Of a stretch of 64,000 bases of DNA, positions 1 through 64,000 are shown in pieces. The stretch comes from Solwaraspora sp. WMMD406 (GTDB lineage: Bacteria > Actinomycetota > Actinomycetes > Mycobacteriales > Micromonosporaceae). The DNA lies in NCBI RefSeq assembly GCF_029626025.1, contig NZ_JARUBF010000001.1:4278001-4342000 (forward strand), read 5' to 3'. The notes below the pieces were generated by a model that ran no database searches, had not been told where the DNA came from, and worked only from the letters and a program-made list of their open reading frames with translations. The position numbers and the translations under genes are program-made. Every line of letters starts with the position of its first letter. Positions within the stretch are counted from its first letter, which is position 1.

Positions 1-2
1 TC

Positions 3-629
3 ACGGGGGCGGGCAGTGCCTTCTGCGCCGGTGCCCACCTGGACGAGATCTTCGGCGGACCGGAACGCGACGTCAACGAGACCCGCCGTGAGCTGGAGGA
101 TATCTACCGCAGCTTCCTGTCGGTACGCCAGCTGGATCTGCTGACCATCGCCGCGGTGCACGGGCCCGCCGTGGGCGCCGGGCTCAACCTGGCCTTCTGC
201 TGCGATCTGCGGATCGCTGGTCCGCAGGCTCGGTTCGGTGCCACGTTCACCCGGATGGGTCTGCACCCGGGCGGGGGCTGCACCTACTTCCTCGTCGACG
301 CGCTCGGTGCGCAGCGCGCGACGCAGATCCTGCTCGACGGCGCCATGCTCGACGCCACGCAGGCCCGTGACCTGGGCCTGGTGCTCTCCATCGCCGAGGA
401 TCCCCTCGCGGCGGCGGTGAGCGCGGCGAACCGTTACGCCGACCTCGATCCGCATCTGGTGCGGCACATCACGCAGAGCGTCCGGGTCGCGGCGTCCGCC
501 GGACTCGACGCCTCGCTGCAGTACGAGGCGTGGGCCCAGGCCGCGTCCGCCAGCGACCCGGCGGTACGGGCCGCGCTGCTGGCCGGCCGCCGCCGTGCTA
601 CCACCGCCGAGCCGGCGACGTCGAGCTGA
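3..629 (+). CDS. enoyl-CoA hydratase/isomerase family protein (5' end outside window)
   Basis: Partial gene: the frame is open from the first bases and 208 residues are visible. It carries the two oxyanion-hole segments of the crotonase fold, GSAFCAGAHLDE near the left edge and HGPAVGAGLNLAFCCDLRIA around residues 52-71, so it probably acts on an acyl-CoA thioester. The N-terminal 50-60 residues of a normal ~260-residue family member are missing. The substrate cannot be told, because crotonases include hydratases, isomerases and hydrolases. It ends 7 bp from the convergent M42 peptidase gene and is not part of the osmolyte operon. Confidence 0.9.
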   Translation, partial: TGAGSAFCAGAHLDEIFGGPERDVNETRRELEDIYRSFLSVRQLDLLTIAAVHGPAVGAGLNLAFCCDLRIAGPQARFGATFTRMGLHPGGGCTYFLVDALGAQRATQILLDGAMLDATQARDLGLVLSIAEDPLAAAVSAANRYADLDPHLVRHITQSVRVAASAGLDASLQYEAWAQAASASDPAVRAALLAGRRRATTAEPATSS

Positions 630-636
630 GCCGGCG

Positions 637-1827
637 TCACACCACTCCGATCGGGCCTTCCTGGGGGCCGGATTCCTGCGCCGGCTGCACCGCCAGGGAC
701 GGGAAATCGGCCAGGTCGCCGTCGGGTTCGGCGTCCCACTCCGGGAACACCAGGTCACTCTGCAGGTAGAGGCAGAGCAGCTGGGCCAGGTGGCGCAGCC
801 CGTCGAGGTGAGTGCGTTCGTGACCGTGGGTGGCGTCCACACCGAAGCCGAGCAGCGCCACCCGGGCGTGCGCGCCGGCCTCCACGGCGGCGGCCACATC
901 GGAACGGTAGTAGTCGAACACGTCCCGGACGAGGTCGATGTCGTGTTCGGCGGCCAGCCCGGCCAGCTTGCGGGTCAGGTGGTAGTCGAACGGTCCGACC
1001 CCGTCACCCATGGCCACCGTGGCGGCGTTCTCCCGCGACTGCTGACCCGGGGCGACGACGGCCGCGTCCACCGACACGATCTCGGCGACGTCGGGATCGA
1101 GGCCGTGGCTGGCACCGTGCCCGACCTCCTCGGTGCAGGTGATCAGCAGATGCGCGGTGACCGGCGGTTGCAGGCCCGCGTCGACCATGGCCTTGACCGC
1201 GGTCAACACGGCAGCCACCCCCGCCTTGTCGTCGAGGTGGCGGGACTTGACGAAGCCGCTGGCGGTGATGGTCGGGGCGGGCAGGATCGCCGCGAAGTCA
1301 CCGACGTCGACGCCGAGGGCGCGCAGCCCGGCGACGTCGGTGACCGGTTCGTCGACCCGCACCTCGACCTGCTCCCAGCCGACGCCCTGCAGGTCGACGT
1401 CGTCGTTGTAGCGGTGCCCGCTGGCCTTGAGCGGCAGCACCTGACCGGTGATCACCCGGTCCAGCTCGTCGGTGAAGATCCGCACGTGGGCGCCTTCGGC
1501 GAACCGGGCGCTGTGCGTACCGATGGGCTTGAGCTCCAGCCGCCCGTTCTCCTTGAGCCGCTTGACCATCCCCCCGATCGTGTCGGTGTGCACCACGATG
1601 GCCCGGTCGGCACCGGTGGTACGGGGACCGGACAGCGACGCGTTGAGGGCGCCCCGCCGGGTCACCGTGAACGGGATGCCAAGAGCGGACAGCCGTTCAC
1701 CCACGTACTGCTGGACGTGGTCGGTACGGCCGGACGGGCTGGGGATGTCCAGCAGCTCCAGCATCACCTGCCGCAGGTAGTCCAGGTCCAGTTTCAGCGG
1801 GGCGGGGGTCTTCGGATCGGCCGGCAT
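637..1827 (-). CDS. M42 family metallopeptidase of the NAGGN osmoprotectant operon
   Basis: A 396-residue co-catalytic zinc peptidase of the M42 (glucanase/aminopeptidase) type. Visible metal-site segments are VHTDTIGG, SRHLDDKAG, CTEEVGHG and the C-terminal DATHGHERTH. It is the last gene of asnO-ngg-M42, a trio known from bacteria that make N-acetylglutaminylglutamine amide. The peptidase probably trims or recycles the dipeptide, but this role is inferred from linkage. The start at MPADPKT is preferred: it lies 23 bp after the ngg stop, whereas the upstream GTG would overlap ngg and add 17 Arg-rich residues without family character. No clear Shine-Dalgarno site precedes it, which suggests coupling to ngg. 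Confidence 0.88.
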   Translation of the reverse strand: MPADPKTPAPLKLDLDYLRQVMLELLDIPSPSGRTDHVQQYVGERLSALGIPFTVTRRGALNASLSGPRTTGADRAIVVHTDTIGGMVKRLKENGRLELKPIGTHSARFAEGAHVRIFTDELDRVITGQVLPLKASGHRYNDDVDLQGVGWEQVEVRVDEPVTDVAGLRALGVDVGDFAAILPAPTITASGFVKSRHLDDKAGVAAVLTAVKAMVDAGLQPPVTAHLLITCTEEVGHGASHGLDPDVAEIVSVDAAVVAPGQQSRENAATVAMGDGVGPFDYHLTRKLAGLAAEHDIDLVRDVFDYYRSDVAAAVEAGAHARVALLGFGVDATHGHERTHLDGLRHLAQLLCLYLQSDLVFPEWDAEPDGDLADFPSLAVQPAQESGPQEGPIGVV

Positions 1828-1849
1828 GCGAAGACCGTACCGTCGCCGT

Positions 1850-3697
1850 TCACGAGCCCGCGTTCGCCCCGCCGGCACCGGCCGGACTCCACCGCCGCTG
1901 CGGCGCGCTGGTACCCGGGAACAGCAGGTCGATGAAGCGTTCCGCGGTCGGTTGCGGTTCGTGGTTGGCCAGCCCGGGTCGTTCGTTGGCCTCGATGAAC
2001 ACGTGATCGGGCTGATCCGGAGCGGTCACCAGCAGGTCGAGTCCGGTGACCGGGATGGCCAGCGCCCGGCTCGCCGCCACGCAGGCCGCGGCCAAGTCGG
2101 GGTGCAGCCGGTCGGAGACGTCGTGGATGGTGCCGCCGGTGTGCAGGTTCGCCGTCCGTCGTACGGTCAGCACCTGCCCGCTCGGCAGCACGTCGTCCAT
2201 CCCGTACCCGGCCTCGGCGATCACCTCCCGGGTGACGTCGTCGACGGGGATCGTCGACTCACCGCCGGTCGCCGCTGCCCGCCGTCGGCTCTGCCGGCGG
2301 ATCAGTTCGGTGACGGTGTGGACGCCGTCGCCGGTGACCGCCGCGGGTCGCCGTACCGCCGCCGCCACCACCTCGTGGTCGATGACCAGCACCCGCAGGT
2401 CCTCACCGTGGTGCAACTGTTCGATCAGCACCTCGGGACAGTGTCGGCGGGCCAACGCGACCGCTTCCCGCAGCGCCGCCGGGTCGCGGACACCGACGGT
2501 GATGCCGGTGCCCTGCTCGCCCCGGGCGGGTTTCACCACCACCTCGCCGATCTCGGCGAGGAACGCCTCGTCGGCGTCGTCGCCGGTGGCGGTGCGTCCC
2601 CGGGGCACGGACAGTCCGGCGTCGAGAAGTACCCGACGGGTGACCCGCTTGTCGTCGCAGCGGCTCATCGCCACCGCCGAGGTCAGTTCGGACAACGATT
2701 CGCGGGTGACGATGCTGCGCGCGCCGTTGGTCAGCCGCAGTTCTCCCCAGCCGGCGTCGATCACCTCGACCCGGATGCCCCGGCGCATCGCCTCGTCGGC
2801 GACGATCCGGGCGTACGGGTTCAGGTCGTCGTAGCCGTCGGGCAGGCTGGCCAGGAAGAGCCGCTCGTTGATCGGGTTCTTACGTTTGACGCACAGGGTC
2901 GGGGTGCGGTGGAAACCGAGTCGTTCGTAGAGCCGGATCGCGCCGTCGTTCTCGGCGAGCACGGACAGGTCGATGAAGACCCGTCCCCGGTCGGCGAGTC
3001 GGCCGGCGAGGTCGAGCAGCAACGCCTGTCCGGTGCCGGGTGGCGCGGCCAACGGGTCGACGGTCAGACACCACAGGCTGGACCCGTTGTCCGGGTCGTC
3101 GAAGACCGCGACGTGGTCGACTCCGGTGATGGTGCCGACGACCTGTCCGGTGACGGATTCGGCGACCAGGTGGACGAACCGGTCGGTCGCGGCGTTGGCG
3201 ACCAGGATGTCCACCGGCGCGGTGACCATCCCGTTGTGGGCGTAGATCCGGTTGACGGCGTCGGCGTCGGCGTCGTCGCGCAACGGACGGATCCGCAGCC
3301 CGGGCTCGGTCTGCTGGGGTGGGTCGACCGTGGACAGGTCCAGCCGGAACGTCAGTGACGGGTCGATGAACAACTCGTCGGGCAGCCGCGACACCAGCAC
3401 GTGTGGATCAGGTAGGTAGATGCAGATGTCGCGGGATCCGGCGGCTTCCGAGCGCAGCACGTCGGCCACGTCCGAGGGGTCGGTGAACGTCTGGCCGAAG
3501 ACCAGCCGACCCCAACCGCATTCGAGCACCACGTCGGCGCTGTCGGTCCGGGTCGAGGACGTTTCGCTGTCACCGTTACCGTCGCCGCTGGTCGCGGCTC
3601 CGGCGACGATCGGATCGCCACCTGGTCCGATGCGTTCTCGTCGCAGTGGCGGCGTGGTCGGTGGGCGGTGGGTGTCCGTGTCGTCAGTCGATGCCAT
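1850..3697 (-). CDS. ngg: N-acetylglutaminylglutamine synthetase (GNAT plus ATP-grasp fusion)
   Basis: A 615-residue two-domain enzyme. Roughly residues 125-285 form a GNAT acetyltransferase (VGTITGVDHVAVF, then DPLAAPPGTGQALLL as the acetyl-CoA loop). Residues ~300-600 form an ATP-grasp ligase resembling cyanophycin synthetase (VVVKPARGEQGTGITVGV glycine loop, EQLHHGEDLRVLVI, and FIEANERPGLANHE at the C-terminus). This matches the known NAGGN enzyme, which acetylates glutamine and joins a second glutamine. The first ~60 residues are low-complexity and acidic/Ser-rich. The start codon lies inside the last 14 bp of asnO, so the two are translationally coupled. Activity is inferred from architecture and operon. 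Confidence 0.92.
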   Translation of the reverse strand: MASTDDTDTHRPPTTPPLRRERIGPGGDPIVAGAATSGDGNGDSETSSTRTDSADVVLECGWGRLVFGQTFTDPSDVADVLRSEAAGSRDICIYLPDPHVLVSRLPDELFIDPSLTFRLDLSTVDPPQQTEPGLRIRPLRDDADADAVNRIYAHNGMVTAPVDILVANAATDRFVHLVAESVTGQVVGTITGVDHVAVFDDPDNGSSLWCLTVDPLAAPPGTGQALLLDLAGRLADRGRVFIDLSVLAENDGAIRLYERLGFHRTPTLCVKRKNPINERLFLASLPDGYDDLNPYARIVADEAMRRGIRVEVIDAGWGELRLTNGARSIVTRESLSELTSAVAMSRCDDKRVTRRVLLDAGLSVPRGRTATGDDADEAFLAEIGEVVVKPARGEQGTGITVGVRDPAALREAVALARRHCPEVLIEQLHHGEDLRVLVIDHEVVAAAVRRPAAVTGDGVHTVTELIRRQSRRRAAATGGESTIPVDDVTREVIAEAGYGMDDVLPSGQVLTVRRTANLHTGGTIHDVSDRLHPDLAAACVAASRALAIPVTGLDLLVTAPDQPDHVFIEANERPGLANHEPQPTAERFIDLLFPGTSAPQRRWSPAGAGGANAGS

Positions 3698-5468
3698 GAC
3701 TCTGCAGCCACATCTCCAGCAGTCCCAGTTGCCACAGCTTGTTGCCGCCGAGCGGGGTGAGTTCGGCGTTCGGTTCCCGCAGCAGGGTGTCGACGTATCC
3801 GTCGCGGAACAGCCCGCGTCGGCGGGCCGACGGCGCGTGCAGGGCGTCGCGGACCCGGTCGAGCAGTTTCCCTTCGAGGTGGGTCAGGCCGGGCACGGGG
3901 AAGTAGCCCTTCGGCCGGTCGATGACCTCCCACGGCAGTACCCGGCGGCCGATCTCCTTGAGGACTCCCTTGCCGCCCTGCGCCAGTTTGAGCTCGGGCG
4001 GGCAGGTCGCGGCGAGTTCCACGAACTCGTGGTCGAGGAACGGGACACGTGCCTCCAGGCCGTGGGCCATGGTCATGTTGTCGACGCGTTTGACCGGATC
4101 GTCGACCAGCATGACGTTGGTGTCGATCCGTAGCCCGGCGTCGACGGCGTCCTGCGCGCCGGGTCGGGCCAGGTGCGCGGCGACGAAGTCCCGAGCCGGG
4201 TCACCGGCGGGCAGGTGCTCGGGGCTGAGGACCTGGGCCAGACCGGCGGCGTCGCGGTCGAAGAACGCCGCCGCGTAGGTGTCCAGCGCCTGGTCGCGGC
4301 CGACTTGGGCGAGCGGCGGATACCAGTGGTAGCCGCCGAGGATCTCGTCCGCGCCCTGGCCGGACTGCACCACCTTGACGTGCTCGGCGACGACCTGACT
4401 GAGCAGGTAGAAGGCGACGCAGTCGTGGCTGACCATCGGTTCGCTCATGGCGGCGACCGCGGCTTCCAGCGGCGGCACGAGGTCGCCGGCGGCGACCTTG
4501 ATCTGGTGGTGGTCGGTGTCGAACCGCCGCGCCACGAGGTCGGAGTAGACGAATTCGTCGCCCTGGCGGCCGCCGACGGCGTCGAAGCCGATGGAGAACG
4601 TCGCCAGCCCGCGTTGACCCTCGTTGGCCAGCAGGGCGACCACCAGGCTGGAGTCGAGCCCGCCGGAGAGCAGCACGCCGACCGGTACGTCGGCGACCAT
4701 CCGTCGCCGTACGGCGGTGGTCAACGATTCGAGTAGCGCGTCCTGCCAGTCCTGTTCGGACCAGTCGGCGCGGGCGGGGTCGCGGACGAAGGGCGGATCC
4801 CAGTACACGCGCTCGTCGACCGATCCGTCCGGTTGGTACACCCGTACGGTCGCCGGGGGCAGTTTGCGGACACCGTTCAGGATGGTCCGGGGTGCCGGTA
4901 CGACGCTGTGGAAACCCAGGTAGTGCGCGAGCGCCACCTGGTCGATGCTGGTGTCCACGCCGCCGCCGGCCAGCAGCGCCGGCAGGGTGCTCGCGAAGCG
5001 CACCACACCGGGCACTTCGGCGAGGTAGAGCGGTTTGATGCCGAGTCGGTCGCGGGCCAGGACGAGGCGGCCGCTGTCGCGCTCGCTGATCGCGACGGCG
5101 AACATGCCGACGAGGTGATCGACGAAGTCGGTGCCCCATTGGGCGTACGCCTTGACGACGACCTCGCTGTCGCCCTGGGAGAAGAACCGGTGTCCGTACG
5201 TCTGGAGTTCGTCACGCAACTGTCGGTAGTTGTAGATGCAGCCGTTGAAGACCGCGCTCAGACCGGCCGCCGAATCGACGATCGGCTGGTTGCTCGCGGC
5301 CGACAGGTCGATGATCTTGAGTCGTCGGTGGCCGAACGCCACATTGCCGTGTGACCAGGAGCCGCCGTCGTCGGGTCCGCGGTCACTCATCGTCGCCGCC
5401 ATCCGTTCCACCGCGCCGATGTCGGCGCGGGAACCGTCGCGGCGTAGCTCTCCCGCAAGTCCGCACAT
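3684..5468 (-). CDS. asnO: N-acetylglutaminylglutamine amidotransferase (asparagine synthetase-like)
   Basis: A 594-residue class II glutamine amidotransferase fused to an asparagine synthetase domain. It begins MCGLAGE, giving the catalytic Cys2 after Met removal, followed by RGPDDGGSW, the FNGCIYNYRQLR glutamine-binding strand and GDSEVVVKAY. The synthetase half has the PP-loop LLSGGLDSSLV near residue 270 and an ATP-binding SIGFDAVGGRQGDEF segment. In this operon it converts the terminal carboxylate of N-acetylglutaminylglutamine to the amide. It is the first gene of the operon, and the region upstream (5469-5821) holds a nested dyad that could serve osmotic control. Confidence 0.92.
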   Translation of the reverse strand: MCGLAGELRRDGSRADIGAVERMAATMSDRGPDDGGSWSHGNVAFGHRRLKIIDLSAASNQPIVDSAAGLSAVFNGCIYNYRQLRDELQTYGHRFFSQGDSEVVVKAYAQWGTDFVDHLVGMFAVAISERDSGRLVLARDRLGIKPLYLAEVPGVVRFASTLPALLAGGGVDTSIDQVALAHYLGFHSVVPAPRTILNGVRKLPPATVRVYQPDGSVDERVYWDPPFVRDPARADWSEQDWQDALLESLTTAVRRRMVADVPVGVLLSGGLDSSLVVALLANEGQRGLATFSIGFDAVGGRQGDEFVYSDLVARRFDTDHHQIKVAAGDLVPPLEAAVAAMSEPMVSHDCVAFYLLSQVVAEHVKVVQSGQGADEILGGYHWYPPLAQVGRDQALDTYAAAFFDRDAAGLAQVLSPEHLPAGDPARDFVAAHLARPGAQDAVDAGLRIDTNVMLVDDPVKRVDNMTMAHGLEARVPFLDHEFVELAATCPPELKLAQGGKGVLKEIGRRVLPWEVIDRPKGYFPVPGLTHLEGKLLDRVRDALHAPSARRRGLFRDGYVDTLLREPNAELTPLGGNKLWQLGLLEMWLQSHGID

Positions 5469-5821
5469 GCGTACCCATCCTGCCAGACCAGGCCGGATTC
5501 GCCCAGTTGACGGCTGGGCGGCCCGGCCCGGCGGGCCCTCGACCGCCGCGCCGCGATGGTGTCTCGGCCGGCGTGTCCGACCGGCGTCCGCTGGGCGGAA
5601 CGGCGGTCCGCGACGGGTCGTCGATCTCGTACGCTGGCCGGCGGATCATGGCAGCTGGTTGATCAATCAGTTGGTTGGATCCGCCGCCGCCCCGGCGTTA
5701 CGCCGGTTATCCGACATCGGGTACGGTTTCGGAGCTTTCATCAGTGGATGGTGGAGAACCGACCACTGTCCGGCGTGGGTACCCGCCTCGCGGCGGGAGG
5801 TCGACCGAGGAGGGCACCGGT
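5469..5821. promoter_or_regulatory. divergent intergenic region with nested inverted repeats
   Basis: 353 bp between the NAGGN operon (leftward) and a rightward hypothetical gene, with no convincing gene. At 5640-5685 an outer inverted repeat, GGCGGATC and GATCCGCC, encloses a near-perfect 16-bp palindrome CTGGTTGATCAATCAG at 5655-5670 (one mismatch between the half sites). The AT-rich centre stands out from the GC-rich surroundings. An operator for one or both divergent genes is a reasonable guess; no regulator is identified. Confidence 0.4.
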
Positions 5822-6376
5822 GTGCTGACCACGCTTGAGGGCTACCACTTGCGAGCCTCGGTCCTCGGCCACTCCTGGTTCACCCGACACCTGGAACGCA
5901 AGGGCGCCGGCCGGGATCCGGCCGCCCTGTTCGGCGTGGTCGAAGGCGCGTACGTCACCGTACTGGACCAGTTGGCCCGCAGCGACTTCCAGCTCGGCAC
6001 GGAGCTGCGGTGCTTCGCGGGCGCGGCGGCCCGGCTCACCTCGGCCGGTCGGGACCCGGTGACCAGCGACGAGGTCGTCCGGATCGTCCGGTACGGCTTC
6101 GGCGAGCCCGTCGGGGTGGCCGACATCGAGGCCCGCCGGGCCGTACCGGTACGCCGAGCGGTCGTCGGCACGGCGGTACGGCGGTTGCGGTTGTCGTTGC
6201 ACGACGTGGACAACCTGCTGCGGCGGGCGGAGAACCTGGCCGCCCAGTGGGGGTTCGCCGCGACCAGCTACCACCCGGGCCTGATCACCGTGGCCTACCT
6301 TCGGGTGGTGGAGGCCCGGTGGTCGGCCCGGCAGTCGCGACGCAGCCGGCACACCGAGTTGGGACAGGTGCTGTGA
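5822..6376 (+). CDS. hypothetical protein
   Basis: A 184-residue soluble protein that I do not recognise. The GTG start is chosen because GAGGAGGGCACCG precedes it with good spacing. The frame stays open upstream, but that extension is Pro/Arg-rich and not protein-like. The sequence is Arg-rich, looks mostly alpha-helical, and has no signal peptide or membrane segment. It stands alone between the divergent NAGGN promoter region and a convergent STAS-domain gene whose end is 27 bp away. The neighbouring anti-sigma antagonist hints at a regulatory setting only. Confidence 0.7.
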   Translation: MLTTLEGYHLRASVLGHSWFTRHLERKGAGRDPAALFGVVEGAYVTVLDQLARSDFQLGTELRCFAGAAARLTSAGRDPVTSDEVVRIVRYGFGEPVGVADIEARRAVPVRRAVVGTAVRRLRLSLHDVDNLLRRAENLAAQWGFAATSYHPGLITVAYLRVVEARWSARQSRRSRHTELGQVL

Positions 6377-6403
6377 TCGCCCGGCGCGGCCCGGTACCGG
6401 CGG

Positions 6404-6745
6404 TCAGCGGGGGACGGGTTCGTCGGCCCGCGCCGCCGGGAAACCGAAGAGCCCCAGCAGCCCGGTGGCCCACAACTGCCGCCGCGCGAAAGGGCTGAGG
6501 TTTTCCAGGTCGAGCCGGCTCCCACTGACGGTGGCCGCCTGATGGCAGGCGACCAGGCTGCCGATTCCGGTCGAATCGATGAAGGTGACCAGCCGTAGAT
6601 CGAGCACGATCCGGGCCGGCGACGACCGGGCCAGCAAGGCGGTGACGGCGTCGCGGACCTCGCCGGCGGTGGCGAGGTCGAGTTCGCCGTGCAGGGCCAG
6701 CCGGACCGTCGGTCCCTGGTCGCTGCGGGTGATCAGAAAATCCAC
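6404..6745 (-). CDS. STAS-domain anti-sigma factor antagonist
   Basis: A 113-residue single STAS domain like SpoIIAA/RsbV/BldG. The key loop is FIDSTGIGSL around residues 54-63, whose Ser is the residue phosphorylated by the partner anti-sigma kinase in this family. The LALHGELDLATAGEVR strand-helix start is also typical. No kinase or sigma gene is adjacent, so the partner is elsewhere. A GGAGG site lies 11 bp before the ATG. A 6-bp-arm dyad (GCGGAT / ATCCGC, 6803-6818) sits about 58 bp upstream. The frameshifted PP2C phosphatase at 52.6 kb belongs to the same kind of partner-switching network, but linkage is not shown. Confidence 0.88.
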   Translation of the reverse strand: MDFLITRSDQGPTVRLALHGELDLATAGEVRDAVTALLARSSPARIVLDLRLVTFIDSTGIGSLVACHQAATVSGSRLDLENLSPFARRQLWATGLLGLFGFPAARADEPVPR

Positions 6746-7143
6746 GTCGAAGCCTCCGGTCGGATGGCGACGGGTACGGGAGGAGATGGAGCGTCAGTCC
6801 ACGCGGATCGATATCCGCTGCTGTGGGCGGTGTGTGAGGCGTCACATTACGGTATGTCCACTCGATGTACCAGCCCCGTTTCGGACTGTGCGGACAACCG
6901 TTCCGATCACCCTGAGCGATCCGATCGCCACGGATCCGTCGGTGGTTCGGCGGCGGGGCCGGCCTCGTCGGATTCCCGCCGCCGGTGGACGACCTCCGTC
7001 GGGCGCGACTGCCCGGTGGACGTCGGCTCGGCCGACGTCCACCGGCGTCTCGTCGCGGTCCGGCTGATCGACTCAGCACGGCCGTGCGGTCTCGTCGTCG
7101 TCCGGGCCCGCTCCGGCGTCCCGCGTCGACGCGGGACGCCGCG
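6746..7143. other. 398-bp intergenic region with a dyad
   Basis: No supported gene. The part next to the STAS gene should hold its promoter and contains the dyad GCGGAT-CGAT-ATCCGC at 6803-6818. The rest follows the 3' end of the DUF4142 gene. Short open frames here lack start context and look like background of the high GC content. Confidence 0.45.
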
Positions 7144-7818
7144 TCAGCTCTGCGCCGGCAGCGGGGTCTGCGGGCTGGAAGTCGGCGCGGGAACGGTCGG
7201 ACTGACCGGCGGGGCCGGCGTCGCGCTGCCGGGCGCGGTCGGTGTCCCGGTGCCCGGCGCGGTCGGGCTCACCCCGGGACTCGGCGACGTGGGCAGCCCC
7301 AGCTGCGCGGCCAGGTTCTGCAGCGCGGTGTAGAGCTCGTTGAGCACCGGCGCCGCCTCCTGGGCCAGGTTCGTGACCCGTTCGTCCGAACCCTGGGCGA
7401 TCTCGGCGTTGTTCAGCTCGATGACCTGCGCGTAGCCGAGGAGTTGGCTCTCCACGAAGGCGGCGTCGAACTCGCCACCCTCCAGCCCGTCGAGTTGACC
7501 GACGAGGTCCTGCTGCTGCTGGGTCGGGTCGGCCGGCAGGTCGACGTTCACTTCACCGGCGACCCGGTTCACCTCTTCATCCAGTTGGGTATGGTTTGTC
7601 ACCATGTCCGCCCCCACGTCCCGTACGCCTTGCGCGGCGTCGGGAGTGTCCTGCGCCAACTGGCCGATCTGGATCGCGCCGAGGTTGACCTGGTGGATCG
7701 CCTGCAGATACTGCGTGTCCTGCTCGGACGGCGCTGCGGCGTGAGCGGCCGCGGGTAGCAGCGCGACCGCTGCCATCGCGGCCAGCACACCCAGCCGGGT
7801 GGTTGCGGACCTTTTCAT
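7144..7818 (-). CDS. secreted DUF4142-family protein
   Basis: A 224-residue exported protein. Residues 1-27 are a signal peptide (MKRSATTRL, a hydrophobic Ala/Val stretch, cleavage near AAHA-AAP). Residues ~30-165 form the helical DUF4142 (ferritin-like) domain with its duplicated pattern (DTQYLQAIHQVNLGAIQIGQ, FVESQLLGYAQVIELNNAEI). The last ~55 residues are a Pro/Thr/Ser-rich tail, possibly a wall-spanning linker. The start is fixed by GAGGGGG just upstream of the ATG. Function of the family is not established. The frame runs far upstream by chance because of composition. Confidence 0.87.
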   Translation of the reverse strand: MKRSATTRLGVLAAMAAVALLPAAAHAAAPSEQDTQYLQAIHQVNLGAIQIGQLAQDTPDAAQGVRDVGADMVTNHTQLDEEVNRVAGEVNVDLPADPTQQQQDLVGQLDGLEGGEFDAAFVESQLLGYAQVIELNNAEIAQGSDERVTNLAQEAAPVLNELYTALQNLAAQLGLPTSPSPGVSPTAPGTGTPTAPGSATPAPPVSPTVPAPTSSPQTPLPAQS

Positions 7819-8047
7819 GTTTCCCCCTCGGGTTGACTCGTCGGGGCACCGAGGTACCCGGGGCCGCTGGCGGCATGCGGGCCGATCCGGGTGAGCCGCC
7901 GATGGTCGTCCCGGGTGAGCGGGGCCGGGGAACAGAGCTAGTCCTCGGCCCGCTGGTCCGATTCGCGGCCGCCGTCCGGTGTGGCGGCACCGGCCACGGG
8001 TACCCCGATGCGGACAGCGCCCCACGCGAACCGACCGGGAGGCCGCC

Positions 8048-8260
8048 GTGACCAACATCCAGCAACCCGAGATGCGCCGCAGCGGACAGAATCCGCTGGT
8101 GCAGGAGAGCAAGGGACCGGACGGTGCCGCACGTCGACCGGGCCGACGGGGGCACCGGGGTCGGTCCGTACCAGCCGGGCAGACGTCGCCGTACGGGCCG
8201 CGAGGCGACGTCGCGGCCGACGACAGCGTGGAATCCGGCGACGACTCCGACACCCGCTGA
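8048..8260 (+). CDS. small conserved-type hypothetical protein
   Basis: A 70-residue polar protein starting VTNIQQPEMRRSGQNPLVQESKGPDG and rich in Arg, Gly and Asp, probably disordered. It looks like a small actinobacterial family with a basic centre and an acidic end (VAADDSVESGDDSDTR). It ends 23 bp before the next gene, so the two may be co-transcribed. I cannot assign a function. The coding call rests on the protein-like N-terminus and reasonable start position and is moderate. Confidence 0.5.
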   Translation: MTNIQQPEMRRSGQNPLVQESKGPDGAARRPGRRGHRGRSVPAGQTSPYGPRGDVAADDSVESGDDSDTR

Positions 8261-8283
8261 GTGGGTCGTGCCGGGCGGGCCAG

Positions 8284-8787
8284 ATGCAGACCTTCCTGCC
8301 GTACCCCGATTTCGCCGCCAGCGCCGCCGTTCTCGACCCGTTGCGCCTGGGCAAGCAGCGGGTCGAGGCGTTGCAGGTGCTGCGCGGGTTGACCGTGCCC
8401 GGGTACGGCTGGCGGCATCATCCCGCCGTACGGATGTGGAGCGGCTACGAAGAGGCACTGGTCTGTTACGGTCTGGAGGTGTGCGGTCGATGGACACGTG
8501 CCGGCCGGGCGGACACCGTCGCCGCGTCCCTGCGCCGTGAACTGACCGCGACGCGCGGCGTCGAGCGGGTGCGACGCCAGGCCGACCTGGCCGGCGGGGA
8601 CGCGTTGCCGCCGTGGCTGGGCCGGGCTGATCTGCACCTGAGTCACCGCAGCGCCCTGCTGCACAAGGATCCCGCCTTCTACCGCCCGCTCTTCGGCGAT
8701 CTGCCGGCGGTGCCGTACGTGTGGCCGGCCGCGCCGCCCGCCGCGCCCCGGGTCGGCCCCGGCCGGCCGGCGGAAGAAATATCGTGA
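8284..8787 (+). CDS. MSMEG_6728-type conserved protein
   Basis: A 167-residue protein opening MQTFLPYPDFAASAAVLDPLRLGKQRVE, the signature of a widespread family related to pyrimidine-dimer DNA glycosylase-like proteins (MSMEG_6728 type). Conserved features include HHPAVRMWSGYEEAL and LHLSHRSALLHKDPAFY. Biochemical function is unproven. It follows the small hypothetical gene by 23 bp and has a GGGCGGG segment as a weak ribosome site. The C-terminal tail is Pro/Ala-rich. Confidence 0.82.
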   Translation: MQTFLPYPDFAASAAVLDPLRLGKQRVEALQVLRGLTVPGYGWRHHPAVRMWSGYEEALVCYGLEVCGRWTRAGRADTVAASLRRELTATRGVERVRRQADLAGGDALPPWLGRADLHLSHRSALLHKDPAFYRPLFGDLPAVPYVWPAAPPAAPRVGPGRPAEEIS

Positions 8788-8877
8788 TCAGATTGAACCG
8801 TTCGGCCCCTGCCCGCCGAACCACCTATCGGTGAATCAGGTTCGGCGGCTGCCGCCGCGCTACGGGAGGGCGACGCG

Positions 8878-9705
8878 ATGGTCAGGGGTCTGCGCGCAAG
8901 CATCGACAGGATCGGCGCCCTCGTCGCCGGTGCGGTGGCCGGCGGCGTGTTGCTGGCCGCCCCGGCGGTCGCCGCGGCCGACGTGACGCTGCGACCACAG
9001 CAGGCCCCTCGCGGCGCCGGCGTCATGGTGACGTTCGTGGTCCCGCAGGAGCGGCCCGGTGCCCACACCACCGAGATACGTCTCGATCTGCCCGTCGACC
9101 TGCCGATCGCCGAGGTGTATCCAATGTCGGTGCAGGACTGGGCACCCCGGATCACCAACCGGCGACTGGCCGAGCCGCTGCCCGGCCTGCACGGTGGCCA
9201 GACGATCGAGGTCACCGAGAGCATCGTGTGGCTGCGGGTGACGAGTCCGCCGGTGCGGCCGGAGCCGATCGAGCTGGTCATTTCGATCGGCCCGCTGCCC
9301 GACACCGACCGGGTCGACTTCGCGGTGACGCAGACCTACTCCGACGGCACCGAGGTCCGCTGGGGCGGACCGGGCGCCACCCGACCGGCCCCGGCGTTGA
9401 CGTTGGTCGCCGCCGATCCCGCCGCCGTCGCCGGTCACGGCGGCCACGCCGGTGCCACCGGCGCGGACCCGTCGGCGCCGGCCACCGCCGCACCGGAGTC
9501 CGCCGCCGACGGCGGCACCACCGCCGCGTTGCTGCTGACCGGCCTCGCCGGTGGGGCCGCGTTCGGGGCGGTGGCCGTCTGGTGGTTCAGCCGCCGCCGC
9601 AGCACGACCGTGGCCGCCGAGGGTGACGACGGCCCGGCCGACTCGTCGCTGGTCGCGGCGGGATCCGCCGGCGAGGGTGGCCGCTGGCGGCTACCGCAGA
9701 CGTGA
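8878..9705 (+). CDS. YcnI/DUF1775-family membrane-anchored copper-handling protein
   Basis: A 275-residue protein with a signal peptide (residues 1-34, ending AAPAVAAA), a DUF1775 beta domain (~35-185: VTLRPQQAPRGAGVMVTFVV, EVTESIVWLRVTSPPVRP), a linker, one transmembrane helix near residues 218-240 and a short cytoplasmic tail. In YcnI proteins the mature chain usually begins with a His that binds copper. Here the position reads ADVTL, with Asp in place of His. It faces the convergent CopC-CopD fusion, a common partner, supporting a role in periplasmic copper handling. Whether it still binds copper in the usual way is open. Confidence 0.85.
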   Translation: MVRGLRASIDRIGALVAGAVAGGVLLAAPAVAAADVTLRPQQAPRGAGVMVTFVVPQERPGAHTTEIRLDLPVDLPIAEVYPMSVQDWAPRITNRRLAEPLPGLHGGQTIEVTESIVWLRVTSPPVRPEPIELVISIGPLPDTDRVDFAVTQTYSDGTEVRWGGPGATRPAPALTLVAADPAAVAGHGGHAGATGADPSAPATAAPESAADGGTTAALLLTGLAGGAAFGAVAVWWFSRRRSTTVAAEGDDGPADSSLVAAGSAGEGGRWRLPQT

Positions 9706-9782
9706 ACCCGGAGCCGGCAGACGTGAACCCGGAGCCGTTCGCCGCGAGTCCGCTCCGTGCCGGATGGCGGCACCCCGGACGG

Positions 9783-11519
9783 TCACCGCACGGGCACGGT
9801 CGTCGTCACCGTGGCCTGGTCGATGTCGGAGATCCGGATGGTGAACCGGACCTGCCAGTCGCCCGGGACCGGGAACGCGACGGCGCCGACGGCGTGGTTG
9901 CCCTGCAACCCGAGTAGCGGCGTGCTGACCGGCTCGACACCCTGCGCTGGCAACGCCGTGGTCATCGTCCACTCCTCCACGTCGAGTGGCGCGCCCTGCG
10001 GGGTGTACACGTAGGCGTGCACCGTGTTGTGTTCGCCGAGTTGTACGGGATAAATGTCGAACTGCAAGGTGTACAGCGAACTGGTCAGGGTCTGCGCGAA
10101 GCTGTCCTGTCCCAGCGCCTGCGCCTCGGCGACGGCGGTCCGCGCCGGTGTCGTCTGGACCAGCACGGCGCTGGCGGCGAGCGCCGTCACGGCCACCGCG
10201 ACCTCGATGGCGACGACCCCGGTCAGCCGGCGGTGGTCGATCGGGTCCGGGCGGCGGACCAGCCGGCGAGCGTAGCCGGCGGCGATCAGCAGACCAGCGA
10301 CCAGACCGACCTTGAGCAGGATCAAGCGGCCGTACCGGGTGGTCAGCAGGGCCGACACGGTCCCGGTCTCCAGCACGGCCTGGACCACCCCGGCCAGCAG
10401 CAGCCAGCAGACCGCGACCGTCGCCCAGGCCGACCAGACCGGCAGGATCCGGCCCATCAGACGGGGGTGGGCGCGGCGAAGCAGGACGCCGCCGAGAGCC
10501 ACCAGGCCGCCGAGCCAGACGGCGACCGCGGCGATGTGGATCGTGTCGGCCACGACGCTGGCGGCGGGCACCGGCGCCGCCAGCGCGTGTCCGGTCAGCG
10601 GCCAGGTCGCCAACCCGGTTACGGCCAGCGCGAGCAGGGCGACCCGCCGGACGGTCCCGCCGCCGCCGGTCAGTGCCGGCGTGAGCAGCGCCGCGAGTAC
10701 GGCGAGGATGCCTAGCCGGGCCAGTACCGTCAGCCCGTACCCGCTGGTCAGAACGGCGGCGAGGTCGGCGGTCGACACGTCGAACAGGGCACTGCCGCTG
10801 ATGTACGGTGCGCGCACCCACAGCCCCGCGACGGTGGCCACGGCGATCAGCGTCAGTCCGGTACGGACCAGGCGGAGCCCGGGTCGGCGGGGCAGTCGCG
10901 GCGGCCAGAGCGCGACCAGCAGCAGCGCCGGTCCGACGGCGAGTACGACGCCGAGGTAGCCGACGAACGTGGTGGCGGCGACGGCGGCGGTCACCGAGGT
11001 GCGCTGGCCGTCGGGGTCGACCTGCGGCACCGTCGCCGACGGTGCCCCGACCGAGTAGGTGTAGCCGCCTCCGACGGGGTGCCCGTCCGCGGAGATGATC
11101 CGGTAACTGACGAGGTAGGTGCCGAGGGGCTGGTCGGGGATGCGGATTCCGGCTGTGATGGTGGCGCCGTCGACCCGGGGCTCGCCGTCGTTGATTCGCT
11201 TGCCGTCCGGCGCCAGGATCTGCAGTCGGCCGTCGATCAGCCGGACCGGCTCGGTGAAGGTCAGGACGACGACCCTGGGGGAGGTGCCGAGCACGGAGCC
11301 GGGAACCGGATCGGCGGTCACCAGCACGGCGTGCGCCGCCGCTGGTGTGGCGGGTGCGGCCAGCACTCCCAGGCCGGCGAGCAGCAGTCCCAACAGGAGC
11401 GCCCGGACGCGTCGGATCGGCCGGCGCGTCGGGACGGCCGACCGGGGGCGGTACCACCGTCCGGATTCCGCGTGTTCCACCTCAGGTAGTTCGGTTGGGC
11501 GGGGCGATCGGTTCAGCAC
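9783..11519 (-). CDS. CopC-CopD fusion, copper resistance/import protein
   Basis: A 578-residue protein. After a signal segment (cleavage near TPAAA-HAVLV) comes a CopC domain with the mature N-terminal His (HAVLVTADPVPGS) and a second His in IISADGHPVGGGYTY. From ~residue 200 a CopD region follows with about eight transmembrane helices. The C-terminus (~480-578) is a soluble beta domain containing QFDIYPVQLGEHNTVHAYVY. In this family CopC captures copper and CopD moves it across the membrane. The GTG at 11519 is the longest reasonable start; an internal GTG at 11480 would shorten the N-region. It is convergent with the YcnI-like gene. Confidence 0.88.
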   Translation of the reverse strand: MLNRSPRPTELPEVEHAESGRWYRPRSAVPTRRPIRRVRALLLGLLLAGLGVLAAPATPAAAHAVLVTADPVPGSVLGTSPRVVVLTFTEPVRLIDGRLQILAPDGKRINDGEPRVDGATITAGIRIPDQPLGTYLVSYRIISADGHPVGGGYTYSVGAPSATVPQVDPDGQRTSVTAAVAATTFVGYLGVVLAVGPALLLVALWPPRLPRRPGLRLVRTGLTLIAVATVAGLWVRAPYISGSALFDVSTADLAAVLTSGYGLTVLARLGILAVLAALLTPALTGGGGTVRRVALLALAVTGLATWPLTGHALAAPVPAASVVADTIHIAAVAVWLGGLVALGGVLLRRAHPRLMGRILPVWSAWATVAVCWLLLAGVVQAVLETGTVSALLTTRYGRLILLKVGLVAGLLIAAGYARRLVRRPDPIDHRRLTGVVAIEVAVAVTALAASAVLVQTTPARTAVAEAQALGQDSFAQTLTSSLYTLQFDIYPVQLGEHNTVHAYVYTPQGAPLDVEEWTMTTALPAQGVEPVSTPLLGLQGNHAVGAVAFPVPGDWQVRFTIRISDIDQATVTTTVPVR

Positions 11520-11731
11520 GCGGGGACACTCCGGCCAGGTGGGGATGTGCCGGTGCGGCCGGCACGGACGACTGCCGCACGGAATGGTGCGCGATGCGGT
11601 CGCGGGGAGGCAAACGGCCGCGCCCGGCGGGGTGAAGCCGAGACATGGGTGTGGTGGCGCGACTCATTCCATCCTAGGACGCTATAGGGGATGTGACCCC
11701 TCCACCCACTCATGTCGACACCCGAAAACGA

Positions 11732-11769
11732 ACTGCCGCCGACCCCCATCACCGGGGGTCGGCGGCAGT
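11732..11769 (-). terminator. intrinsic hairpin downstream of the 12-kb hypothetical gene
   Basis: A perfect 16-bp inverted repeat (ACTGCCGCCGACCCCC and its complement) with a 6-nt loop, starting 23 bp after the stop of the minus-strand gene. There is no strong U-tract, as is usual in high-GC actinomycetes. Confidence 0.75.
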
Positions 11770-11791
11770 CCTGACTACCGGGTCTGCGGGT

Positions 11792-12349
11792 TCAGTCCTC
11801 CGACTGCGCGGAGTCCTGGCCGGCGTGCGAGAACAACACAGGCGTCACCGGTCGGGCGGGGGCGGTACGGGTGGCCATGGCGGGGGGCTGGTCACCGCGC
11901 TCCTGACCGGCCGGGGTGTGCTCGCCGGTCAGGACAAGCAGCTGGTAGGCGCGTTCGGCCGGCAGTCGGCCGGTGACGATCGCGATGCGCAGGGGGACGG
12001 GCGGTGTGCCGGCGACGACGGCGACGGGCAGGTCGAGCACCCGGGGATCGACCTGCTGGCTGGCGAGATGGCCGGCGGCGGCCGGTGGCAGGTCGCGCCA
12101 CGGGCGGACGGTGTCCTCGGTGAAGCCGTGGCTGGCCCATTGTTCGGCTTCGGCGGAGACCCGCTCGGCGACGTGTGATGGGACGACGTCGCGTCCGCCG
12201 AGGTCGTCGCTGAGCAGCGCGCGGGCGAGTGGACTGAGCTCGGTGAGGGGGCACCAGCGGGTACGCGACGTGCTCCGGCGGGAGGTGCCGGTGGGGTGGG
12301 CACCGGCTGGCCGGTCGCGCCGGGCGGCTGGGTCGAGGTGGGCCGGCAT
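11792..12349 (-). CDS. hypothetical protein
   Basis: A 185-residue protein I do not recognise. The N-terminal ~35 residues are Arg/Pro/Thr-rich. The middle (~36-100) is helical (LTELSPLARALLSDDLGGRDV, VAERVSAEAEQWASHGF), and a more hydrophobic segment (PVAVVAGTPPVPLRIAIVTGRLPAERAYQLLVL) follows. There is no clear membrane helix or catalytic motif. The ATG at MPAHLDP is chosen because GGATGG lies just before it. It is divergent from the hypothetical gene at 12487 and is followed by a strong hairpin. Confidence 0.6.
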   Translation of the reverse strand: MPAHLDPAARRDRPAGAHPTGTSRRSTSRTRWCPLTELSPLARALLSDDLGGRDVVPSHVAERVSAEAEQWASHGFTEDTVRPWRDLPPAAAGHLASQQVDPRVLDLPVAVVAGTPPVPLRIAIVTGRLPAERAYQLLVLTGEHTPAGQERGDQPPAMATRTAPARPVTPVLFSHAGQDSAQSED

Positions 12350-12486
12350 GCCACCATCCAAGCATGATCGATTGCGGTTTGGCGGCAAGGGGTCCAGCTC
12401 GCGGCGGTCGCCGGCACTGATCGTAACCGCGTGGTGACGGGGCACCGGCGCGGTTTGCCCGCCGTGCCCCGGGGTAGCCGCGTCCG

Positions 12487-12867
12487 GTGGCAGCGGATGA
12501 TCATCGAGGGGAGTCGTCGTCGGGTCAGGGCGCGTCCACGACGGAGCGCTGGGCGTACGGGTATCTGTACTTCGTGCAGACCGTCGGACCGGCTGACGGG
12601 GAGCGGTCACCGTCGGCGGGGCCGACGGTGACGGTGATCGCCGACGGCGCCGGACATCGCTGCGCGGTGCTGACCGGGCGGCGGTTGGAGGTTCTCGACG
12701 AGTTGGGCGCGCAGGGTTGGATCGTGACGGACGGGTTGTGGAATCCGGAGCAGGTGCGGTGGCTGGCGGAGGTGGTGGGCTCGGTCGAGGGGGTGGATCG
12801 GATGGTGGGCTATTGGCAGTCGTTCATGCGGCGGCGGGTGGTCGACGAGGGTGGGGGCGGCGGGTGA
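12487..12867 (+). CDS. hypothetical protein
   Basis: A 126-residue protein, probably cytoplasmic, with a polar start followed by a folded-looking part (WAYGYLYFVQTV, VLTGRRLEVLDELGAQGWIVTDGLW, VRWLAEVVGSVEGVDRMVGYWQSFMRRR). The strong alternation and Trp/Tyr content support real coding. I do not recognise the family. The GTG start is the first in frame; an ATG ten bases on is out of frame. It lies upstream of the phosphatidyltransferase gene by 137 bp and may be independently transcribed. Confidence 0.6.
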   Translation: MAADDHRGESSSGQGASTTERWAYGYLYFVQTVGPADGERSPSAGPTVTVIADGAGHRCAVLTGRRLEVLDELGAQGWIVTDGLWNPEQVRWLAEVVGSVEGVDRMVGYWQSFMRRRVVDEGGGGG

Positions 12868-13004
12868 GTCGGCAGGTGAGGTGGGAAAGGCGGGTTATAG
12901 TGGCGCTCGCCAGGTGACAGGGCCCCTTGGGGGACCGCCGGGCTCGCTCGCCGCCGTGGTGTCGTCGGTCCGGTGGGACAGACCGGTCGGGGCGGGGAGA
13001 GGGA

Positions 13005-13637
13005 GTGTCGGTGTCGCATCCGTCTGCGCGGACCGGGTCGGCGCGGGCCGATGTGGTGACCCGAGTCGTGACAGTGCCGAATATTATCAGTTTTGTCCGT
13101 TTATTGGGTGTGCCGCTGTTCCTTTACCTTTTTCTGGTCCAGCGGGCCGACGTGGCGGCGATGGTGGTGCTGGCCGTCGGCGGCACGACCGACTGGGTGG
13201 ACGGATTCGTGGCCCGGCGGATGCACCAGGTGTCGCGGCTGGGTGAGTTGTTGGATCCGCTGGCGGACCGCCTGTACATCCTGGCGACGTTGGTCGCGTT
13301 CACCGCCCGCGAGGTGATGCCGTGGCAGTTCACGGTGGCGTTGCTGAGTCGTGAGGTGCTGTTGGGTGGTTGTCTGCTGGTGCTGCGACGGTTCGGCTAC
13401 GGCCCGCCACAGGTGCACTATGTAGGCAAGACAGCTACTTTTGTGCTGTTGGCGGCGTTCCCGGTGTTGTTGCTCTCCGCTGTGCTCGGCTTCGGTCCGG
13501 CAGCGACGGCGGCCGCCGCCATCGGGTGGGGCCTGGCCTGGTGGGGCCTGGTGTTGTACTGGCTGGCGGGTGTGCTGTACGGGTGGCAGACCGCGGTGTT
13601 GGTACGGTCCGCCGGGGCGAGGACGGAGCGGGCATGA
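13005..13637 (+). CDS. CDP-alcohol phosphatidyltransferase
   Basis: A 210-residue membrane enzyme with the full CDP-alcohol signature: DWVDGFVARR followed by GELLDPLADR, placing the paired Asp residues as expected. Six hydrophobic helices are visible. It probably makes a phosphatidylglycerol-type or related phospholipid. The M. tuberculosis gene in the same place is Rv1822 (pgsA2), and the next genes match Rv1823-Rv1825. Two GTG starts (13005, 13011) share the purine run GGGGAGAGGGAG; the first is given. Its stop overlaps the ATG of the following DUF881 gene (ATGA), so translation is coupled. Confidence 0.88.
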   Translation: MSVSHPSARTGSARADVVTRVVTVPNIISFVRLLGVPLFLYLFLVQRADVAAMVVLAVGGTTDWVDGFVARRMHQVSRLGELLDPLADRLYILATLVAFTAREVMPWQFTVALLSREVLLGGCLLVLRRFGYGPPQVHYVGKTATFVLLAAFPVLLLSAVLGFGPAATAAAAIGWGLAWWGLVLYWLAGVLYGWQTAVLVRSAGARTERA

Positions 13638-14524
13638 GCGACGAGGGCCGGGACGGTCCGGCCGTACGGCGGGAGTACGCGCCGGATTTCCTCATCGAGT
13701 TGTTCCGCAGCCCGTTGGATCCGGGTTACGCCGACGCGGCGGCGCGCCGGGCGGTGCGGGGTCCTCGGCGGGGTTGGCGGGCGCTGGTGCCGAGGGTCGC
13801 GATGGCGTTGTCGATGGCGGCGGTGGGTTTCCTGTTCGTGTTGGCGTACCAGAAAACCGTGGCGGAGGAACCGAGCCGGTCGCAGGCGCGGTCGGGTCTG
13901 GTGGCGCAGGTGACGCAACGCCAGTCGGAGACCGACGAGTTGCAGCGTCGGGCGGACGAGTTGCGGGACGCCGTGGCCCGCGAGCGGGACGCCGCGTTGA
14001 GTGGTTCACAGGCGGCGGGCCTGCGGGATCTGGAGGCGGCGGCGGGGCTGGCCCGGGTGCGCGGCGACGGCGTGATAGTACGGTTGACCGACGCGCCGGA
14101 GTCGGTGGATCCGGTGACCGGCGTGGGGGCGAACGATTTGGGTCGGGTGTTGGACCGGGATCTGCAGGATGTCGCGAACGCGTTGTGGAGCGCTGGTGCG
14201 GAGGCGGTGTCGATCAATGGTCAGCGGTTGACCGCGACGTCGACGATCCGGGCGGCGGGTAACGCGATCCTGGTGGACTTCCGGCCGGTGACCGGGCCGT
14301 ACGAGGTGTCGGCGATCGGTCCGGGGAGGTTGGACGAGGATTTCGCCGACAGTCAGGCGGCGGCGTTGTTGCGGCTGGTGTCCGACGAGCACGGGTTGTC
14401 GTTCGAGGTGCGGTCGGCTGATGATCTGATGTTGCCGGCCGCAGGTGAACCTCGGTTGCGCTATGCCAGTCCGGCGTCGCCGGCACCGGGTCCGTCTGTC
14501 GCCGCCTCGGGAGGAACGCGATGA
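13634..14524 (+). CDS. DUF881-family membrane protein (first copy)
   Basis: A 296-residue protein: a cytoplasmic N-terminus of ~60 residues, one transmembrane helix (VAMALSMAAVGFLFVLAY), a coiled coil (~80-125: TQRQSETDELQRRADELRDAV) and an extracytoplasmic DUF881 domain (GLARVRGDGVIVRLTDAP, LQDVANALWSAGAEAVSINGQRL). It corresponds to M. tuberculosis Rv1823 by order and type. The domain is often found near cell-division or envelope genes, but its role is unknown. It overlaps the genes on both sides by 4 bp, forming a tight operon with the small basic protein and a second DUF881 protein. Confidence 0.9.
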   Translation: MSDEGRDGPAVRREYAPDFLIELFRSPLDPGYADAAARRAVRGPRRGWRALVPRVAMALSMAAVGFLFVLAYQKTVAEEPSRSQARSGLVAQVTQRQSETDELQRRADELRDAVARERDAALSGSQAAGLRDLEAAAGLARVRGDGVIVRLTDAPESVDPVTGVGANDLGRVLDRDLQDVANALWSAGAEAVSINGQRLTATSTIRAAGNAILVDFRPVTGPYEVSAIGPGRLDEDFADSQAAALLRLVSDEHGLSFEVRSADDLMLPAAGEPRLRYASPASPAPGPSVAASGGTR

Positions 14525-14853
14525 TCGCCGTGCTGGCGTTGCTCGTCGGAATGCTGTTGGGCGTCTATTTCGATCCGGTGGTGCCGGCGGTGTTGCAGCC
14601 GTATCTGCCGATCGCGGTGGTCGCGGCGTTGGACGCGGTGTTCGGTGGGGTGCGGGCGAAGCTGGACGGGATCTTCGATGACAAGCAGTTCGTGATCTCG
14701 TTCATTTCGAACGTGCTGGTGGCGGGTGTGATCGTGTACCTGGGTGACCAGTTGGGGGTGGGTGGCCAGTTGTCGACCGGTGTGGTCGTGGTGTTGGGGG
14801 TGCGGATCTTCGGTAACGTCGCGGCGATCCGTCGGCATCTGTTCCGGGCGTGA
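14521..14853 (+). CDS. sbp: small basic protein, DUF1290 family
   Basis: A 110-residue, almost entirely hydrophobic protein with three membrane helices and the conserved DAVFGGVRAKLDGIFDDKQF loop of the DUF1290 (Sbp) family. It lies between two DUF881 genes exactly as Rv1824 does in M. tuberculosis. It starts in an ATGA overlap with the gene before and ends in a GTGA overlap with the gene after. Function is unknown; the constant company of DUF881 proteins suggests one membrane complex. Confidence 0.92.
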   Translation: MIAVLALLVGMLLGVYFDPVVPAVLQPYLPIAVVAALDAVFGGVRAKLDGIFDDKQFVISFISNVLVAGVIVYLGDQLGVGGQLSTGVVVVLGVRIFGNVAAIRRHLFRA

Positions 14854-15755
14854 GGATCTTCGAGGCGATGGCGGTACGTAGGCAGACGGGTACGGGGTGG
14901 CCGGAGGCGGCTGATCGGTCGCCTCGGCCGACTGGCGTCGGGTCAGCGACCGGCGCGTCCGAGCCGGCCGAGACCGGCGCGACGTCAGTCGGGTCGGCGT
15001 CGCCGCCGGCCGGTCCGGTGGGCGATCCGCCGCCGGCTGGTTCCGGTGGGCGGCGGGGCGGGCCGCGACTGTCGTCGGCCGGTCTGATCATCGTGGTGTT
15101 GCTGGTGTTGCTGGGTTTCACGTTCGTGGCGCAGGTGCGCAGCACGGCCACGGATCCGACGTTGACCGCTGCCCGACAGGAGGACCTGGTCCGGATCTTG
15201 TCCGATCTGGAGGCGCGTGAGGAGCGTCTGCGGCAGGACATCGCCGAGTTGGAGGAGAGTCAGCGGCAGTTGACCTCGGGCGCGCAGGGGCGTGAGGCGG
15301 CGTTGGCGGAGGCGTCGCGGCGGGCGGACGAGTTGGGTGTTCTGGGTGGCAGTCTGCCGGCGGTGGGGCCGGGTCTGCGGGTGCGTTTCACGGCGGGTGC
15401 CGAGCCGTTGCGGGCGGCGGCGTTGTTGGACGCGGTGCAGGAGTTGCGGGGTGCGGGCGCGGAGGCGATGCAGATCAGCGGTGGTAGTGGCCGGTCGGTG
15501 CGGCTGGTGGCGAGTAGTTATTTCCTGGACGTCGACGGGGGAGTGGAGGTCGATGGTCAGCGGTTGACGGGGCCGTACGAGATCCTGGTGATCGGTGAGG
15601 CGACGACGATGCGGACGGCGTTGAACATTCCGGGTGGGGTGGTCGCGTCGGTCTCGGGTGACGGCGGTACGGTGATCGTCGAGGAACGTGAGGTGGTCGA
15701 GGTGTCGACTCTGAGCGAGCCGAGGGTGTTGCGTTACGCGCGTCCGGTCTCCTGA
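14850..15755 (+). CDS. DUF881-family membrane protein (second copy)
   Basis: A 301-residue paralogue of the protein two genes upstream. It has a long disordered Gly/Pro/Ser cytoplasmic region (residues ~10-70), a transmembrane helix (LIIVVLLVLLGFTFVAQV), a coiled coil (DLEAREERLRQDIAELEESQ) and the DUF881 domain (GPGLRVRFTAGAEPLRAAAL, LRGAGAEAMQISGGSGRSVRLVA). It matches Rv1825 in order. The GTG at 14850 overlaps the previous stop; an ATG at 14868 is also possible. A 75-bp gap separates it from gcvH. Confidence 0.9.
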   Translation: MRIFEAMAVRRQTGTGWPEAADRSPRPTGVGSATGASEPAETGATSVGSASPPAGPVGDPPPAGSGGRRGGPRLSSAGLIIVVLLVLLGFTFVAQVRSTATDPTLTAARQEDLVRILSDLEAREERLRQDIAELEESQRQLTSGAQGREAALAEASRRADELGVLGGSLPAVGPGLRVRFTAGAEPLRAAALLDAVQELRGAGAEAMQISGGSGRSVRLVASSYFLDVDGGVEVDGQRLTGPYEILVIGEATTMRTALNIPGGVVASVSGDGGTVIVEEREVVEVSTLSEPRVLRYARPVS

Positions 15756-15830
15756 TCGGCGGGTGCTCGGGTCGGTTCGCCGGCGCGGGGCGGTTGTCAG
15801 TGGTGAGTGTCGAGGACCGAGGGACCGGGC

Positions 15831-16211
15831 GTGATTCCAGACGATCTGCGGTACACCGCGGAGCATGAGTGGGTGGCGGGTGACGGCACCGGGCCGGTGC
15901 GGGTCGGTATCACCCATTTCGCGCAGGACGCGTTGGGTGACATCGTGTTCGTCGAGTTGCCGCAGGTCGGTGCGCAGCTGTCGGCCGGTGCGGTGTGCGG
16001 TGAGATCGAGTCGACCAAGAGTGTGTCGGAGATTTACGCCCCGGTGAGCGGCACGGTGGTGGCGCGTAACGAGGTCTTGGTCGACGCGCCGGAGACGGTG
16101 AACTCGGATCCGTACGGTGCCGGGTGGTTGTTGCAGGTGGAGCCGGTGGACGCGGGTGCGATCGAGGGGTTGCTCGACGCGGCGGCGTATCGGGAACTCA
16201 CCGAACGCTGA
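15831..16211 (+). CDS. gcvH: glycine cleavage system H protein
   Basis: A 126-residue lipoyl carrier protein. It has the opening [14 protein letters not shown], and the lipoylated Lys sits in [18 protein letters not shown] around residue 63. It shuttles the aminomethyl group between the P, T and L proteins. The GTG at VIPDDLRYT is chosen because GAGGGA precedes it and the length fits the family; an upstream GTG adds eight residues. The riboswitch-controlled gcvP follows 3 kb downstream, and gcvT is not in the window. The order gcvH-FHA-ftsR-DUF151-MerR-gcvP is the mycobacterial one. Confidence 0.95.
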
Positions 16212-16437
16212 GGTGTGACCGTCCGCAAGGTATGTTGTGCCCGCGAGTCTTGTTGACCCTTGTTTTCGGCGCTGGCTAGGCTCGCCCAGTCGACCGAGAA
16301 GCTAACAACAGTTGAGCGTTGTGGGAAATGTGCCGTACGGCACTGGGGAGCCCGCGCACCGGCCCTGTTCGCGGGTCCGGGGTTGTGGGTGACCCGGAGA
16401 GCCCCGACGCCGACCGAACAGATCCGTGAGGTGGTCC

Positions 16438-16890
16438 ATGACGCGCCCAGACGACGAGTTCCCCCCGCTCGACGTCACGTCGACGTTGAACCTTGGTTCG
16501 CTCGACGAAGTGCTGGAGGGGCCGGACACCGATGTGGTGCCGAGTCGGATGTCTGGTTCGTTGCCGCCGGGAATGGCGTTGCTGGTGGTGCGGCGTGGTC
16601 CGAACGCGGGGGCGAGGTTCCTGCTGGATCATGACGTGACGACCAGTGGCCGGCATCCGGACAGCGACATTTTCCTTGACGATGTGACGGTGTCGCGGCG
16701 GCACGCGGAGTTCCACCGTGATGGCGGTACCTTCACGGTGCGCGATGTGGGTAGCCTGAACGGCACCTATGTCAATCGTGAGCGGGTGGAGGCGGCGACC
16801 CTGAGCAACGGTGACGAGGTCCAGATCGGGAAGTTCCGGTTGGTCTTCATCGCCGGTCCGCGGCCGGACGAGGAGGTTGGCCGCGGTTGA
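16438..16890 (+). CDS. garA: FHA-domain regulator, GarA/OdhI type
   Basis: A 150-residue protein with an acidic N-terminus that carries a Thr-rich segment (DVTSTLNLGSLDE, residues ~13-25) and a C-terminal FHA domain (~50-140). FHA landmarks are GRHPDSDIFLDDVTVSRRHAEF and DVGSLNGTYVNRERV. In GarA/OdhI proteins, PknB/PknG phosphorylation of such an N-terminal Thr makes the FHA domain bind it and releases inhibition of 2-oxoglutarate metabolism enzymes. The position directly after gcvH is that of Rv1827 (garA). The exact phosphosite (TST) is inferred. GAGGTGG precedes the ATG. Confidence 0.9.
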   Translation: MTRPDDEFPPLDVTSTLNLGSLDEVLEGPDTDVVPSRMSGSLPPGMALLVVRRGPNAGARFLLDHDVTTSGRHPDSDIFLDDVTVSRRHAEFHRDGGTFTVRDVGSLNGTYVNRERVEAATLSNGDEVQIGKFRLVFIAGPRPDEEVGRG

Positions 16891-16962
16891 GGTTCGGGGC
16901 GCGGACGGAGCTGGCTTCGTGCGCGGTACGTGGCTGACGCCGGCTGGTGAGCCGGGGGTGTC

Positions 16963-17697
16963 GTGGTGACTGAGCAGGCGGCGGCCCGGGACGGCGCGGT
17001 CGCGGCTGCGCTGATGAGTATCGGTGAGGTGCTGGCGCAGTTGCGTCCGGAGTTCCCGGACACCACCATCTCGAAGCTGCGGTTCCTGGAGGCCGAAGGG
17101 CTGGTGGAGCCGCGGCGGACGCCGTCGGGCTACCGGAAGTACAGCTGGGACGATGTGGCGCGGCTGCGGTTCGTGTTGACGGCGCAGCGGGATCAGTACC
17201 TGCCGTTGCGGGTGATCCGGGAGCAGTTGGCGCAGCGGGACGAGCCGGCGTCGCGGGCGCGGCCGACGTTGGTGGCGGTGAGCCCGTCTGGTGAGGTGCC
17301 GTCGCGGCCGGTGGCGGAGCCGGTGGATTCCCGGTTGAGTCGGGCGGATCTGCTGGGGCGTAGTGGGTTGGAGCCGGCGGTGTTGGCCGAGGTGGAGCGG
17401 CTGGGTCTGGTGGTGGCGGTGGCGCCGGGCTGGTACGACGCGGACGGGTTGGCGGTCGCTGTCGCGGTGGCCGGGTTGTTGCGGCACGGGTTGGAGGTGC
17501 GTCACCTTCGGGCGGTGCGGGCGGCGGCGGATCGGGAGGTCGGGTTGTTCGCCCAGTTGGTGGCGCCGTTGGCGCGGCAGAGTGATCCGGCCGCGCGCGC
17601 TCGGGCGGCGGAGACGGCTCGGGAGTTGATCGGGTTGTCTCAGCAGTTGCATGCCGCGTTGGTGCGGGCTGGTCTGCGTGAGACGCTCGGCCGGTGA
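16963..17697 (+). CDS. ftsR: MerR-family regulator FtsR
   Basis: A 244-residue protein with an N-terminal MerR winged-helix domain (~15-85: MSIGEVLAQLRPEFPDTTISKLRFLEAEGLVEPRRTPSGYRKYSWDDVARL) and a longer C-terminal helical domain. It matches Rv1828/FtsR, known to activate ftsZ in corynebacteria and mycobacteria. There is no Cys-rich metal loop at the C-terminus, which agrees with a non-metal regulator. The gene sits third in gcvH-FHA-ftsR and has overlapping GTG start choices at 16963 and 16966. Confidence 0.9.
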   Translation: MVTEQAAARDGAVAAALMSIGEVLAQLRPEFPDTTISKLRFLEAEGLVEPRRTPSGYRKYSWDDVARLRFVLTAQRDQYLPLRVIREQLAQRDEPASRARPTLVAVSPSGEVPSRPVAEPVDSRLSRADLLGRSGLEPAVLAEVERLGLVVAVAPGWYDADGLAVAVAVAGLLRHGLEVRHLRAVRAAADREVGLFAQLVAPLARQSDPAARARAAETARELIGLSQQLHAALVRAGLRETLGR

Positions 17698-17763
17698 GGT
17701 GCTCGGCGCGACCAGACGGCTGTCTGTTCGTCCGTGTACCGTGCAGGGAGGGGCGGGAGCGGG

Positions 17764-18255
17764 ATGGACGACGACGACACGGAGGCGGCGGTGCGTGAGC
17801 TGAGCGTGGTCGGGGTTCGGGTGGAGTTGCCCACCAACCAGCCGATCGTGCTGCTGCGGGAGGTCGACGGGGACCGTTACCTGCCGATCTGGATCGGTGC
17901 GGTGGAGGCTACCGCGATCGCCTATGAGCAGCAGGGTGTGAAGCCGGCCCGGCCGTTGACCCATGATCTGTTGCGGGACATCCTGGCGGCGTTGCGGGCG
18001 CCGTTGCGGGCGGTGGAGATCACCGAGTTGAAGGACAACGTGTTCTACGCCGATCTGTTGATCGGGGACAGTGTGCGGGTGTCGGCTCGGCCGAGCGATT
18101 CGATCGCGTTGGCGTTGCGGGTCGGGGCTCCGATTCGTTGTGCTGAGCAGGTGCTCTCGGAGGCGGGCATCGTCATTCCGGACGAGCAGGAGGACGAGGT
18201 CGAGAAGTTCCGGGAGTTCCTGGATCAGGTGCGGCCGGAGGACTTCGCGGGGTGA
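17764..18255 (+). CDS. bifunctional nuclease family protein (DUF151)
   Basis: A 163-residue DUF151 protein with the family core LPTNQPIVLLREVDGDRYLPIWIGAVEATAIAYEQQG and RPSDSIALALRVGAPI. Plant and bacterial members have been reported to have DNase/RNase activity, but the role in actinobacteria is unsettled. It occupies the Rv1829 position between ftsR and a second MerR gene. The ATG at MDDDDTE is preceded by GGGAGCGGG. The length is normal for the family. Confidence 0.88.
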   Translation: MDDDDTEAAVRELSVVGVRVELPTNQPIVLLREVDGDRYLPIWIGAVEATAIAYEQQGVKPARPLTHDLLRDILAALRAPLRAVEITELKDNVFYADLLIGDSVRVSARPSDSIALALRVGAPIRCAEQVLSEAGIVIPDEQEDEVEKFREFLDQVRPEDFAG

Positions 18256-18431
18256 CCGGGCGGCCCGGTGTGGTTGCCGTGGTCGCCTTCGCGTACGCGC
18301 GCCGTTGCCGCCCGTACGCGGCGTGTCGCGCCTCGCGTTCCTGGTTCGGGTGGTGTCTGGCGTTAGGGTGGCCATGTCGATGGGCTCATGTTCCGTCCGG
18401 GTGTGGGCCGCACTGACGGGGAGGTTGCCGT

Positions 18432-19025
18432 ATGCCCGAGCAGCGAGAGCCTGACCCGGGATCGTCTGATCATCCGGGCTCGTCCGAGGGTTCGTCGGGC
18501 GGCGGGCTGGACGACGACCTGGTTGGCTACCGGGGAGTCACCGCGTGTCACGCGGTCGGGATCAGTTACCGACAGTTGGACTATTGGGCGCGGACGTCGC
18601 TGGTGGTGCCGAGTGTGCGGGACGCGGCGGGTTCGGGATCGCAGCGGCTGTACTCGTTTCGTGACCTGGTGGTGTTGAAGGTCGTGAAGCGGCTGCTCGA
18701 CGCCGGGGTGTCGTTGCAGAACATCCGTAAGGCGATCGAGACGTTGCGGTCGCGCGGGGTAGCCGATCTGGCCGGGATCACGTTGATCTCCGATGGCACG
18801 ACGGTGTACGAGTGCCGCTCTCCGGAAGAGGTCGTCGATCTGTTGCAGGGCGGCCAAGGGGTGTTCGGGATCGCGATCGGTGGGGCGTTCAAGGAGATCC
18901 AGGGTTCGTTGTCGCAGTTGCCGGCGGAGCCGGCGGTGGCCGAGTCGGTTTCGGCTGATCCGTCGGCGGTGGTGGACGTCAGCGACGAGTTGGCGGCCCG
19001 GCGTGCCCGGCGGCGCGCCGGCTGA
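18432..19025 (+). CDS. MerR-family transcriptional regulator (Rv1830 type)
   Basis: A 197-residue protein. After a disordered 35-residue start comes a MerR DNA-binding domain (~38-105: YRGVTACHAVGISYRQLDYWARTSLVVPSVRD, then QRLYSFRDLVVLKVVKRLLDAGVSLQNIRKAIETL). The rest contains a short effector region (DGTTVYECRSPEEVVDLLQGGQGVFGIAIGG). In M. tuberculosis the matching gene is Rv1830. It is the last gene before the glycine riboswitch and gcvP. The target genes are not known from the sequence. Confidence 0.88.
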   Translation: MPEQREPDPGSSDHPGSSEGSSGGGLDDDLVGYRGVTACHAVGISYRQLDYWARTSLVVPSVRDAAGSGSQRLYSFRDLVVLKVVKRLLDAGVSLQNIRKAIETLRSRGVADLAGITLISDGTTVYECRSPEEVVDLLQGGQGVFGIAIGGAFKEIQGSLSQLPAEPAVAESVSADPSAVVDVSDELAARRARRRAG

Positions 19026-19165
19026 CCCAGCGCCGGCCGCGGTCGTCGGCCGTGTCGGCCGGGCGTCGCCCCTGTGGTGTGGTCGGGCCGGCGGGTCACG
19101 GTGATCGACGTCACCGCAGCGCGGTGGCCGGGCAGCCGGTAGCGTGGACGTCGCCGCGTACCTGC

Positions 19166-19292
19166 GTGGGAGAGACCGTCGCTGTCCGGTGACGGCGCCG
19201 AAGGGGCAAATCCTCCCCGGAACCTCTCAGGCAAAAGGACCACCCGGGTTGGCGACTCTGAAGGCGACGGCGCCGACAGAGGGGGAGGTTGC
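19166..19292 (+). ncRNA. glycine riboswitch upstream of gcvP
   Basis: The 5' leader of gcvP carries the conserved glycine-aptamer sequence: GGGAGAGACCG at 19168, CGCCGAAGGGGCAA at 19196, CTCTCAGGCAAAAGGACC at 19224, then a GACTCTG and CCGACAGAGGGGGA segment that closes the fold. One complete aptamer is visible. A second tandem aptamer is not obvious, although the 19263-19292 part could form a ghost aptamer. Glycine binding would raise expression of the P protein. The leader has no stop in the gcvP frame, so gene callers may wrongly extend gcvP through it. Confidence 0.9.
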
Positions 19293-19320
19293 CCGTCGAC
19301 CTCACCCCGGGAGCCGCCTG

Positions 19321-22137
19321 GTGTCCACGTCGTCTTCGTTCGCCGACCGTCACATCGGCCCTGATCAGGCAGCCGCGCGCCGCATGCTCGACGTCGTCGG
19401 TTTCGCCAGCGTCGACGACCTGATGGACGCCGCGATTCCCGAGGTGATCCGCTGGCGGGACCGGCTCGATCTGCCGGAGCCGATGGACGAGCCGCAGGTG
19501 ACGGCGGCGCTGCGGGAACTCGCCGCCGCCAACACGCCCGCCGTGTCGATGATCGGCCTGGGTTATCACGGCACCCACACCCCGGCGGTGATCCGCCGTA
19601 ACGTGTTGGAGAATCCGGCCTGGTACACCGCCTACACCCCGTACCAGCCGGAGATCAGTCAGGGCCGGCTGGAGGCGCTGCTGACGTTCCAGACGATGGT
19701 GGCGGACCTGACCGGGCTGGCGACGGCGAACGCGTCGATGTTGGACGAGGCGACCGCCGCGGCGGAGGCGATGGCGTTGGCGCGGCGGGTGTCGGCGTCG
19801 ACCAGCGCCGTGTACGTCGTCGACGCCGGCGCGTTGCCGCAGACGGTCGCGGTGCTGCGCAGCCGCGCCGAGCCGCTCGGTGTCGACGTGCGGGTGTGTG
19901 ACGTCTCCGGTGACCTGCCGGGGGAGTACTTCGGGATGCATCTGCAGTTCCCGACGGCGTCGGGTCTGCTGCGCGACGACCGGGCGGTGGTCGCGGCGGC
20001 GCACGCCGTCGGGGCGGTGGTGACCGTCGCCGCGGATCTGTTGGCGTTGACGCTGCTGCGTCCGCCGTCGGCGATCGGCGCGGACATCGCGGTAGGCACC
20101 AGCCAACGGTTCGGGGTGCCGATGGGTTTCGGGGGGCCGCACGCCGGTTACCTGGCGGTGCGCGCCGGCTTGGAACGGATGCTGCCGGGCCGGCTGGTCG
20201 GGGTGTCACGGGACGCCGACGGCCGGCGCGCCTACCGGCTGGCGTTGCAGACCCGGGAGCAGCACATCCGCCGGGAGAAGGCGACCAGCAACATCTGCAC
20301 CGCGCAGGTGCTGCTGGCGGTGCTGGCCGCGATGTACGCCGTCTACCACGGGCCGCAGGGGCTGCGGGCGATCGCGGAACGCACCCATGGCATGGCGGCG
20401 CGGTTGCGGGCCGGGTTGCGGGCCGGTGGGGTGTCCGTCGGCGACGGGCCGCTGTTCGACACGGTGACGGCGACCGTGCCCGGCGGCGCCGGGCGGGTGG
20501 TGGCGGCCGCGGCGGCGCGGCGGGTCAACCTGCGGCTGGTCGACGCGGACACGGTCGCGGTCACCTGTGACGAAACGACCACCGAGGCGCATCTGGCGGC
20601 GGTGTGGGCGGCGTTCGGGGTGGCGCCGTACGTCGGTGACGTCGACGAGCCGATCCCGGCCGGGTGGCGGCGCGACGACGACATCCTGGCCCATCCGGTG
20701 TTCCACGACCACCGCAGCGAGACGGCGATGCTGCGGTACCTGCGTCGGCTCGCCGGGGTCGACTACGCCCTGGACCGGGGGATGATTCCGCTGGGTTCGT
20801 GCACGATGAAGCTGAACGCGGCGGTGCAGATGGAGCCGATCAGCTGGCCGGGGTTCGCCGATGTGCATCCGCTGGCGCCGGCGGAGCAGACCGTCGGCTA
20901 CCGGCGGCTGATCGGTGAGCTGGAGACCTGGCTGGCGGAGGTGACCGGCTTTGACGCGGTCAGCGTGCAGCCCAACGCCGGTTCGCAGGGGGAGTTGGCG
21001 GGGTTGCTGGCGATCCGCGGCTACCACCGGCAGCGGGGGCAGGCCGGTCGGGACGTGTGTCTGATCCCGTCGTCGGCGCACGGCACCAACGCGGCGAGCG
21101 CGGTGATGGCCGGGATGCGGGTGGTGGTGGTCGGCTGCGACGCCGACGGCAACGTCGACGTGGCCGACGCGCAACGGTTGATCGACGCCCACCGTGACAC
21201 CCTCGCGGCGATCATGGTGACGTATCCGTCGACGCACGGCGTCTACGAGGAAGGCATCGCGGATCTGTGCGCCCGGGTGCACGACGCCGGCGGGCAGGTG
21301 TACGTCGACGGGGCGAACCTCAACGCGCTGCTCGGCTACGCCCGGCCAGGCCGGTTCGGTGCCGACGTGTCGCATCTGAACCTGCACAAGACGTTCTGCA
21401 TTCCGCACGGCGGCGGCGGCCCGGGGGTGGGGCCGGTGGCGGTCCGCGCCCATCTGGCTCCGTTCCTGCCGGCGGATCCGATGGGCGGCGGCACCGGCCC
21501 GGTGATTTCGGCCGCCCGGTACGGGTCGGCGGGCATCCTGCCGATTCCGTGGGCGTACCTGCGGTTGATGGGCACCGATGGTCTGGTGCGGGCGACCGGG
21601 GCGGCGGTGTTGGCCGCCAACTACGTCGCGGCCCGGCTGCGCGGGCACTACCCGGTGTTGTACAGCGGCAACAAGGGGCTGGTCGCTCACGAGTGTGTGC
21701 TGGATCTGCGGTCGTTGACGAAGGCGACCGGCGTCACCGTGGAGGACGTGGCGAAACGGCTGATCGACTACGGTTTCCACGCCCCGACGATGTCGTTTCC
21801 GGTGGCGGGCACGTTGATGGTGGAGCCGACCGAGAGTGAGGACCTGGCCGAACTGGACCGGTTCTGCGCGGCGATGATCGCGATCCGGGCCGAGATCGAC
21901 CAGGTGGCGCAGGGGGTGTGGTCGGTGGCGGACAGTCCGCTGCGGCAGGCACCGCACACCGCGGCGCTGGTCACCGCCGACGACTGGCCGTACCGGTATC
22001 CGCGGTCGGTGGCCGCGTATCCGGTGCCGGCGCTGCGGGCGGACAAGTACTGGCCGCCGGTGCGGCGGGTCGAGGGCGCCTACGGGGACCGGAACCTGGT
22101 GTGTGCGTGTCCGCCGCCGGAGGCGTTCGCCCAGTGA
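19321..22137 (+). CDS. gcvP: aminomethyl-transferring glycine dehydrogenase (P protein)
   Basis: A 938-residue full-length P protein that decarboxylates glycine and passes the aminomethyl group to GcvH. Family landmarks are [20 protein letters not shown], the [14 protein letters not shown] segment, and the PLP-lysine loop [20 protein letters not shown] around residue 690. The GTG at 19321 is chosen because it follows the riboswitch, has GGGAG at the right distance, and begins the typical [15 protein letters not shown]. Expression is probably glycine-inducible through the upstream riboswitch. Its stop overlaps the GTG of a truncated oxidoreductase. Confidence 0.95.
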
Positions 22138-22346
22138 GTCAGCACCTCATGCCGCGGCCCGGCAGCGACCTCGTCGGCGTCACCGGAGCCACCGGGCGTC
22201 TCGGCGGGCGCGTCGCACACCGCTTGGCCGCTGCCGGCGCCGCTCAACGTCTGCTGGTGCGCGACCCGGCTCGTGCCCCCGAACTGCCCGACGCCTGCGC
22301 CGTACGGGCCGACTTCCCGGGCCGCGATGTCGCAGCGGGTCGTTAG
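22134..22346 (+). pseudogene. N-terminal fragment of an NmrA/SDR-like NAD(P)-binding oxidoreductase
   Basis: Seventy residues that begin a Rossmann fold, LVGVTGATGRLGGRVAHRLAAAGAAQRLLVRDPARAPELPDA, then stop after FPGRDVAAGR. Full-length relatives are about 280 residues. The remainder is absent: the DHFR-like gene begins 11 bp later. This suggests deletion of the rest, with the junction near 22330-22346. The GTG overlaps the gcvP stop, so it may still be translated. The nucleotide-binding TGATGRLG motif is intact. Confidence 0.7.
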
Positions 22347-22357
22347 AGTCGCCAGCC

Positions 22358-22915
22358 ATGGGACTCCTGACCTTCAGCCTCAACGTCACCCTGGACGGTT
22401 GCGTCGACCACCGGGAGGGGATCGCCGACGACGAGACACGCGCCCTGTTCACCCGCCTCATGGACGCCAGCGGGGCGATGCTGTGGGGCCGGGTCACCTA
22501 CGAGATGATGGAGAGCCACTGGCCGGCCGTCGCCCGCGGTGACGGGCAGGCGCCGCCGGCCGTCCGCGACTGGGCGGTCAAGCTGGAGGCCAGACCCAAA
22601 TATGTGGTGTCGTCGACACGCAGCGACTTCCCCTGGGCCAACAGCCACCACATCGGCGGCGATCTGCGTGAGGGCGTGCGCAAGCTCAAGGACGCGACCC
22701 CGGCCGGGGTCCTCCTCGGCAGCGGCACGCTGGCGACCGCGCTCGACCGGCTGGACCTGATCGACGAATACCAGCTGCTCGTCCACCCGAGGATCGCCGG
22801 CCACGGCCCGACCCTGCACCAGGGCGGACTGCCCGGCACCCGCCGGCTCGAACTGCTCTCGGCACAACCGCTGCGCAACGGCGCCGTGGTCATGCACTAT
22901 CGCCGCGCCCGCTGA
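22358..22915 (+). CDS. dihydrofolate reductase-like (RibD C-terminal) family protein
   Basis: A 185-residue reductase of the RibD C-terminal/DHFR-like family. It opens LLTFSLNVTLDGCVDHREG, has MLWGRVTYEMMESHW at ~50, KYVVSSTRSDFPW at ~85, LLGSGTLATALDRLDLIDEYQLLVHP at ~120 and ends RNGAVVMHYRR. These are the usual strands and the NADPH-binding region. The substrate of such stand-alone proteins is unknown, and they should not be read as folate enzymes. It lies just after the truncated oxidoreductase. Confidence 0.88.
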   Translation: MGLLTFSLNVTLDGCVDHREGIADDETRALFTRLMDASGAMLWGRVTYEMMESHWPAVARGDGQAPPAVRDWAVKLEARPKYVVSSTRSDFPWANSHHIGGDLREGVRKLKDATPAGVLLGSGTLATALDRLDLIDEYQLLVHPRIAGHGPTLHQGGLPGTRRLELLSAQPLRNGAVVMHYRRAR

Positions 22916-23289
22916 ACCACCGGGAACGCGTCGCCGTGAGTCGACCGGTGGCGTCGCGTCGCGCTCTTCGGGACATGTCCTCGTCGTCGAGGCGTCCGTC
23001 GGCGCCGCGCGGCGAGCGCGAGGTGGCCGCGCCGATCGAGGCGGTCGGTCATCGACGAATCGTCGGGCGACACGCCGAGGACCGGCCGGGGTGCGGCCGG
23101 TGCGGGTGGCGGTGGATCGGCGGCTCGACGGTGAGCCAACGGTGCGCGGAGGCGGCACCGGATGCGACGGGACATCGGTGGCTCCACCCGGGTGGAGTGC
23201 TTCCCCTGTGGTGTGGCGTCGCGGGGGAGACGGTGTGGCCGGGGGGCGGGTCCGGGGCGGCGCCATCGCCGCCCGGGGGCGCTACGCGG
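22916..23289. other. 374-bp intergenic region, nothing recognised
   Basis: Between the DHFR-like gene and the convergent DUF5999 gene. Open frames exist on both strands but lack family features or start signals, and I see no strong hairpin or repeat. Confidence 0.4.
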
Positions 23290-23490
23290 TCAGGCAGCCA
23301 GGGCGTGCCGGGCGGGGCCGCGGTGCGGTGCGATGCTGCTGCCGTCGGGCAGAAGCTCGCCGGTGTCCTCGAAGACGATCACCCCGTTGCAGAGCAGACT
23401 CCAGCCCTGCTCGGGGAAGCAGGCGATCACCCGCGCGGCTTCCCGGTCGGTGGCCTCAGCTGAGGGACAGTGTGGTTGATGCTGGCACAT
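23290..23490 (-). CDS. DUF5999-family small protein
   Basis: A 66-residue protein beginning MCQHQPHCPSAEATDREAARVIACFPEQGWSLLCNGVIVFEDTGELLPDG, which matches the small actinobacterial DUF5999 family. Conserved Cys and His in CQHQPHCP, a Cys in ACFP and one in LLCNG could bind a metal, though this is not shown for the family. GGAG lies before the ATG. It is divergent from the deformylase gene, whose start is 243 bp away. Confidence 0.85.
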   Translation of the reverse strand: MCQHQPHCPSAEATDREAARVIACFPEQGWSLLCNGVIVFEDTGELLPDGSSIAPHRGPARHALAA

Positions 23491-23732
23491 CGGGTTCTCC
23501 GGACTGTGGGGGGTGCTGTGTCATGGTTCACATGACCAGTGATGAACGTTACCAAGCCGAACGACGCGCTTCCGAGCAAGTAACGGTCGGAACGCCGCGA
23601 AATCCTCCCTTCGGATGAGGCACATCGACCCGGTCGGCGTGGAAACGCTCCCAGATGATGATGGTACGCCCCGACCGCATCCCGGCCCCGCCCCACGACA
23701 CCCCCGGCGCACGCGCCACTAGCATCACCGTC

Positions 23733-24260
23733 ATGACGATGCGTGCCATCCGCGTCCTCGGCGACCCCGTCCTGCGTACCCCCGCCGAACCGGTCACCCA
23801 CTTCGACGCCGCCCTGCGCGCCCTCGTCACCGACCTGATGGACACCCTGCTCGGCGCCCCCGGACGCGCCGGGGTCGCCGCCCCCCAGATCGGCGTCAGC
23901 GCCCACGTGTTCGTCTACGACGCCGACGGCCACCGCGGCCACGTCGTCAACCCCGCCATCGACCTGCACGGCGTCGACCCCGCCACCGACCCGGACAGCG
24001 ACGACGTCGACACCGACGACGAAGGCTGCCTGTCCATCCCCGGCCTGTACTTCCCGACCCCCCGCGCCCGCCGCGCCACCGTCCGCGGCGTCGACCAGCA
24101 CGGCGAACCCGTCACCGTCACCGGCACCGGGTTCCTCGCCCGCGCCCTGCAACACGAAACCGACCACCTGGACGGCCGCCTCTACGTCGACACCCTGCGC
24201 GGCGACACCCGCCGCCGGGCGTTGCGCGAGATCCGCTCAGCCGCCTGGGCCCGCCGCTGA
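23733..24260 (+). CDS. def: peptide deformylase
   Basis: A 175-residue enzyme that removes the N-formyl group from nascent proteins. All three family motifs are present: GVAAPQIG (~50), EGCLSIPG with the metal-binding Cys (~97), and QHETDHLDG (HExxH-type, ~140) with its two His ligands. The ATG at MTMRAIRVLGDPVLR gives the usual length. It is convergent with the siderophore operon, whose last gene ends 52 bp away. Additional deformylase copies elsewhere are likely in such genomes, so this one may not be the only copy. Confidence 0.93.
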   Translation: MTMRAIRVLGDPVLRTPAEPVTHFDAALRALVTDLMDTLLGAPGRAGVAAPQIGVSAHVFVYDADGHRGHVVNPAIDLHGVDPATDPDSDDVDTDDEGCLSIPGLYFPTPRARRATVRGVDQHGEPVTVTGTGFLARALQHETDHLDGRLYVDTLRGDTRRRALREIRSAAWARR

Positions 24261-24312
24261 CCCGCCGTGTCCGCCGCTCACCACAGCCGGCCACAACCGG
24301 CCCGGACGACGC

Positions 24313-25491
24313 TCACAACACCACCATCCGGGGATGGGGATGGCGCAGGAAGTCGTGGTGCGAGATGTCCCAGCCGTACGCTCCGGCCCGACCGAACACC
24401 ACCACGTCACCGGCCCGCACCCGCGCCACCGGCTGATCCCGACACAACACGTCCCGAGGCGTACACAACTCACCCACCGCGTCCACCGCCACCCCCGCCG
24501 CCTCCGGACGCGGAAACGCCCACCCGTCCCGATCCACCGGCACCACCGCGAACGGATGGCTGTACCCCCACGCCGCCGGCAACCGGAAATGGTGCGTCCC
24601 GCCCCGCACCACCACGAACCACCGACCGTGGGTGCGTTTCACATCCACCACCTCGGCCGCGTACCACCCCGCGTCGGACACCAACAACCGACCCGGCTCG
24701 AACACCAACCGCACCCCCGCCGGCACCGCCACCCCCGCCAACCCGGCCCGCAACACCTCCAGGTCGAACCGCCCCGAACCCACATGATCCACCCCGAACC
24801 CGCCGCCCACGTTCACGTACTCCAACGCCACCCCGAACCGCCGCGCCGCCGCGACCGCCCACCGCACCGACCCGTCCACGAACCGCACATGCGCCGCCGC
24901 GTCCAGATTGTTCGACACCGCGTGCAGGCTGAATCCCACCACCCGTACCCCCGCCGACCCCGACGCCACCGCCAGCACCTCACCCAACTGCTCCTCGTCC
25001 ACCCCGAACGGCGTCGGCACCCCCGCCATCCGATGACTACCCGCCACCCCGCCACCACGCCGGTTCACCCGCACCCCCACCTGCGCCACCACGCCCGCCG
25101 CCCGCGCCACCGCGTCCAGCCGCCGCAACTCCCAACCGCTCTCCACATTCACCGTCGCGCCCGCCGCCACCGCCGCCCGCAACAGCTCATCGGTCTTCGC
25201 CGGCCCACCACACACCACCTGACGGGCCCCCGCCGCCACCGCCACCGCCAACTCACCCCCCGACGCCACCTCCACCCCGTCGGTCACCCGCGCCAACTCC
25301 GCCACCACCTCCGGATGGCCGTTGGCCTTCATCGCGTACAGCAGCACCGCGCCCGCCGGCAACGCCGCCCGCACCGCAGCCGCCGCCGCCCGCACCGCAG
25401 CCCGGTCGTACACGTACGCGCACACCGGATCCGGCTCGGCCGCCAACCCCCGCACCGCCGCGACCACCCGATCTGGCACCACCACCACCAT
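24313..25491 (-). CDS. siderophore-type PLP-dependent decarboxylase (fold type III)
   Basis: A 392-residue enzyme related to diaminopimelate/ornithine decarboxylases. PLP-lysine is in YAMKANGHPEV (~50), the HxxS segment is SLHAVSNNLD (~190), the Gly loop is VNVGGGFGVD (~220), FEPGRLLV is at ~260, and the substrate Cys region reads GELCTPRDVLC (~340). Together with two IucA/IucC synthetases this is the set seen in carboxylate siderophore clusters (compare SbnH, PvsE), where the enzyme makes a diamine or ethanolamine-like building block. Its start overlaps the stop of the upstream synthetase (TGATG). The siderophore itself is not identified. Confidence 0.85.
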   Translation of the reverse strand: MVVVVPDRVVAAVRGLAAEPDPVCAYVYDRAAVRAAAAAVRAALPAGAVLLYAMKANGHPEVVAELARVTDGVEVASGGELAVAVAAGARQVVCGGPAKTDELLRAAVAAGATVNVESGWELRRLDAVARAAGVVAQVGVRVNRRGGGVAGSHRMAGVPTPFGVDEEQLGEVLAVASGSAGVRVVGFSLHAVSNNLDAAAHVRFVDGSVRWAVAAARRFGVALEYVNVGGGFGVDHVGSGRFDLEVLRAGLAGVAVPAGVRLVFEPGRLLVSDAGWYAAEVVDVKRTHGRWFVVVRGGTHHFRLPAAWGYSHPFAVVPVDRDGWAFPRPEAAGVAVDAVGELCTPRDVLCRDQPVARVRAGDVVVFGRAGAYGWDISHHDFLRHPHPRMVVL

Positions 25492-27251
25492 CACCACCGC
25501 CTCACACCCGACGACGGCGACGCCCCCGTGAACCCGCCGTCGGCGATCGGATTACGCACCGGCACGTACACGTCACCCGACCCCGCCAACCGCATCCGCA
25601 CCAACGCCTTGTGCGCCACCATCGGCGCCGTCAACGCCGCGTGATCCTCCGCCGCCCACCCCGCACACCCCGGATCCGAGCGCAACCCGTCGTACACCTC
25701 GTCCACCACCGCCCGCACCGCCCGCCACCCCGCCGCCTCGTCCAACCCGTGCGACCCCACCAACCCCACCACCACCTCACCCACATGCGCCTGCAACGCC
25801 GTGTACCCCACCTTCGCCCGCATCACCCGCGGATCGTCCGTGACCACCACCGACCCCGGCGCCAACTCCACCACCACCCCCGCCGCCGCCAACCGCGACC
25901 GCAACAACCGCAACCCCGCGAAATCCCGCACCACCAACCGGTACGGCACCCCACCCCGAAACGTCGGCAGACAGTTCTGCAGATGCGCCTCCAACGCCAC
26001 CCCGAACCGCGTCGCCAACCGCAACAACGGCGGCAACACCACCCCCGCGTACGCCCCCACGAACGCCAACGCCGCCGCCGGACGATCCGCCAACCCCCGC
26101 ACCCGCGCGAACTCGTCCACCCGCGCCGACAACACCCCCGCCGTCGCCAACGCCACCCCCGACACCGGCACCTCACCCGCCCCCACCACCCCCGCCAACC
26201 CGTCCCGCACGATCACCGACACGTCCCGACCCGACCCCACCCGCACCGCCGCGCCCGCCACCTCCGGCAACAACACCAACCGCGCCGCCGCCACCTCGTC
26301 ACCGGCCACCAACCCCGCCAACACCCGCGACAACACCGGCCCGTTGCGCGTCGACGCCACCGAGATCGTCCGCCGCGTCGACGTCACCTGAATGTCCAAC
26401 GACACCTTCAGATACCGCCGCCGCCCATCCGCACCCGCCGGCAACAACACCGTCCGCACCGCCGCCGTCGGCACCGCCGGCAACACCTGCGGCAACACCC
26501 GCATCACGCCCGCCCGGACCAGATCCGCGTACCGGTCCCGCAGCACCGCCGCCCACTGCCACACATGCACCGGCCGCACCACCCATCCCGGCGGCGCCAC
26601 CGGCACCTGCGGATACCACCGGGCCAACAGCCCCGACACGTCGTCACCGACGCACAGATCGGCCCGCACCGCCACGAACCCCACCCCCGTGCCCGGCGAC
26701 TCGACATCGTGGGCCAACACGTCCGCCACCGACCACCCCAACCGGGTACGGCCACAGGGATGCAGATTGTGCCCCCGCAACGCCGCCGCCCGCTCCACGC
26801 CCGCCACCCACCCGTCCACCTCGCCGACCGCGGCCGTCGACCACCCGGCGACCGGCACCGGAGGGCGCGCCGCCGCCACCGCCAGGTTCACCACGGCGTT
26901 GGTCAACTCCGCCGCCAACGCCCAACCCCGCCGATCCCACACCGACACCGGCAACACATCCACCGGATCGTCCCCACTCCACCCATAAGCTGCGAAACGG
27001 TCGAAACCATGCCAACGGCCCGACGAAAACCGGTCCCGCGCCCCCGAAACGTCCTCCCGACACAACGCGTCCACCAACCGACCCCCCACCACCCGCGCCG
27101 CCCACGGCACCGCCGCCCGGAACCCCGCCACCAACTCCGGCGCCACCCGACCCAACTGCCCGGCCGCCGCCTCCACCGCCACCGGCAACCGCCCCGCACC
27201 CGCCCCACACCCACACCACCGACCCGCCGCCACCACCGACACCCCGCTCAC
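25491..27251 (-). CDS. IucA/IucC-family NIS siderophore synthetase (second)
   Basis: A 586-residue NRPS-independent siderophore synthetase. Family landmarks: NLHPCGRTRLGWS (~195), KVSLDIQVTSTRRTIS (~305) for ATP and substrate, EAHLQNCLPTF (~495) with the conserved EAHxQN, and a C-terminal FerR/FhuF-like region. The usual HPWQ motif reads HVWQW (~255). The GTG start overlaps the previous synthetase stop (GTGA). A longer open frame exists upstream, but it is only a Gly/Val-rich shadow of the first synthetase. It should couple a carboxylate to an amine or alcohol; order of action is unknown. Confidence 0.88.
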   Translation of the reverse strand: MSGVSVVAAGRWCGCGAGAGRLPVAVEAAAGQLGRVAPELVAGFRAAVPWAARVVGGRLVDALCREDVSGARDRFSSGRWHGFDRFAAYGWSGDDPVDVLPVSVWDRRGWALAAELTNAVVNLAVAAARPPVPVAGWSTAAVGEVDGWVAGVERAAALRGHNLHPCGRTRLGWSVADVLAHDVESPGTGVGFVAVRADLCVGDDVSGLLARWYPQVPVAPPGWVVRPVHVWQWAAVLRDRYADLVRAGVMRVLPQVLPAVPTAAVRTVLLPAGADGRRRYLKVSLDIQVTSTRRTISVASTRNGPVLSRVLAGLVAGDEVAAARLVLLPEVAGAAVRVGSGRDVSVIVRDGLAGVVGAGEVPVSGVALATAGVLSARVDEFARVRGLADRPAAALAFVGAYAGVVLPPLLRLATRFGVALEAHLQNCLPTFRGGVPYRLVVRDFAGLRLLRSRLAAAGVVVELAPGSVVVTDDPRVMRAKVGYTALQAHVGEVVVGLVGSHGLDEAAGWRAVRAVVDEVYDGLRSDPGCAGWAAEDHAALTAPMVAHKALVRMRLAGSGDVYVPVRNPIADGGFTGASPSSGVRRW

Positions 27252-28873
27252 CCCAACCCCGCCAACGGATTGTCCACCCACGCCCACCGCACCGCCAACG
27301 GATCCGCCGCCAACCGCATCGACAACGTCGCCTTCACCGGCCACCGCCCCCCGAACACCTCCCGCGCCACCACCCGGCGCACCGACACCGGTAACCCCGC
27401 CACCACCTGCCGCACCCGCCCCGCCACCGCCGCCCACAACCGGGCCGGCTCCACCCCGAACTCCCGCGCAAGCACCGCCACCACCTCACCCAACGCCACC
27501 CCCACCGCCGCCCACGCCGTCACCCGCACCTCCACCGGATCGACACACTCCACATCGCCCGCCAGACGCGGCACCACACCCCACACCGCTGCCAACCGCG
27601 ACACATCCACCCGAACCCCACCCACATCCCGATACCACACACCCACCAACCGGCCACCCCGCACCACCACCAACACGTTCTGCCCATGCGCCTCCAACCC
27701 CACCCCCCACCCCGCCATCGTCACCACCGGCCCACACAACACCCCCGCCAGATCCGCCACGAACCCCACCGGATCCCCGCCGTACCCCGCCCGTACCAAC
27801 CCCGCCACCACCGACGGCCCACCCGGCACCCCCAGCGGCGCCGCCAACGCCGCCACCGGCAACACCTGCGACCCCGCCCGCACCCGCGGCACCCGCCGCC
27901 ACACCACCGCCAACGACCGGCACCAGCCCCCGTCGACCACCACCGCACCCGCCGCCACCTCCGGCAACACCCGCAAACCCGACATCCGCCCCGCCAACCC
28001 CGTCAACAACCCCGTCACCACCGGACCATTACGCACCGCCGCCGGCGACACCGTCCGCACCGCACTCGTCATCTGCACGTCCACCGCCGTCTTCACCTGC
28101 CACGACCCGTCACCCACCGACACCGTCCGCAACGACATCAACGGCCGCCCCCGCACCACCCGCCCCGTACGCCGCAACCCCGCCACCCCCGACACCACAT
28201 GCTCGGCCTGCCACGGATGCACCGGCAACACCGGCGGCAACCGCACCCCCGTACTCACCCACCGATCCACCGGCACCGCCACCAACTCCAGACCCACCAC
28301 CCGCCCGTGCTCCGGCCCGTACCGCAACACCTCCGCCGTCGACATACCCACCCGCGTCCGGCACCCCGGATGCAACGGATGCCCGTCCACCACCACCTGC
28401 TCCCACTCCACCGCCGACCGCACCACACCACCATCACCACGCCCCGCCGCCGCCGTCCGCCCCGCCCGAGCCAACGCCAGGTTCGCCACACTGTTGGCCA
28501 CCTCACCGGCCACCACGTCCGCACCCGACACCCCCAACGCCGCCACCACCTCCGCCGGATCCGCACACTCCCGCCCCTGCACCGACACCCGCAGACCCGC
28601 ACCCACCACCGCGAACGGCTCCGCCGCCGCCACCGGCCCCACCACCCGCCGGCCATCCACCAACTCCACCACCAACCGATCCGACACCACCCGCCGCGAC
28701 ACCACCGGCGGCAGCGGCTCCCGGGCCACCGCCCCCCACACCCGCGCCAACACCGCCGCCCGCGCCCCCGGAACCGCCGCCACCAACTCCGCCACCAACT
28801 CCGGCCGATCCCGACCCACCGCCGCCACCGTCGCCGCGACATCCGGACACACCACACCCGCCACCGGCCGCAT
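27248..28873 (-). CDS. IucA/IucC-family NIS siderophore synthetase (first)
   Basis: A 541-residue synthetase and first gene of the operon. Motifs: HPLHPGCRTRVGMSTAEVL (~170), VHPWQAEHV (~235), KTAVDVQMTSAVRTVSP (~285), and EAHGQNVLVVV (~410). It keeps the HPWQ motif that the second copy has changed. The start is firm: AAAGGAGGGTGTG directly precedes the ATG. Codon third positions are almost all G/C, leaving very long open frames on the other strand. No exporter, receptor or regulator gene lies next to the operon. The adjacent genes (peptide deformylase and an exonuclease-family gene) are unrelated. Confidence 0.9.
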   Translation of the reverse strand: MRPVAGVVCPDVAATVAAVGRDRPELVAELVAAVPGARAAVLARVWGAVAREPLPPVVSRRVVSDRLVVELVDGRRVVGPVAAAEPFAVVGAGLRVSVQGRECADPAEVVAALGVSGADVVAGEVANSVANLALARAGRTAAAGRGDGGVVRSAVEWEQVVVDGHPLHPGCRTRVGMSTAEVLRYGPEHGRVVGLELVAVPVDRWVSTGVRLPPVLPVHPWQAEHVVSGVAGLRRTGRVVRGRPLMSLRTVSVGDGSWQVKTAVDVQMTSAVRTVSPAAVRNGPVVTGLLTGLAGRMSGLRVLPEVAAGAVVVDGGWCRSLAVVWRRVPRVRAGSQVLPVAALAAPLGVPGGPSVVAGLVRAGYGGDPVGFVADLAGVLCGPVVTMAGWGVGLEAHGQNVLVVVRGGRLVGVWYRDVGGVRVDVSRLAAVWGVVPRLAGDVECVDPVEVRVTAWAAVGVALGEVVAVLAREFGVEPARLWAAVAGRVRQVVAGLPVSVRRVVAREVFGGRWPVKATLSMRLAADPLAVRWAWVDNPLAGLG

Positions 28874-29017
28874 CACACCCTCCTTTCGACAACCGAAGAC
28901 CGCCACCAGCATTGTCGACCACCACCGGCACCCGCAGGACCCGACCCACCCCGCCCGCTACCAGCCACCCGCAGGACCCGACACCCCCACCCGGCCACCA
29001 CCCCGTAGGGTGCTCAC

Positions 29018-29851
29018 GTGCGCATGGCCACCTTCAACCTGCTGCACGGACGCTCACCACACGACGGCCGCGTCGACGCCGACCGGCTCACCGCCGCCGT
29101 CACCACCCTCGACGCCGACATCCTCGCCGTCCAGGAAGCCGACCGCGCCCAACCCCGCAGCGGCCACCTCGACCTCACCGCCCTGGCCGCCACCGCCCTG
29201 GCCGCCCCCCACCACCGCTTCGCCGCCGCCATCGTCGGCACCCCCGGCGAACAGTTCCGCACCCCCGACCACGACCACGACGGACGACACGAACCCTGCT
29301 ACGGCATCGGCCTCATCAGCCGCTACCCGGCCCGACACTGGCAGATCACCCGGCTCGACCCCGCCCCGCTGCGCTCACCCGTACTCACCGCCGACCCCGA
29401 CCCCCGACTCATCCTGCTCCGCGACGAACCCCGCGTCCTGCTCACCGCCGTACTCGACACCCCCCACGGACCGCTCACCGTCGCCACCACCCACCTGTCG
29501 TTCGTCCCCGGCTGGAACCTGCGCCAGCTCCGCACCGTCGTCCGCACCCTCCGGCTGCTGCCACCCCCACGGATCCTGCTCGGCGATCTCAACATGCCCG
29601 CCGCTGTCGCGGCCACCATCACCGGCTGGCGGCCCCTCGCCCGGCGCCCCACCTACCCGGCCGTCCGACCCCGCGTCCAACTCGACCACATCCTGCTCGA
29701 CCCGCGCGGCGCCCCGCCGGCCCTCGGCACCGTCACCGCCGTCGACACACCGCCCCTGGACGTCTCCGACCACCGGGCGCTCCTCGTCACCGTCGCCACC
29801 CCCACGCCGCCGGCTCAGTCACCGCCGCCCACCACCCGCCGCAACGACTGA
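29018..29851 (+). CDS. endonuclease/exonuclease/phosphatase family protein
   Basis: A 277-residue metal-dependent hydrolase of the DNase I/exonuclease III fold. Visible: MATFNLLHGRSP with the metal Asn, VQEADRAQ with the catalytic Glu (~45), TTHLSF (His ~165), GDLNMP (~195), and the C-terminal VSDHRALLV with Asp-His. The substrate could be nucleic acid, a sugar phosphate or a phospholipid; the sequence does not say. It has no signal peptide. Its 3' end overlaps the convergent recombinase gene by 37 bp. Confidence 0.88.
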   Translation: MRMATFNLLHGRSPHDGRVDADRLTAAVTTLDADILAVQEADRAQPRSGHLDLTALAATALAAPHHRFAAAIVGTPGEQFRTPDHDHDGRHEPCYGIGLISRYPARHWQITRLDPAPLRSPVLTADPDPRLILLRDEPRVLLTAVLDTPHGPLTVATTHLSFVPGWNLRQLRTVVRTLRLLPPPRILLGDLNMPAAVAATITGWRPLARRPTYPAVRPRVQLDHILLDPRGAPPALGTVTAVDTPPLDVSDHRALLVTVATPTPPAQSPPPTTRRND

Positions 29852-30816
29852 TTCGTCCGGTTCGACCGCACCGCCGCCCGTTGCTGACCAGCCGTCACCT
29901 CGATGTAATTCTGACTCGACGTCAGACTCCCGTGACCCAGCAGCCGCATGATCTCCGCCGCGCTCGCCCCGTCCTCGGCCAACCGGGTCGCGAACGTGTG
30001 CCGCAACGCGTGCAACTGGGCGCCACGCGGCACCCGCTCGGTGATCCCGGCCCGCCGGAAACACGACCGGACCAGATACTGCAGCGCGCCGCGCCGCATC
30101 GCTGCTCCGGCCCGGTCCACCAGCAGCATGTCCTGGTCGCGCACCGACCGGCCGCCGAACCGCCGCCGCCGGCTCGCCAGATACGCCCGCACCACCGCGT
30201 CCAGCTCCGGCTCGATCGGCACCGTCCGCAGCCGCCCGCCCTTGCCCGTCACCTCGATCCGGCGTTCACCGCTGCGTCCGGCCAGGGAACCGACCCGCAG
30301 GGCGAGCAGTTCCCCCAACCGCAGGCCGGCGCACAACGCCAACGCAATCACCAGCAGATCCCGCTCCGGCCACGGATCGCGCTGCCGTTCGTCGCCACGG
30401 GCCGCGGCCGCGAGCAGCGTCTCCGGTGTCTCCTCGCCACGGAGCGGTTTCGGCAGCGGCAGGGGAGCGCGCGGGCGACCCACCGCCGGCATCGGGTTAC
30501 CGGCGACCACGCCCTCGGCGACCAGGAACGTGAAGAACGAATTCCAGGTCGACCAGGCGCGGTGGACCGACGCGGGGGCGCGGGGCGCGGCGAACCGGGC
30601 GAAAGCCCCCCGCAGCGTACGGGCGTCCAGGGCGTCGAGCGGCAGGTCGGCCCAGGCCAGGGGAGCGGGGGACCAGGTGTCGGCGATCAGCCGCAGCACC
30701 GAGGTCAGGTCCCGGCGGTAGGCCTGCAGGGTGTGTGGGGAGGGTTTCCGGGAGGCGCGGTCGGCCAGGAACTCGTCGACCCAACTCGCTGCGGACAACA
30801 TCGCAAAATGGTGCAT
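29815..30816 (-). CDS. Xer-type tyrosine recombinase
   Basis: A 333-residue integrase-family recombinase. An N-terminal core-binding SAM-like domain (~9-105: SWVDEFLADRASRKPSPHTLQAYRRDL) is followed by the catalytic domain. All catalytic residues are present: Arg166 (AGLRLGE), Lys192 (TGKGGR), His269 and Arg272 (LHALRHTF), His295 (LGHGS) and Tyr304 (QNYIEV). The ATG (MHHFAM) lies inside the left arm of a 28-bp dif-like palindrome at 30807-30836, and a dif-like site is 0.3 kb upstream. The frame is open further upstream, but that part is Arg-rich and not integrase-like. It may be a terminus-linked or mobile Xer rather than the housekeeping XerC/XerD. Confidence 0.9.
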   Translation of the reverse strand: MHHFAMLSAASWVDEFLADRASRKPSPHTLQAYRRDLTSVLRLIADTWSPAPLAWADLPLDALDARTLRGAFARFAAPRAPASVHRAWSTWNSFFTFLVAEGVVAGNPMPAVGRPRAPLPLPKPLRGEETPETLLAAAARGDERQRDPWPERDLLVIALALCAGLRLGELLALRVGSLAGRSGERRIEVTGKGGRLRTVPIEPELDAVVRAYLASRRRRFGGRSVRDQDMLLVDRAGAAMRRGALQYLVRSCFRRAGITERVPRGAQLHALRHTFATRLAEDGASAAEIMRLLGHGSLTSSQNYIEVTAGQQRAAVRSNRTNQSLRRVVGGGD

Positions 30817-30836
30817 AACGGATATTATGCACCATT
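30807..30836. repeat. perfect inverted repeat with dif geometry over the recombinase start
   Basis: Two arms, ATGGTGCATAA and TTATGCACCAT, are exact inverted complements around the 6-bp core CGGATA; one further base pair extends each arm. The 11-6-11 layout and the inner CATAA/TTATG match Xer recombination sites. The recombinase ATG (30816, minus strand) lies inside the left arm. It could be the recombinase's own crossover site, an autoregulatory operator, or both. Confidence 0.75.
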
Positions 30837-31131
30837 CTTCACGGTCGCGGATAGTGGGCGGCCGCCGGAGAAGGGGAGCGCCGCGCCGGTGGGGGGTGAC
30901 GCGACACCCGGGTCGCGTCGCACCGACGCGACCGCGCGCACGACAGCCGCGCCGCCGGCACCGGGCGCGTCCGACGTCGCGGGCCGCGCGATGACGGCGT
31001 GCGACACCGAGCCGTACGGAGCCCGGGCCGGCGAGGCCGCCGGGCGAAGTTCCGACCGGGCAGGTAAGTCGTGGCGTTCGTCGGCGACCGCCCGTGTTCG
31101 CCTCGCTCCGGACACGGCCCGGCGCCCGCTT

Positions 31132-31159
31132 AGTTGACATAATGTATATTATCGGACCA
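31132..31159. other. chromosomal dif site (Xer recombination site)
   Basis: Left arm AGTTGACATAA, core TGTATA, right arm TTATCGGACCA. On the reverse strand this agrees with the actinobacterial dif consensus I recall (CCGATAAT, then ACATTATGTCAA) at all but three of 28 positions. It is AT-rich in a very GC-rich, gene-free 384-bp gap (30817-31200) between the recombinase gene and an SDR gene. As the presumed site of XerCD dimer resolution it should mark the replication terminus. Confidence 0.8.
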
Positions 31160-31200
31160 GTAAGAACAGCAGCACTCAGCAGCATGATCAGCGGAGACGG

Positions 31201-31929
31201 TCACAGGCCGCCGGCGACCCGGATCACCGTACCGGTGGTGTAGGACGCCTCCGGACCGAGCAGCCAGGCGATCGCGCCGGCGATCTCGTCCGGCTGGCCG
31301 GCGCGCCGCAGCGGCACCATCGGCGCGATCCGGGCCGGTCGCCCCGGTTCGCCCGACTGGGCGTGGATGTCGGTCCACACCGTGCCGGGCGCGACGCCGT
31401 TGACCCGGATGCCCCGCGGCCCGAGCTCCTTGGCCAGTCCGACGGTGAGGGTGTCGGCGGCGGCCTTGACCGCCGCGTAGTGGACGTACTCGCCGGGGCT
31501 GCCGAGCGTCGCAGCGGCCGAGGAGACGTTGACGATCACCCCGCCGCTGGTCATCCGCCGGGCGGCCTGTTGGGCGCAGAGGACGTAGCCGACGAGGTTG
31601 ACGTCGACGACCCGGCGCAGGTCGTCCAGGGTGAGGTCGACGAAGGGGCCGATGCGGCTGGTGACGCCGGCGTTGTTGACCAGTCCGGTGAGGGCGCCGA
31701 GCTCGGCGGCGGCGTCGAACAGCGCGGCGACGGCGTCGGGGTCGGTGGTGTCGACCGGTACGGCGACGGCCCGGCGTCCGGCATTCCGTACGGCGTCGCG
31801 GACGGCGTGGGCGGCGGCGGCGTCCCGGCGGTAGCCGATGGCGAGGTCGTGTCCGGCGGTGGCCAGGCGGCGTACGGTGGCGGCGCCGATTCCCCGGCTT
31901 CCGCCGGTGACCACGGTGACCAGTGCCAT
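31201..31929 (-). CDS. SDR-family oxidoreductase
   Basis: A 242-residue classical short-chain dehydrogenase. The cofactor loop is TGGSRGIG (~8-15), NNAGVTS is at ~85, the catalytic Ser-Tyr-Lys set is VNVSSAA (~135) and EYVHYAAVK (~150), and PGTVWTD follows at ~180. The basic residue after the Gly loop (GYRRD) suggests NADPH. It resembles 3-oxoacyl-ACP reductase-like or sugar dehydrogenases; the substrate is unknown. GGAGAGGAG precedes the ATG. It is divergent from the patatin-like gene and lies next to the dif site. Confidence 0.88.
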   Translation of the reverse strand: MALVTVVTGGSRGIGAATVRRLATAGHDLAIGYRRDAAAAHAVRDAVRNAGRRAVAVPVDTTDPDAVAALFDAAAELGALTGLVNNAGVTSRIGPFVDLTLDDLRRVVDVNLVGYVLCAQQAARRMTSGGVIVNVSSAAATLGSPGEYVHYAAVKAAADTLTVGLAKELGPRGIRVNGVAPGTVWTDIHAQSGEPGRPARIAPMVPLRRAGQPDEIAGAIAWLLGPEASYTTGTVIRVAGGL

Positions 31930-32029
31930 CGGTGCTCCTCTCCCCTGTTCCCCTGTGGGGTGTCGCCGGGTCCGGTTCTTTTCCGGTGGGGTGACGTTAC
32001 CGCCGTCCCGGCTGGGCAATGACAGACCC

Positions 32030-32893
32030 ATGGCGCACACGCGGGTGTTGGTGCTGGGCAGCGGCGGGGTGACCGGGGTGGCCTGGCAGGTCGGGGTGCT
32101 GTCCGGGTTGGCTGAGGCCGGGGTGGACGTCACCGACGCGGATCTGGTGATCGGCACGTCGGCGGGTGCGGTGGTGGGCGCGCAGGTGTGCGCGGGGGCC
32201 GACGTCGCGGCGTTGTACGCGGGACAGGTGGCGCCCGGGGTGTCGTCGTCGGAGCGGATGGGGGTGCGGGCGGTGTCGGCGCTGGCGTGGGCGGCGGTGT
32301 GCAGCCGGGACGGGCGGCGGGCGCGGGCCCGGATCGGCCGCTACGCGGTGGCGGCGGCGACGATGCCGGAGGCGGCGCGGCGACCGGTGTTCGAGGCGGC
32401 GTTGCCGGCGTCGGCGTGGCCGGATCGTCCGTTGTGGGTGACGGCGGTGGACGCGGTGACCGGCGAGTTCGTGGTGTTCGACGGTGGTCCGGTGGATGGC
32501 GGCCCGGTGGACCTGGTGGACGCGGTGGGGGCGAGTTGCGCGGTGCCCGGTGTGTGGCCGCCGGTGACGATCGGTGGTCGGCGGTTCATGGACGGCGGGA
32601 TGCGGTCGGCGGCGAACGCGGATCTGGCGGCCGGGTTCTCGTCGGTGGTGGTGCTGGCGCCGATCACGTGGGGCCTGGGGTGGTTGCCGCCGGTGTCGCG
32701 GCAGGTGGCGGGGTTGTGCTCGGGTGCGGTGGCGGTGGTGACGCCGGATCGGTCAGCGCGGCGGGTGATCGGGCGTCGGTTGCTGGATCCGGCGCGGCGG
32801 CCGGGTGCGGCGCGGGCCGGTCGTCGGCAGGGTCTGGCGGTGGCCGACGTGGTGCGGCGGGTGTGGAAGGCTGCGGGCCGGTCGTCGGGCTGA
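32030..32893 (+). CDS. patatin-like phospholipase family protein
   Basis: A 287-residue serine lipid hydrolase. The oxyanion loop is LGSGGVTG (~8-16), the nucleophile is in GTSAG (~44) and the Asp of the dyad is in MDGGMRS (~187). The spacing is normal for bacterial patatins. There is no signal peptide, so it acts in the cytoplasm or on the inner membrane face. The ATG at MAHTRVLVLGSG is chosen by domain start. It is divergent from the SDR gene by 100 bp and probably monocistronic. The lipid substrate is unknown. Confidence 0.88.
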   Translation: MAHTRVLVLGSGGVTGVAWQVGVLSGLAEAGVDVTDADLVIGTSAGAVVGAQVCAGADVAALYAGQVAPGVSSSERMGVRAVSALAWAAVCSRDGRRARARIGRYAVAAATMPEAARRPVFEAALPASAWPDRPLWVTAVDAVTGEFVVFDGGPVDGGPVDLVDAVGASCAVPGVWPPVTIGGRRFMDGGMRSAANADLAAGFSSVVVLAPITWGLGWLPPVSRQVAGLCSGAVAVVTPDRSARRVIGRRLLDPARRPGAARAGRRQGLAVADVVRRVWKAAGRSSG

Positions 32894-32980
32894 TCGGTCG
32901 GGGGTCGCTTCGAGGGTGTCGGCGGCGGCTGGTAGTAAGGCAGGAATCAAACAGGTGTACGGAAGAGGTCGAGGGTGCTG

Positions 32981-33727
32981 ATGGCTGCTGCCGCGCGTAC
33001 CGGTGCTGGTGGGTTGACGGGTGAGGAGTTGGAGGTGATCCGGGAGTCGGTGGCTGCTGGTCGTCGGCCGAAGGTGATGTTCACCGAGGCGGCGGGGCAG
33101 ATCGCCGGGCAGACGGGTCAGGTGGTGGGGTTGCTCGATCCGGCGGTGTCGGATGAGTGGGTGGTGGTGCGGTTCGGCCGTGACGAGTTGCCCTTCTCCC
33201 CCGCTGATCTGATGGTGGCGCCGCGTGGTGCGGGGCGTCGGGCGGAGCCGGTGCGGGAGGGGTCGCCGAAGGAGGATTCTCCGCCGGTGGTGGAGCCGGA
33301 GTTCAAGTTGGGTGAGCCGCCGCTGGTGGCGTCGTCGCCGGCGCGGCGTGAGTCGAGTGGTCAGCAGCGGGTTCGCGGGGAACAGGAGTCGGTGGTGGAC
33401 GTGGACGCAGTGGACAAGCCGGCGCGGCGGGCGTCGAAGGCGGCGCGGCCGAAGGCGCCGGCGGGGTTGACGGTGACGTTGGCGTACGCCGAGGGCGAGT
33501 GGACGGTGGCGGCGACGCAGGGCAGCAAGGCGTTGGCGAAGCCGTACGTGATTCGGCCGGCGGAGGCGTTGCGGATGGTGGCGTTGGTGGATGTGCCGGG
33601 GGTGCAGGAGGCGGTGGAGCAGATCCTGTCGGCGGAGCGGGCGGAGGCGGAGCAGCAGGCGGAGAAGCTGCGTTCGGAGTTGGCGGAGATCGAGGCGCGG
33701 TTGGCGGAGTTGCGTGACGTGGGGTGA
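32981..33727 (+). CDS. conserved actinobacterial protein of unknown function (possibly DUF6319-like)
   Basis: A 248-residue protein in two parts. The N-terminal ~90 residues look folded (LTGEELEVIRESVAAGRRPKVMF, GQTGQVVGLLDPAVSDEWVVVRF). A charged, Pro/Ser-rich linker (~95-155) follows, then a C-terminal domain (GLTVTLAYAEGEWTVAATQGSKALAKPYVI) with a final coiled coil (AEAEQQAEKLRSELAEIEARLAEL). This layout reminds me of the actinobacterial DUF6319 family, with low certainty. The ATG at 32981 has GAGG at proper spacing. A strong hairpin follows at 33773-33812. Confidence 0.68.
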   Translation: MAAAARTGAGGLTGEELEVIRESVAAGRRPKVMFTEAAGQIAGQTGQVVGLLDPAVSDEWVVVRFGRDELPFSPADLMVAPRGAGRRAEPVREGSPKEDSPPVVEPEFKLGEPPLVASSPARRESSGQQRVRGEQESVVDVDAVDKPARRASKAARPKAPAGLTVTLAYAEGEWTVAATQGSKALAKPYVIRPAEALRMVALVDVPGVQEAVEQILSAERAEAEQQAEKLRSELAEIEARLAELRDVG

Positions 33728-33772
33728 GCGGTGGTGGTCGGGTCGGTTCGGCCCGGCTGGTGGGTCGGTGTG

Positions 33773-33812
33773 ACGTCGGATGCCCCGGGTGGTTGCCCGG
33801 GGCATCCGACGT
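33773..33812. terminator. bidirectional intrinsic terminator hairpin
   Basis: A perfect 17-bp inverted repeat (ACGTCGGATGCCCCGGG and its complement) with a TGGTTG loop lies between the convergent hypothetical gene (ends 33727) and cydB (ends 33855), and can serve both. Confidence 0.85.
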
Positions 33813-33854
33813 GTGCGGGTGTGGTGGCGCTGGTCGGTGGGGTGGTCTCGCCGG

Positions 33855-34853
33855 TCAGTGGGTGGGGAGGTCGGTGACGCTGACGCGGCGGCGGAAGACC
33901 CAGTAGGTCCAGCCCTGGTAGAGCAGGACGACGGGGGTGAGCAGGGCGGCGACCCAGGTCATGATCGTGAGGGTGTAGGTGGTGGAGGCCGCGTTGGTGG
34001 TGGTGAGGGTGCCGGCGGGGTCGCTGGTGGAGGGTAGGACGGTCGGGAACAGGGCGGTGAACAGGGCGGCGACGGCGAGGCCGATGGCGGTGGCGGTGCC
34101 GGTGAAGGCCCAGCCTTCGCGGCGTACCCGGTTGGCGGCCAGGGCGGCGACGAGGGCGAGTGCGGCGGCGACGGCGAGGCCGACGGCGGTGGGGTTGGCG
34201 CGGATGGTGAGGGTCCAGGTGAGGAACGCGACGGCGAGGGCGGCGGCGCCGATGCCGGTCCAGCCGGCGACGGTGTTGGCGCGGCCGCGGATGTCGCCGG
34301 TGGTTTTGAGGGCGAGGAACACGGCGCCGTGGGTGACGAACAGGGCGGTGGTGGTGGTGCCGCCGAGCAGGGCGTACGGGTTGAGCAGGGTGAGCAGGGT
34401 GCCGGTGTATTCGTGGTCGGCGTCGAGGGGTACGCCGCGCACGATGTTGGCGAAGGCGACGCCCCAGAGGATGGCGGGCAGCAGTGAGCCGATGAAGATG
34501 GCGTTGTCCCAGCGGTTGCGCCAGTGGGGTTCGTCTCGTTTGTCGCGGTATTCGAAGGCGACGCCGCGCAGGATGAGGGCGACGAGGATGAGCAGCAGGG
34601 GCAGGTAGAAGCCGGAGAAGAGGGTGGCGTACCACTCGGGGAAGGCGGCGAACATGGCGCCGCCGGCGGTGAGGAGCCAGACTTCGTTGCCGTCCCAGAC
34701 GGGGCCGATGGTGGCGATGGCGGCGCGGCGTTCGGGTTCGGTGCGGCCGATGAGGCGGGCGAGGACGCCGACGCCGAAGTCGAAGCCTTCGAGGATGAAG
34801 TAGCCGGTGAACAGGACGGCGATGAGCCCGAACCAGACGGTGGTGAGTTCCAC
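33855..34853 (-). CDS. cydB: cytochrome bd ubiquinol oxidase subunit II
   Basis: A 332-residue integral membrane protein with eight or nine hydrophobic helices. The N-terminal YFILEGFDFGVGVLARLIGR and GPVWDGNEVWLLTAGGAMFAAFPEWYATLFSGFYLPL are typical of CydB. It is the partner of CydA in the high-affinity, proton-pump-free quinol oxidase used under low oxygen or stress. It lies 17 bp downstream of cydA in the same operon. The cydDC exporter genes needed for assembly are not next to it, so they are probably elsewhere. Confidence 0.95.
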   Translation of the reverse strand: MELTTVWFGLIAVLFTGYFILEGFDFGVGVLARLIGRTEPERRAAIATIGPVWDGNEVWLLTAGGAMFAAFPEWYATLFSGFYLPLLLILVALILRGVAFEYRDKRDEPHWRNRWDNAIFIGSLLPAILWGVAFANIVRGVPLDADHEYTGTLLTLLNPYALLGGTTTTALFVTHGAVFLALKTTGDIRGRANTVAGWTGIGAAALAVAFLTWTLTIRANPTAVGLAVAAALALVAALAANRVRREGWAFTGTATAIGLAVAALFTALFPTVLPSTSDPAGTLTTTNAASTTYTLTIMTWVAALLTPVVLLYQGWTYWVFRRRVSVTDLPTH

Positions 34854-34870
34854 GAGGGGTCTCCGGTGGG

Positions 34871-36295
34871 TCAGTGGGTGGCGGCGAGGGGCCGGGCTGA
34901 GTTGGCGTCGGTGTCGTCGCGGTCGTCTGGTGGGGGCTGGGGTGTGGTGTCGGGGAGGCCGGCTTTGGCGTAGCGGATGAGGAGTTTGACTTCGATGGCG
35001 GCGAGGGTGGCGTAGATGAGGGTGAAGGCGGTGAAGCTGGTGAGGACTTCGGTGAGGGAGACGCTGCGGCTGACGCCGTCGCGGGTGAGCATTTCACCGA
35101 AGACGATCCAGGGTTGGCGGCCCATTTCGGTGAAGATCCAGCCGAAGCTGTTGGCCAGCAGTGGCAGGACGGGCAGGATGAGGCCGGCGCGCAGCAGCCA
35201 GCGGCCGGTGGGGGTGCGGCCGCGGCGGGTGGTCCACAGGGCCCAGAGGGCGATGGCGGCGGCGGCGAGGCCGAATCCGATCATGAAGCGGAAGCTCCAG
35301 TAGGTGACGGGGATGATCGGGGTGTAGCTGCCGGGTCCGTACTGGGCGGCGTATTGGGCTTGGAGGTCGGTGATGCCGTGGACTTCGCCGGTGGGGTCGC
35401 CGGTGGCCAGCCAGGAGAGCAGGTACGGGATTTTGAAGGCCCAGATTTCGCGGCTGCCGTCGAGGGTGCCGACGGTGACGACGGAGAACGAGGCGGGGCT
35501 TTCGGTGGTGTAGAGGGCTTCGGCGGCGGCCATTTTCATGGGTTGGACCTGGGTCATGATTTTGCCTTGGATGTCGCCGGTGCCGATGACGGCGGCGGTG
35601 GCGACGATGGTGGTCCAGGCGCCGAGTTTGGTGGCGGTGCGGAAGGCCGCGGTGTCGGGGCCGTCGGGGTGGCGGATGAGGTGCCAGAGCGCGACGGCGA
35701 GGATGAGGGCGCCGGCGACCATGAAGCAGCCGGCGAGGGTGTGGGGGAAGGTGATGAGGGTGACTTTGTTGGTGAGGACGGCGATGAAGTCGGTGAGTTC
35801 GGCGCGGCCGGTGTCGGGGTTGATGCGGTAGCCGACGGGGTTCTGCATCCAGGAGTTGGCGGCGAGGATGAACCAGGCGCTGATGATGCTGCCGAACGAG
35901 GCGAGCCAGATGGTGGCGAGGTGGAGTGCTTTGGGGAGTCTCCCCCAGCCGAATATCCAGAGTCCGAGGAAGGTGGATTCGAGGAAGAAGGCGAGGAGGG
36001 CTTCGATGGCGAGGGGTACGCCGAAGATGTCGCCGACGAAGCGGGAGTAGTCGCTCCAGTTCATGCCGAATTGGAATTCCTGCACGATGCCGGTGACGAT
36101 GCCCATGGCGAAGTTGATGAGGAATAGTTTTCCGTAGAATTTGGTGAGTTTGAGGTAGCGGTCGTCGCCGGTGCGGTGCCAGGCGGTTTGCAGGATGGCG
36201 ACGAGCAGGGACAGCCCGATGGTGAGGGGGACGAACAGGAAGTGGTAGACGGTGGTGACACCGAACTGCCAGCGGGCTATGTCGAGCGCGTCCAC
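34871..36295 (-). CDS. cydA: cytochrome bd ubiquinol oxidase subunit I
   Basis: A 474-residue subunit with about nine membrane helices and the haem/quinol-binding features of CydA: the b595/d axial His near the N-terminus (RWQFGVTTVYHFLFVPLTIG), GMNWSDYSRFVGDIFGVPLAIEALLAFFLEST, and a Met/His-bearing later region. The Q-loop is of the short type. The GTG start has TTGGGGAG before it. Two overlapping dyads at 36314-36338, about 19 bp upstream of the start, form a likely operator. It is the first gene of cydAB. Confidence 0.95.
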   Translation of the reverse strand: MDALDIARWQFGVTTVYHFLFVPLTIGLSLLVAILQTAWHRTGDDRYLKLTKFYGKLFLINFAMGIVTGIVQEFQFGMNWSDYSRFVGDIFGVPLAIEALLAFFLESTFLGLWIFGWGRLPKALHLATIWLASFGSIISAWFILAANSWMQNPVGYRINPDTGRAELTDFIAVLTNKVTLITFPHTLAGCFMVAGALILAVALWHLIRHPDGPDTAAFRTATKLGAWTTIVATAAVIGTGDIQGKIMTQVQPMKMAAAEALYTTESPASFSVVTVGTLDGSREIWAFKIPYLLSWLATGDPTGEVHGITDLQAQYAAQYGPGSYTPIIPVTYWSFRFMIGFGLAAAAIALWALWTTRRGRTPTGRWLLRAGLILPVLPLLANSFGWIFTEMGRQPWIVFGEMLTRDGVSRSVSLTEVLTSFTAFTLIYATLAAIEVKLLIRYAKAGLPDTTPQPPPDDRDDTDANSARPLAATH

Positions 36296-36313
36296 GCGGG
36301 CTCCCCAACTAGA

Positions 36314-36338
36314 TACTACGAGACGTAGTACATACTAC
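36314..36338. promoter_or_regulatory. overlapping dyads upstream of cydA
   Basis: TACTACG-AGA-CGTAGTA (36314-36330) overlaps GTAGTA-CA-TACTAC (36325-36338), so one TACTAC half site is used three times. The site lies 19-43 bp before the cydA GTG and is AT-rich. The pattern fits a repressor operator covering the promoter, possibly of BlaI/MecI type (tentative). It is not a Rex-type site. Confidence 0.65.
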
Positions 36339-36467
36339 AACGCGTCGTGGACAGGGCCAGGGTCGGCGATCCCCTCTCCCCCGGGTCCTGCGACCCGACC
36401 CACGCCGGAACCCTCGGCCGACCGGCGGCGGTACCGTCGCCGCGCCCTGTGGGACCATCGACGGCTG

Positions 36468-37364
36468 ATGAACACCTCCGTCGACCCATCACCCCGGCCC
36501 TGGCGGGCACCGCTGCTGTGGCGGGCCATGCAGGTCGCCGCCCGGCTCGTCGTCGCGTTGCTCGCCCGGCTGCGGGTCACCGGTGACGTGCCGGACGAGT
36601 GCCGGCACGGCCCGCTGATCCTGGCCGCCAACCACATCAGCCCGTTCGACCCGGTCGCCCTGGCCGCCGCCTGCCGGGTACGGCGGGTCGCCCCACGGTT
36701 CCTGGCCACCGGCGGCCTGTTCCGCGCTCCGGTCGTCGGCGCGGCGATGCGCCGCGCCGGACACATCCGGGTCGACCGGCGGACCACCGCCGTGGCGAAC
36801 GCCCTGCCCGACGCGGCGGCGGCGGTGCGAGCCGGCTCGGTGGTGCTGGTCTATCCGGAGGGGCGGATCGGTCTGGATCCGGGGATGTGGCCGGAGCGCG
36901 GCAAGACCGGCACGGCGCGGCTGGCGTTGGCCACCGGGGCGGTGGTGGTCCCGGTCGCCCAGTGGGGGGCGCACGCGGTGTTGCCGTACGCGGCGCCTCG
37001 TGGGTTGCTCCCGGCGGTGTTGCGGGCTTTGCTGCGCCGGCCGGTGATCCGGGTGCACTTCGGTGACCCGGTGGACCTGGCCGGGATCGACGTCGGGCGG
37101 CCGGGTGCGGCGCAACGCGCCACCGGGCGGATCATCGACGCGGTCACCGACGCGCTGGCGGGGGTGCGGCCCGACGAACCGGAGGGTCCCCGTCACGTCG
37201 ACCCCACCCGTCCGGTGGACCCGACCCGGCGACACCGCCGTCACCGGGCGGACACGACCGGCGCAGGGTCGGACGGGCTGGCGCCGGGCGAGCCGACGGC
37301 GCGACGCGAACAGGTGAGCGCGTCGGACGAGGTCGACGGGTCAGGGCCTGGGCCGCTGCCGTAG
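36468..37364 (+). CDS. 1-acyl-sn-glycerol-3-phosphate acyltransferase (PlsC family)
   Basis: A 298-residue membrane-associated acyltransferase. It has the NHISPFD (NHxxxxD, ~57) catalytic motif, the RFLATGGLF segment, VYPEGRIG (~124) for acceptor binding, and VVVPVAQWGAHAVLP. It would transfer an acyl chain to lysophosphatidate or a similar acceptor. The last ~70 residues are an Arg/Asp/Pro-rich disordered tail that is unusual for the family and may be an artefact of extension. The ATG at MNTSVDPS is the first suitable start. It is divergent from cydA. Confidence 0.85.
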   Translation: MNTSVDPSPRPWRAPLLWRAMQVAARLVVALLARLRVTGDVPDECRHGPLILAANHISPFDPVALAAACRVRRVAPRFLATGGLFRAPVVGAAMRRAGHIRVDRRTTAVANALPDAAAAVRAGSVVLVYPEGRIGLDPGMWPERGKTGTARLALATGAVVVPVAQWGAHAVLPYAAPRGLLPAVLRALLRRPVIRVHFGDPVDLAGIDVGRPGAAQRATGRIIDAVTDALAGVRPDEPEGPRHVDPTRPVDPTRRHRRHRADTTGAGSDGLAPGEPTARREQVSASDEVDGSGPGPLP

Positions 37365-37877
37365 GTAGGCGATGACCGCCTCACGGGTGGTGCGGACCCC
37401 GAACACGTCGCGGGCCTGGGCGATACGGCGGTTCGCGGTCCGCAGCGACAGGAACTCGGCGGCGGCCGCCGCCGCGATCGTCTCGCCGTTGGCGAGCCGT
37501 TCCAGCAGGGCCCGCTGTTCGGGGACCAGGGCGACCGGGTCGTCGCCGGAGTCGGGTCGGCCCTGCTCGTGCGGTTCGGCGTCCCGGTGCACCACGCCGA
37601 GTCGGCTCAGGTCGTCGACCAGGGCGCGGCCGAGGTCGCCGTACGGATCGCAGATGGCGACGACGGCGGCGCCCCGGGCGGCGGCGAGCACCGCGAGCGC
37701 GGCGGTGTCGGCGTCGGGAACCCGGCCGTAGAGGGCCAGGCGGATACCGGTGACGTCCCAGGTGGCGTCGGGTAGGGCGAACCCTTCCCGGGTGTTCCAG
37801 CCGGCTCTGGCCAGGCGGCGCAGCACACCGGTCGCGTCGGCGGCCGAGTCGAGGACGTAGTGCGGTGCGTCGGTCAC
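37341..37877 (-). CDS. LuxR-type helix-turn-helix protein without receiver
   Basis: A 178-residue protein. The N-terminal ~105 residues (YVLDSAADATGVLRRLARAGW, IRLALYGRVPDADTAALAVLAA) look like a degenerate sensor-type alpha/beta fold. The C-terminus (LVPEQRALLERLANGETIAAAAAAEFLSLRTANRRIAQARDVFGV) is a LuxR-like DNA-binding domain. No phospho-acceptor Asp pattern is clear. Its ATG overlaps the stop of the large LuxR regulator upstream (ATGA), so the two are made together and may work as a pair. The target is unknown. Confidence 0.75.
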   Translation of the reverse strand: MTDAPHYVLDSAADATGVLRRLARAGWNTREGFALPDATWDVTGIRLALYGRVPDADTAALAVLAAARGAAVVAICDPYGDLGRALVDDLSRLGVVHRDAEPHEQGRPDSGDDPVALVPEQRALLERLANGETIAAAAAAEFLSLRTANRRIAQARDVFGVRTTREAVIAYLRQRPRP

Positions 37878-40609
37878 CGGAGGTCCTCCCCGGCGGTGGC
37901 CAAGGCGGCCGCTTCGGTGCGGGTACGGGCGCCGAGCTTACGCATCCCGGCCCGTACGTGGGTTTCCACTGTTTCGGCGGAGATGCCCAGCTGGTTGGCG
38001 ATGCGGCGGGTGGGTTCGCCCTGGGCGACGAGCCGCAGGACGTCGCGTTCCCGGCCGGTCAGCTGTTCGCCGCTGCGCGGGCCGCGTTCGTCGCGACGGA
38101 CGGCGTGGCGGCGCAGGGCGCGGCGGGTGCGGCCGAGGAGCACGACCAGTCCGGCGTGCGCGGCGAGGGATTCGGCGGCGAGCAGCGCCGGTACGGCCCG
38201 TCGCGGGTCCGGTTCGTGGAGTCCGTGGGCGAGCAGGCAGCGGACCTGTTCCCGCACGGCGGTGTCGCGCCAGCCGTGTGCGGCCTGGCTGAACCGTTGC
38301 GGGTCGGTGTGGTCCCAGGCGGCGAGGGTGTCGGCGACCGCCGGTAGCTGCCGTTCGGCGGCCGGCGGGGGGTCGGGGGGTGCGGGGGCACCGTCGTAGC
38401 CGGCCCACCGGGCGGTGATCCGGCGCAGGCCGTCGAGCAGCGGCGGCGCGCCGGACGGGGTGTCGCCGGCGGCGCTCGCCTTGTCGGGTTGGCCGTCGAG
38501 CCAGGCGGCTTCCCGGGCGACCCAGTCGAGGAGGGCGGTGACGGCGGCGGGGGCCGGTGCGCGGGTGGCCAGGCGGGCGCGGGCGGGGGCGAGGAGTCCG
38601 CTGTCGGCCTGGACGAGGCTGGCGGCGGCGACGGCGTAGCCGTGCGCGGCGGCCGGCAGGGCGCGGTCGGTGAGGTCGGTGGCGGCCCGGACCAGCGGGT
38701 CACCGCCGGCCGGCCCGGGCCCGTCGACGGGGGCCGCGGCGGCGGGGTTCGGTCCGCCGGGGTCGCGGGTGTCCGCGTCGGCGGGCGGGGCGGGGTCGCC
38801 GCGCAGGGCCAGGCACCACAGTCGGGCGGCGACGAACCGGGTCTGCCAGCTGTAGGCCAGGTCGGCGGCGCAGGCGTCGCCGGCGGCCAGCGCGGTGTGG
38901 GCGGCTTCGGTGAGTCGTCCGTCGGCGGTCAGGGTCTCCACCAGCTGCCAGGCGCTCCACCGGGCGGTCAGCAGGTCGCCGGCGGCACCGGCGGCGGCGG
39001 CTGTGGTGGCCAGGGCGTATTCCCAGCCGGGGGCGCGGTCGGCGGCGAGCGCGGCGGCGAGCGCGGCGCGCAGGCCGAGATGCTGGGGGCTGGTGCCGTG
39101 GCGGGCGGTGACGGCGGCGGCGCGGACCGGCGCGGCGGCCGGGTCGGTGGCGAGGTCGGCCAGTAGGAGGACCCGGTCGCGGGCGGCGACGACGTCGGGT
39201 GCGGCGTCGTCGGGCACGGGTGTGGCGGCGGCGCGGGCGGCGGCCGGGTCACCGGCGTGCAGCAGGGCTTCGGCGCGTAGGACGGCGGCGTCGACGCCGA
39301 GCAGGCCGGCGGCGGTGAGGACTTGGACGGCGCGGCCGGGGCGGCCGGCGGCCAGGGCGGCGCGGGCGGCGGCCAGCCGGGTGTCGGCGGTGGCGGCGGG
39401 CTGGTCGCCGGCGAACAGCAGCAGGTCGGCGCGGGCGCCGCTGGTGGTGGCGGTGGCGGCGGCGGTGACGGCGCGCTGGTAGGCGGCGGTGGCGTCGCCG
39501 GCGGCGGCGAGGTGCCGGACGGCCTGGGTGTCGTCGGTGACGAGGTCGGCGAGGCGGCGGTGCAGGGCGCGGCGGCTGGTGTCGTCGAGCAGGCCGGCGG
39601 CGACGTCGGCCTGGTACGGCGACACGGGGGCGGCCAGGCCGTCGGGGTCGACGGTGACGATGGTCGCGTCGACGAGTTCGGTGACGCCGGGGCCGAGTAG
39701 CGCGGCGGGTGCGGGGCGGCCGAGCAGGCCGAGCGCGGCCAGGGCGGTGCGGGCCGGGCGGGTCAGGTCGGCGAGGGCGGCGGCGACCGCGTAGGTGACC
39801 TGGTCGAGGTCGTCGCCGACGGGTGGGGTGGGCGCGGCCGGGCCGCCGGTGGCGGTTGCGGTGCCGTGGGTGCGGGCGGCGTGTCGGGCCAGGGCGTGCG
39901 CGGCCAGCGGGTTGCCGCCGGCGCGGCGGGTCAACGTCGCGGTGGTGGTGTCGTCGATGGCGGGGGCGAGGCGGCGGATCAGGGCGGCGATGGTCGGCGG
40001 GGGCAGGGCCGGCACCGGCAGCCAGGTGGCGTCGTCGGCGCGTAGCGGGGCCAGCGCGGCCGGGGGCAGGTGGTGCGGGGTGCGCAGGGCGACGACGACG
40101 CGGCAGTGGCGGGCCAGGGCCGGCAGGGCGGCGATGGTCAGCGGGTCGGCCCAGTGCAGGTCGTCGAGGACGAGGAGGCCGTGGCGCAGCCGGGACCGGA
40201 CCGCTTCGGCCAGCAGGTGCGGGTCGTGGGTGGGTAGCCGGACCCGTACGGCGCGGCTCAGCGGCAGGGCGGGGACGTGCCGGAGCGCGGACAGGCCGCC
40301 GCCGGTGTGCGTCGGGCCGGGGAAGGCGGCGCGGACGCGCCGCAGCAGGGTGCTGCGGCCGCAGCCGGGCGGGCCGGTGACGACGACCAGGCCGGGGCGG
40401 GTCAGTCTTTGGGTGACGGCGGTGACGGCGGTGTCGAACGGGTCGGCCGGCCTGGCTCGCCGGCCGGTGTCGGTGCCGCCGGAGGCAGCGGTGGAGGTGG
40501 GGCCGGCGGTCGTGGCGGATCGGGCGGGGTGGTCGGCGTCGCCCGCCACGGTGGGTTCGCCGTGGCGTGGCGGGCGGGCGGCGTGGCCGCCGCCGGCTGG
40601 GTGCCGCAC
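37874..40609 (-). CDS. large LuxR-family ATP-binding regulator (LAL/MalT-like)
   Basis: A 911-residue regulator. An N-terminal STAND-type ATPase has Walker A GPPGCGRST (~62) and Walker B GLLVLDDLHWAD (~125). A long Ala-rich region of TPR-like helices (~350-840) and a C-terminal LuxR HTH (LTGRERDVLRLVAQGEPTRRIANQLGISAETVETHVRAGMRKLG) follow. The GTG at 40609 is chosen because GGGAGG lies just upstream and the frame before it is not protein-like. LAL proteins usually activate secondary-metabolite or sugar genes. Divergent from it are the dynamin genes, with a dyad between (40665-40682). Confidence 0.82.
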   Translation of the reverse strand: MRHPAGGGHAARPPRHGEPTVAGDADHPARSATTAGPTSTAASGGTDTGRRARPADPFDTAVTAVTQRLTRPGLVVVTGPPGCGRSTLLRRVRAAFPGPTHTGGGLSALRHVPALPLSRAVRVRLPTHDPHLLAEAVRSRLRHGLLVLDDLHWADPLTIAALPALARHCRVVVALRTPHHLPPAALAPLRADDATWLPVPALPPPTIAALIRRLAPAIDDTTTATLTRRAGGNPLAAHALARHAARTHGTATATGGPAAPTPPVGDDLDQVTYAVAAALADLTRPARTALAALGLLGRPAPAALLGPGVTELVDATIVTVDPDGLAAPVSPYQADVAAGLLDDTSRRALHRRLADLVTDDTQAVRHLAAAGDATAAYQRAVTAAATATTSGARADLLLFAGDQPAATADTRLAAARAALAAGRPGRAVQVLTAAGLLGVDAAVLRAEALLHAGDPAAARAAATPVPDDAAPDVVAARDRVLLLADLATDPAAAPVRAAAVTARHGTSPQHLGLRAALAAALAADRAPGWEYALATTAAAAGAAGDLLTARWSAWQLVETLTADGRLTEAAHTALAAGDACAADLAYSWQTRFVAARLWCLALRGDPAPPADADTRDPGGPNPAAAAPVDGPGPAGGDPLVRAATDLTDRALPAAAHGYAVAAASLVQADSGLLAPARARLATRAPAPAAVTALLDWVAREAAWLDGQPDKASAAGDTPSGAPPLLDGLRRITARWAGYDGAPAPPDPPPAAERQLPAVADTLAAWDHTDPQRFSQAAHGWRDTAVREQVRCLLAHGLHEPDPRRAVPALLAAESLAAHAGLVVLLGRTRRALRRHAVRRDERGPRSGEQLTGRERDVLRLVAQGEPTRRIANQLGISAETVETHVRAGMRKLGARTRTEAAALATAGEDLR

Positions 40610-40664
40610 TCGTCCTCCCGCAACAGCTCGTCGCCCCGACCGGCGAAGGTGGCACGAACATGGG

Positions 40665-40682
40665 ATCCTGCGCCGGCAGGAT
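40665..40682. promoter_or_regulatory. dyad in the divergent promoter region
   Basis: ATCCTGC-GCCG-GCAGGAT, a perfect 7-bp-arm inverted repeat, lies 56 bp from the LAL regulator start and 132 bp from the first dynamin start. It is a candidate operator for either promoter. Confidence 0.45.
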
Positions 40683-40813
40683 ATTCGTAGTGTGGATGTC
40701 GGCGGTGGGCGCACCGCCCATGCCCTGGTGTCGGGAGGACGACCAGCGAGATGAGTGTGAACCACCGCCCGACGTCTGTCATTGTCGCCGACCGCGTGGG
40801 TGGGTGACCAATC

Positions 40814-42418
40814 GTGGGCGCTGGTCCGTTGAGTAGCCGGGTAGCGGCGTTGTGTGACGAGGTGGGGCCGCGGGTCGGTCCGCGCACCGCTGGTGAGGTG
40901 CTGCGGGTGCGTCGCCGGCTCGACGAGCCGTTGCGGGTGGCGATCGCCGGGCGCCTGAAGGCGGGAAAGTCGACGCTGGTCAACGCGTTGATCGGGCGGC
41001 GGGTGGCGCCGACGGAGGTCGGTGAGTGCACCCGCATCGTGACCCAGTTCCGGTACGGCACCGCCGACCGGGTGGACGTGGTGCGCCGGGACGGGTCCCG
41101 GTCGAGTCTGCCGTTGGACGCCGCCGGGATGATCCCGCAGCGGCTGGGGGTGCCGAGGGCGCAGATCGCGTTCGTCGACGTCACGTTGACCAGTGACCAT
41201 CTGCGGGAGTTGACGGTGATCGACACTCCCGGTCTGTCGTCGACCAGCGCCGGGGTCAGTGAGTCGGCGCAGCGGTTCCTGTTCGCCGCCGGTGGCGGGT
41301 CCGGTCCGGGCGGTGACGGTGGCGGTGACGCGGACGGGGTGGACGCCGGGGTCGACGCCACGGCGCCGTTCGACGCCGGTATAGACGACGACTCGGTGGG
41401 CGCGGTGTCCGGCGCCGAGGCGATCATCTACGTGTTCACCCAGTCGGTGCGCGACGACGACGTACGGGCGTTGGAGGCGTTCCGGTCGGTGTCGGCGCGG
41501 CTGTCGAGCAATCCGATCAACTCGCTGGGGTTGTTCAACAAGGTCGACAAGTTGGTGGCCGGTACGGCCGACCCGTGGCCGGTGGCGGGGCCGTTGGCGG
41601 CCGATCAGACGCGGGTGCTGCGGCGGGTGGTGTCCGACGTGGTGCCGGTGGTGGGGTTGCTGGCCGAGACGACCGAGGCCGGCCGGTTGACCGCCGCCGA
41701 CTGTGAGGCGCTGCGGACGTTGGCCGGGTTGCCGTCGGCGCAGCGGATGGTGTTGTTGGCGTCGGTGGACCTGTTCGTGTCGCGGGACTGCCCGGTCCCC
41801 CGCCCGCAGCGGGAGCGGCTGCTGCGGCTGCTGGACCTGTACGGCATCGGGTTCGCCGTGGCGCAGTTGAGCGCGGCGCCGCAGTTGGCCTCCGGTGACC
41901 TGGTGCGCACGTTGTTCGCCGCGTCCGGGTTTCCCCGGCTGCGGCACACCCTGGACGAGGCGTTCCGGTGGCGGACCGACGCGATCAAGGCCGGCTGGGG
42001 TCTGTCCAGCTTGGAGAAGGTGGCGAGTCACACCGCGCACCCCGCCGACCGGGAGACGTTGCGGGACGCGATCGAGCGGCTGCTGCACCAGCCGGAGTAC
42101 CACCGGCTGCGGTTGCTGGAGGTGGCGCAGTTGGTGACCACGGGCAGCGTGGAGTTGCCGGAGTCTATGGAGCAGGAACTGACCCGGCTGGCGTTGTCGA
42201 CCGACCCGCGGTGGGTGTTGGACCTGCCGAGCGCCGGGGTGGATCAGCTGGTGGCGGCGGCGGTGGAGGCGGCCACCCGGTGGCGGGTGTTCGCGGTGGC
42301 CGGGGCGTCTCCGGCGCAGTCGCGGGTGGCGCTGGTGGCGCACCGTGGATTCCACCTGCTGTCGCAGCAGGTGAGGACGCAGTCCGCGCAGACCGGTCCG
42401 GGGGTGGGGGGCCGATGA
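40814..42418 (+). CDS. dynamin-like GTPase (first of pair)
   Basis: A 534-residue GTPase: P-loop GRLKAGKSTLVNALIG (~46-61), switch Thr in VGECTRIV (~75), DTPGLSS (~138), and LFNKVDKL (~238) as the nucleotide-specificity site. An acidic Gly/Asp-rich insert (~155-195: GGGSGPGGDGGGDADGVDAGVDATAP) interrupts the GTPase domain. The C-terminal half is helical. The pair corresponds in type to mycobacterial IniA/IniC and streptomycete DynA/DynB, which remodel membranes during septation or envelope stress. No clear membrane helix is present. The next gene starts in an ATGA overlap. Confidence 0.87.
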   Translation: MGAGPLSSRVAALCDEVGPRVGPRTAGEVLRVRRRLDEPLRVAIAGRLKAGKSTLVNALIGRRVAPTEVGECTRIVTQFRYGTADRVDVVRRDGSRSSLPLDAAGMIPQRLGVPRAQIAFVDVTLTSDHLRELTVIDTPGLSSTSAGVSESAQRFLFAAGGGSGPGGDGGGDADGVDAGVDATAPFDAGIDDDSVGAVSGAEAIIYVFTQSVRDDDVRALEAFRSVSARLSSNPINSLGLFNKVDKLVAGTADPWPVAGPLAADQTRVLRRVVSDVVPVVGLLAETTEAGRLTAADCEALRTLAGLPSAQRMVLLASVDLFVSRDCPVPRPQRERLLRLLDLYGIGFAVAQLSAAPQLASGDLVRTLFAASGFPRLRHTLDEAFRWRTDAIKAGWGLSSLEKVASHTAHPADRETLRDAIERLLHQPEYHRLRLLEVAQLVTTGSVELPESMEQELTRLALSTDPRWVLDLPSAGVDQLVAAAVEAATRWRVFAVAGASPAQSRVALVAHRGFHLLSQQVRTQSAQTGPGVGGR

Positions 42419-44280
42419 GCGGCGGGCCGTCTCCGGCGGCGTTGGGCGGGTTGCTGTCCGGCGCGGTCGACACCTGTCTGGGGTTCGTCCGGGGGCTCGA
42501 CCCGGACGCCGCCGTGGAGATCGACGCGCTACGGCGCCGGGAGGTGACCCGGCCGTCGATCGTGGTGGTCGGGGAAACGAAACGCGGCAAGAGTTCGCTG
42601 GTCAACGCGTTGATCGGGGTGACGGATCTGTCGCCGGTGGACGCGGCGGTGGCGACGTCGGCGTACCTGGAGTTCGCGCACGGGCCCCGGCCGGCGGCGC
42701 GGGCGTTCGTGCCGGGCCGTGAGGATCCGGTGCCGGTGCCGGTGGATCGGCTGCGGGACTGGGGCACCGTGCTGGGGCGGCTGCCGGACGGGACCCGTCC
42801 GCCCCGGCGCATCGAGGTGGACCATCCGGCGCCGCTGCTGCAATACCTGTCGCTGGTGGACACCCCGGGTACCGGTGGTCTCGATCCGGCGCACACCGAG
42901 ATCGCGTTGGCCGCCGTGGAGCGGGCCGCCGCGTTGCTGTTCGTGGTCGACGCGTCGACGCCGTTCACCCGGCCGGAGATGGACTTCCTGATCGAGGCGA
43001 GCAAACGGGTCAACGTGGTGGTGTTCGCCCTGACCAAGGTCGACGCCTATCCGGGGTGGCGCACGATCCTGGCCGACAACCAGGCCCAGTTGCAGGCGCA
43101 CGCTCCCCGGTTCGCCGCCGCCGGCTGGTTCCCGGTGTCGGCGCGGCTGGCGGAGTTGGCGTTGACGGTGCCGCCGGAGGCCGCCACCGAACTGGTCGGC
43201 GAGTCGCGGGTGGCGCCGCTGCAGCACGCGTTGGTCGAGTTGGCCGGCAAGGGGCATCTGTTGGCGCAGGCCAACGTGCTGCGGACGATCCGCAGTGAAC
43301 TGGTGCGCCTCGACCTGGCGGCCGGGCAGCGGATCGCCGCCTGCGATCCGGATCCGTCGGAGGTGGCGCGGGCCCGGGAGGAACGCGCGGCGGTGGCCGC
43401 CCGCAAGCGGACCGAGTCGCGGCAGTGGTCGTTGGCGTTGAACACCGAGACGCAGCGGGCCCGGGTCGAGGCCACGGGTCGGCTGCGGACCGCGATCGGC
43501 GGCCTGCAGGAGCATTTCCTGACCCGGATCGAGGCCGCCCGTGGGGAGACGTTGAAGAACCTGCCGGGTGAGGTGGACCAGGCGTTGCACGCGTTGTCGC
43601 TGAGGTTCTCCCACGATCTGGAGTTCCGGTTCCGTAAGGTCGCCGAACGCACGTTGGCGCAGGTGTTCGGGCCGCAGGAGTTGCAGTTCGTGCTGCAGCG
43701 GATCAACGGCACGTTGCGGCACGCCCTGGCGACCCGGCCCCGGCGCGAAGGCGGTGGCGCCGACAACATGATGATCGCGTTGTCGGCCGGGGGGATGGCG
43801 TTCATGGCGGGTCGGGGCGCGGCGGCGGGGGCGTCGGCGTTGGGCGCCGGGGCGCTGGTCGGCGGCGGCCTGCTGATCCCGGTCGCCGGGCTCGGTCTGG
43901 GGTTGGCCGCCGGAGCGTTCATCCTCTACCGGCGGCGGGTGGCCAGCGACCGGCAGCAGGCCCGGGTGTGGCTGCGGGAGGTGCTCGGTGAGGCCCGTGC
44001 GGCGCTGGCCGACGAGGTGGTGCAGCGGTTCACCGACCTGCAGTACGCGTTGACGTTGGCCTTGGACGACGCGATCGAACGGCGGTTGGCGCAGCTCGAC
44101 GCGCACATCGCCGAGATCGACAAGGCGTTGGCGCAGGACAAGGCCAGCCGGGCCAAGCGGCGGGCGGCGTTGCAGAGCCGCCGGGACACGATCCGGGCCC
44201 GGGTCAAGCAGGTCGACGAGGTGCTCAGCCGCGCCCGGACGCTGTCTCCGGCGCCGACGTCAGGGACGGCGACACGATGA
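42415..44280 (+). CDS. dynamin-like GTPase with membrane segment (second of pair)
   Basis: A 621-residue GTPase: P-loop VVGETKRGKSSLVNALIG (~50-67), DTPGTGGLDP (~150), FALTKVDAY (~205), a long coiled-coil middle, a hydrophobic double-helix region near residues 455-505 (MIALSAGGMAFMAGRGAAAG, GGGLLIPVAGLGLGLAAGAFILY), and a basic C-terminal coiled coil. Such a hairpin anchors bacterial dynamins in the membrane. It overlaps the first GTPase by 4 bp and is followed by the acidic protein gene through another ATGA overlap, so the three form one translational unit. Confidence 0.87.
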   Translation: MSGGPSPAALGGLLSGAVDTCLGFVRGLDPDAAVEIDALRRREVTRPSIVVVGETKRGKSSLVNALIGVTDLSPVDAAVATSAYLEFAHGPRPAARAFVPGREDPVPVPVDRLRDWGTVLGRLPDGTRPPRRIEVDHPAPLLQYLSLVDTPGTGGLDPAHTEIALAAVERAAALLFVVDASTPFTRPEMDFLIEASKRVNVVVFALTKVDAYPGWRTILADNQAQLQAHAPRFAAAGWFPVSARLAELALTVPPEAATELVGESRVAPLQHALVELAGKGHLLAQANVLRTIRSELVRLDLAAGQRIAACDPDPSEVARAREERAAVAARKRTESRQWSLALNTETQRARVEATGRLRTAIGGLQEHFLTRIEAARGETLKNLPGEVDQALHALSLRFSHDLEFRFRKVAERTLAQVFGPQELQFVLQRINGTLRHALATRPRREGGGADNMMIALSAGGMAFMAGRGAAAGASALGAGALVGGGLLIPVAGLGLGLAAGAFILYRRRVASDRQQARVWLREVLGEARAALADEVVQRFTDLQYALTLALDDAIERRLAQLDAHIAEIDKALAQDKASRAKRRAALQSRRDTIRARVKQVDEVLSRARTLSPAPTSGTATR

Positions 44281-45005
44281 GCGGTCAGTTCAGTGACTGG
44301 ACCGGCGACGACGATCCGTCCGCCGACGACGGCTACGGCCCGGATGGTCACGGCCCGGACGGCTACGGCGACGCGGACACCGCCGAGCTGAACGCGCCGC
44401 TCGACGGCTACCCGTCGGCGTACGGCGACGTCGCGGGTTTCGGCGACGCCGACGACGAGCCGCCCGCTGAGGAGGGTTTCGGGTCGGCGTACGGCGACGA
44501 GGTCGACGACGCCGGTGACACCCCCGGCGGATCGGGCGGGGCGCTCGGGTACGGCGACGACCTGTCCCCCGGCGACGGCGGTCCGGCCGGACCGTACGCC
44601 GACACGGACCCGGAGGCGGAGTCCGGGTTCGGCGACGCCGACCCGGTGGCGCAGGAGCTCGGGCCGGCCGAGGTGCCGCCTGGTGCCGATCCGGACGTGC
44701 CGGCCGGGGCCGACGAGTGGCCGGAGGCGGATTTCCCGCCGCCGCTGGACCCGGCCGGGGTGCCGACGCCGGTGGACGGCTGGCCGTGGGCCGACCCGGA
44801 CCTGCTCGGTGACTGGTCGGTCGACGACGTCCCACTGTCCGGGGCCGACGACGGCGCCGACGACGCCGGCGCGGTGACGGCGGCCGAGTTGGCCGGGTAC
44901 GCCGCCACCGAGGCCGCCGGTGACGACACGAACGCCTGGGCGGCGCTGATCGCCTCCGACGACCCGGCCACCAGCACCCTGGCCCGGTTCTGGTCGGCAG
45001 ACTGA
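44277..45005 (+). CDS. acidic low-complexity protein coupled to the dynamin pair
   Basis: A 242-residue protein very rich in Asp, Gly, Ala, Pro and Tyr, with repeated GYG/AYGD-type segments and predicted to be disordered up to ~residue 200. The C-terminal ~40 residues (AAELAGYAATEAAGDDTNAWAALIASDDPATSTLARFWSAD) look like a short amphipathic helix that could bind a partner. No homologue is recognised. The mycobacterial iniBAC cluster also has a low-complexity partner (IniB), but no sequence relation is claimed. Its ATG overlaps the second dynamin stop. Confidence 0.72.
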   Translation: MSGQFSDWTGDDDPSADDGYGPDGHGPDGYGDADTAELNAPLDGYPSAYGDVAGFGDADDEPPAEEGFGSAYGDEVDDAGDTPGGSGGALGYGDDLSPGDGGPAGPYADTDPEAESGFGDADPVAQELGPAEVPPGADPDVPAGADEWPEADFPPPLDPAGVPTPVDGWPWADPDLLGDWSVDDVPLSGADDGADDAGAVTAAELAGYAATEAAGDDTNAWAALIASDDPATSTLARFWSAD

Positions 45006-45021
45006 CCGCAGCCGCCGCTGA

Positions 45022-45474
45022 TCAGGTCGGGGTCGGATCCTGTGGTACGGCGCAGGCGGCGGTGCCACCGGGCAACCGGTGCCGGTTGCGGGCGATCCAC
45101 CGGTACACCGGCCAGGCCAGGGCGGTCACCGGACGCAGCCCGAGGACGGTGCCGGCGGCCCGCCACGGCAGGTTGCTGGTGCGCAGCAGCGCGGCGACCG
45201 CGACGGGGCCGGCGCCGGCGGAACCGACCGTGCCGGTCGGCACCCACTGGACCGCTGTGCCGCCCTGCTCACGGGTGAGCCCGAGGGTGGGCAGGTCGGC
45301 CCACTGCCACGGCACGACCGTGGCGGTGGTCGGTATCCGACGCTCGATGAACCGTACGCACATGGTGCAGAACGCGCAGTCGCCGTCGTAGACGAAGGTG
45401 CCGGCGGGTTCCCGGGTAGCGGTGGTCACCCGACCATTGTCCTGCGGCGGGACCGGCACCGCCAGCGAGGTCAC
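45022..45474 (-). CDS. DCC-family thiol-disulfide oxidoreductase-like protein (DUF393)
   Basis: A 150-residue protein with the DUF393 signature YDGDCAFCTMCVRFIERR, whose CxxC lies at the start of a thioredoxin-like fold, and PVYRWIARNRHRLPGG at the end. It may handle disulfides or bind a cofactor; function of the family is unsettled. The GTG at MTSLAVPV is the first start; an internal GTG gives a 136-residue form. It ends 16 bp from the convergent acidic-protein gene and lies 13 bp beyond the 3' end of the Hsp70 gene, so it may share its transcript. Confidence 0.85.
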   Translation of the reverse strand: MTSLAVPVPPQDNGRVTTATREPAGTFVYDGDCAFCTMCVRFIERRIPTTATVVPWQWADLPTLGLTREQGGTAVQWVPTGTVGSAGAGPVAVAALLRTSNLPWRAAGTVLGLRPVTALAWPVYRWIARNRHRLPGGTAACAVPQDPTPT

Positions 45475-45487
45475 CGCATCGGCGCGA

Positions 45488-47122
45488 TCATGACTGCATC
45501 AGCGCGATCATCAGCACGATCAGCGCGATGAACACCATGAACCCCAGCGCCAGCATCCACACCAGGCCGGTCTCCTCGTACCAGGCACGGCGGGGGGTGC
45601 CGGCCGGCGGGCGCTGCTGCGGGGTCGGCGTCGGTGCCGCCCGGTACGGCGTCGTGGACGGTACGGGCGGTCCGGGGTTGGGCGTCTGGCCGGGCCGGGG
45701 CGACAGCTGGCCTGCTCCGGGCGGCGGCATCGGCTGCTGCGTGGCCGGGCCGAACCCGGCCGGTGGGCGGGCCGCCGCCGGAGGCCCGACCGGGTTGACC
45801 GGGGCGACCGGTCCGGCGACCGGTCCGGCGGGCGACGCCGGCACCGGCAGCCGGGGTACGGCCGTCGGCGCAGCCGGCGGGGCCGAGGTCATCGCGGGCC
45901 GACCGGCCGGGTTCGGCCCGACCGGCGGGCGGTGCGGGGTCGCCGCCGGTCGGGGCGCCAGCACCGGTGGACGGGGTCCGGCGACCGGCCGGGCCGGCGC
46001 GGGCACCGCGCGAGGCGTACCGGACAGACCGGGCCCGGCCGCTCCCGCGACACCGGGCCGGGCCGGGAAGCCCAGGCACAGCGCGCCTTCGGCGACCACC
46101 GTCTCCGGCTGCTCCAGGGTCGTCGGCGCCACCCCCAGTTCGGTGTGGATCAGGTTGGCCGCCAGCGGGATCCGGCTTGAACCGCCGACCAGGAAGATGC
46201 CGACCAGGTCACCGGGGGCCAGGCCGGCGCCGGCGATCGTCTGCGCCAGGCAGGTCACCGTACGGGCCAGATGGCCCCGGATCAGCGACTCCAACTCCTC
46301 CCGGGTGACGTGCGCGGCGATATCGAGCGCCGGCAGGTGCACGTCGGCGCTGGTGGTGCGCGACAGCATCTCCTTGGCGCCGCGTACGTCGTCGTAGAGC
46401 AGCGCGCGGGCCCGGCGCTGCCCGGTGTCGGCCGGGGCGACCAACCCGTTCCACAACGTGGTGCGGGTGTCGGAGTAGGTCTGGCCGAGGTGCTCGACCA
46501 GCGCCTGGTCGAAGTCGAGGCCGCCGAGTTCGGCCAGACCCTGCTCGGCGAGGACGTCGAAGCCGGTGGCACTACGGCGGACGACGGTCGCGTCGAACGT
46601 GCCGCCACCGAGGTCGTAGATGGCCAGCGACCGGCCCGGCGGCACCGCGCTGCCCAGCACCGCCGTGTAGTAGGAGGCGGCGGCGACCGGCTCGGCGACC
46701 AGCATCGGTTTCGGCAGCCCGGCGGCGTGCGCGGCCTGGATCAGCACGAGGCGGCGGCGTTCGGCCCACTGCGCCGGGTGGGTGAGCCGGACCTCGTCGA
46801 CGCCGCCGAGTTGGCGGCGGGCCTCGGCGGCGACGTGGCGCAGCACCGCGGCGATGACCTGCGGCACCGGCAGTTCGACGTCGCCGAGCAGCACCACGCC
46901 GTCGTCGACGCGGCGTTTCGGGTTGGGTTCGAACCCGGACGGGGCGATGCGGGCGCGGCGTTCGGCGTCACGGCCGACGATCAGCCGCCCGTCGGGTTCC
47001 CGGTACACCCCGGACGGCAGCAGCGGCGCGCCGTCGAACAGCAGCGGCCGGGTCCGCCGGTCGGCGCCGCGCACCATGGCCACCGTGTTCGAGGTGCCGA
47101 AGTCGATGCCGAGTGCCCGCAT
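45488..47122 (-). CDS. Hsp70-family protein with C-terminal membrane anchor
   Basis: A 544-residue protein: an Hsp70/actin-type ATPase domain (~1-345) with GIDFGTSNTVA, AEPVAAASYY, YDLGGGTFDATVV and FLVGGSSRIP. Then a ~150-residue Pro/Ala-rich linker replaces the substrate-binding domain, and a single transmembrane helix (LVWMLALGFMVFIALIVLMIAL) lies at the very end. It is therefore a membrane-tethered ATPase, not DnaK. Similar Hsp70-like genes accompany dynamin clusters in actinobacteria, as I recall. It starts at MRALGIDFG and is divergent from the GDPD gene. Confidence 0.88.
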   Translation of the reverse strand: MRALGIDFGTSNTVAMVRGADRRTRPLLFDGAPLLPSGVYREPDGRLIVGRDAERRARIAPSGFEPNPKRRVDDGVVLLGDVELPVPQVIAAVLRHVAAEARRQLGGVDEVRLTHPAQWAERRRLVLIQAAHAAGLPKPMLVAEPVAAASYYTAVLGSAVPPGRSLAIYDLGGGTFDATVVRRSATGFDVLAEQGLAELGGLDFDQALVEHLGQTYSDTRTTLWNGLVAPADTGQRRARALLYDDVRGAKEMLSRTTSADVHLPALDIAAHVTREELESLIRGHLARTVTCLAQTIAGAGLAPGDLVGIFLVGGSSRIPLAANLIHTELGVAPTTLEQPETVVAEGALCLGFPARPGVAGAAGPGLSGTPRAVPAPARPVAGPRPPVLAPRPAATPHRPPVGPNPAGRPAMTSAPPAAPTAVPRLPVPASPAGPVAGPVAPVNPVGPPAAARPPAGFGPATQQPMPPPGAGQLSPRPGQTPNPGPPVPSTTPYRAAPTPTPQQRPPAGTPRRAWYEETGLVWMLALGFMVFIALIVLMIALMQS

Positions 47123-47271
47123 GGCGCACACCCTACTGCGGGGCGTCACCGGGGGCCGTCGGGTGGCGGACCGGCGCGCGGCGCGACGGTGGCCGGGTGT
47201 GCGGCCGTTCGTCGGCACGTCGCCATCCGCCGTACGGCCGCCGGTCGCCTCGACCAGGCATACTGCGCTGC

Positions 47272-48078
47272 GTGTCGCACCGGTACGCCTACCTGGACTC
47301 CCCCACGCCGATCGCGTTCGCCCACCGGGGCGGGGCGGCCCGGGGGGACGAGAACACCGCCGAGGCGTTCGGCCGGGCCGTCGACCTCGGCTACCGGTAC
47401 GTGGAGACCGACGTGCACGCGACCGCCGACGGGGTGGCGGTGGTGTTCCACGACGCCACCCTGGACCGGGTCGCCGGGACGACCGGCAGCATCGCGGCGA
47501 TGCGGTGGGCCGACCTGGCGACGGTACGGGTCGGCGGGGCGGCGGCCGTACCCCGGCTCGACGAGGTCCTCGACGCGTGGCCGCGGGTGCGGTTCAACAT
47601 CGACGTCAAGGCCGACGGCGGCGTACGGCCGACCGTCGACACGGTCGACCGGTGCGGCGCGGGTGACCGGGTGCTGCTGGCGTCGTTCTCGGATCGGCGG
47701 CTGCACCGGCTGCGGTCGTTGACGCACGGGCGGGTCGCCACGTCGATGGGGATGCGGGCGGTGGCGCGGCTGCGGATCGCGTCGATCGTCGGCGGCCGGC
47801 TGCGGCTGCCGACGTCGGTGGTGGCCGCGCAGGTCCCGGTCCGGTTCAACCGGGTACGGGTGGTCGACGCCCGGTTCGTGGCGTACTGCCACCGGTTGGG
47901 GTTGCAGGTGCACGTCTGGACGATCGACGAACCTGCCGAAATGAACGAGTTACTGGACCTCGGGGTGGATGGCATCATGACCGATCACGTCGAGGTGTTG
48001 CGCGACGTGTATCGAAGCCGTGGCTTCTGGCCGCCGGACCGTCGGGTCGACGCGGACGGAGCCGCGCACCCCCGCTGA
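47272..48078 (+). CDS. glycerophosphodiester phosphodiesterase
   Basis: A 268-residue TIM-barrel enzyme that hydrolyses glycerophosphodiesters. The catalytic pair and metal ligands are visible: FAHRGGAA (~16), DENTAEAF, YVETDVHATADG (~45), FHDATLDRV (~60), FNIDVKADG (~115), and VWTIDEPAEM (~225). No signal peptide, so it acts on lipid breakdown products inside the cell. The GTG at VSHRYAYLD is chosen by length and the start of the fold. It is divergent from the Hsp70 gene and upstream of the IS110 element. Confidence 0.9.
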   Translation: MSHRYAYLDSPTPIAFAHRGGAARGDENTAEAFGRAVDLGYRYVETDVHATADGVAVVFHDATLDRVAGTTGSIAAMRWADLATVRVGGAAAVPRLDEVLDAWPRVRFNIDVKADGGVRPTVDTVDRCGAGDRVLLASFSDRRLHRLRSLTHGRVATSMGMRAVARLRIASIVGGRLRLPTSVVAAQVPVRFNRVRVVDARFVAYCHRLGLQVHVWTIDEPAEMNELLDLGVDGIMTDHVEVLRDVYRSRGFWPPDRRVDADGAAHPR

Positions 48079-48213
48079 CGTCGCCCGTTACCTTTTTGAT
48101 CGTCCCCAGCCGGGGACTGCTCGGTCGCCCGGCTCGGTATGACTGAATGCCCCTGTCGTACGCATGATCCGGGGGGTGTTGTCGCCGAGCCGGGTGGCGT
48201 CGGCGGACCGCTG

Positions 48214-49546
48214 ATAGGGACCCGGCCACCCCGTCGTGGGGTAGGTCTCTCCGTAACGTGGATGCCGGCAGTCCGACGCTATGACCAGCGGCCGAGCCAG
48301 GCCATCGCCGTGAGGAGGCAAGCTGTGCACGACGGGTTCGGCGTCTTCATCGGACTCGACGTCGGCAAGGAAGGACACCACGCGGTCGCGTTGAACCGCG
48401 ACGGCAAGCGGCTGCACGACGCGACGCTGCCCAACACCGAAACCGGGCTGCGGAAACTGTTCGACAAACTCGCCCGGCACGGCCAGATCCTGGCCGTGGT
48501 CGACCAGCCCGCCTCGATCGGCGCGCTGCCCGTCGCGGTCGCCCGCGCCTGCGGCCACCAGGTCGCCTACCTGCCCGGTCTGGTCATGCGCCGCCTGGCC
48601 GACCTGCACCCCGGCACCGCGAAGACCGACGCCCGCGACGCCTACGTCATCGCCGACGCCGCCCGCACCCTGCCCCACACCCTGCGCCGGGTCGACACCG
48701 GCGACGACGCCCTGGCCGAGCTGGAGGTGATGGTCGGCTACGACGACGACCTCGCCGGCGAGGTCACCCGCGTCGCCAACCGCATCCGGGGCCTGCTCAC
48801 CCAGATCCACCCACCCCTGGAACGCGTCCTCGGCCCGAAACTGCAGCACCCCGCCGTCCTGGAAGCCATCTCGCGGTGCGGCGGACCCACCGGCATCCGC
48901 AAGGCAGGCCGGGCGAAACTCACCGAGATCGTCAAGGCCCGCGCGCCACGCATGGGCGCCCGCCTGGTCGACCAGATCTTCACCGCGCTCGACGCGCAGA
49001 CCGTCGTGGTTCCCGGCACCACCGCCGCCGAGACCGTCCTTCCCCGACTCGCCGACAACCTGCGTGACCTGCTGCGCCAACGCGACCAGGTCGCCGAACA
49101 GGTCGAAGGGATGCTTGATGCGCACCCTCTTGCCCCGGTCCTGACCTCGATGCCCGGCATCGGCGTCAGGACCGCGGCCCGCATCCTGCTCGAAGTCGGC
49201 GACGGCACCTCGTTCCCCACCCCCGGCCACCTGGCCGCCTACGCCGGCCTGGCCCCGGTCACCCGCCGCTCCGGCACCAGCATCCGTGGCGAACACCCAC
49301 CCAAGGGCGGCAACAAGCAGCTGAAACGCGCGTTCTTCCTGTCCGCGTTCGCCGCTCTCGCCGACCCGCTCAGCCGCGCCTACTACGACCGCAAACGCGC
49401 TGAGGGCAAGAAACACAACGCCGCCCTCATCTGCCTCGCCCGCCGCCGCGTCGACGTCCTCCACGCCATGCTCCGCACCCAACGGCCATACCAGCCCAAA
49501 CCGGCGGACGAACCCCGCCTCGCTGCTTGACAGAACCCATAGGGAC
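48214..49546 (+). mobile_element. IS110-family insertion sequence
   Basis: A 1.3-kb element carrying one DEDD transposase gene. Identical ATAGGGAC words at 48214-48221 and 49539-49546 frame it in direct orientation and may mark the ends. IS110 elements usually lack terminal inverted repeats, so exact ends cannot be fixed from sequence alone. It sits about 30 bp before the MFS gene start. Confidence 0.6.
48325..49530 (+). CDS. IS110-family transposase
   Basis: A 401-residue transposase with an N-terminal DEDD (RuvC-like) domain (FIGLDVGKEGHHAVALNRDG, AKTDARDAYVIADAARTL) and a C-terminal transposase_20 domain (MPGIGVRTAARILLEVGD, LAAYAGLAPVTRRSG, EHPPKGGNKQLKRAFF) with the Ser-type region typical of the family. 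The GTG at 48325 has TGAGGAGG in front. The gene is intact. It is oriented with the following MFS gene and could drive or disturb its expression. Confidence 0.93.
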   Translation: MHDGFGVFIGLDVGKEGHHAVALNRDGKRLHDATLPNTETGLRKLFDKLARHGQILAVVDQPASIGALPVAVARACGHQVAYLPGLVMRRLADLHPGTAKTDARDAYVIADAARTLPHTLRRVDTGDDALAELEVMVGYDDDLAGEVTRVANRIRGLLTQIHPPLERVLGPKLQHPAVLEAISRCGGPTGIRKAGRAKLTEIVKARAPRMGARLVDQIFTALDAQTVVVPGTTAAETVLPRLADNLRDLLRQRDQVAEQVEGMLDAHPLAPVLTSMPGIGVRTAARILLEVGDGTSFPTPGHLAAYAGLAPVTRRSGTSIRGEHPPKGGNKQLKRAFFLSAFAALADPLSRAYYDRKRAEGKKHNAALICLARRRVDVLHAMLRTQRPYQPKPADEPRLAA

Positions 49547-49575
49547 ACCCCCCGCCCATCGCAGAGAAGGACCCG

Positions 49576-50982
49576 ATGTCCGACCTCACCCCGCCGCCCG
49601 CTGCCGTCGTACCCGCACCCACTGCCGACGTGCCGTCGCCGAGCACCCGGCGGGAACGGACCGGCTGGTATTTCTACGACTGGGCGATGTCGGCGTTCTC
49701 CACCACCGTGATCACGGTGTTCCTGGGGCCGTTCCTGACCAGCGTCACCAAGCAGGCGGCCGGCTGCGCGATCGACGCCGACGAGTGTGTGGCGTACGTG
49801 TACCCGCTGGGTGTGAAGGTCGCCGCCGGGTCGTACTTTCCGTACCTGGTGTCGCTGTCGGTGGCGTTGACGGTGCTGGTGCTGCCGGTCATGGGGGCGA
49901 TCGCCGACCGGACGATGCACAAGAAGCGGCTGCTGGCGGTGTCGGCGTTCCTCGGTGCGGGGGCGACGATCGCGATGGTGTTCGTCACCGGCGACCGCTA
50001 TCTGCTCGGCGGTGGGCTGTTCGTCCTGGCCAACATCGCGTTCGGGGCCAGCGTGGTGGTGTACAACTCGTTCCTGCCACGGCTCGGCGGGCCCGACGAC
50101 CGGGACCGGATCTCCAGCCGGGGCTGGGCGCTGGGCTACCTCGGCGGCGGTCTGCTGCTGGCGGTCAACCTGGTGGTGGTGCAGTCGTTCAGCATCGACG
50201 GCGACCCGCAACGCACCCTGGACCTGGCCCGCTGGTCGATCGTGTCGGCCGGGGTGTGGTGGGCGGTGTTCACCCTGGTGCCCCTGGCGTGGCTGCGGGA
50301 ACGTCCGGCGGTCGACGCCCGGCCGGGCGGCAACGTGCTCACCGACGGGTTCAAGCAGTTGGGCCGTACGGTGCGCGGGCTCAAGACGTACCCGTTGACG
50401 TTGTTCTTCCTGCTGGCGTTCCTGGTCTACAACGACGGCATCCAGACGGTGATCGCCCTGGCGAGCCAGTACGGCACCGAGGAGCTGCGGCTGGGCCAGT
50501 CGACGTTGATCGTGACGATCCTGCTGGTGCAGTTCCTGGCGTTCGGTGGCGCGTTGGCGTTGGGGGCGGTCGCGCAGCGGATCGGGGCGTGGAAGACGGT
50601 GTTGGCCAGCCTGGTGCTGTGGACGGCGGTGATCCTGGCGGCGTTCCGGCTGCCGGCTGAGGCGCCCGCCCAGTTCATGGCGCTCGGCGCGGCGATCGGT
50701 CTGGTGCTGGGCGGGTCGCAGGCGTTGAGCCGGTCGCTGTTCAGCCAGCTCATCCCGGCCGGCAAGGAAGGCGAGTACTACGGGTTCTACGAGATCAGCG
50801 ACAAGGGCACCAGCTGGCTGGGACCCCTCGCGTTCGGCATCGTGTTCCAGTTGACGAACTCGTACCGGGTGGGCCTGGTCTCGTTGTTGATCTTCTTCGT
50901 GGTCGGGTTCGTGCTGCTGCTGGCGGTGCCGATGCGCCGGGCGATCGTCGCCGCCGGCAACACCCCGCCCCGGGTGCTGTGA
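49576..50982 (+). CDS. MFS transporter, UMF1/Atg22-like
   Basis: A 468-residue membrane protein with twelve hydrophobic helices, opening RTGWYFYDWAMSAFSTTVITVFLGPFLT as the UMF1/Atg22-like group does. Later segments are MGAIADRTMHKKRLLAVS and LGGSQALSRSLFSQLIPAGKEGEYYGFYEISDKGTSW. The transported molecule is unknown; Atg22 exports amino acids in yeast. GAGAAGGA precedes the ATG, and the IS110 element ends just upstream, so the native promoter may have been displaced. The stop lies in the loop of a hairpin at 50963-50994. Confidence 0.88.
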   Translation: MSDLTPPPAAVVPAPTADVPSPSTRRERTGWYFYDWAMSAFSTTVITVFLGPFLTSVTKQAAGCAIDADECVAYVYPLGVKVAAGSYFPYLVSLSVALTVLVLPVMGAIADRTMHKKRLLAVSAFLGAGATIAMVFVTGDRYLLGGGLFVLANIAFGASVVVYNSFLPRLGGPDDRDRISSRGWALGYLGGGLLLAVNLVVVQSFSIDGDPQRTLDLARWSIVSAGVWWAVFTLVPLAWLRERPAVDARPGGNVLTDGFKQLGRTVRGLKTYPLTLFFLLAFLVYNDGIQTVIALASQYGTEELRLGQSTLIVTILLVQFLAFGGALALGAVAQRIGAWKTVLASLVLWTAVILAAFRLPAEAPAQFMALGAAIGLVLGGSQALSRSLFSQLIPAGKEGEYYGFYEISDKGTSWLGPLAFGIVFQLTNSYRVGLVSLLIFFVVGFVLLLAVPMRRAIVAAGNTPPRVL

Positions 50983-50994
50983 CCCGGGGCGGGG
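50963..50994. terminator. hairpin terminator at the MFS gene end
   Basis: CCCCGCCCCGGGT and its exact complement ACCCGGGGCGGGG enclose a 6-nt loop that holds the MFS stop codon. The convergent hydrolase-like gene ends 38 bp further on. Confidence 0.7.
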
Positions 50995-51031
50995 CGCTGA
51001 CCCGCGACCGGTGTCACGGGACCGGCCGGTG

Positions 51032-51856
51032 TCACGGGATCGGCTGGGTCGCCTCGATCTGCGCGATCGCCGTGCGGGTGGCGGCCACGAAGTTCCAGAA
51101 CACCGTGTTGGTGGTGTTGCGGCGCTGCGCGACGGTGTTGGTGCCGAACATCGCCGACCGCAACGGGCTGGTGATTTCCAGCTGGGCGCCCATGCCGAGC
51201 AGCGTCCGGTTGACGATGTTGTCGATGGCGGTGCCGGCGATCGCCGAGATGCCGGTGGCGTCGAACGCGGTGAACCCGACCGTGGTGAAGGCCGTGATCA
51301 GCGCCGCGCGGAACGCCGCGTTGCGGCCGCCGACGGCGACGGCCTGCGCGTTCGACGGCAGCCCGGCGGTGCCGGGGGTGCAGCCGTGCAGGGCGACGAC
51401 GTTGAGCGCGCAGGCCGCCACCGACAACGCCGGGGTGTCGTCGCAGTGGCTGGCGGTGACGTGCAGCTCACCGTTGCCCGACGAACGGATGCCTTCGAAC
51501 ATCCAGTAGTCGTGGACCGGGCCGGCCGGCGGGGTCGCGGCCAGGGTCGCCGGGTGGTAGCCGGCGATCGCCAGGCACAGCTCCGACGTGCCACCCTCGA
51601 TGCCGCCGCCGTGCGGGGCGATGATCGCGGTACGGGGGAACGCGACGGTGCCGGCGTTGGCGTTGTCGAGCAGCGGATGCCGGCGGAACCGGCGGGCGTA
51701 GTCGACGCCTTCGGTGAGGTTCGGGTCGGCGTACAGGTCGGTGTTGGAGTCGTAGAGGTCGGCGGCGAGTGCCGGCGCGGCCGGCAACGTCGCCAGGGGT
51801 CCGGCGACCGCCGCGGTGGCGAGCAGGCCGAGGACCGTACGTCTGGTGGTGCTCAT
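51032..51856 (-). CDS. secreted poly-gamma-glutamate hydrolase-family protein
   Basis: A 274-residue exported protein. A twin-arginine-type signal (TTRRTVLGLLATAAVAGPLATLPAAPALA, cleavage near residue 31) is followed by the PghP fold: AIIAPHGGGIEGGTSELCLAIAG with the metal-binding His and Glu, ELHVTASHCDDTPAL with further His/Asp, and VVALHGCTPGTAG. In phage and Bacillus relatives this domain cuts gamma-glutamyl bonds. The real substrate here, perhaps a gamma-linked wall or capsule polymer, is not known. The ATG at MSTTRR is chosen by the signal peptide. Confidence 0.83.
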   Translation of the reverse strand: MSTTRRTVLGLLATAAVAGPLATLPAAPALAADLYDSNTDLYADPNLTEGVDYARRFRRHPLLDNANAGTVAFPRTAIIAPHGGGIEGGTSELCLAIAGYHPATLAATPPAGPVHDYWMFEGIRSSGNGELHVTASHCDDTPALSVAACALNVVALHGCTPGTAGLPSNAQAVAVGGRNAAFRAALITAFTTVGFTAFDATGISAIAGTAIDNIVNRTLLGMGAQLEITSPLRSAMFGTNTVAQRRNTTNTVFWNFVAATRTAIAQIEATQPIP

Positions 51857-52098
51857 GAGTGTGGTTCCTCCGATCGGTGCGGTTGCCCGGGGTGCCGGGC
51901 GACGCACACCGTGTCACGCCCGCTCGCATGGTCGCCAACGATTTCCGTCGCCGCAACGGCCAGCGACCGCCGATATCGGCAGCAAACCGCGCCGGTACGG
52001 GGTGAATTCGCACCGATGCCCGTCGGATCGACGACAGGTGACGTGTTACCGAGCCGACACTCCCGTCCGGGGCGGCTCCGGTGCGACCCAGGCGGGGA

Positions 52099-52488
52099 TC
52101 AGGCCGCCAGACCGGCCGCGAGGGCGGCGACGCCGAGCAGCGGCACCAACCCCTGGATCAGCGCGGCGCGCACCATCGCCGGCCGGGAAACCACCAGGAC
52201 CAGGCTGGCGGCGACCATCGACCCGGCGCCGGTGAACACCAGGGTCGCGCCGACGGCGGTGCCGCCGGCGACGGTCACGACGATGCCGAGCCCGACCGCG
52301 ACCGCCAGGAACAGGTTGTAGAAGCCCTGGTTGAAGGCGAGAACCCGGGTGGTCAGGGCGTCCTGCTCGCTGCGGACGCCGAACACGGCACGGGTGCGCG
52401 GCGCGGTCCAGACCACCGACTCCAGATAGAAGATGTAGACGTGGATCAGCGCCGCCACGCCAGCGAAGACCAGTCCTGCGACGACCAT
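52099..52488 (-). CDS. DUF1304-family membrane protein
   Basis: A 129-residue protein with four membrane helices matching DUF1304: MVVAGLVFAGVAALIHVYIFYLESVVW, then FGVRSEQDALTTRVLAFNQGFYNLFLAVAV. The length is that of the family, and GGGGGAC precedes the ATG. A longer open frame upstream is not membrane-like and is left out. No function is known. It is divergent from the PP2C gene. Confidence 0.85.
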   Translation of the reverse strand: MVVAGLVFAGVAALIHVYIFYLESVVWTAPRTRAVFGVRSEQDALTTRVLAFNQGFYNLFLAVAVGLGIVVTVAGGTAVGATLVFTGAGSMVAASLVLVVSRPAMVRAALIQGLVPLLGVAALAAGLAA

Positions 52489-52617
52489 GCCAGTCCCCCG
52501 GTTGTTCGTACGGCTCGTGCCCAGATTGTGCCCGACCCGCCCCGGGCGTACGGGCGGCGGGCGGCCGTACCGGCGACCGCCCGGTGTGGGTGACCGGCAC
52601 CGCCGTATGGTGGCGGC

Positions 52618-53834
52618 GTGGACCGGACGGTGGAACGGCTCTGGCTGGACGCGCTCAGCGACGTACTGAGCCGTTCCCACCTGTTCCAACCCGACGAGCT
52701 GGCACCCGAGTTCGACGAGGTGATGGCCCAGCTGGGGGTGCGTACCACGATCTACCTGGTCGACGAGGAACAGCAGTCGCTGCGGCCCGTACCGCATCCC
52801 GGGCGGGCCGACCCGCCACCGCAACCGGTCGAAGGATCCCTCGCCGGACGGGCCTTCACCCTGGTCGAGTCGATCCCGGCGCTGAACGAACCGGCCTGGT
52901 GGATCCCGATGATCGACGGCACCGACCGGCTCGGTGTCATCGATTCGCCTTCGCCGACCCGGCCGACGCCGCCGACCCGCACACCCGACGCCGCTGCGAA
53001 ACCATGGCCGGGCTGATCGGCCACCTGATCACCGTCACCGCCCCGAAAGGTGACTTCCTGCTGCGGGTCGGCCGGTCCCGGTCGGCGACTGTCGCCGCCG
53101 AACTGATGGCGCAGGTGCTGCCGCCGCTGACCGCCGCCACCCGCCGGATCACCGTCAGCGCGATCCTGGAACCGAGCTACGACATCGGCGGCGACGGATT
53201 CGACTACGCCATCGACGGCCACCACGCCCAGTTGGCGATCTTCGACGCCGTCGGGCACAGCATGAAAGCCGGCCTGACCTGCAGCGCCGTCATCGCCGCG
53301 ATCCGGGCCGCCCGCCGCTGCGGCGGCGACCTGGTCGCGCAGGCCGAAGCCGCCGACGCCGCCGTGCTGGACCAGTTCACCGACGCCCGGTTCGTCACCG
53401 CGATCCTCGCCGACCTCGACCTGGACAGCGGGCTGCTGCGGTACGTCAACGCCGGGCATCCCCGGCCGATGCTGCTGCGCGGCGGCAAAATGGTCCGCGA
53501 GCTGCGCGACGGCCGGCGGCTGCCGCTGGGCATCCGGCACCCGGTCCGCGCGATCGGCGAGGAGCCGCTCGAGCCCGGCGACCAGCTGCTGATGTTCACC
53601 GACGGGGTGGTCGAGGCCCGGGGCAGCGACGACGGCGGCGAGTTCGGCCTGAGCCGCCTCGCCGACCTCGCCGAACGCCAGGCCGGCACCGGTCTGCCGG
53701 CTCCCGAGGCGCTACGCCGACTGGCCCGCGCCGTCGCCGACTTCCGGGGCGGCCCACCCAGCGACGACGCCACCCTGCTGCTGGCCGACTGGTCCCCGGC
53801 CGCCGCCGAACGCACCGTCATCACCCCGCTGTAA
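52618..53834 (+). pseudogene. PP2C-type serine phosphatase with frameshift
   Basis: The N-terminal part (frame from the GTG at 52618, ~110 residues, sensor-like: LAPEFDEVMAQLGVRTTIYLVDEEQQ) and the C-terminal SpoIIE/RsbU phosphatase domain (SAILEPSYDIGGDGFDYAIDG, IFDAVGHSMKAGLTCSAV, LMFTDGVVEARGS, SDDATLLLADW) lie in different frames. The switch is at about 52940-52944, where one base appears lost after DRLGVID. All phosphatase Asp motifs are intact after the break. Either a true one-base deletion or a sequencing error explains this. Such enzymes dephosphorylate STAS antagonists like the one at 6.4 kb. Confidence 0.82.
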
Positions 53835-53835
53835 C

Positions 53836-53891
53836 GCATCCGACAGCGCGGCGGTCTGACCCGTTGGCGGTGCCGGTCTACTGTGTTTGCC
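53836..53891. repeat. 56-bp leader repeat, copy 1 (upstream of pentapeptide gene)
   Basis: This 56-bp stretch, beginning GCATCCGACAGCGCGGCGG and ending CTACTGTGTTTGCC, matches the one at 56202-56257 at 50 of 56 positions. Both lie directly before a gene, at 39 and 26 bp from the start used here. They are probably duplicated promoter/leader sequences. Confidence 0.7.
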
Positions 53892-53929
53892 CACGGCGGA
53901 TGGCTTTCGGCGGACGGCAGGACACTCGG

Positions 53930-54994
53930 GTGATCGCGCATTGGAAGGCGGCGACGCCGGCAATAGCGGGCGCGGCGGCACTGCTCGCTGCCGCCGTTCT
54001 GCTACTGCCGGGTCGGCTGTGGCCGACGCTGGGTCGGCTGATTGTCGACCACTGGCCGGTGCTGCTGCTCGCCGTGGCCGGCGTGACCGGGCTGGCCGTC
54101 GGCGGGGTGCGGTGGCGGCGGGCGCGGCCGGCGGGCGAGTCGTCGGCGGCACCCGTACCGCCGCAGCGTCCGCTGCGTCCGTTGCCGACCTGGATCATCC
54201 CGGTCGGCGCGTTGGTCGTCGCCGGCATCACCTGGGCGGCGGTGTGGGCGCTGCAGGCCACCGTCCCGGGCGGTGTCGGGACGCCGCTGGAGCGGGCGCA
54301 ACTGCGGGTGGAGACGATCCGCACCGGCCTGTCGGTCGGCGCGGGTGTCGGTGCAGCCGCCGCGCTGCTGCTGGCGTTACGCCGCCAGCAGGTCACCGAA
54401 CGGACCCAGCAGGCCACCGAGTACGACGCGGGCGAGAAACGGGTCACCGAGCTGTATGTCAAGGCCGCCGACCAGCTCGGCTCCGACAAGGCACCGGTAC
54501 GCCTGGCCGGCCTGTACGCGCTAGAACGCCTCGCCCAGGACAACCCGGTGCACCGCCAGAGCATCGTCGAAGTCTTCTGCGCCTATCTGCGCATGCCGTA
54601 CACGCTACCGGCCGAGGAGCAGGCAGATCAGAACACCGCCGAACCCGACACCGGCCAGGAACCGGATGCGCCGCCGCAACCTGACCCCCGAGAGGAGCGC
54701 CAGGTACGGCTGGCCGCGCAGCGCATCCTCGCCCGCCACCTGAGGCCGACGACGCCGGACGGCACGCCGCTTCCGACGTGCTGGAGCGGAGTGACCGTCG
54801 ACCTGACTGAGGCCACCCTCCTCGATGCGGACTTCAGCAACTGCGTCCTTGAGGACGCCCGTTTCGGCGGGGCCCAGTTCACCGGCACCACCAGATTCGC
54901 CGGGGCCACGTTCGCTGGCGACGCCCGGTTCGTCGCAGCGACGTTCACCGGCCTAGCCCGGTTCTCCGACGCGACGTTCACTGGCGATGCCTTA
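53930..54994 (+). pseudogene. pentapeptide-repeat membrane protein, 5' part (split by IS5-type element)
   Basis: 355 codons before the insertion. Three hydrophobic segments (~8-25, ~35-55, ~90-110) precede a conserved helical region (EKRVTELYVKAADQLGSDKAPVRLAGLYALERLAQDNP). An acidic linker and pentapeptide repeats follow (LTEATLLDADFSNCVLEDARF, GATFAGDARFVAATF). The gene stops at TTA codon 54992-54994, where the element lies. Removing the element and one TTA copy rejoins this frame exactly with the part at 55888. The GTG at 53930 is used (GGCAGGAC upstream); the frame also opens further 5'. Related proteins are often membrane scaffolds near STAND-type genes. Confidence 0.85.
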
Positions 54995-55887
54995 GACCGC
55001 ATCTCGCTAGGGGTTGTTGCTGGTCAGCAGGTTCAGCTTGACGGCCCGACGGTAGCAGATCACGGCGCAGGCCAGGGAAAGGAATCCGGCAAAGTGGGAA
55101 GCCTTGCGTTCGTAGCGGCGGGCCAGGCGCCTGAACCGGGTGACCCACTCCAAGCAGCGTTCGATGACGTAGCGGTACCGGCCCAGCCGCGTCGACGACT
55201 CGATGCCCTTCCGGGCGATCCGGGCGGTGATGTTGCGCCGTTTCAGCGTCTCCCGGCAGGACCGGTGGTCGTAGCCCTTGTCGCCGTGCGGCTTGCCCGG
55301 CCGCTTACGGGGGCGCCCGACTGGCTGCCGGACCGGTCGTACCGCGTCAAGCGCATCGTCGAGAACCTTGTGATCGTTGACGTTTGCGGCGGACACCACC
55401 ACGGCCAACGGCAGACCCCGCCGGTCGGACACCGCGTGGATCTTGGAGCCGGGCTTGCCCCGGTCTACCGGGCTGGGCCGGTCAGGTCCCCCCTTTCACC
55501 GCCCGCACGTGCATACCGTCAACACTCGCCCTAGACCAGTCGATCTGCCCAGCCAGGCCGAGCACGTCGAGCATCGCCCGGTGCAGGGCGTCGAACACCC
55601 CGAGTGCGGTCCACTCGGTGAACCGGCGGTGCGCCGTCGGCCGGGAGATCGGGAACGACGCCGGCAGAGCCGCCCACGCACAGCCGCTGCGCAGCACGTA
55701 CAGGATCGCGGCGAGCGCGACCCGGTCATCGGTACGCGGGCGGCCACCGCCCTGATGGCGTTTCGGGTGTTCGGGCAGCAACGGTTGCGCGAGCTGCCAC
55801 AACGAATCCGGACAGTACTTCTCGACATCACTCACACAGGTACAACGAACGACCCAGCCAACCAACAACCCCTAACGAGATGCGGTC
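54995..55887 (-). mobile_element. IS5-family insertion sequence with TTA target duplication
   Basis: An 893-bp element bounded by ~26-bp inverted repeats beginning GACCGCATCTCG and mismatching at one position, with TTA duplicated on each side (54992-54994 and 55888-55890). It encodes a transposase on the minus strand by programmed frameshift. The recent insertion is supported by the intact target reading frame. Confidence 0.93.
55007..55868 (-). CDS. IS5-family transposase (two frames, programmed -1 shift)
   Basis: The first frame (55482-55868, up to 128 residues, probably starting at GTG 55835) has a helix-turn-helix region and the first catalytic Asp in WSRASVDGMHV. It ends after VKGGT. 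The second (55007-55432, and upstream in the same frame) has the further catalytic residues: NVNDHKVLDD, HGDKGYDHRS and YVIERCLEWVTRFRRLARRYER. The slippery run AAAGGGGGG (RNA sense, 55488-55496) lies at the junction, and a -1 shift there gives the normal IS5 sequence PSPVDRGKPGSKIHAVSDRRG. Function of each part in IS5 elements is well known. Confidence 0.9.
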
Positions 55888-56127
55888 TTATTCGACAATG
55901 TCACTTTTGTCGGCAGCACCGCCTTCATGGGGGTGACGTTCACCGGCGATGCCAGCTTCGATGAGGCGACGTTCAAGCGCCGTGCGGTGTTGAACGGCGC
56001 TTGTGTCGGAGGCGGTGATCGTGTCGGTGATCTGTGGCCGGCAGGGTGGCGGGTCGATCTCGACACTCGGCGGCTGGTGCGCGTAGCAGTGGAGACGAAG
56101 CCGGATGGGGACGTGGAGTCGGAGTGA
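55888..56127 (+). pseudogene. pentapeptide-repeat gene, 3' part
   Basis: Continuation of the split gene after the IS5-type element: FDNVTFVGSTAFMGVTFTGDASFDEATFKRR, the last pentapeptide repeats, then a short tail ending GWRVDLDTRRLVRVAVETKPDGDVESE. It has no start of its own and is not expected to be translated from the native promoter. Confidence 0.85.
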
Positions 56128-56201
56128 CGGCCGGTGTTGCCACTCCGGCGAGATACTACGGTGGCCCGACGTCCGGTTTCGATACCACGCAGTGTTGTAA
56201 G

Positions 56202-56257
56202 GCATCCGACATCGCGGCGGTCCGACTCACTGGCGGTGCCGGTCTACTGTGGTTGCC
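56202..56257. repeat. 56-bp leader repeat, copy 2 (upstream of STAND locus)
   Basis: Second copy of the leader, 50 of 56 bases identical to 53836-53891, ending 25 bp before the ATG of the first STAND-locus gene. The identical central run TGGCGGTGCCGGTCTACTGTG suggests a promoter. Confidence 0.7.
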
Positions 56258-56282
56258 ACCTCGGACGGACGGAGTGGCGGAC

Positions 56283-56708
56283 ATGGTGGACATCGACCCG
56301 ATCGCGGCAGCGACCGGTGCCGCGTTGATCCAGGCGATCGCGACCGACGCGTGGGAGAAGGCCCGCGACGGGGCGGTCGCGCTGTGGCGGCGGGTACGCC
56401 CGCAGCAGGCCGACACCATCGGCGCCGAGCTGGCCGAGGTACGCGACGAGGTCCTGACCGCCCGCCGCGACGGCGACACCGACGCCGAACAGGGCCTGGT
56501 CGACGACTGGCAGCGCAAACTGCAACGGCTGATCCGCCAGGATCCGGCGTTCGCCGCCGAACTGCGTCGCCTCCTCGACGACACCCTCGCTCCCCTGCTG
56601 CCGCCGGCCGACCAGCAGCAGGTCGGCAGCATCACGATGACCGCCACCGCGCGGGACAACGCCCGCATCATTCAGGCCGGACGCGACCAGCGCATCAACG
56701 AGCGGTGA
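56283..56708 (+). CDS. small helical protein paired with the STAND NTPase
   Basis: A 141-residue protein. Helical N-terminal region (VDIDPIAAATGAALIQAIATDAWEKARDGAVALWRRV), then a coiled-coil-like stretch (GAELAEVRDEVLTARRDGDTDAEQGLVDDWQRKLQRL), ending in ARDNARIIQAGRDQRINER. The same (I/V)IQA(G/A)xDQxI motif starts the next protein. The gene overlaps the next by GTGA. It is probably an adaptor or small effector-associated domain for the NTPase; this is inference. The leader repeat lies immediately upstream. Confidence 0.78.
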   Translation: MVDIDPIAAATGAALIQAIATDAWEKARDGAVALWRRVRPQQADTIGAELAEVRDEVLTARRDGDTDAEQGLVDDWQRKLQRLIRQDPAFAAELRRLLDDTLAPLLPPADQQQVGSITMTATARDNARIIQAGRDQRINER

Positions 56709-59479
56709 GGCGACAGCCGGACGTGGACCTGCGCGGTGAGGCCAGCGGCCACGGGCAGGTGATCCAGGCCGCCGGTGACCAGCACATCACCATCTACGAG
56801 CAGCGGCCGGCGTACCGGGTGGAACAGTGGCAGCCGCAGCGGCCGCCGGACCCGCGTACGTTGGTCGACCAGCCGAGCATGCTGCTCGCCGCCACCAACC
56901 AGGTGGTGCCGTTCACCGCCCTACGGGACGACGACCGTGCCGAGTTGGCCGCCTGGCGCGACGACCCGGCGCGCGGGTTGGCGGTGCGGCTGTTGCACGG
57001 TCCGGGTGGGCAGGGCAAGACCCGGCTGGCGGCCCAGTTCGGCGCGGACAGCATCGCCGCCGGCTGGGCAGTCGCGGTCGCCCGCCACCGCAGCCAGCTC
57101 GCCGCCGACGACCCGCCCGAGGCCACCGAGGCAACTGGGCGTGGTCTGCTGGTGATCGTCGACTACGCCGAACGCTGGCCCGCCGAAGACCTGCGGGACT
57201 TGTTCAAGGACCAGCTGCTACGCCAGGGCGTGCCGACCCGGCTGCTGCTGCTCGCGCGCCCCGAGTCGACGCTGTGGCAGCACCAGCACGACCTGACGAC
57301 GCTCGGGTACGCGGCCGACGTCACGGCGCTGCCCCCGGCCGCCGACAGCCCCGCGAACCGGCGGCGGATCTTCGCCGAGGCGGCCGACCGGTTCGGTTAT
57401 GCGTACGGCATCGACACAGGCTCGATCCAGCCGCCAGCTGATCTGGCTGCTGGGTTGGCGTACCGGCAGATCCTTGTGATTCACATGGCGGCGCTGGTCA
57501 CGGTCGACGCTGCCGCGCGCCAGCGGACAGCACCGACCGGCGATCGGGACCTGTCGGCCTACCTGCTACGCCGGGAGGTCGACCACTGGCACAAGCTGCA
57601 CGAACAGCAGACCAGCTTCGTCACGACCCCGCAGGTGCTGAGCCGTACGGTCTGCACAGCGACGTTGACCCGGCCGCTCGACTACGACGACGGCCTGGCC
57701 GCGTTGACGGTGGCGGGAGTGTGCGCGCCGGACGCCGCCGACCAGGTCCTGACCGACCATGCGGTCTGTTATCCGCCGGCTGAGCCGGACAAGGTGCTGG
57801 AGCCGCTGTATCCGGACCGGCTCGGCGAGGATTTCATCGCGCTACGGCTTCCCGGTCACCATGTCGCCGGCGCTCCCACCGATCCGTGGACCGGCGGTGT
57901 GATCGCCCGGCTAATCACCGGCGCCGCCCGTGCCGCTGCCGGTCAGCCGGTCTGGTCGGCAGCGGCGTTGACGGTGCTGGTGGAGACCGCGATCCGCTGG
58001 CCGCACGTGGCACGGCGGACGCTGTCTCCGATGCTGCGCGAATATCCGGAACTGGCGGTCGCTGCCGGCGGCACCGTTCTGACCCGGATCGCTGGCATCG
58101 ACGCGCTCGACATCAGCGCGCTCGAGGCGATTGAGCCGCATCTGCCGCAGGAACTGCATGTCGGCTTGGCCGTCGCCAAAGCAGCTATCACCAGACGCCT
58201 CACAACGCACCGGCTCGCTACCGCCGATGAGCCGACTACGGCACGTCTGCTCGGATCGCTCGGGAATCGGCTGTCGGAGGCGGGACGTTGGGAGGAGGCC
58301 TTGGACGCCACCGTCGGAGCCGTCACGATCCGCCGGCGGCTGGCTCAAGCTAACCCCGCTCACGAACCCAACCTCGCTAAATCCCTGAACAACCTCGGCA
58401 TCCGGCTGTCGAACCTGGGCCGACAGAAGGGGGCCCTGAACGCCACCGTCGAAGCCGTCACGATCCGCCGGCGGCTGGCTCAAGCTAACCCCGCTCACGA
58501 ACCCAACCTCGCTAAATCCCTGAACAACCTCGGCGTCCGGCTGTCGGACCTGGGCCGCCGGGAGGAGGCCATGGACGCCACCGTCGAAGCCGTCGGCATC
58601 TACCGCCGACTCGCTCAAGCCAACCCCGCCGCGCACGAACCCGACCTCGCCATGTCGCTGAACAACCTCGGCGTCCGGCTGTCGGACCTGGGCCGCCGGG
58701 AGGAGGCCATGGACGCCACCGTCGAAGCCGTCGGCATCTACCGCGGACTTGCTGAACTCAACCCTGCCGTTCACGAACCCGACCTCGCCATGTCGCTGAA
58801 CAACCTCGGCGTCCGGCTGTCGGACCTGAGGCGGTATTGGGAGGCCATGAACGCCACCACCGAAGCCGTCAGGATCCACCGCAGACTTGCTGAACTCAAC
58901 CCTGCCGTTCACGAACCCGACCTCGCCGCGTCGCTGAACAACCTCGGCATCCAGCTGTCGGGCCTGTGGCGGCAGAAGGGTGCCCTGAACGCTACCGTCG
59001 AAGCCGTCACGATCCGTCGGCGGCTGACTCAAGCCAACCCCGCCGCGCACGAACCCGACCTCGCTAAATCCCTGAACAACCTCGGCGTCCGGCTGTCGGA
59101 CCTGAGGCGGCATGGGGAGGCCATGGACGCCACCGTCGAAGCCGTCGGCATCTACCGCCGACTCGCTCAAGCCAACCCTGCCGTTCACGAACCCGACCTC
59201 GTCATGTCGCTGAACAACCTCTCGGCGATTCTGTGGAACCTGGGCCGGCAGAAGGAGGCCCTGGATGCCGCCGTCGAAGCCGTCACGATCTACCGACAGC
59301 TCACCAAACGCCGCTGGACCTGGACCTGGCCGGGTGGGCCGCGCCGAACCCGGACTCCGCTACTCAACCCTGCCTCAGAAACCCTGAATGCCCCCGTCGA
59401 GGCCATCGAGGTCCAACACCGACACGCTCGAGCCAACCTCGCAAGCTCACTGTTGGCACAAAGAGGGGAATCGGGGTAG
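56705..59479 (+). CDS. STAND-family NTPase with TPR array
   Basis: A 924-residue protein. Residues ~12-30 carry GHGQVIQAAGDQHITI. A P-loop NTPase follows: Walker A LLHGPGGQGKT (~96-106), Walker B GLLVIVDYAE (~144-153), and an arginine-type sensor LLLLARPEST (~178). From ~515 to ~870 there are about eight TPR-like units of 46 residues, each with LNNLGxRLSDLxRRxEAM. The TPR units are nearly identical at the DNA level. STAND-TPR proteins often sense ligands in immunity or signalling; phage defence is possible but not shown. The C-terminus (from ~870) looks disturbed, with family-like sequence LADVLDGLGRGDEATAVRARR in another frame up to 59604. Confidence 0.85.
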   Translation: MRRQPDVDLRGEASGHGQVIQAAGDQHITIYEQRPAYRVEQWQPQRPPDPRTLVDQPSMLLAATNQVVPFTALRDDDRAELAAWRDDPARGLAVRLLHGPGGQGKTRLAAQFGADSIAAGWAVAVARHRSQLAADDPPEATEATGRGLLVIVDYAERWPAEDLRDLFKDQLLRQGVPTRLLLLARPESTLWQHQHDLTTLGYAADVTALPPAADSPANRRRIFAEAADRFGYAYGIDTGSIQPPADLAAGLAYRQILVIHMAALVTVDAAARQRTAPTGDRDLSAYLLRREVDHWHKLHEQQTSFVTTPQVLSRTVCTATLTRPLDYDDGLAALTVAGVCAPDAADQVLTDHAVCYPPAEPDKVLEPLYPDRLGEDFIALRLPGHHVAGAPTDPWTGGVIARLITGAARAAAGQPVWSAAALTVLVETAIRWPHVARRTLSPMLREYPELAVAAGGTVLTRIAGIDALDISALEAIEPHLPQELHVGLAVAKAAITRRLTTHRLATADEPTTARLLGSLGNRLSEAGRWEEALDATVGAVTIRRRLAQANPAHEPNLAKSLNNLGIRLSNLGRQKGALNATVEAVTIRRRLAQANPAHEPNLAKSLNNLGVRLSDLGRREEAMDATVEAVGIYRRLAQANPAAHEPDLAMSLNNLGVRLSDLGRREEAMDATVEAVGIYRGLAELNPAVHEPDLAMSLNNLGVRLSDLRRYWEAMNATTEAVRIHRRLAELNPAVHEPDLAASLNNLGIQLSGLWRQKGALNATVEAVTIRRRLTQANPAAHEPDLAKSLNNLGVRLSDLRRHGEAMDATVEAVGIYRRLAQANPAVHEPDLVMSLNNLSAILWNLGRQKEALDAAVEAVTIYRQLTKRRWTWTWPGGPRRTRTPLLNPASETLNAPVEAIEVQHRHARANLASSLLAQRGESG
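58248..59340 (+). repeat. tandem 138-bp TPR-coding repeats
   Basis: The phrase CTGAACAACCTC recurs at 58385, 58520, 58658, 58796, 58934, 59072 and 59210: spacings 135 once and then 138 five times. An earlier diverged unit lies near 58250. Some segments, such as GACCTGGGCCGCCGGGAGGA, are exact copies in neighbouring units. The array encodes 46-residue TPR-like units. Confidence 0.9.
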
Positions 59480-59566
59480 CGCCCGTCCACCTGAGACCTG
59501 GTCAGGGCACTGGGACGTTGGCGGACGTACTCGACGGGCTCGGTCGCGGGGACGAGGCAACAGCGG

Positions 59567-59848
59567 TCAGGGCTCGCCGGGACGCGCTGACAGGCGAGCA
59601 ATAGCTTCGGATTCGGCGATCTGGTCGGGCCAGCGGAGGAACCGGCGGTACAGGTCCGGCGGGCTGAGCTGCTCGGCGTCGCATTCCAGCAGGTCGTCGA
59701 TCGCCTCGTACATCAGGGTGGCGAGGTAGACGCACATCCCGATACGGTCGTTGGCCCAGTCGGCGGTGATCTCGATCTTGGCGCTTTCGCACGGCCATTC
59801 CGTACCGCACTCGCGGCAATTCCAGTGGGGGCGGGACGCGATGTGCAT
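59567..59848 (-). CDS. small Cys-motif protein (second of overlapping pair)
   Basis: A 93-residue acidic protein: MHIASRPHWNCRECGTEWPCESAK, then helical sequence (WANDRIGMCVYLATLMYEAIDDLLECDAEQLSPPDLYRRFLRW). The CxxCGxxWPC motif may bind a metal and is shared with the product of the gene upstream. Its ATG overlaps the upstream stop by one base (TGATG). Similar small proteins occur near DUF397/DUF5753 genes in actinomycetes, as here. Function unknown. Confidence 0.75.
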   Translation of the reverse strand: MHIASRPHWNCRECGTEWPCESAKIEITADWANDRIGMCVYLATLMYEAIDDLLECDAEQLSPPDLYRRFLRWPDQIAESEAIARLSARPGEP

Positions 59849-60153
59849 CAGTGCGCCCCGTTCACTCGGGCGCGCTGTCCGCGCGTCAACAGGCCGGCGA
59901 CCCACACGTACTCGGTGGGGTGGTTCCATCGGGGGCCGCGATCCCACTGCGGCGACTGGTTCGGCGGCCGATCCGTCGGCTTCGGACGCGGGGCCGGCGT
60001 GTTGTGCAGGTACGGCGCGATGGTCGACGACAGGCACCTGTCGGGGCAGGGCCAGCGTATTCCGCAGCGGCAGTACCGGCCGAGTCGCCGCCAGTTGCGG
60101 GCGTGTCGTGGCGCGAACCGTATCGCGCCGTCGCGTGTGGACCTCAACCCCAT
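59848..60153 (-). CDS. small Cys-motif protein (first of overlapping pair)
   Basis: A 101-residue basic protein: MGLRSTRDGAIRFAPRHARNWRRLGRYCRCGIRWPCPDR, then a Pro-rich, probably disordered tail. The CxCGxxWPC core is the same as that of the next gene. It starts at an ATG 152 bp from the divergent DUF5753 regulator gene; the AT-rich gap between likely holds both promoters. Function unknown. Confidence 0.68.
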   Translation of the reverse strand: MGLRSTRDGAIRFAPRHARNWRRLGRYCRCGIRWPCPDRCLSSTIAPYLHNTPAPRPKPTDRPPNQSPQWDRGPRWNHPTEYVWVAGLLTRGQRARVNGAH

Positions 60154-60304
60154 TTGTCAACCCTTCTTACAACACATTTCCCATGATCACTGAACTCTTC
60201 CTTCACATCATGCTTATTCGCCACCTGGCTCAGCGCAATCTCGCACCGGTAGGTTCGAACCCAACATCCACCCACCATTACGCGACACGAGAGGACGGGG
60301 TTTC

Positions 60305-61192
60305 GTGGACGACGCCGGCAGCACTGTCCCGCGCAGGCAACTGGGTCGATATCTGAGAGAGCTTCGTGAAGACGCTCATGTCACGGTTGCCGCAGCGGCC
60401 AAGGCACTCGAATGGTCGCCACCGCGCATCTGGCGTTACGAGGGCGGCCAGGTGCCGATCCACCCGAACGACGCCGAGGCGATGTGCCGGCTCTACGGCG
60501 CGCCCCCGGAAACGATCACAACGATGCGCGACCTGGCCCGCGAGACCAAGTCACGCGGCTGGTACCACAGCTACGACCACGCCATCAAAGAATGGTTCAA
60601 GCTGTACGTCGGCCTCGAAGCCGCCGCTTCGACGATCCGCAAGTACGAGCCGAACGTCATCCCCGGCCTGCTCCAGTCCCTGGAGTACATGACCGAGATC
60701 ATCACCACCGGAAACCCCGACCTCAGCCCGGCCGACCACCAGGCAAAGATCGAAGTCCGGTCAAAGCGACAGAAGCTGCTCGCCCGCGTCGTCCCACAGG
60801 CACCCGACCTCGACGTGGTGATCGGCGAGGCTGCCCTGCTCCGCCCGATGAAAGATCGGGCCGCGATGGCCCGCCAACTGCGACACCTCGCCGCCGTCGC
60901 CACCCAACGGCACAACGTCACCGTCCGGGTCCTCACCTTCGCCGCCGGGCTCCCCAGCAGACCAGCAGTCGCACCCTTCTCTATCCTGACCTTCCCCAAG
61001 GTCAGCGTCCGCCCACCCGAGCCGACCACCGTCTACTCCGACGGCCCGTGCGGTGCCGTCTACCTCGACAAACCCACCGAGATCGAGGTGTACGAGGGCA
61101 TCTGGTCGTCGATCAAGCAGCATTGCCTCACCCCGCTAGAATCGACCGAGTTCATCACCCGGATCGCCAAGGAGTACGACGATGAAGGCTGA
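60305..61192 (+). CDS. HTH regulator of the DUF5753 family
   Basis: A 295-residue XRE-type regulator. HTH at ~10-70 (RRQLGRYLRELREDAHVTVAAAAKALEWSPPRIWRYEGGQVPIHPND). The DUF5753 domain runs from ~95 to 285 (AASTIRKYEPNVIPGLLQSLEYMTEII, VVIGEAALLRP, RVLTFAAG). These proteins pair with DUF397 proteins in actinomycete development and antibiotic-linked regulation. The GTG at 60305 is the first start after the divergent promoter; the next gene, a DUF397 protein, overlaps its end by 11 bp. Confidence 0.9.
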   Translation: MDDAGSTVPRRQLGRYLRELREDAHVTVAAAAKALEWSPPRIWRYEGGQVPIHPNDAEAMCRLYGAPPETITTMRDLARETKSRGWYHSYDHAIKEWFKLYVGLEAAASTIRKYEPNVIPGLLQSLEYMTEIITTGNPDLSPADHQAKIEVRSKRQKLLARVVPQAPDLDVVIGEAALLRPMKDRAAMARQLRHLAAVATQRHNVTVRVLTFAAGLPSRPAVAPFSILTFPKVSVRPPEPTTVYSDGPCGAVYLDKPTEIEVYEGIWSSIKQHCLTPLESTEFITRIAKEYDDEG

Positions 61193-61364
61193 CGGCGTCT
61201 GGCGTAAGTCCACCCGATCCGATGCCGAGGGCGACTGTGTCGAGGTAGCCGGCCACCCGTACCGCGTCGCCGTACGCGACAGCAAGGACCAGACCGGCCC
61301 GGTCCTCACCTTCGACACCGCCGCCTGGCAGCACTTCGTCGACACGGTGAAGACCCCACACTGA
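61182..61364 (+). CDS. DUF397-family small protein
   Basis: A 60-residue protein with the DUF397 features: VWRKSTRSDAEGDCVEVAG, VAVRDSKDQTGPVLTF and WQHFVDTVK. It starts inside the 3' end of the DUF5753 gene, so the two are coupled. In Streptomyces such pairs act as antagonist and regulator; this is the likely role here. A hairpin follows at 61390-61435. Confidence 0.9.
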   Translation: MKADGVWRKSTRSDAEGDCVEVAGHPYRVAVRDSKDQTGPVLTFDTAAWQHFVDTVKTPH

Positions 61365-61389
61365 CCCCGCACCACTCCCGACCAACGAC

Positions 61390-61435
61390 GAAGCCCTGGT
61401 CCGCCGGCTATGACGCAGCGGCGGACCAGGGCTTC
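61390..61435 (+). terminator. hairpin terminator after the DUF397 gene
   Basis: GAAGCCCTGGTCCGCCG and its complement (17 bp) with a 12-nt loop, 26 bp after the DUF397 stop. Confidence 0.8.
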
Positions 61436-61502
61436 GCTCCGTCCAGATCAACCCGCTAGCCCTGGCTGGCCCACTCCAACCCTCCGGGGGGGGGGTACAC
61501 CG

Positions 61503-62048
61503 ATGATCGACGCCGACCACATCGCCGCGACCGTCACCGTCTATCTGGACCGCCACCCCGACGAGGTCGGCCGGCTCGCTCCGCTGACCGCCGCCCTGCG
61601 CGAGCCCGGCGACCTGACCTCCCGCGCGACGTTCACCGGGCACGTCACCTGCTCGGCGCTCGTCCTCGACGCGGACCGGCGGGTGCTGCACATCCGCCAC
61701 AACGCGCTCAACACCTGGCTGCGCCCCGGCGGGCACCTCGAATCCGACGACACCACCCTGGTCGGGGCCGCGCTACGCGAGGTCGCCGAGGAAACCGGCA
61801 TCAGCAGCACGGCGCTGACTCTGCTCGACGAGACGCCGATCGACATCGACGTCCACCCGATTCCGGCCAACCCGGCCAAGGGCGAACCCGACCACCAGCA
61901 CTTCGACCTGCGCTACGCGTTCACCACCACCGCCCGGGATGTGACGTTGCAGGCCGAAGAGGTTCACGACTTCGCGTGGCTGCCCGCCACCGAGATCACC
62001 CCCGCCGTTCTGGCCGAGCGGATCGCCGCAGTCGACAACCCGTACTGA
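61503..62048 (+). CDS. NUDIX hydrolase
   Basis: A 181-residue protein with a complete Nudix box GGHLESDD-TTLVGAALREVAEETGI, whose REVAEETG holds the metal-binding Glu residues. The preceding CSALVLDADRRVLHIRHNALNTWLRPGG is typical. A G-rich run lies just before the ATG. It hydrolyses nucleoside-diphosphate-X type substrates, identity unknown. The N-terminal ~40 residues are extra relative to many family members. A strong hairpin follows. Confidence 0.9.
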   Translation: MIDADHIAATVTVYLDRHPDEVGRLAPLTAALREPGDLTSRATFTGHVTCSALVLDADRRVLHIRHNALNTWLRPGGHLESDDTTLVGAALREVAEETGISSTALTLLDETPIDIDVHPIPANPAKGEPDHQHFDLRYAFTTTARDVTLQAEEVHDFAWLPATEITPAVLAERIAAVDNPY

Positions 62049-62060
62049 TCGAGCGAATCC

Positions 62061-62097
62061 CGCCGTGCCCGGCCTGTCGTGCAGGCCGGGCACGGCG
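62061..62097 (+). terminator. hairpin terminator after the NUDIX gene
   Basis: A perfect 16-bp stem (CGCCGTGCCCGGCCTG and complement) with a 5-nt loop, starting 13 bp past the stop. Confidence 0.8.
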
Positions 62098-62149
62098 GCA
62101 TCTGGCAAACTCCTTCGCGGCTCGATGATCGAAGACCGCGAGGGCGACA

Positions 62150-62968
62150 ATGCAGCGAACCGATTGGGACCACCTGACGGCCCTGGTTCGCGCGGCGATC
62201 GAGCACCGCACCGGCACCGTCCGCGCCGCGCGTACCGCTGAGGCTGGCAAGAACTCCGCCATCGCCATCCTGCTGAGCACCAGTGATGGGCCCATCTTCG
62301 TCAAGGGCCTGCGCACCGAAGACCCCCGGGTCGCCAGCCAGGAGCGCGAAGCAGCGGTCAGCAGATACGTCAGCCCGCTCTCCCCCGAACTGCTGTGGCA
62401 GACCGAGGTGGACGGCTGGAACCTGCTCGGCTTCCAGGCCGCTCCCGGTCGACACGCCGACTACGCACCCGGCTCCCCCGACCTGCCGAAGGTCGTCGAC
62501 ACGATGCAGCGCCTGGCGCTGCTCTGGTGTCCCGACCTCCCCCAGCTCAAACGGGCCGAGCGGCGATGGGCGGCGTACGTCAAGCCGGCCGATCTGCCCC
62601 TGCTACGCGGCGACACCCTGCTGCACACCGACTACAGCCCGGACAACGTGCTCATCCACGGAAACGCGGCCCGCCTGATCGACTGGGCATGGCCGACGCT
62701 CGGCGCTGGGTTCATCGACCCGAGCTGTCTGATCGTGCGTCTGGTCTTCGCCGGGCACACCCCGGAGCAGGCCGAAGCGTGCGTAAGCCCAGCTTCGGCC
62801 TGGACCAGCGCCCCGACCAGGGCCGTCGATGTCTTCGCGTCCGCCCTCGCCCGGATGTGGACGCAGATCGCCGCCGCCGACCCGAACCCCTGGAAGAACG
62901 GCATGGCCGAGGCCGCCCGGGCGTGGGAAGCGCACCGGCGAGCCACGCCGGCCGCCGCGTCAAGTTGA
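62150..62968 (+). CDS. aminoglycoside phosphotransferase-fold protein
   Basis: A 272-residue kinase-like protein. The N-lobe includes FVKGLRTEDP with the Lys. The catalytic loop is LLHTDYSPDNVLIHG (~165-179), and LIDWAWP (~184) is the metal-binding Asp of the DFG-like motif. It resembles APH/choline-kinase proteins. Substrate unknown; antibiotic resistance is not implied. The C-terminal part is helical. It follows the NUDIX gene after a terminator. Confidence 0.82.
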   Translation: MQRTDWDHLTALVRAAIEHRTGTVRAARTAEAGKNSAIAILLSTSDGPIFVKGLRTEDPRVASQEREAAVSRYVSPLSPELLWQTEVDGWNLLGFQAAPGRHADYAPGSPDLPKVVDTMQRLALLWCPDLPQLKRAERRWAAYVKPADLPLLRGDTLLHTDYSPDNVLIHGNAARLIDWAWPTLGAGFIDPSCLIVRLVFAGHTPEQAEACVSPASAWTSAPTRAVDVFASALARMWTQIAAADPNPWKNGMAEAARAWEAHRRATPAAASS

Positions 62969-63194
62969 GGAGCTGCCGCGCGACGGCGTGTTAGCCAGTC
63001 AGCGCGGCGGATGTTGGCGAGAGGATTCCCATGGCGCTTTCGTGTCCCGGACGTTACGTCGGCAGGCCACCATACTCGTCGCCGGATGCGCATACCACAC
63101 AGGACATACAGCGGAAAGTAATGGCTCTTGACCACTGAGTGATCGACGGGTGATGATCTCGAAGTTGATCGTCAACTGTCGATTGGAATGACCG

Positions 63195-63938
63195 ATGAGG
63201 ACTGCTCTCCACCGGGCCGGCCGGATGCTCGTCGCCTGCGCCGTCGTCGCCGCCACCGCCCTCGCGGGCGTCGTCGCCACCGGTAGTGCCGCCCACGCCG
63301 ACGGCTGCTACACCTGGGGGCGCACCCTGTCCCAGGGAATGTCCGGAAACGATGTCAAGCAGCTGCAGATCCGCGTCTCCGGCTACCCGGGCTACGGCGC
63401 GGTGCTCGCCCTCGACGGGGTCTACGGTCCCGCCACCCGGTCCGCGGTGATCCGCTTCCAGCAGGCCTACGGTCTGGCCGCCGACGGCGTCGCCGGCTCG
63501 CAGACCTTCAACAAGATCTACCAGCTCCAGGACAACGACTGCACGCCGGTCAACTTCAGCTACGCCGAGATGAACAAGTGCAACAGCAGCTGGTCCGGTG
63601 GCGCGGTGTCCGCCAGCACCGCCAAGTTCAACGCCCTCGTATCCATGTGGAAGCTCCAGGCCATGCGGCGCGCTCTCGGCAACGTACCGCTCTATGTCAG
63701 CAGCGGTTTCCGCAGCTACTCCTGCAACAGCGCGGTCGGCGGCGCCTCCAACAGCCGACACCTGTACGGCGACGGCGTCGACCTGGTCGGCTCGCCCTCG
63801 TTCTGCCGGCTCGCCCAGCAGGCTCGCAACCACGGCTTCAGCAACATCCTCGGCCCCGGCTACCCCGGCCACAACGACCACACCCACCTGGGTGCCACCC
63901 CGAGCCGGTCCTGGTCCGCGCCGAGCTGCGGCATCTGA
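63195..63938 (+). CDS. secreted peptidoglycan-binding M15-type D-Ala-D-Ala carboxypeptidase
   Basis: A 247-residue exported protein: signal peptide 1-36 (ending GSAAHA-D), a peptidoglycan-binding domain_1 (~40-115: GMSGNDVKQLQIRVSGYPGYG, ALDGVYGPATRSAVIRFQQAYGLAADGVAG), then an M15-type peptidase domain. Zinc-site residues appear as SSGFRSYSCN, SRHLYGDGVDLVG (His, Asp) and DHTHLG (His). Several Cys pairs probably form disulfides. It should trim or remodel cell-wall peptides. GGAATGACCG precedes the ATG. Confidence 0.88.
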   Translation: MRTALHRAGRMLVACAVVAATALAGVVATGSAAHADGCYTWGRTLSQGMSGNDVKQLQIRVSGYPGYGAVLALDGVYGPATRSAVIRFQQAYGLAADGVAGSQTFNKIYQLQDNDCTPVNFSYAEMNKCNSSWSGGAVSASTAKFNALVSMWKLQAMRRALGNVPLYVSSGFRSYSCNSAVGGASNSRHLYGDGVDLVGSPSFCRLAQQARNHGFSNILGPGYPGHNDHTHLGATPSRSWSAPSCGI

Positions 63939-63947
63939 GCGTCGTTA

Positions 63948-63983
63948 CCCGGTGCCCGGCGGTTGCGACCGCCGGGCACCGGG
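63948..63983 (+). terminator. hairpin terminator after the M15 peptidase gene
   Basis: A perfect 16-bp stem (CCCGGTGCCCGGCGGT and complement) with a TGCG loop, 10 bp after the stop. Confidence 0.82.
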
Positions 63984-64000
63984 GACATCGTTTCGCAGCA

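Follow-up and report, generated by a model that had tools for sequence, protein, structure and literature searches.

Xer systems that run on a single recombinase, with a site that adjoins the recombinase gene or is symmetric, are already known from XerS, XerH and XerL, and the available parts of two papers describe such systems as alternatives to XerCD/dif (PMC5357621, PMC9765430). The accessible text of the second paper has difSL and difH always near their xer genes, and it describes the arms of XerL dif sites as long uninterrupted inverted repeats (PMC9765430).

The locus described here lies in a window of 64,000 nucleotides (the whole stretch of DNA that was analysed) and comprises a third Xer-type tyrosine recombinase, T3, and a palindromic Xer-type site, pal. 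Specifically, it resembles XerS/difSL of streptococci and lactococci in that a single recombinase gene directly adjoins its own site, but the centre of difSL measures 11 bp and its arms are unequal, whereas pal has a 6-bp core and near-symmetric arms, and XerS is described in the available text as an alternative to XerCD whereas the T3 genome has XerCD/dif as well (PMC5357621). XerH/difH of Helicobacter and Campylobacter likewise pairs a single recombinase with a site near its gene (PMC9765430, in the part available); the accessible text of PMC5357621 describes XerH as a single-recombinase system, whereas T3 coexists with XerCD/dif. With XerL/dif of Legionellales, T3/pal shares a single recombinase and uninterrupted inverted arms (10 or 12 bp in XerL sites), and one plasmid-borne xerL is known, just as T3 has plasmid relatives; in Legionella pneumophila, however, more than 400 kb separate xerL from its dif, whereas pal lies in the start of the T3 gene and beside an XerCD-type dif (PMC9765430, same portion). 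Finally, T3/pal has its fold, catalytic residues and 11-6-11 site geometry in common with XerC/XerD and dif, but the XerC/XerD site is asymmetric whereas pal is near-symmetric, and T3 forms a separate clade. The initial annotation had stated that no standard system is built this way, which is too strong in view of xerS directly adjoining difSL (PMC5357621) and of the XerL and difH precedents (PMC9765430), as far as the available text of both goes. The one literature library searched yielded no account of a third Xer recombinase or a palindromic site beside dif in actinobacteria or in an XerCD host.

Results

Pal occupies positions 30807-30836 of the window and reads AATGGTGCATAA-CGGATA-TTATGCACCATT, the core being TATCCG on the strand of the T3 gene. 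The inverted arms around a 6-bp core that the initial annotation had reported are real and perfect, although each measures 12 bp and not the claimed 11, and the Xer-site geometry that it saw in them, a 6-bp core between dif-like inverted arms, is borne out. This geometry alone is not unique to pal, for the window contains five perfect 12-6-12 inverted repeats, whereas 100 first-order Markov sequences average 0.01. The other four, at window positions 11736, 33778, 50964 and 63951, also match at other gap lengths and are probably longer hairpins, such as terminators. The pattern GN2CATAAN6TTATGN2C, with up to 2 mismatches, has a single match in the window, where 0.11 would be expected. The 7.16-Mb genome contains CATAAN6TTAT in just two places, namely pal and a dif 0.3 kb away. 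The rarity of pal thus resides in its dif-like sequence, not in the geometry of the repeat.

The T3 gene (29815-30816, minus strand) encodes 333 amino acids beginning MHHFAMLSAASWVDEF. Its product consists, by Pfam, of an integrase core and a SAM-like domain, and the residues R166, K192, H269, R272, H295 and Y304, which we take to be the catalytic R, K, H/R, H and Y, are kept in all 28 aligned T3 proteins, with the same R/K/H/R/H/Y set in 7 of 7 more distant ones. By these residues and the two-domain fold, T3 is a Xer-type tyrosine recombinase. Its nearest named families are XerC and XerD, yet it scores only 160 bits against the NCBIfam XerC model (cut-off 335) and 135 bits against the XerD model (cut-off 330), and its XerC-model score is far under those of the host XerC and XerD. 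Since the host XerC and XerD also fall short of both cut-offs, a tree is the better test of orthology. In a midpoint-rooted tree, for which the program warned of long branches, T3 and its plasmid relatives stand on one side and XerC and XerD on the other (100/100). T3 is therefore not an XerC or XerD orthologue: it belongs to a separate clade, and the genome has its own XerC and XerD. The host XerC adjoins a dprA-like gene and the host XerD lies near a ParA-like gene, both neighbours being judged by eye from their translations.

An AlphaFold model of T3 (mean pLDDT 82, pTM 0.60) is poorest around Y304, with pLDDT below 50 at residues 298-307. A fold search with this model returned matches of modest TM-score (about 0.4-0.6), among them a mycobacteriophage integrase, XerA, XerD and XerH, with XerH-difH structures included. 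The phage relatives of T3 amounted to 27 records, none of which spanned 80% of the query.

The T3 start codon lies inside one arm of pal (30814-30816, minus strand, first base 30816), as had been annotated, and it takes the same place in close relatives. An alternative in-frame ATG exists downstream, at 30801; the close relatives favour the one inside pal. This close group, defined by T3 proteins at least 65% identical to that of the window, comprises 24 loci from the window's family (L001, L008-L030) and 64 named Micromonosporaceae loci (L101-L164), of which L139 ends within the gene, leaving 87 analysable loci. The search for the palindrome beside orthologues that the initial annotation had proposed found pal and the ATG in all 87 (83 distinct): a strict pattern, with the ATG in the right arm, is present in 24 of 24 family loci and 57 named ones, while the remaining 6 named loci have a degenerate copy of pal with the ATG in place. 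The frame is open from this ATG in 86 of the 87, the exception being L028, in which T3 is frameshifted after about 50 codons while pal and ATG are intact, through either sequencing error or decay. A conserved RKPS-type motif was found in 73 of the 83 distinct sequences, and its distance from the ATG takes six values, all in whole codons. Arm symmetry among the strict-pattern sites of the close group ranges from 7 to 12 of 12, which counts against the reading of T3/pal as a single-recombinase module.

Were pal a chance palindrome or a terminator hairpin, as the five perfect repeats in one window could suggest, it should not recur at the same place in 87 of 87 loci, nor does its AT content of 0.63 resemble the 0.28 of the window. 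This conservation refutes the idea, to which we assign next to no probability.

Within pal, the hexamer TAATAT (30822-30827, minus strand) runs across arm and core at -11 to -6 from the ATG and is a candidate -10 box, present at this position in 71 of the 83 distinct close-group sequences. No ribosome-binding sequence is visible between TAATAT and the ATG, and no conserved -35 box is visible in the close-group sequences. Actinobacteria have leaderless genes, and the pattern is consistent with a -10 box whose transcript begins at the ATG. These features suggest a leaderless promoter within pal in the close group, and with a candidate -10 box and ATG inside the site, T3 bound to pal should repress T3. 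No core starting with TAT was found outside the window's order, either in L165-L180 or in 15 loci with wide flanks from f31 (taken to be the family of Nocardiopsis and Actinorugispora), as expected if TAT is kept in the close group as part of a promoter. The overlap of site and start codon holds in the close group and is mostly absent in more distant relatives. Specifically, among eight more distant T3 loci of the same family (L031, L033, L035, L036, G010, G013, G032, G051), L035 alone places an in-frame ATG within the site, and gene and site can be as much as 9.5 kb apart. Across more distant relatives in general, this distance ranges from about 60 bp to 9.5 kb. The earlier proposal that recombination at the site would directly control expression does not follow, in that exchange between two identical copies regenerates the same sequence and expression need not change; binding could do so.

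The chromosomal dif, overlooked in the initial annotation, lies at 31132-31159 (plus strand) and reads AGTTGACATAA-TGTATA-TTATCGGACCA, with the XerD-type arm on the left. It agrees with the conserved parts of the Frankia alni dif as printed in the available portion of PMC3025954, and it stands 51.5% of the chromosome away from dnaA. Judged from its sequence, as a single 28-bp XerCD motif opposite the origin, this is the chromosomal dif. The gap between pal and dif (30837-31131) holds only mechanical, program-listed open reading frames. Elsewhere, the window carries two IucA/IucC-FhuF siderophore synthetase genes (25491-28912) and cytochrome bd oxidase genes (33855-36295).

Of 125 loci, 122 contain both pal and dif; the group medians of the distance between them are 290-494 bp, and the largest distance is 5.4 kb. 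The sample is made up of 83 distinct close-group loci, 15 from f31, 4 from named Nocardiopsaceae, 11 from Pseudonocardiales and 12 others; it leaves out L139, L185 and L186 (both G067), L187 (G098), the close-flank f31 loci and seven XerC-less genomes. The dif pattern used for distant genomes admits TGACATAA. The three misses are L030 (short flank), L184 and L179; the genome of L030 recurs as L188, with dif 5.4 kb away, and L240 and L167 are probably one genome. Across 101 genomes, which are related and not independent, T3 and the site GCATAAN6TTATGC occur together in 29, T3 only in 7, the site only in 2 and neither in 63 (Fisher p 2e-16). T3 above threshold is missing in 65 of these 101 genomes, which indicates that it is dispensable.

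Extra pal-like matches in G007, G010, G012, G017 and G023 were set aside: inspection by eye showed little symmetry in their flanks, and no recombinase-like frame turned up within 12 kb in a crude motif test. The piece of G098 that was read contains no pal. Of the two T3 copies in G067, one is on a 199-kb contig (L185) and the other, on the chromosome, is a shortened T3-like match that has a dif-like palindrome (L186, G067:C1 at about 155 kb), far from the dif of G067; the 15-kb pieces read around them contain no canonical dif.

The distance between pal and its gene varies by group. The Lentzea and Amycolatopsis loci (L169-L178, L180) have pal 63-252 bp ahead of the match start, and the start codon is not shared. 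Among 19 dif-bearing f31 loci, there are four in which pal precedes the gene by 0.3-0.5 kb and is separated from dif by 0.37-0.57 kb; the other 15, which have no site within 1.5 kb of the gene, were fetched with wide flanks and proved to have pal 0.30-0.95 kb from dif. Pal lies about 3 kb on the other side of the gene in two of these 15 and 1.7-6.9 kb upstream of it, 0.35-0.95 kb from dif, in the remaining 13.

These distances bear on whether pal is only an operator, at which T3 or another protein controls the gene without any recombination. In the close group, both the start codon and the candidate -10 box fall within pal, an ideal position for a repressor. In 13 of the 15 f31 loci with wide flanks, by contrast, pal stays by dif and far upstream of the gene, which argues that it is not merely an operator, and the 11-6-11 geometry recurs on plasmids; the 6-bp core, the dif-like arms and the conserved active-site residues likewise suit a recombination site. 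A purely regulatory pal is accordingly an unlikely reading, and we continue to regard pal as a putative recombination site.

Strand-polar motifs define the terminus more closely. In the dif-bearing genome G266, the most strand-polar octamer is CGGGGGAG, octamers having been recounted after masking of a CRISPR-like array that had inflated some ranks. This array, at G266:C1:1451768-1495722, has a CRISPR-like repeat with a 15-base piece present 113 times (99 and 14 on the two strands). The core GGGGGAG switches strand at dif/pal, with a best interval in G266 of 1,298,207-1,299,017. In the window it occurs 13 times between 11277 and 62543, with 6 copies on the plus strand (11277 to 23223) and 7 on the minus strand (33196 to 62537), all pointing toward dif/pal; this 13 of 13 is weak alone because an equally high maximum was reached in 500 sign shuffles. 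Pooled over loci, the strand counts are 154:1 to the left and 4:168 to the right of the pair in Micromonosporaceae (55 of 64 loci usable), 95:2 and 9:146 in f31 with the named Nocardiopsaceae (19 of 19 loci), and 28:0 and 1:48 in Pseudonocardiales (11 of 12 loci). GGGGGAG, or CGGGGGAG, is thus a candidate FtsK-orienting sequence in three pooled actinobacterial groups. It behaves like the architecture-imparting sequences of PMC5993296, and the motif itself was not found in the available part of that paper. The shorter GGGGAG, which switches at the site in G246 and 22 bp off in G266, was discarded for being 15 kb off in G309 and 4.8 kb off in the window, and GC-skew switch points, at 32-100 kb off, were too coarse.

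Pal lies at the replication terminus. All 15 GGGGGAG copies within the gap between dif and pal point toward dif and not toward pal, which makes dif the focus, with pal inside the same zone, and rules out pal as the focus of chromosome polarity. As such, if the motifs steer FtsK, they serve dif.

Seven f31 genomes with T3 (G246, G461, G309, G400, G352, G152, G416) have a single XerC/XerD-class protein above 200 bits, where all 14 comparison genomes have two (the XerC match in G326 holds a stop), and this lone protein groups with XerD on the tree (6 of 7 placed). No canonical dif was found in the seven, and allowing 2 mismatches gave one weak match, in G416. The six genomes whose contigs reach far enough contain instead a new symmetric 11-6-11 palindrome, ACC..ACAGAA-N6-TTCTGT...GGT, 0.43-0.70 kb from pal (G246:C4:697273, G309:C9:274912, G352:C37:114053, G461:C70:24646, G416:C29:29217, G152:C30:3235). 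Its arms match at 10 or 11 of 11 positions, its right arm resembles the XerD arm of dif, and the polar motifs of these six genomes switch within intervals of 0.7-3.8 kb that hold both pal and the new palindrome. This palindrome is presumably dif turned symmetric for XerD alone, still beside pal. The idea that pal replaces dif in these genomes was dropped, as the new palindrome stands in the place of dif. The seven genomes form one clade, which indicates one event. G246 has a second, imperfect copy of the new palindrome 74 kb away. The G400 contig shows no strand switch and no intact pal or new palindrome; it has a degenerate pal-like site near the gene.

T3-like proteins of 31-41% identity are encoded on 59 plasmid records, nearly all from Mycobacterium, Mycolicibacterium and Rhodococcus. 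These are the closest plasmid relatives found and, like T3, most of the 14 whose stretches were fetched have an upstream palindrome, but their modules are plasmid-borne whereas that of the window lies beside a chromosomal dif. Specifically, in 11 of the 14 stretches a dif-like 11-6-11 palindrome lies no more than 600 bp upstream of the recombinase gene or the gene preceding it, a twelfth (L238) has one about 1 kb upstream, and L228 and L237 have no recognisable site. The plasmid palindromes score 15-19, against at most 15 for control windows of the same loci and 14 for shuffles; the score of 15 at L229 is also attained by control windows, and a control window of L238 that scored 18 was taken as that locus's own distant site. 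On Rhodococcus aetherivorans plasmid pN2 (L236), two different dif-like palindromes, one of them perfect, lie upstream of one recombinase, at 1192 and 1577. By position and geometry, the plasmid modules look like multimer resolution modules and presumably act as such.

The plasmid relatives could also suggest that pal is the attachment site or fossil of a terminus-exploiting, IMEX-like element, with T3 as its former integrase, and the patchy occurrence of T3 among genomes and the position of the module on either side of dif in different groups point the same way. A CATAAN6TTAT search of the window's own genome, however, found no second dif and no element flanked by two dif-type sites, only one dif and one pal. 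The neighbouring genes with Pfam matches are ordinary, the T3 tree broadly tracks organism groups (two pairs of the window's family branch apart), and the catalytic residues and the site are kept over several families. Such an origin is improbable. T3 at pal might alternatively be an accessory or structural factor of the terminus, acting by holding sister termini, in decatenation or by helping XerCD, rather than a resolution system of its own. That pal stays near dif even where dif seems changed in sequence, and that the polar motifs focus on dif, would agree with such a role, whereas the spacing between pal and dif, mostly 0.3-1 kb but ranging from 237 bp to several kb, is unlike that of a fixed-geometry accessory site, and the fetched plasmid stretches show that plasmid relatives carry the site too. 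We consider this role doubtful as well, and favour recombination by T3 at pal.

Discussion

T3/pal is probably a single-recombinase, palindromic-site resolution module that sits beside XerCD/dif. The arms of pal are near-equivalent by sequence and one recombinase gene lies beside the site. T3 would occupy the two near-identical arms as a homodimer and, as a tetramer, exchange strands between two copies of pal brought together on dimeric, or catenated, DNA. The module would be self-contained and lies at the replication terminus, mostly no farther than about 1 kb from dif; on plasmids, it would presumably act on plasmid multimers. In the close group (Micromonosporaceae), pal may also be the start region of the gene, with a -10 box over one arm and the core and translation from the other arm, and T3 bound at pal would then shut off its own expression.

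The site, its ATG, the catalytic residues, the adjacency to dif, the plasmid relatives and the position at the terminus are all read from the sequence. From these features we infer T3 binding and recombination at pal, a leaderless transcript, autorepression and the resolution of dimers.

More broadly, and tentatively, several actinobacterial families may run two Xer systems at one terminus, namely a heteromeric XerCD/dif and a homomeric T3/pal mostly within about 1 kb of each other. In this proposal, which we hold with less than even confidence, a large Micromonosporaceae group would be autoregulated through a leaderless promoter in the site, and one related clade would be XerC-less, with a symmetric, presumably XerD-only dif beside pal.

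A conserved pair of systems raises the testable question why two are kept: one might act in sporulation, on catenanes or when the other fails. If the proposal is true, recombination site, promoter and start codon would coincide in one compact feedback design. The switch of dif from two proteins to one would have a natural example in the XerC-less clade, which would also argue that homomeric recombinases are matched by symmetric sites and that dif and pal stay paired even when dif itself changes.
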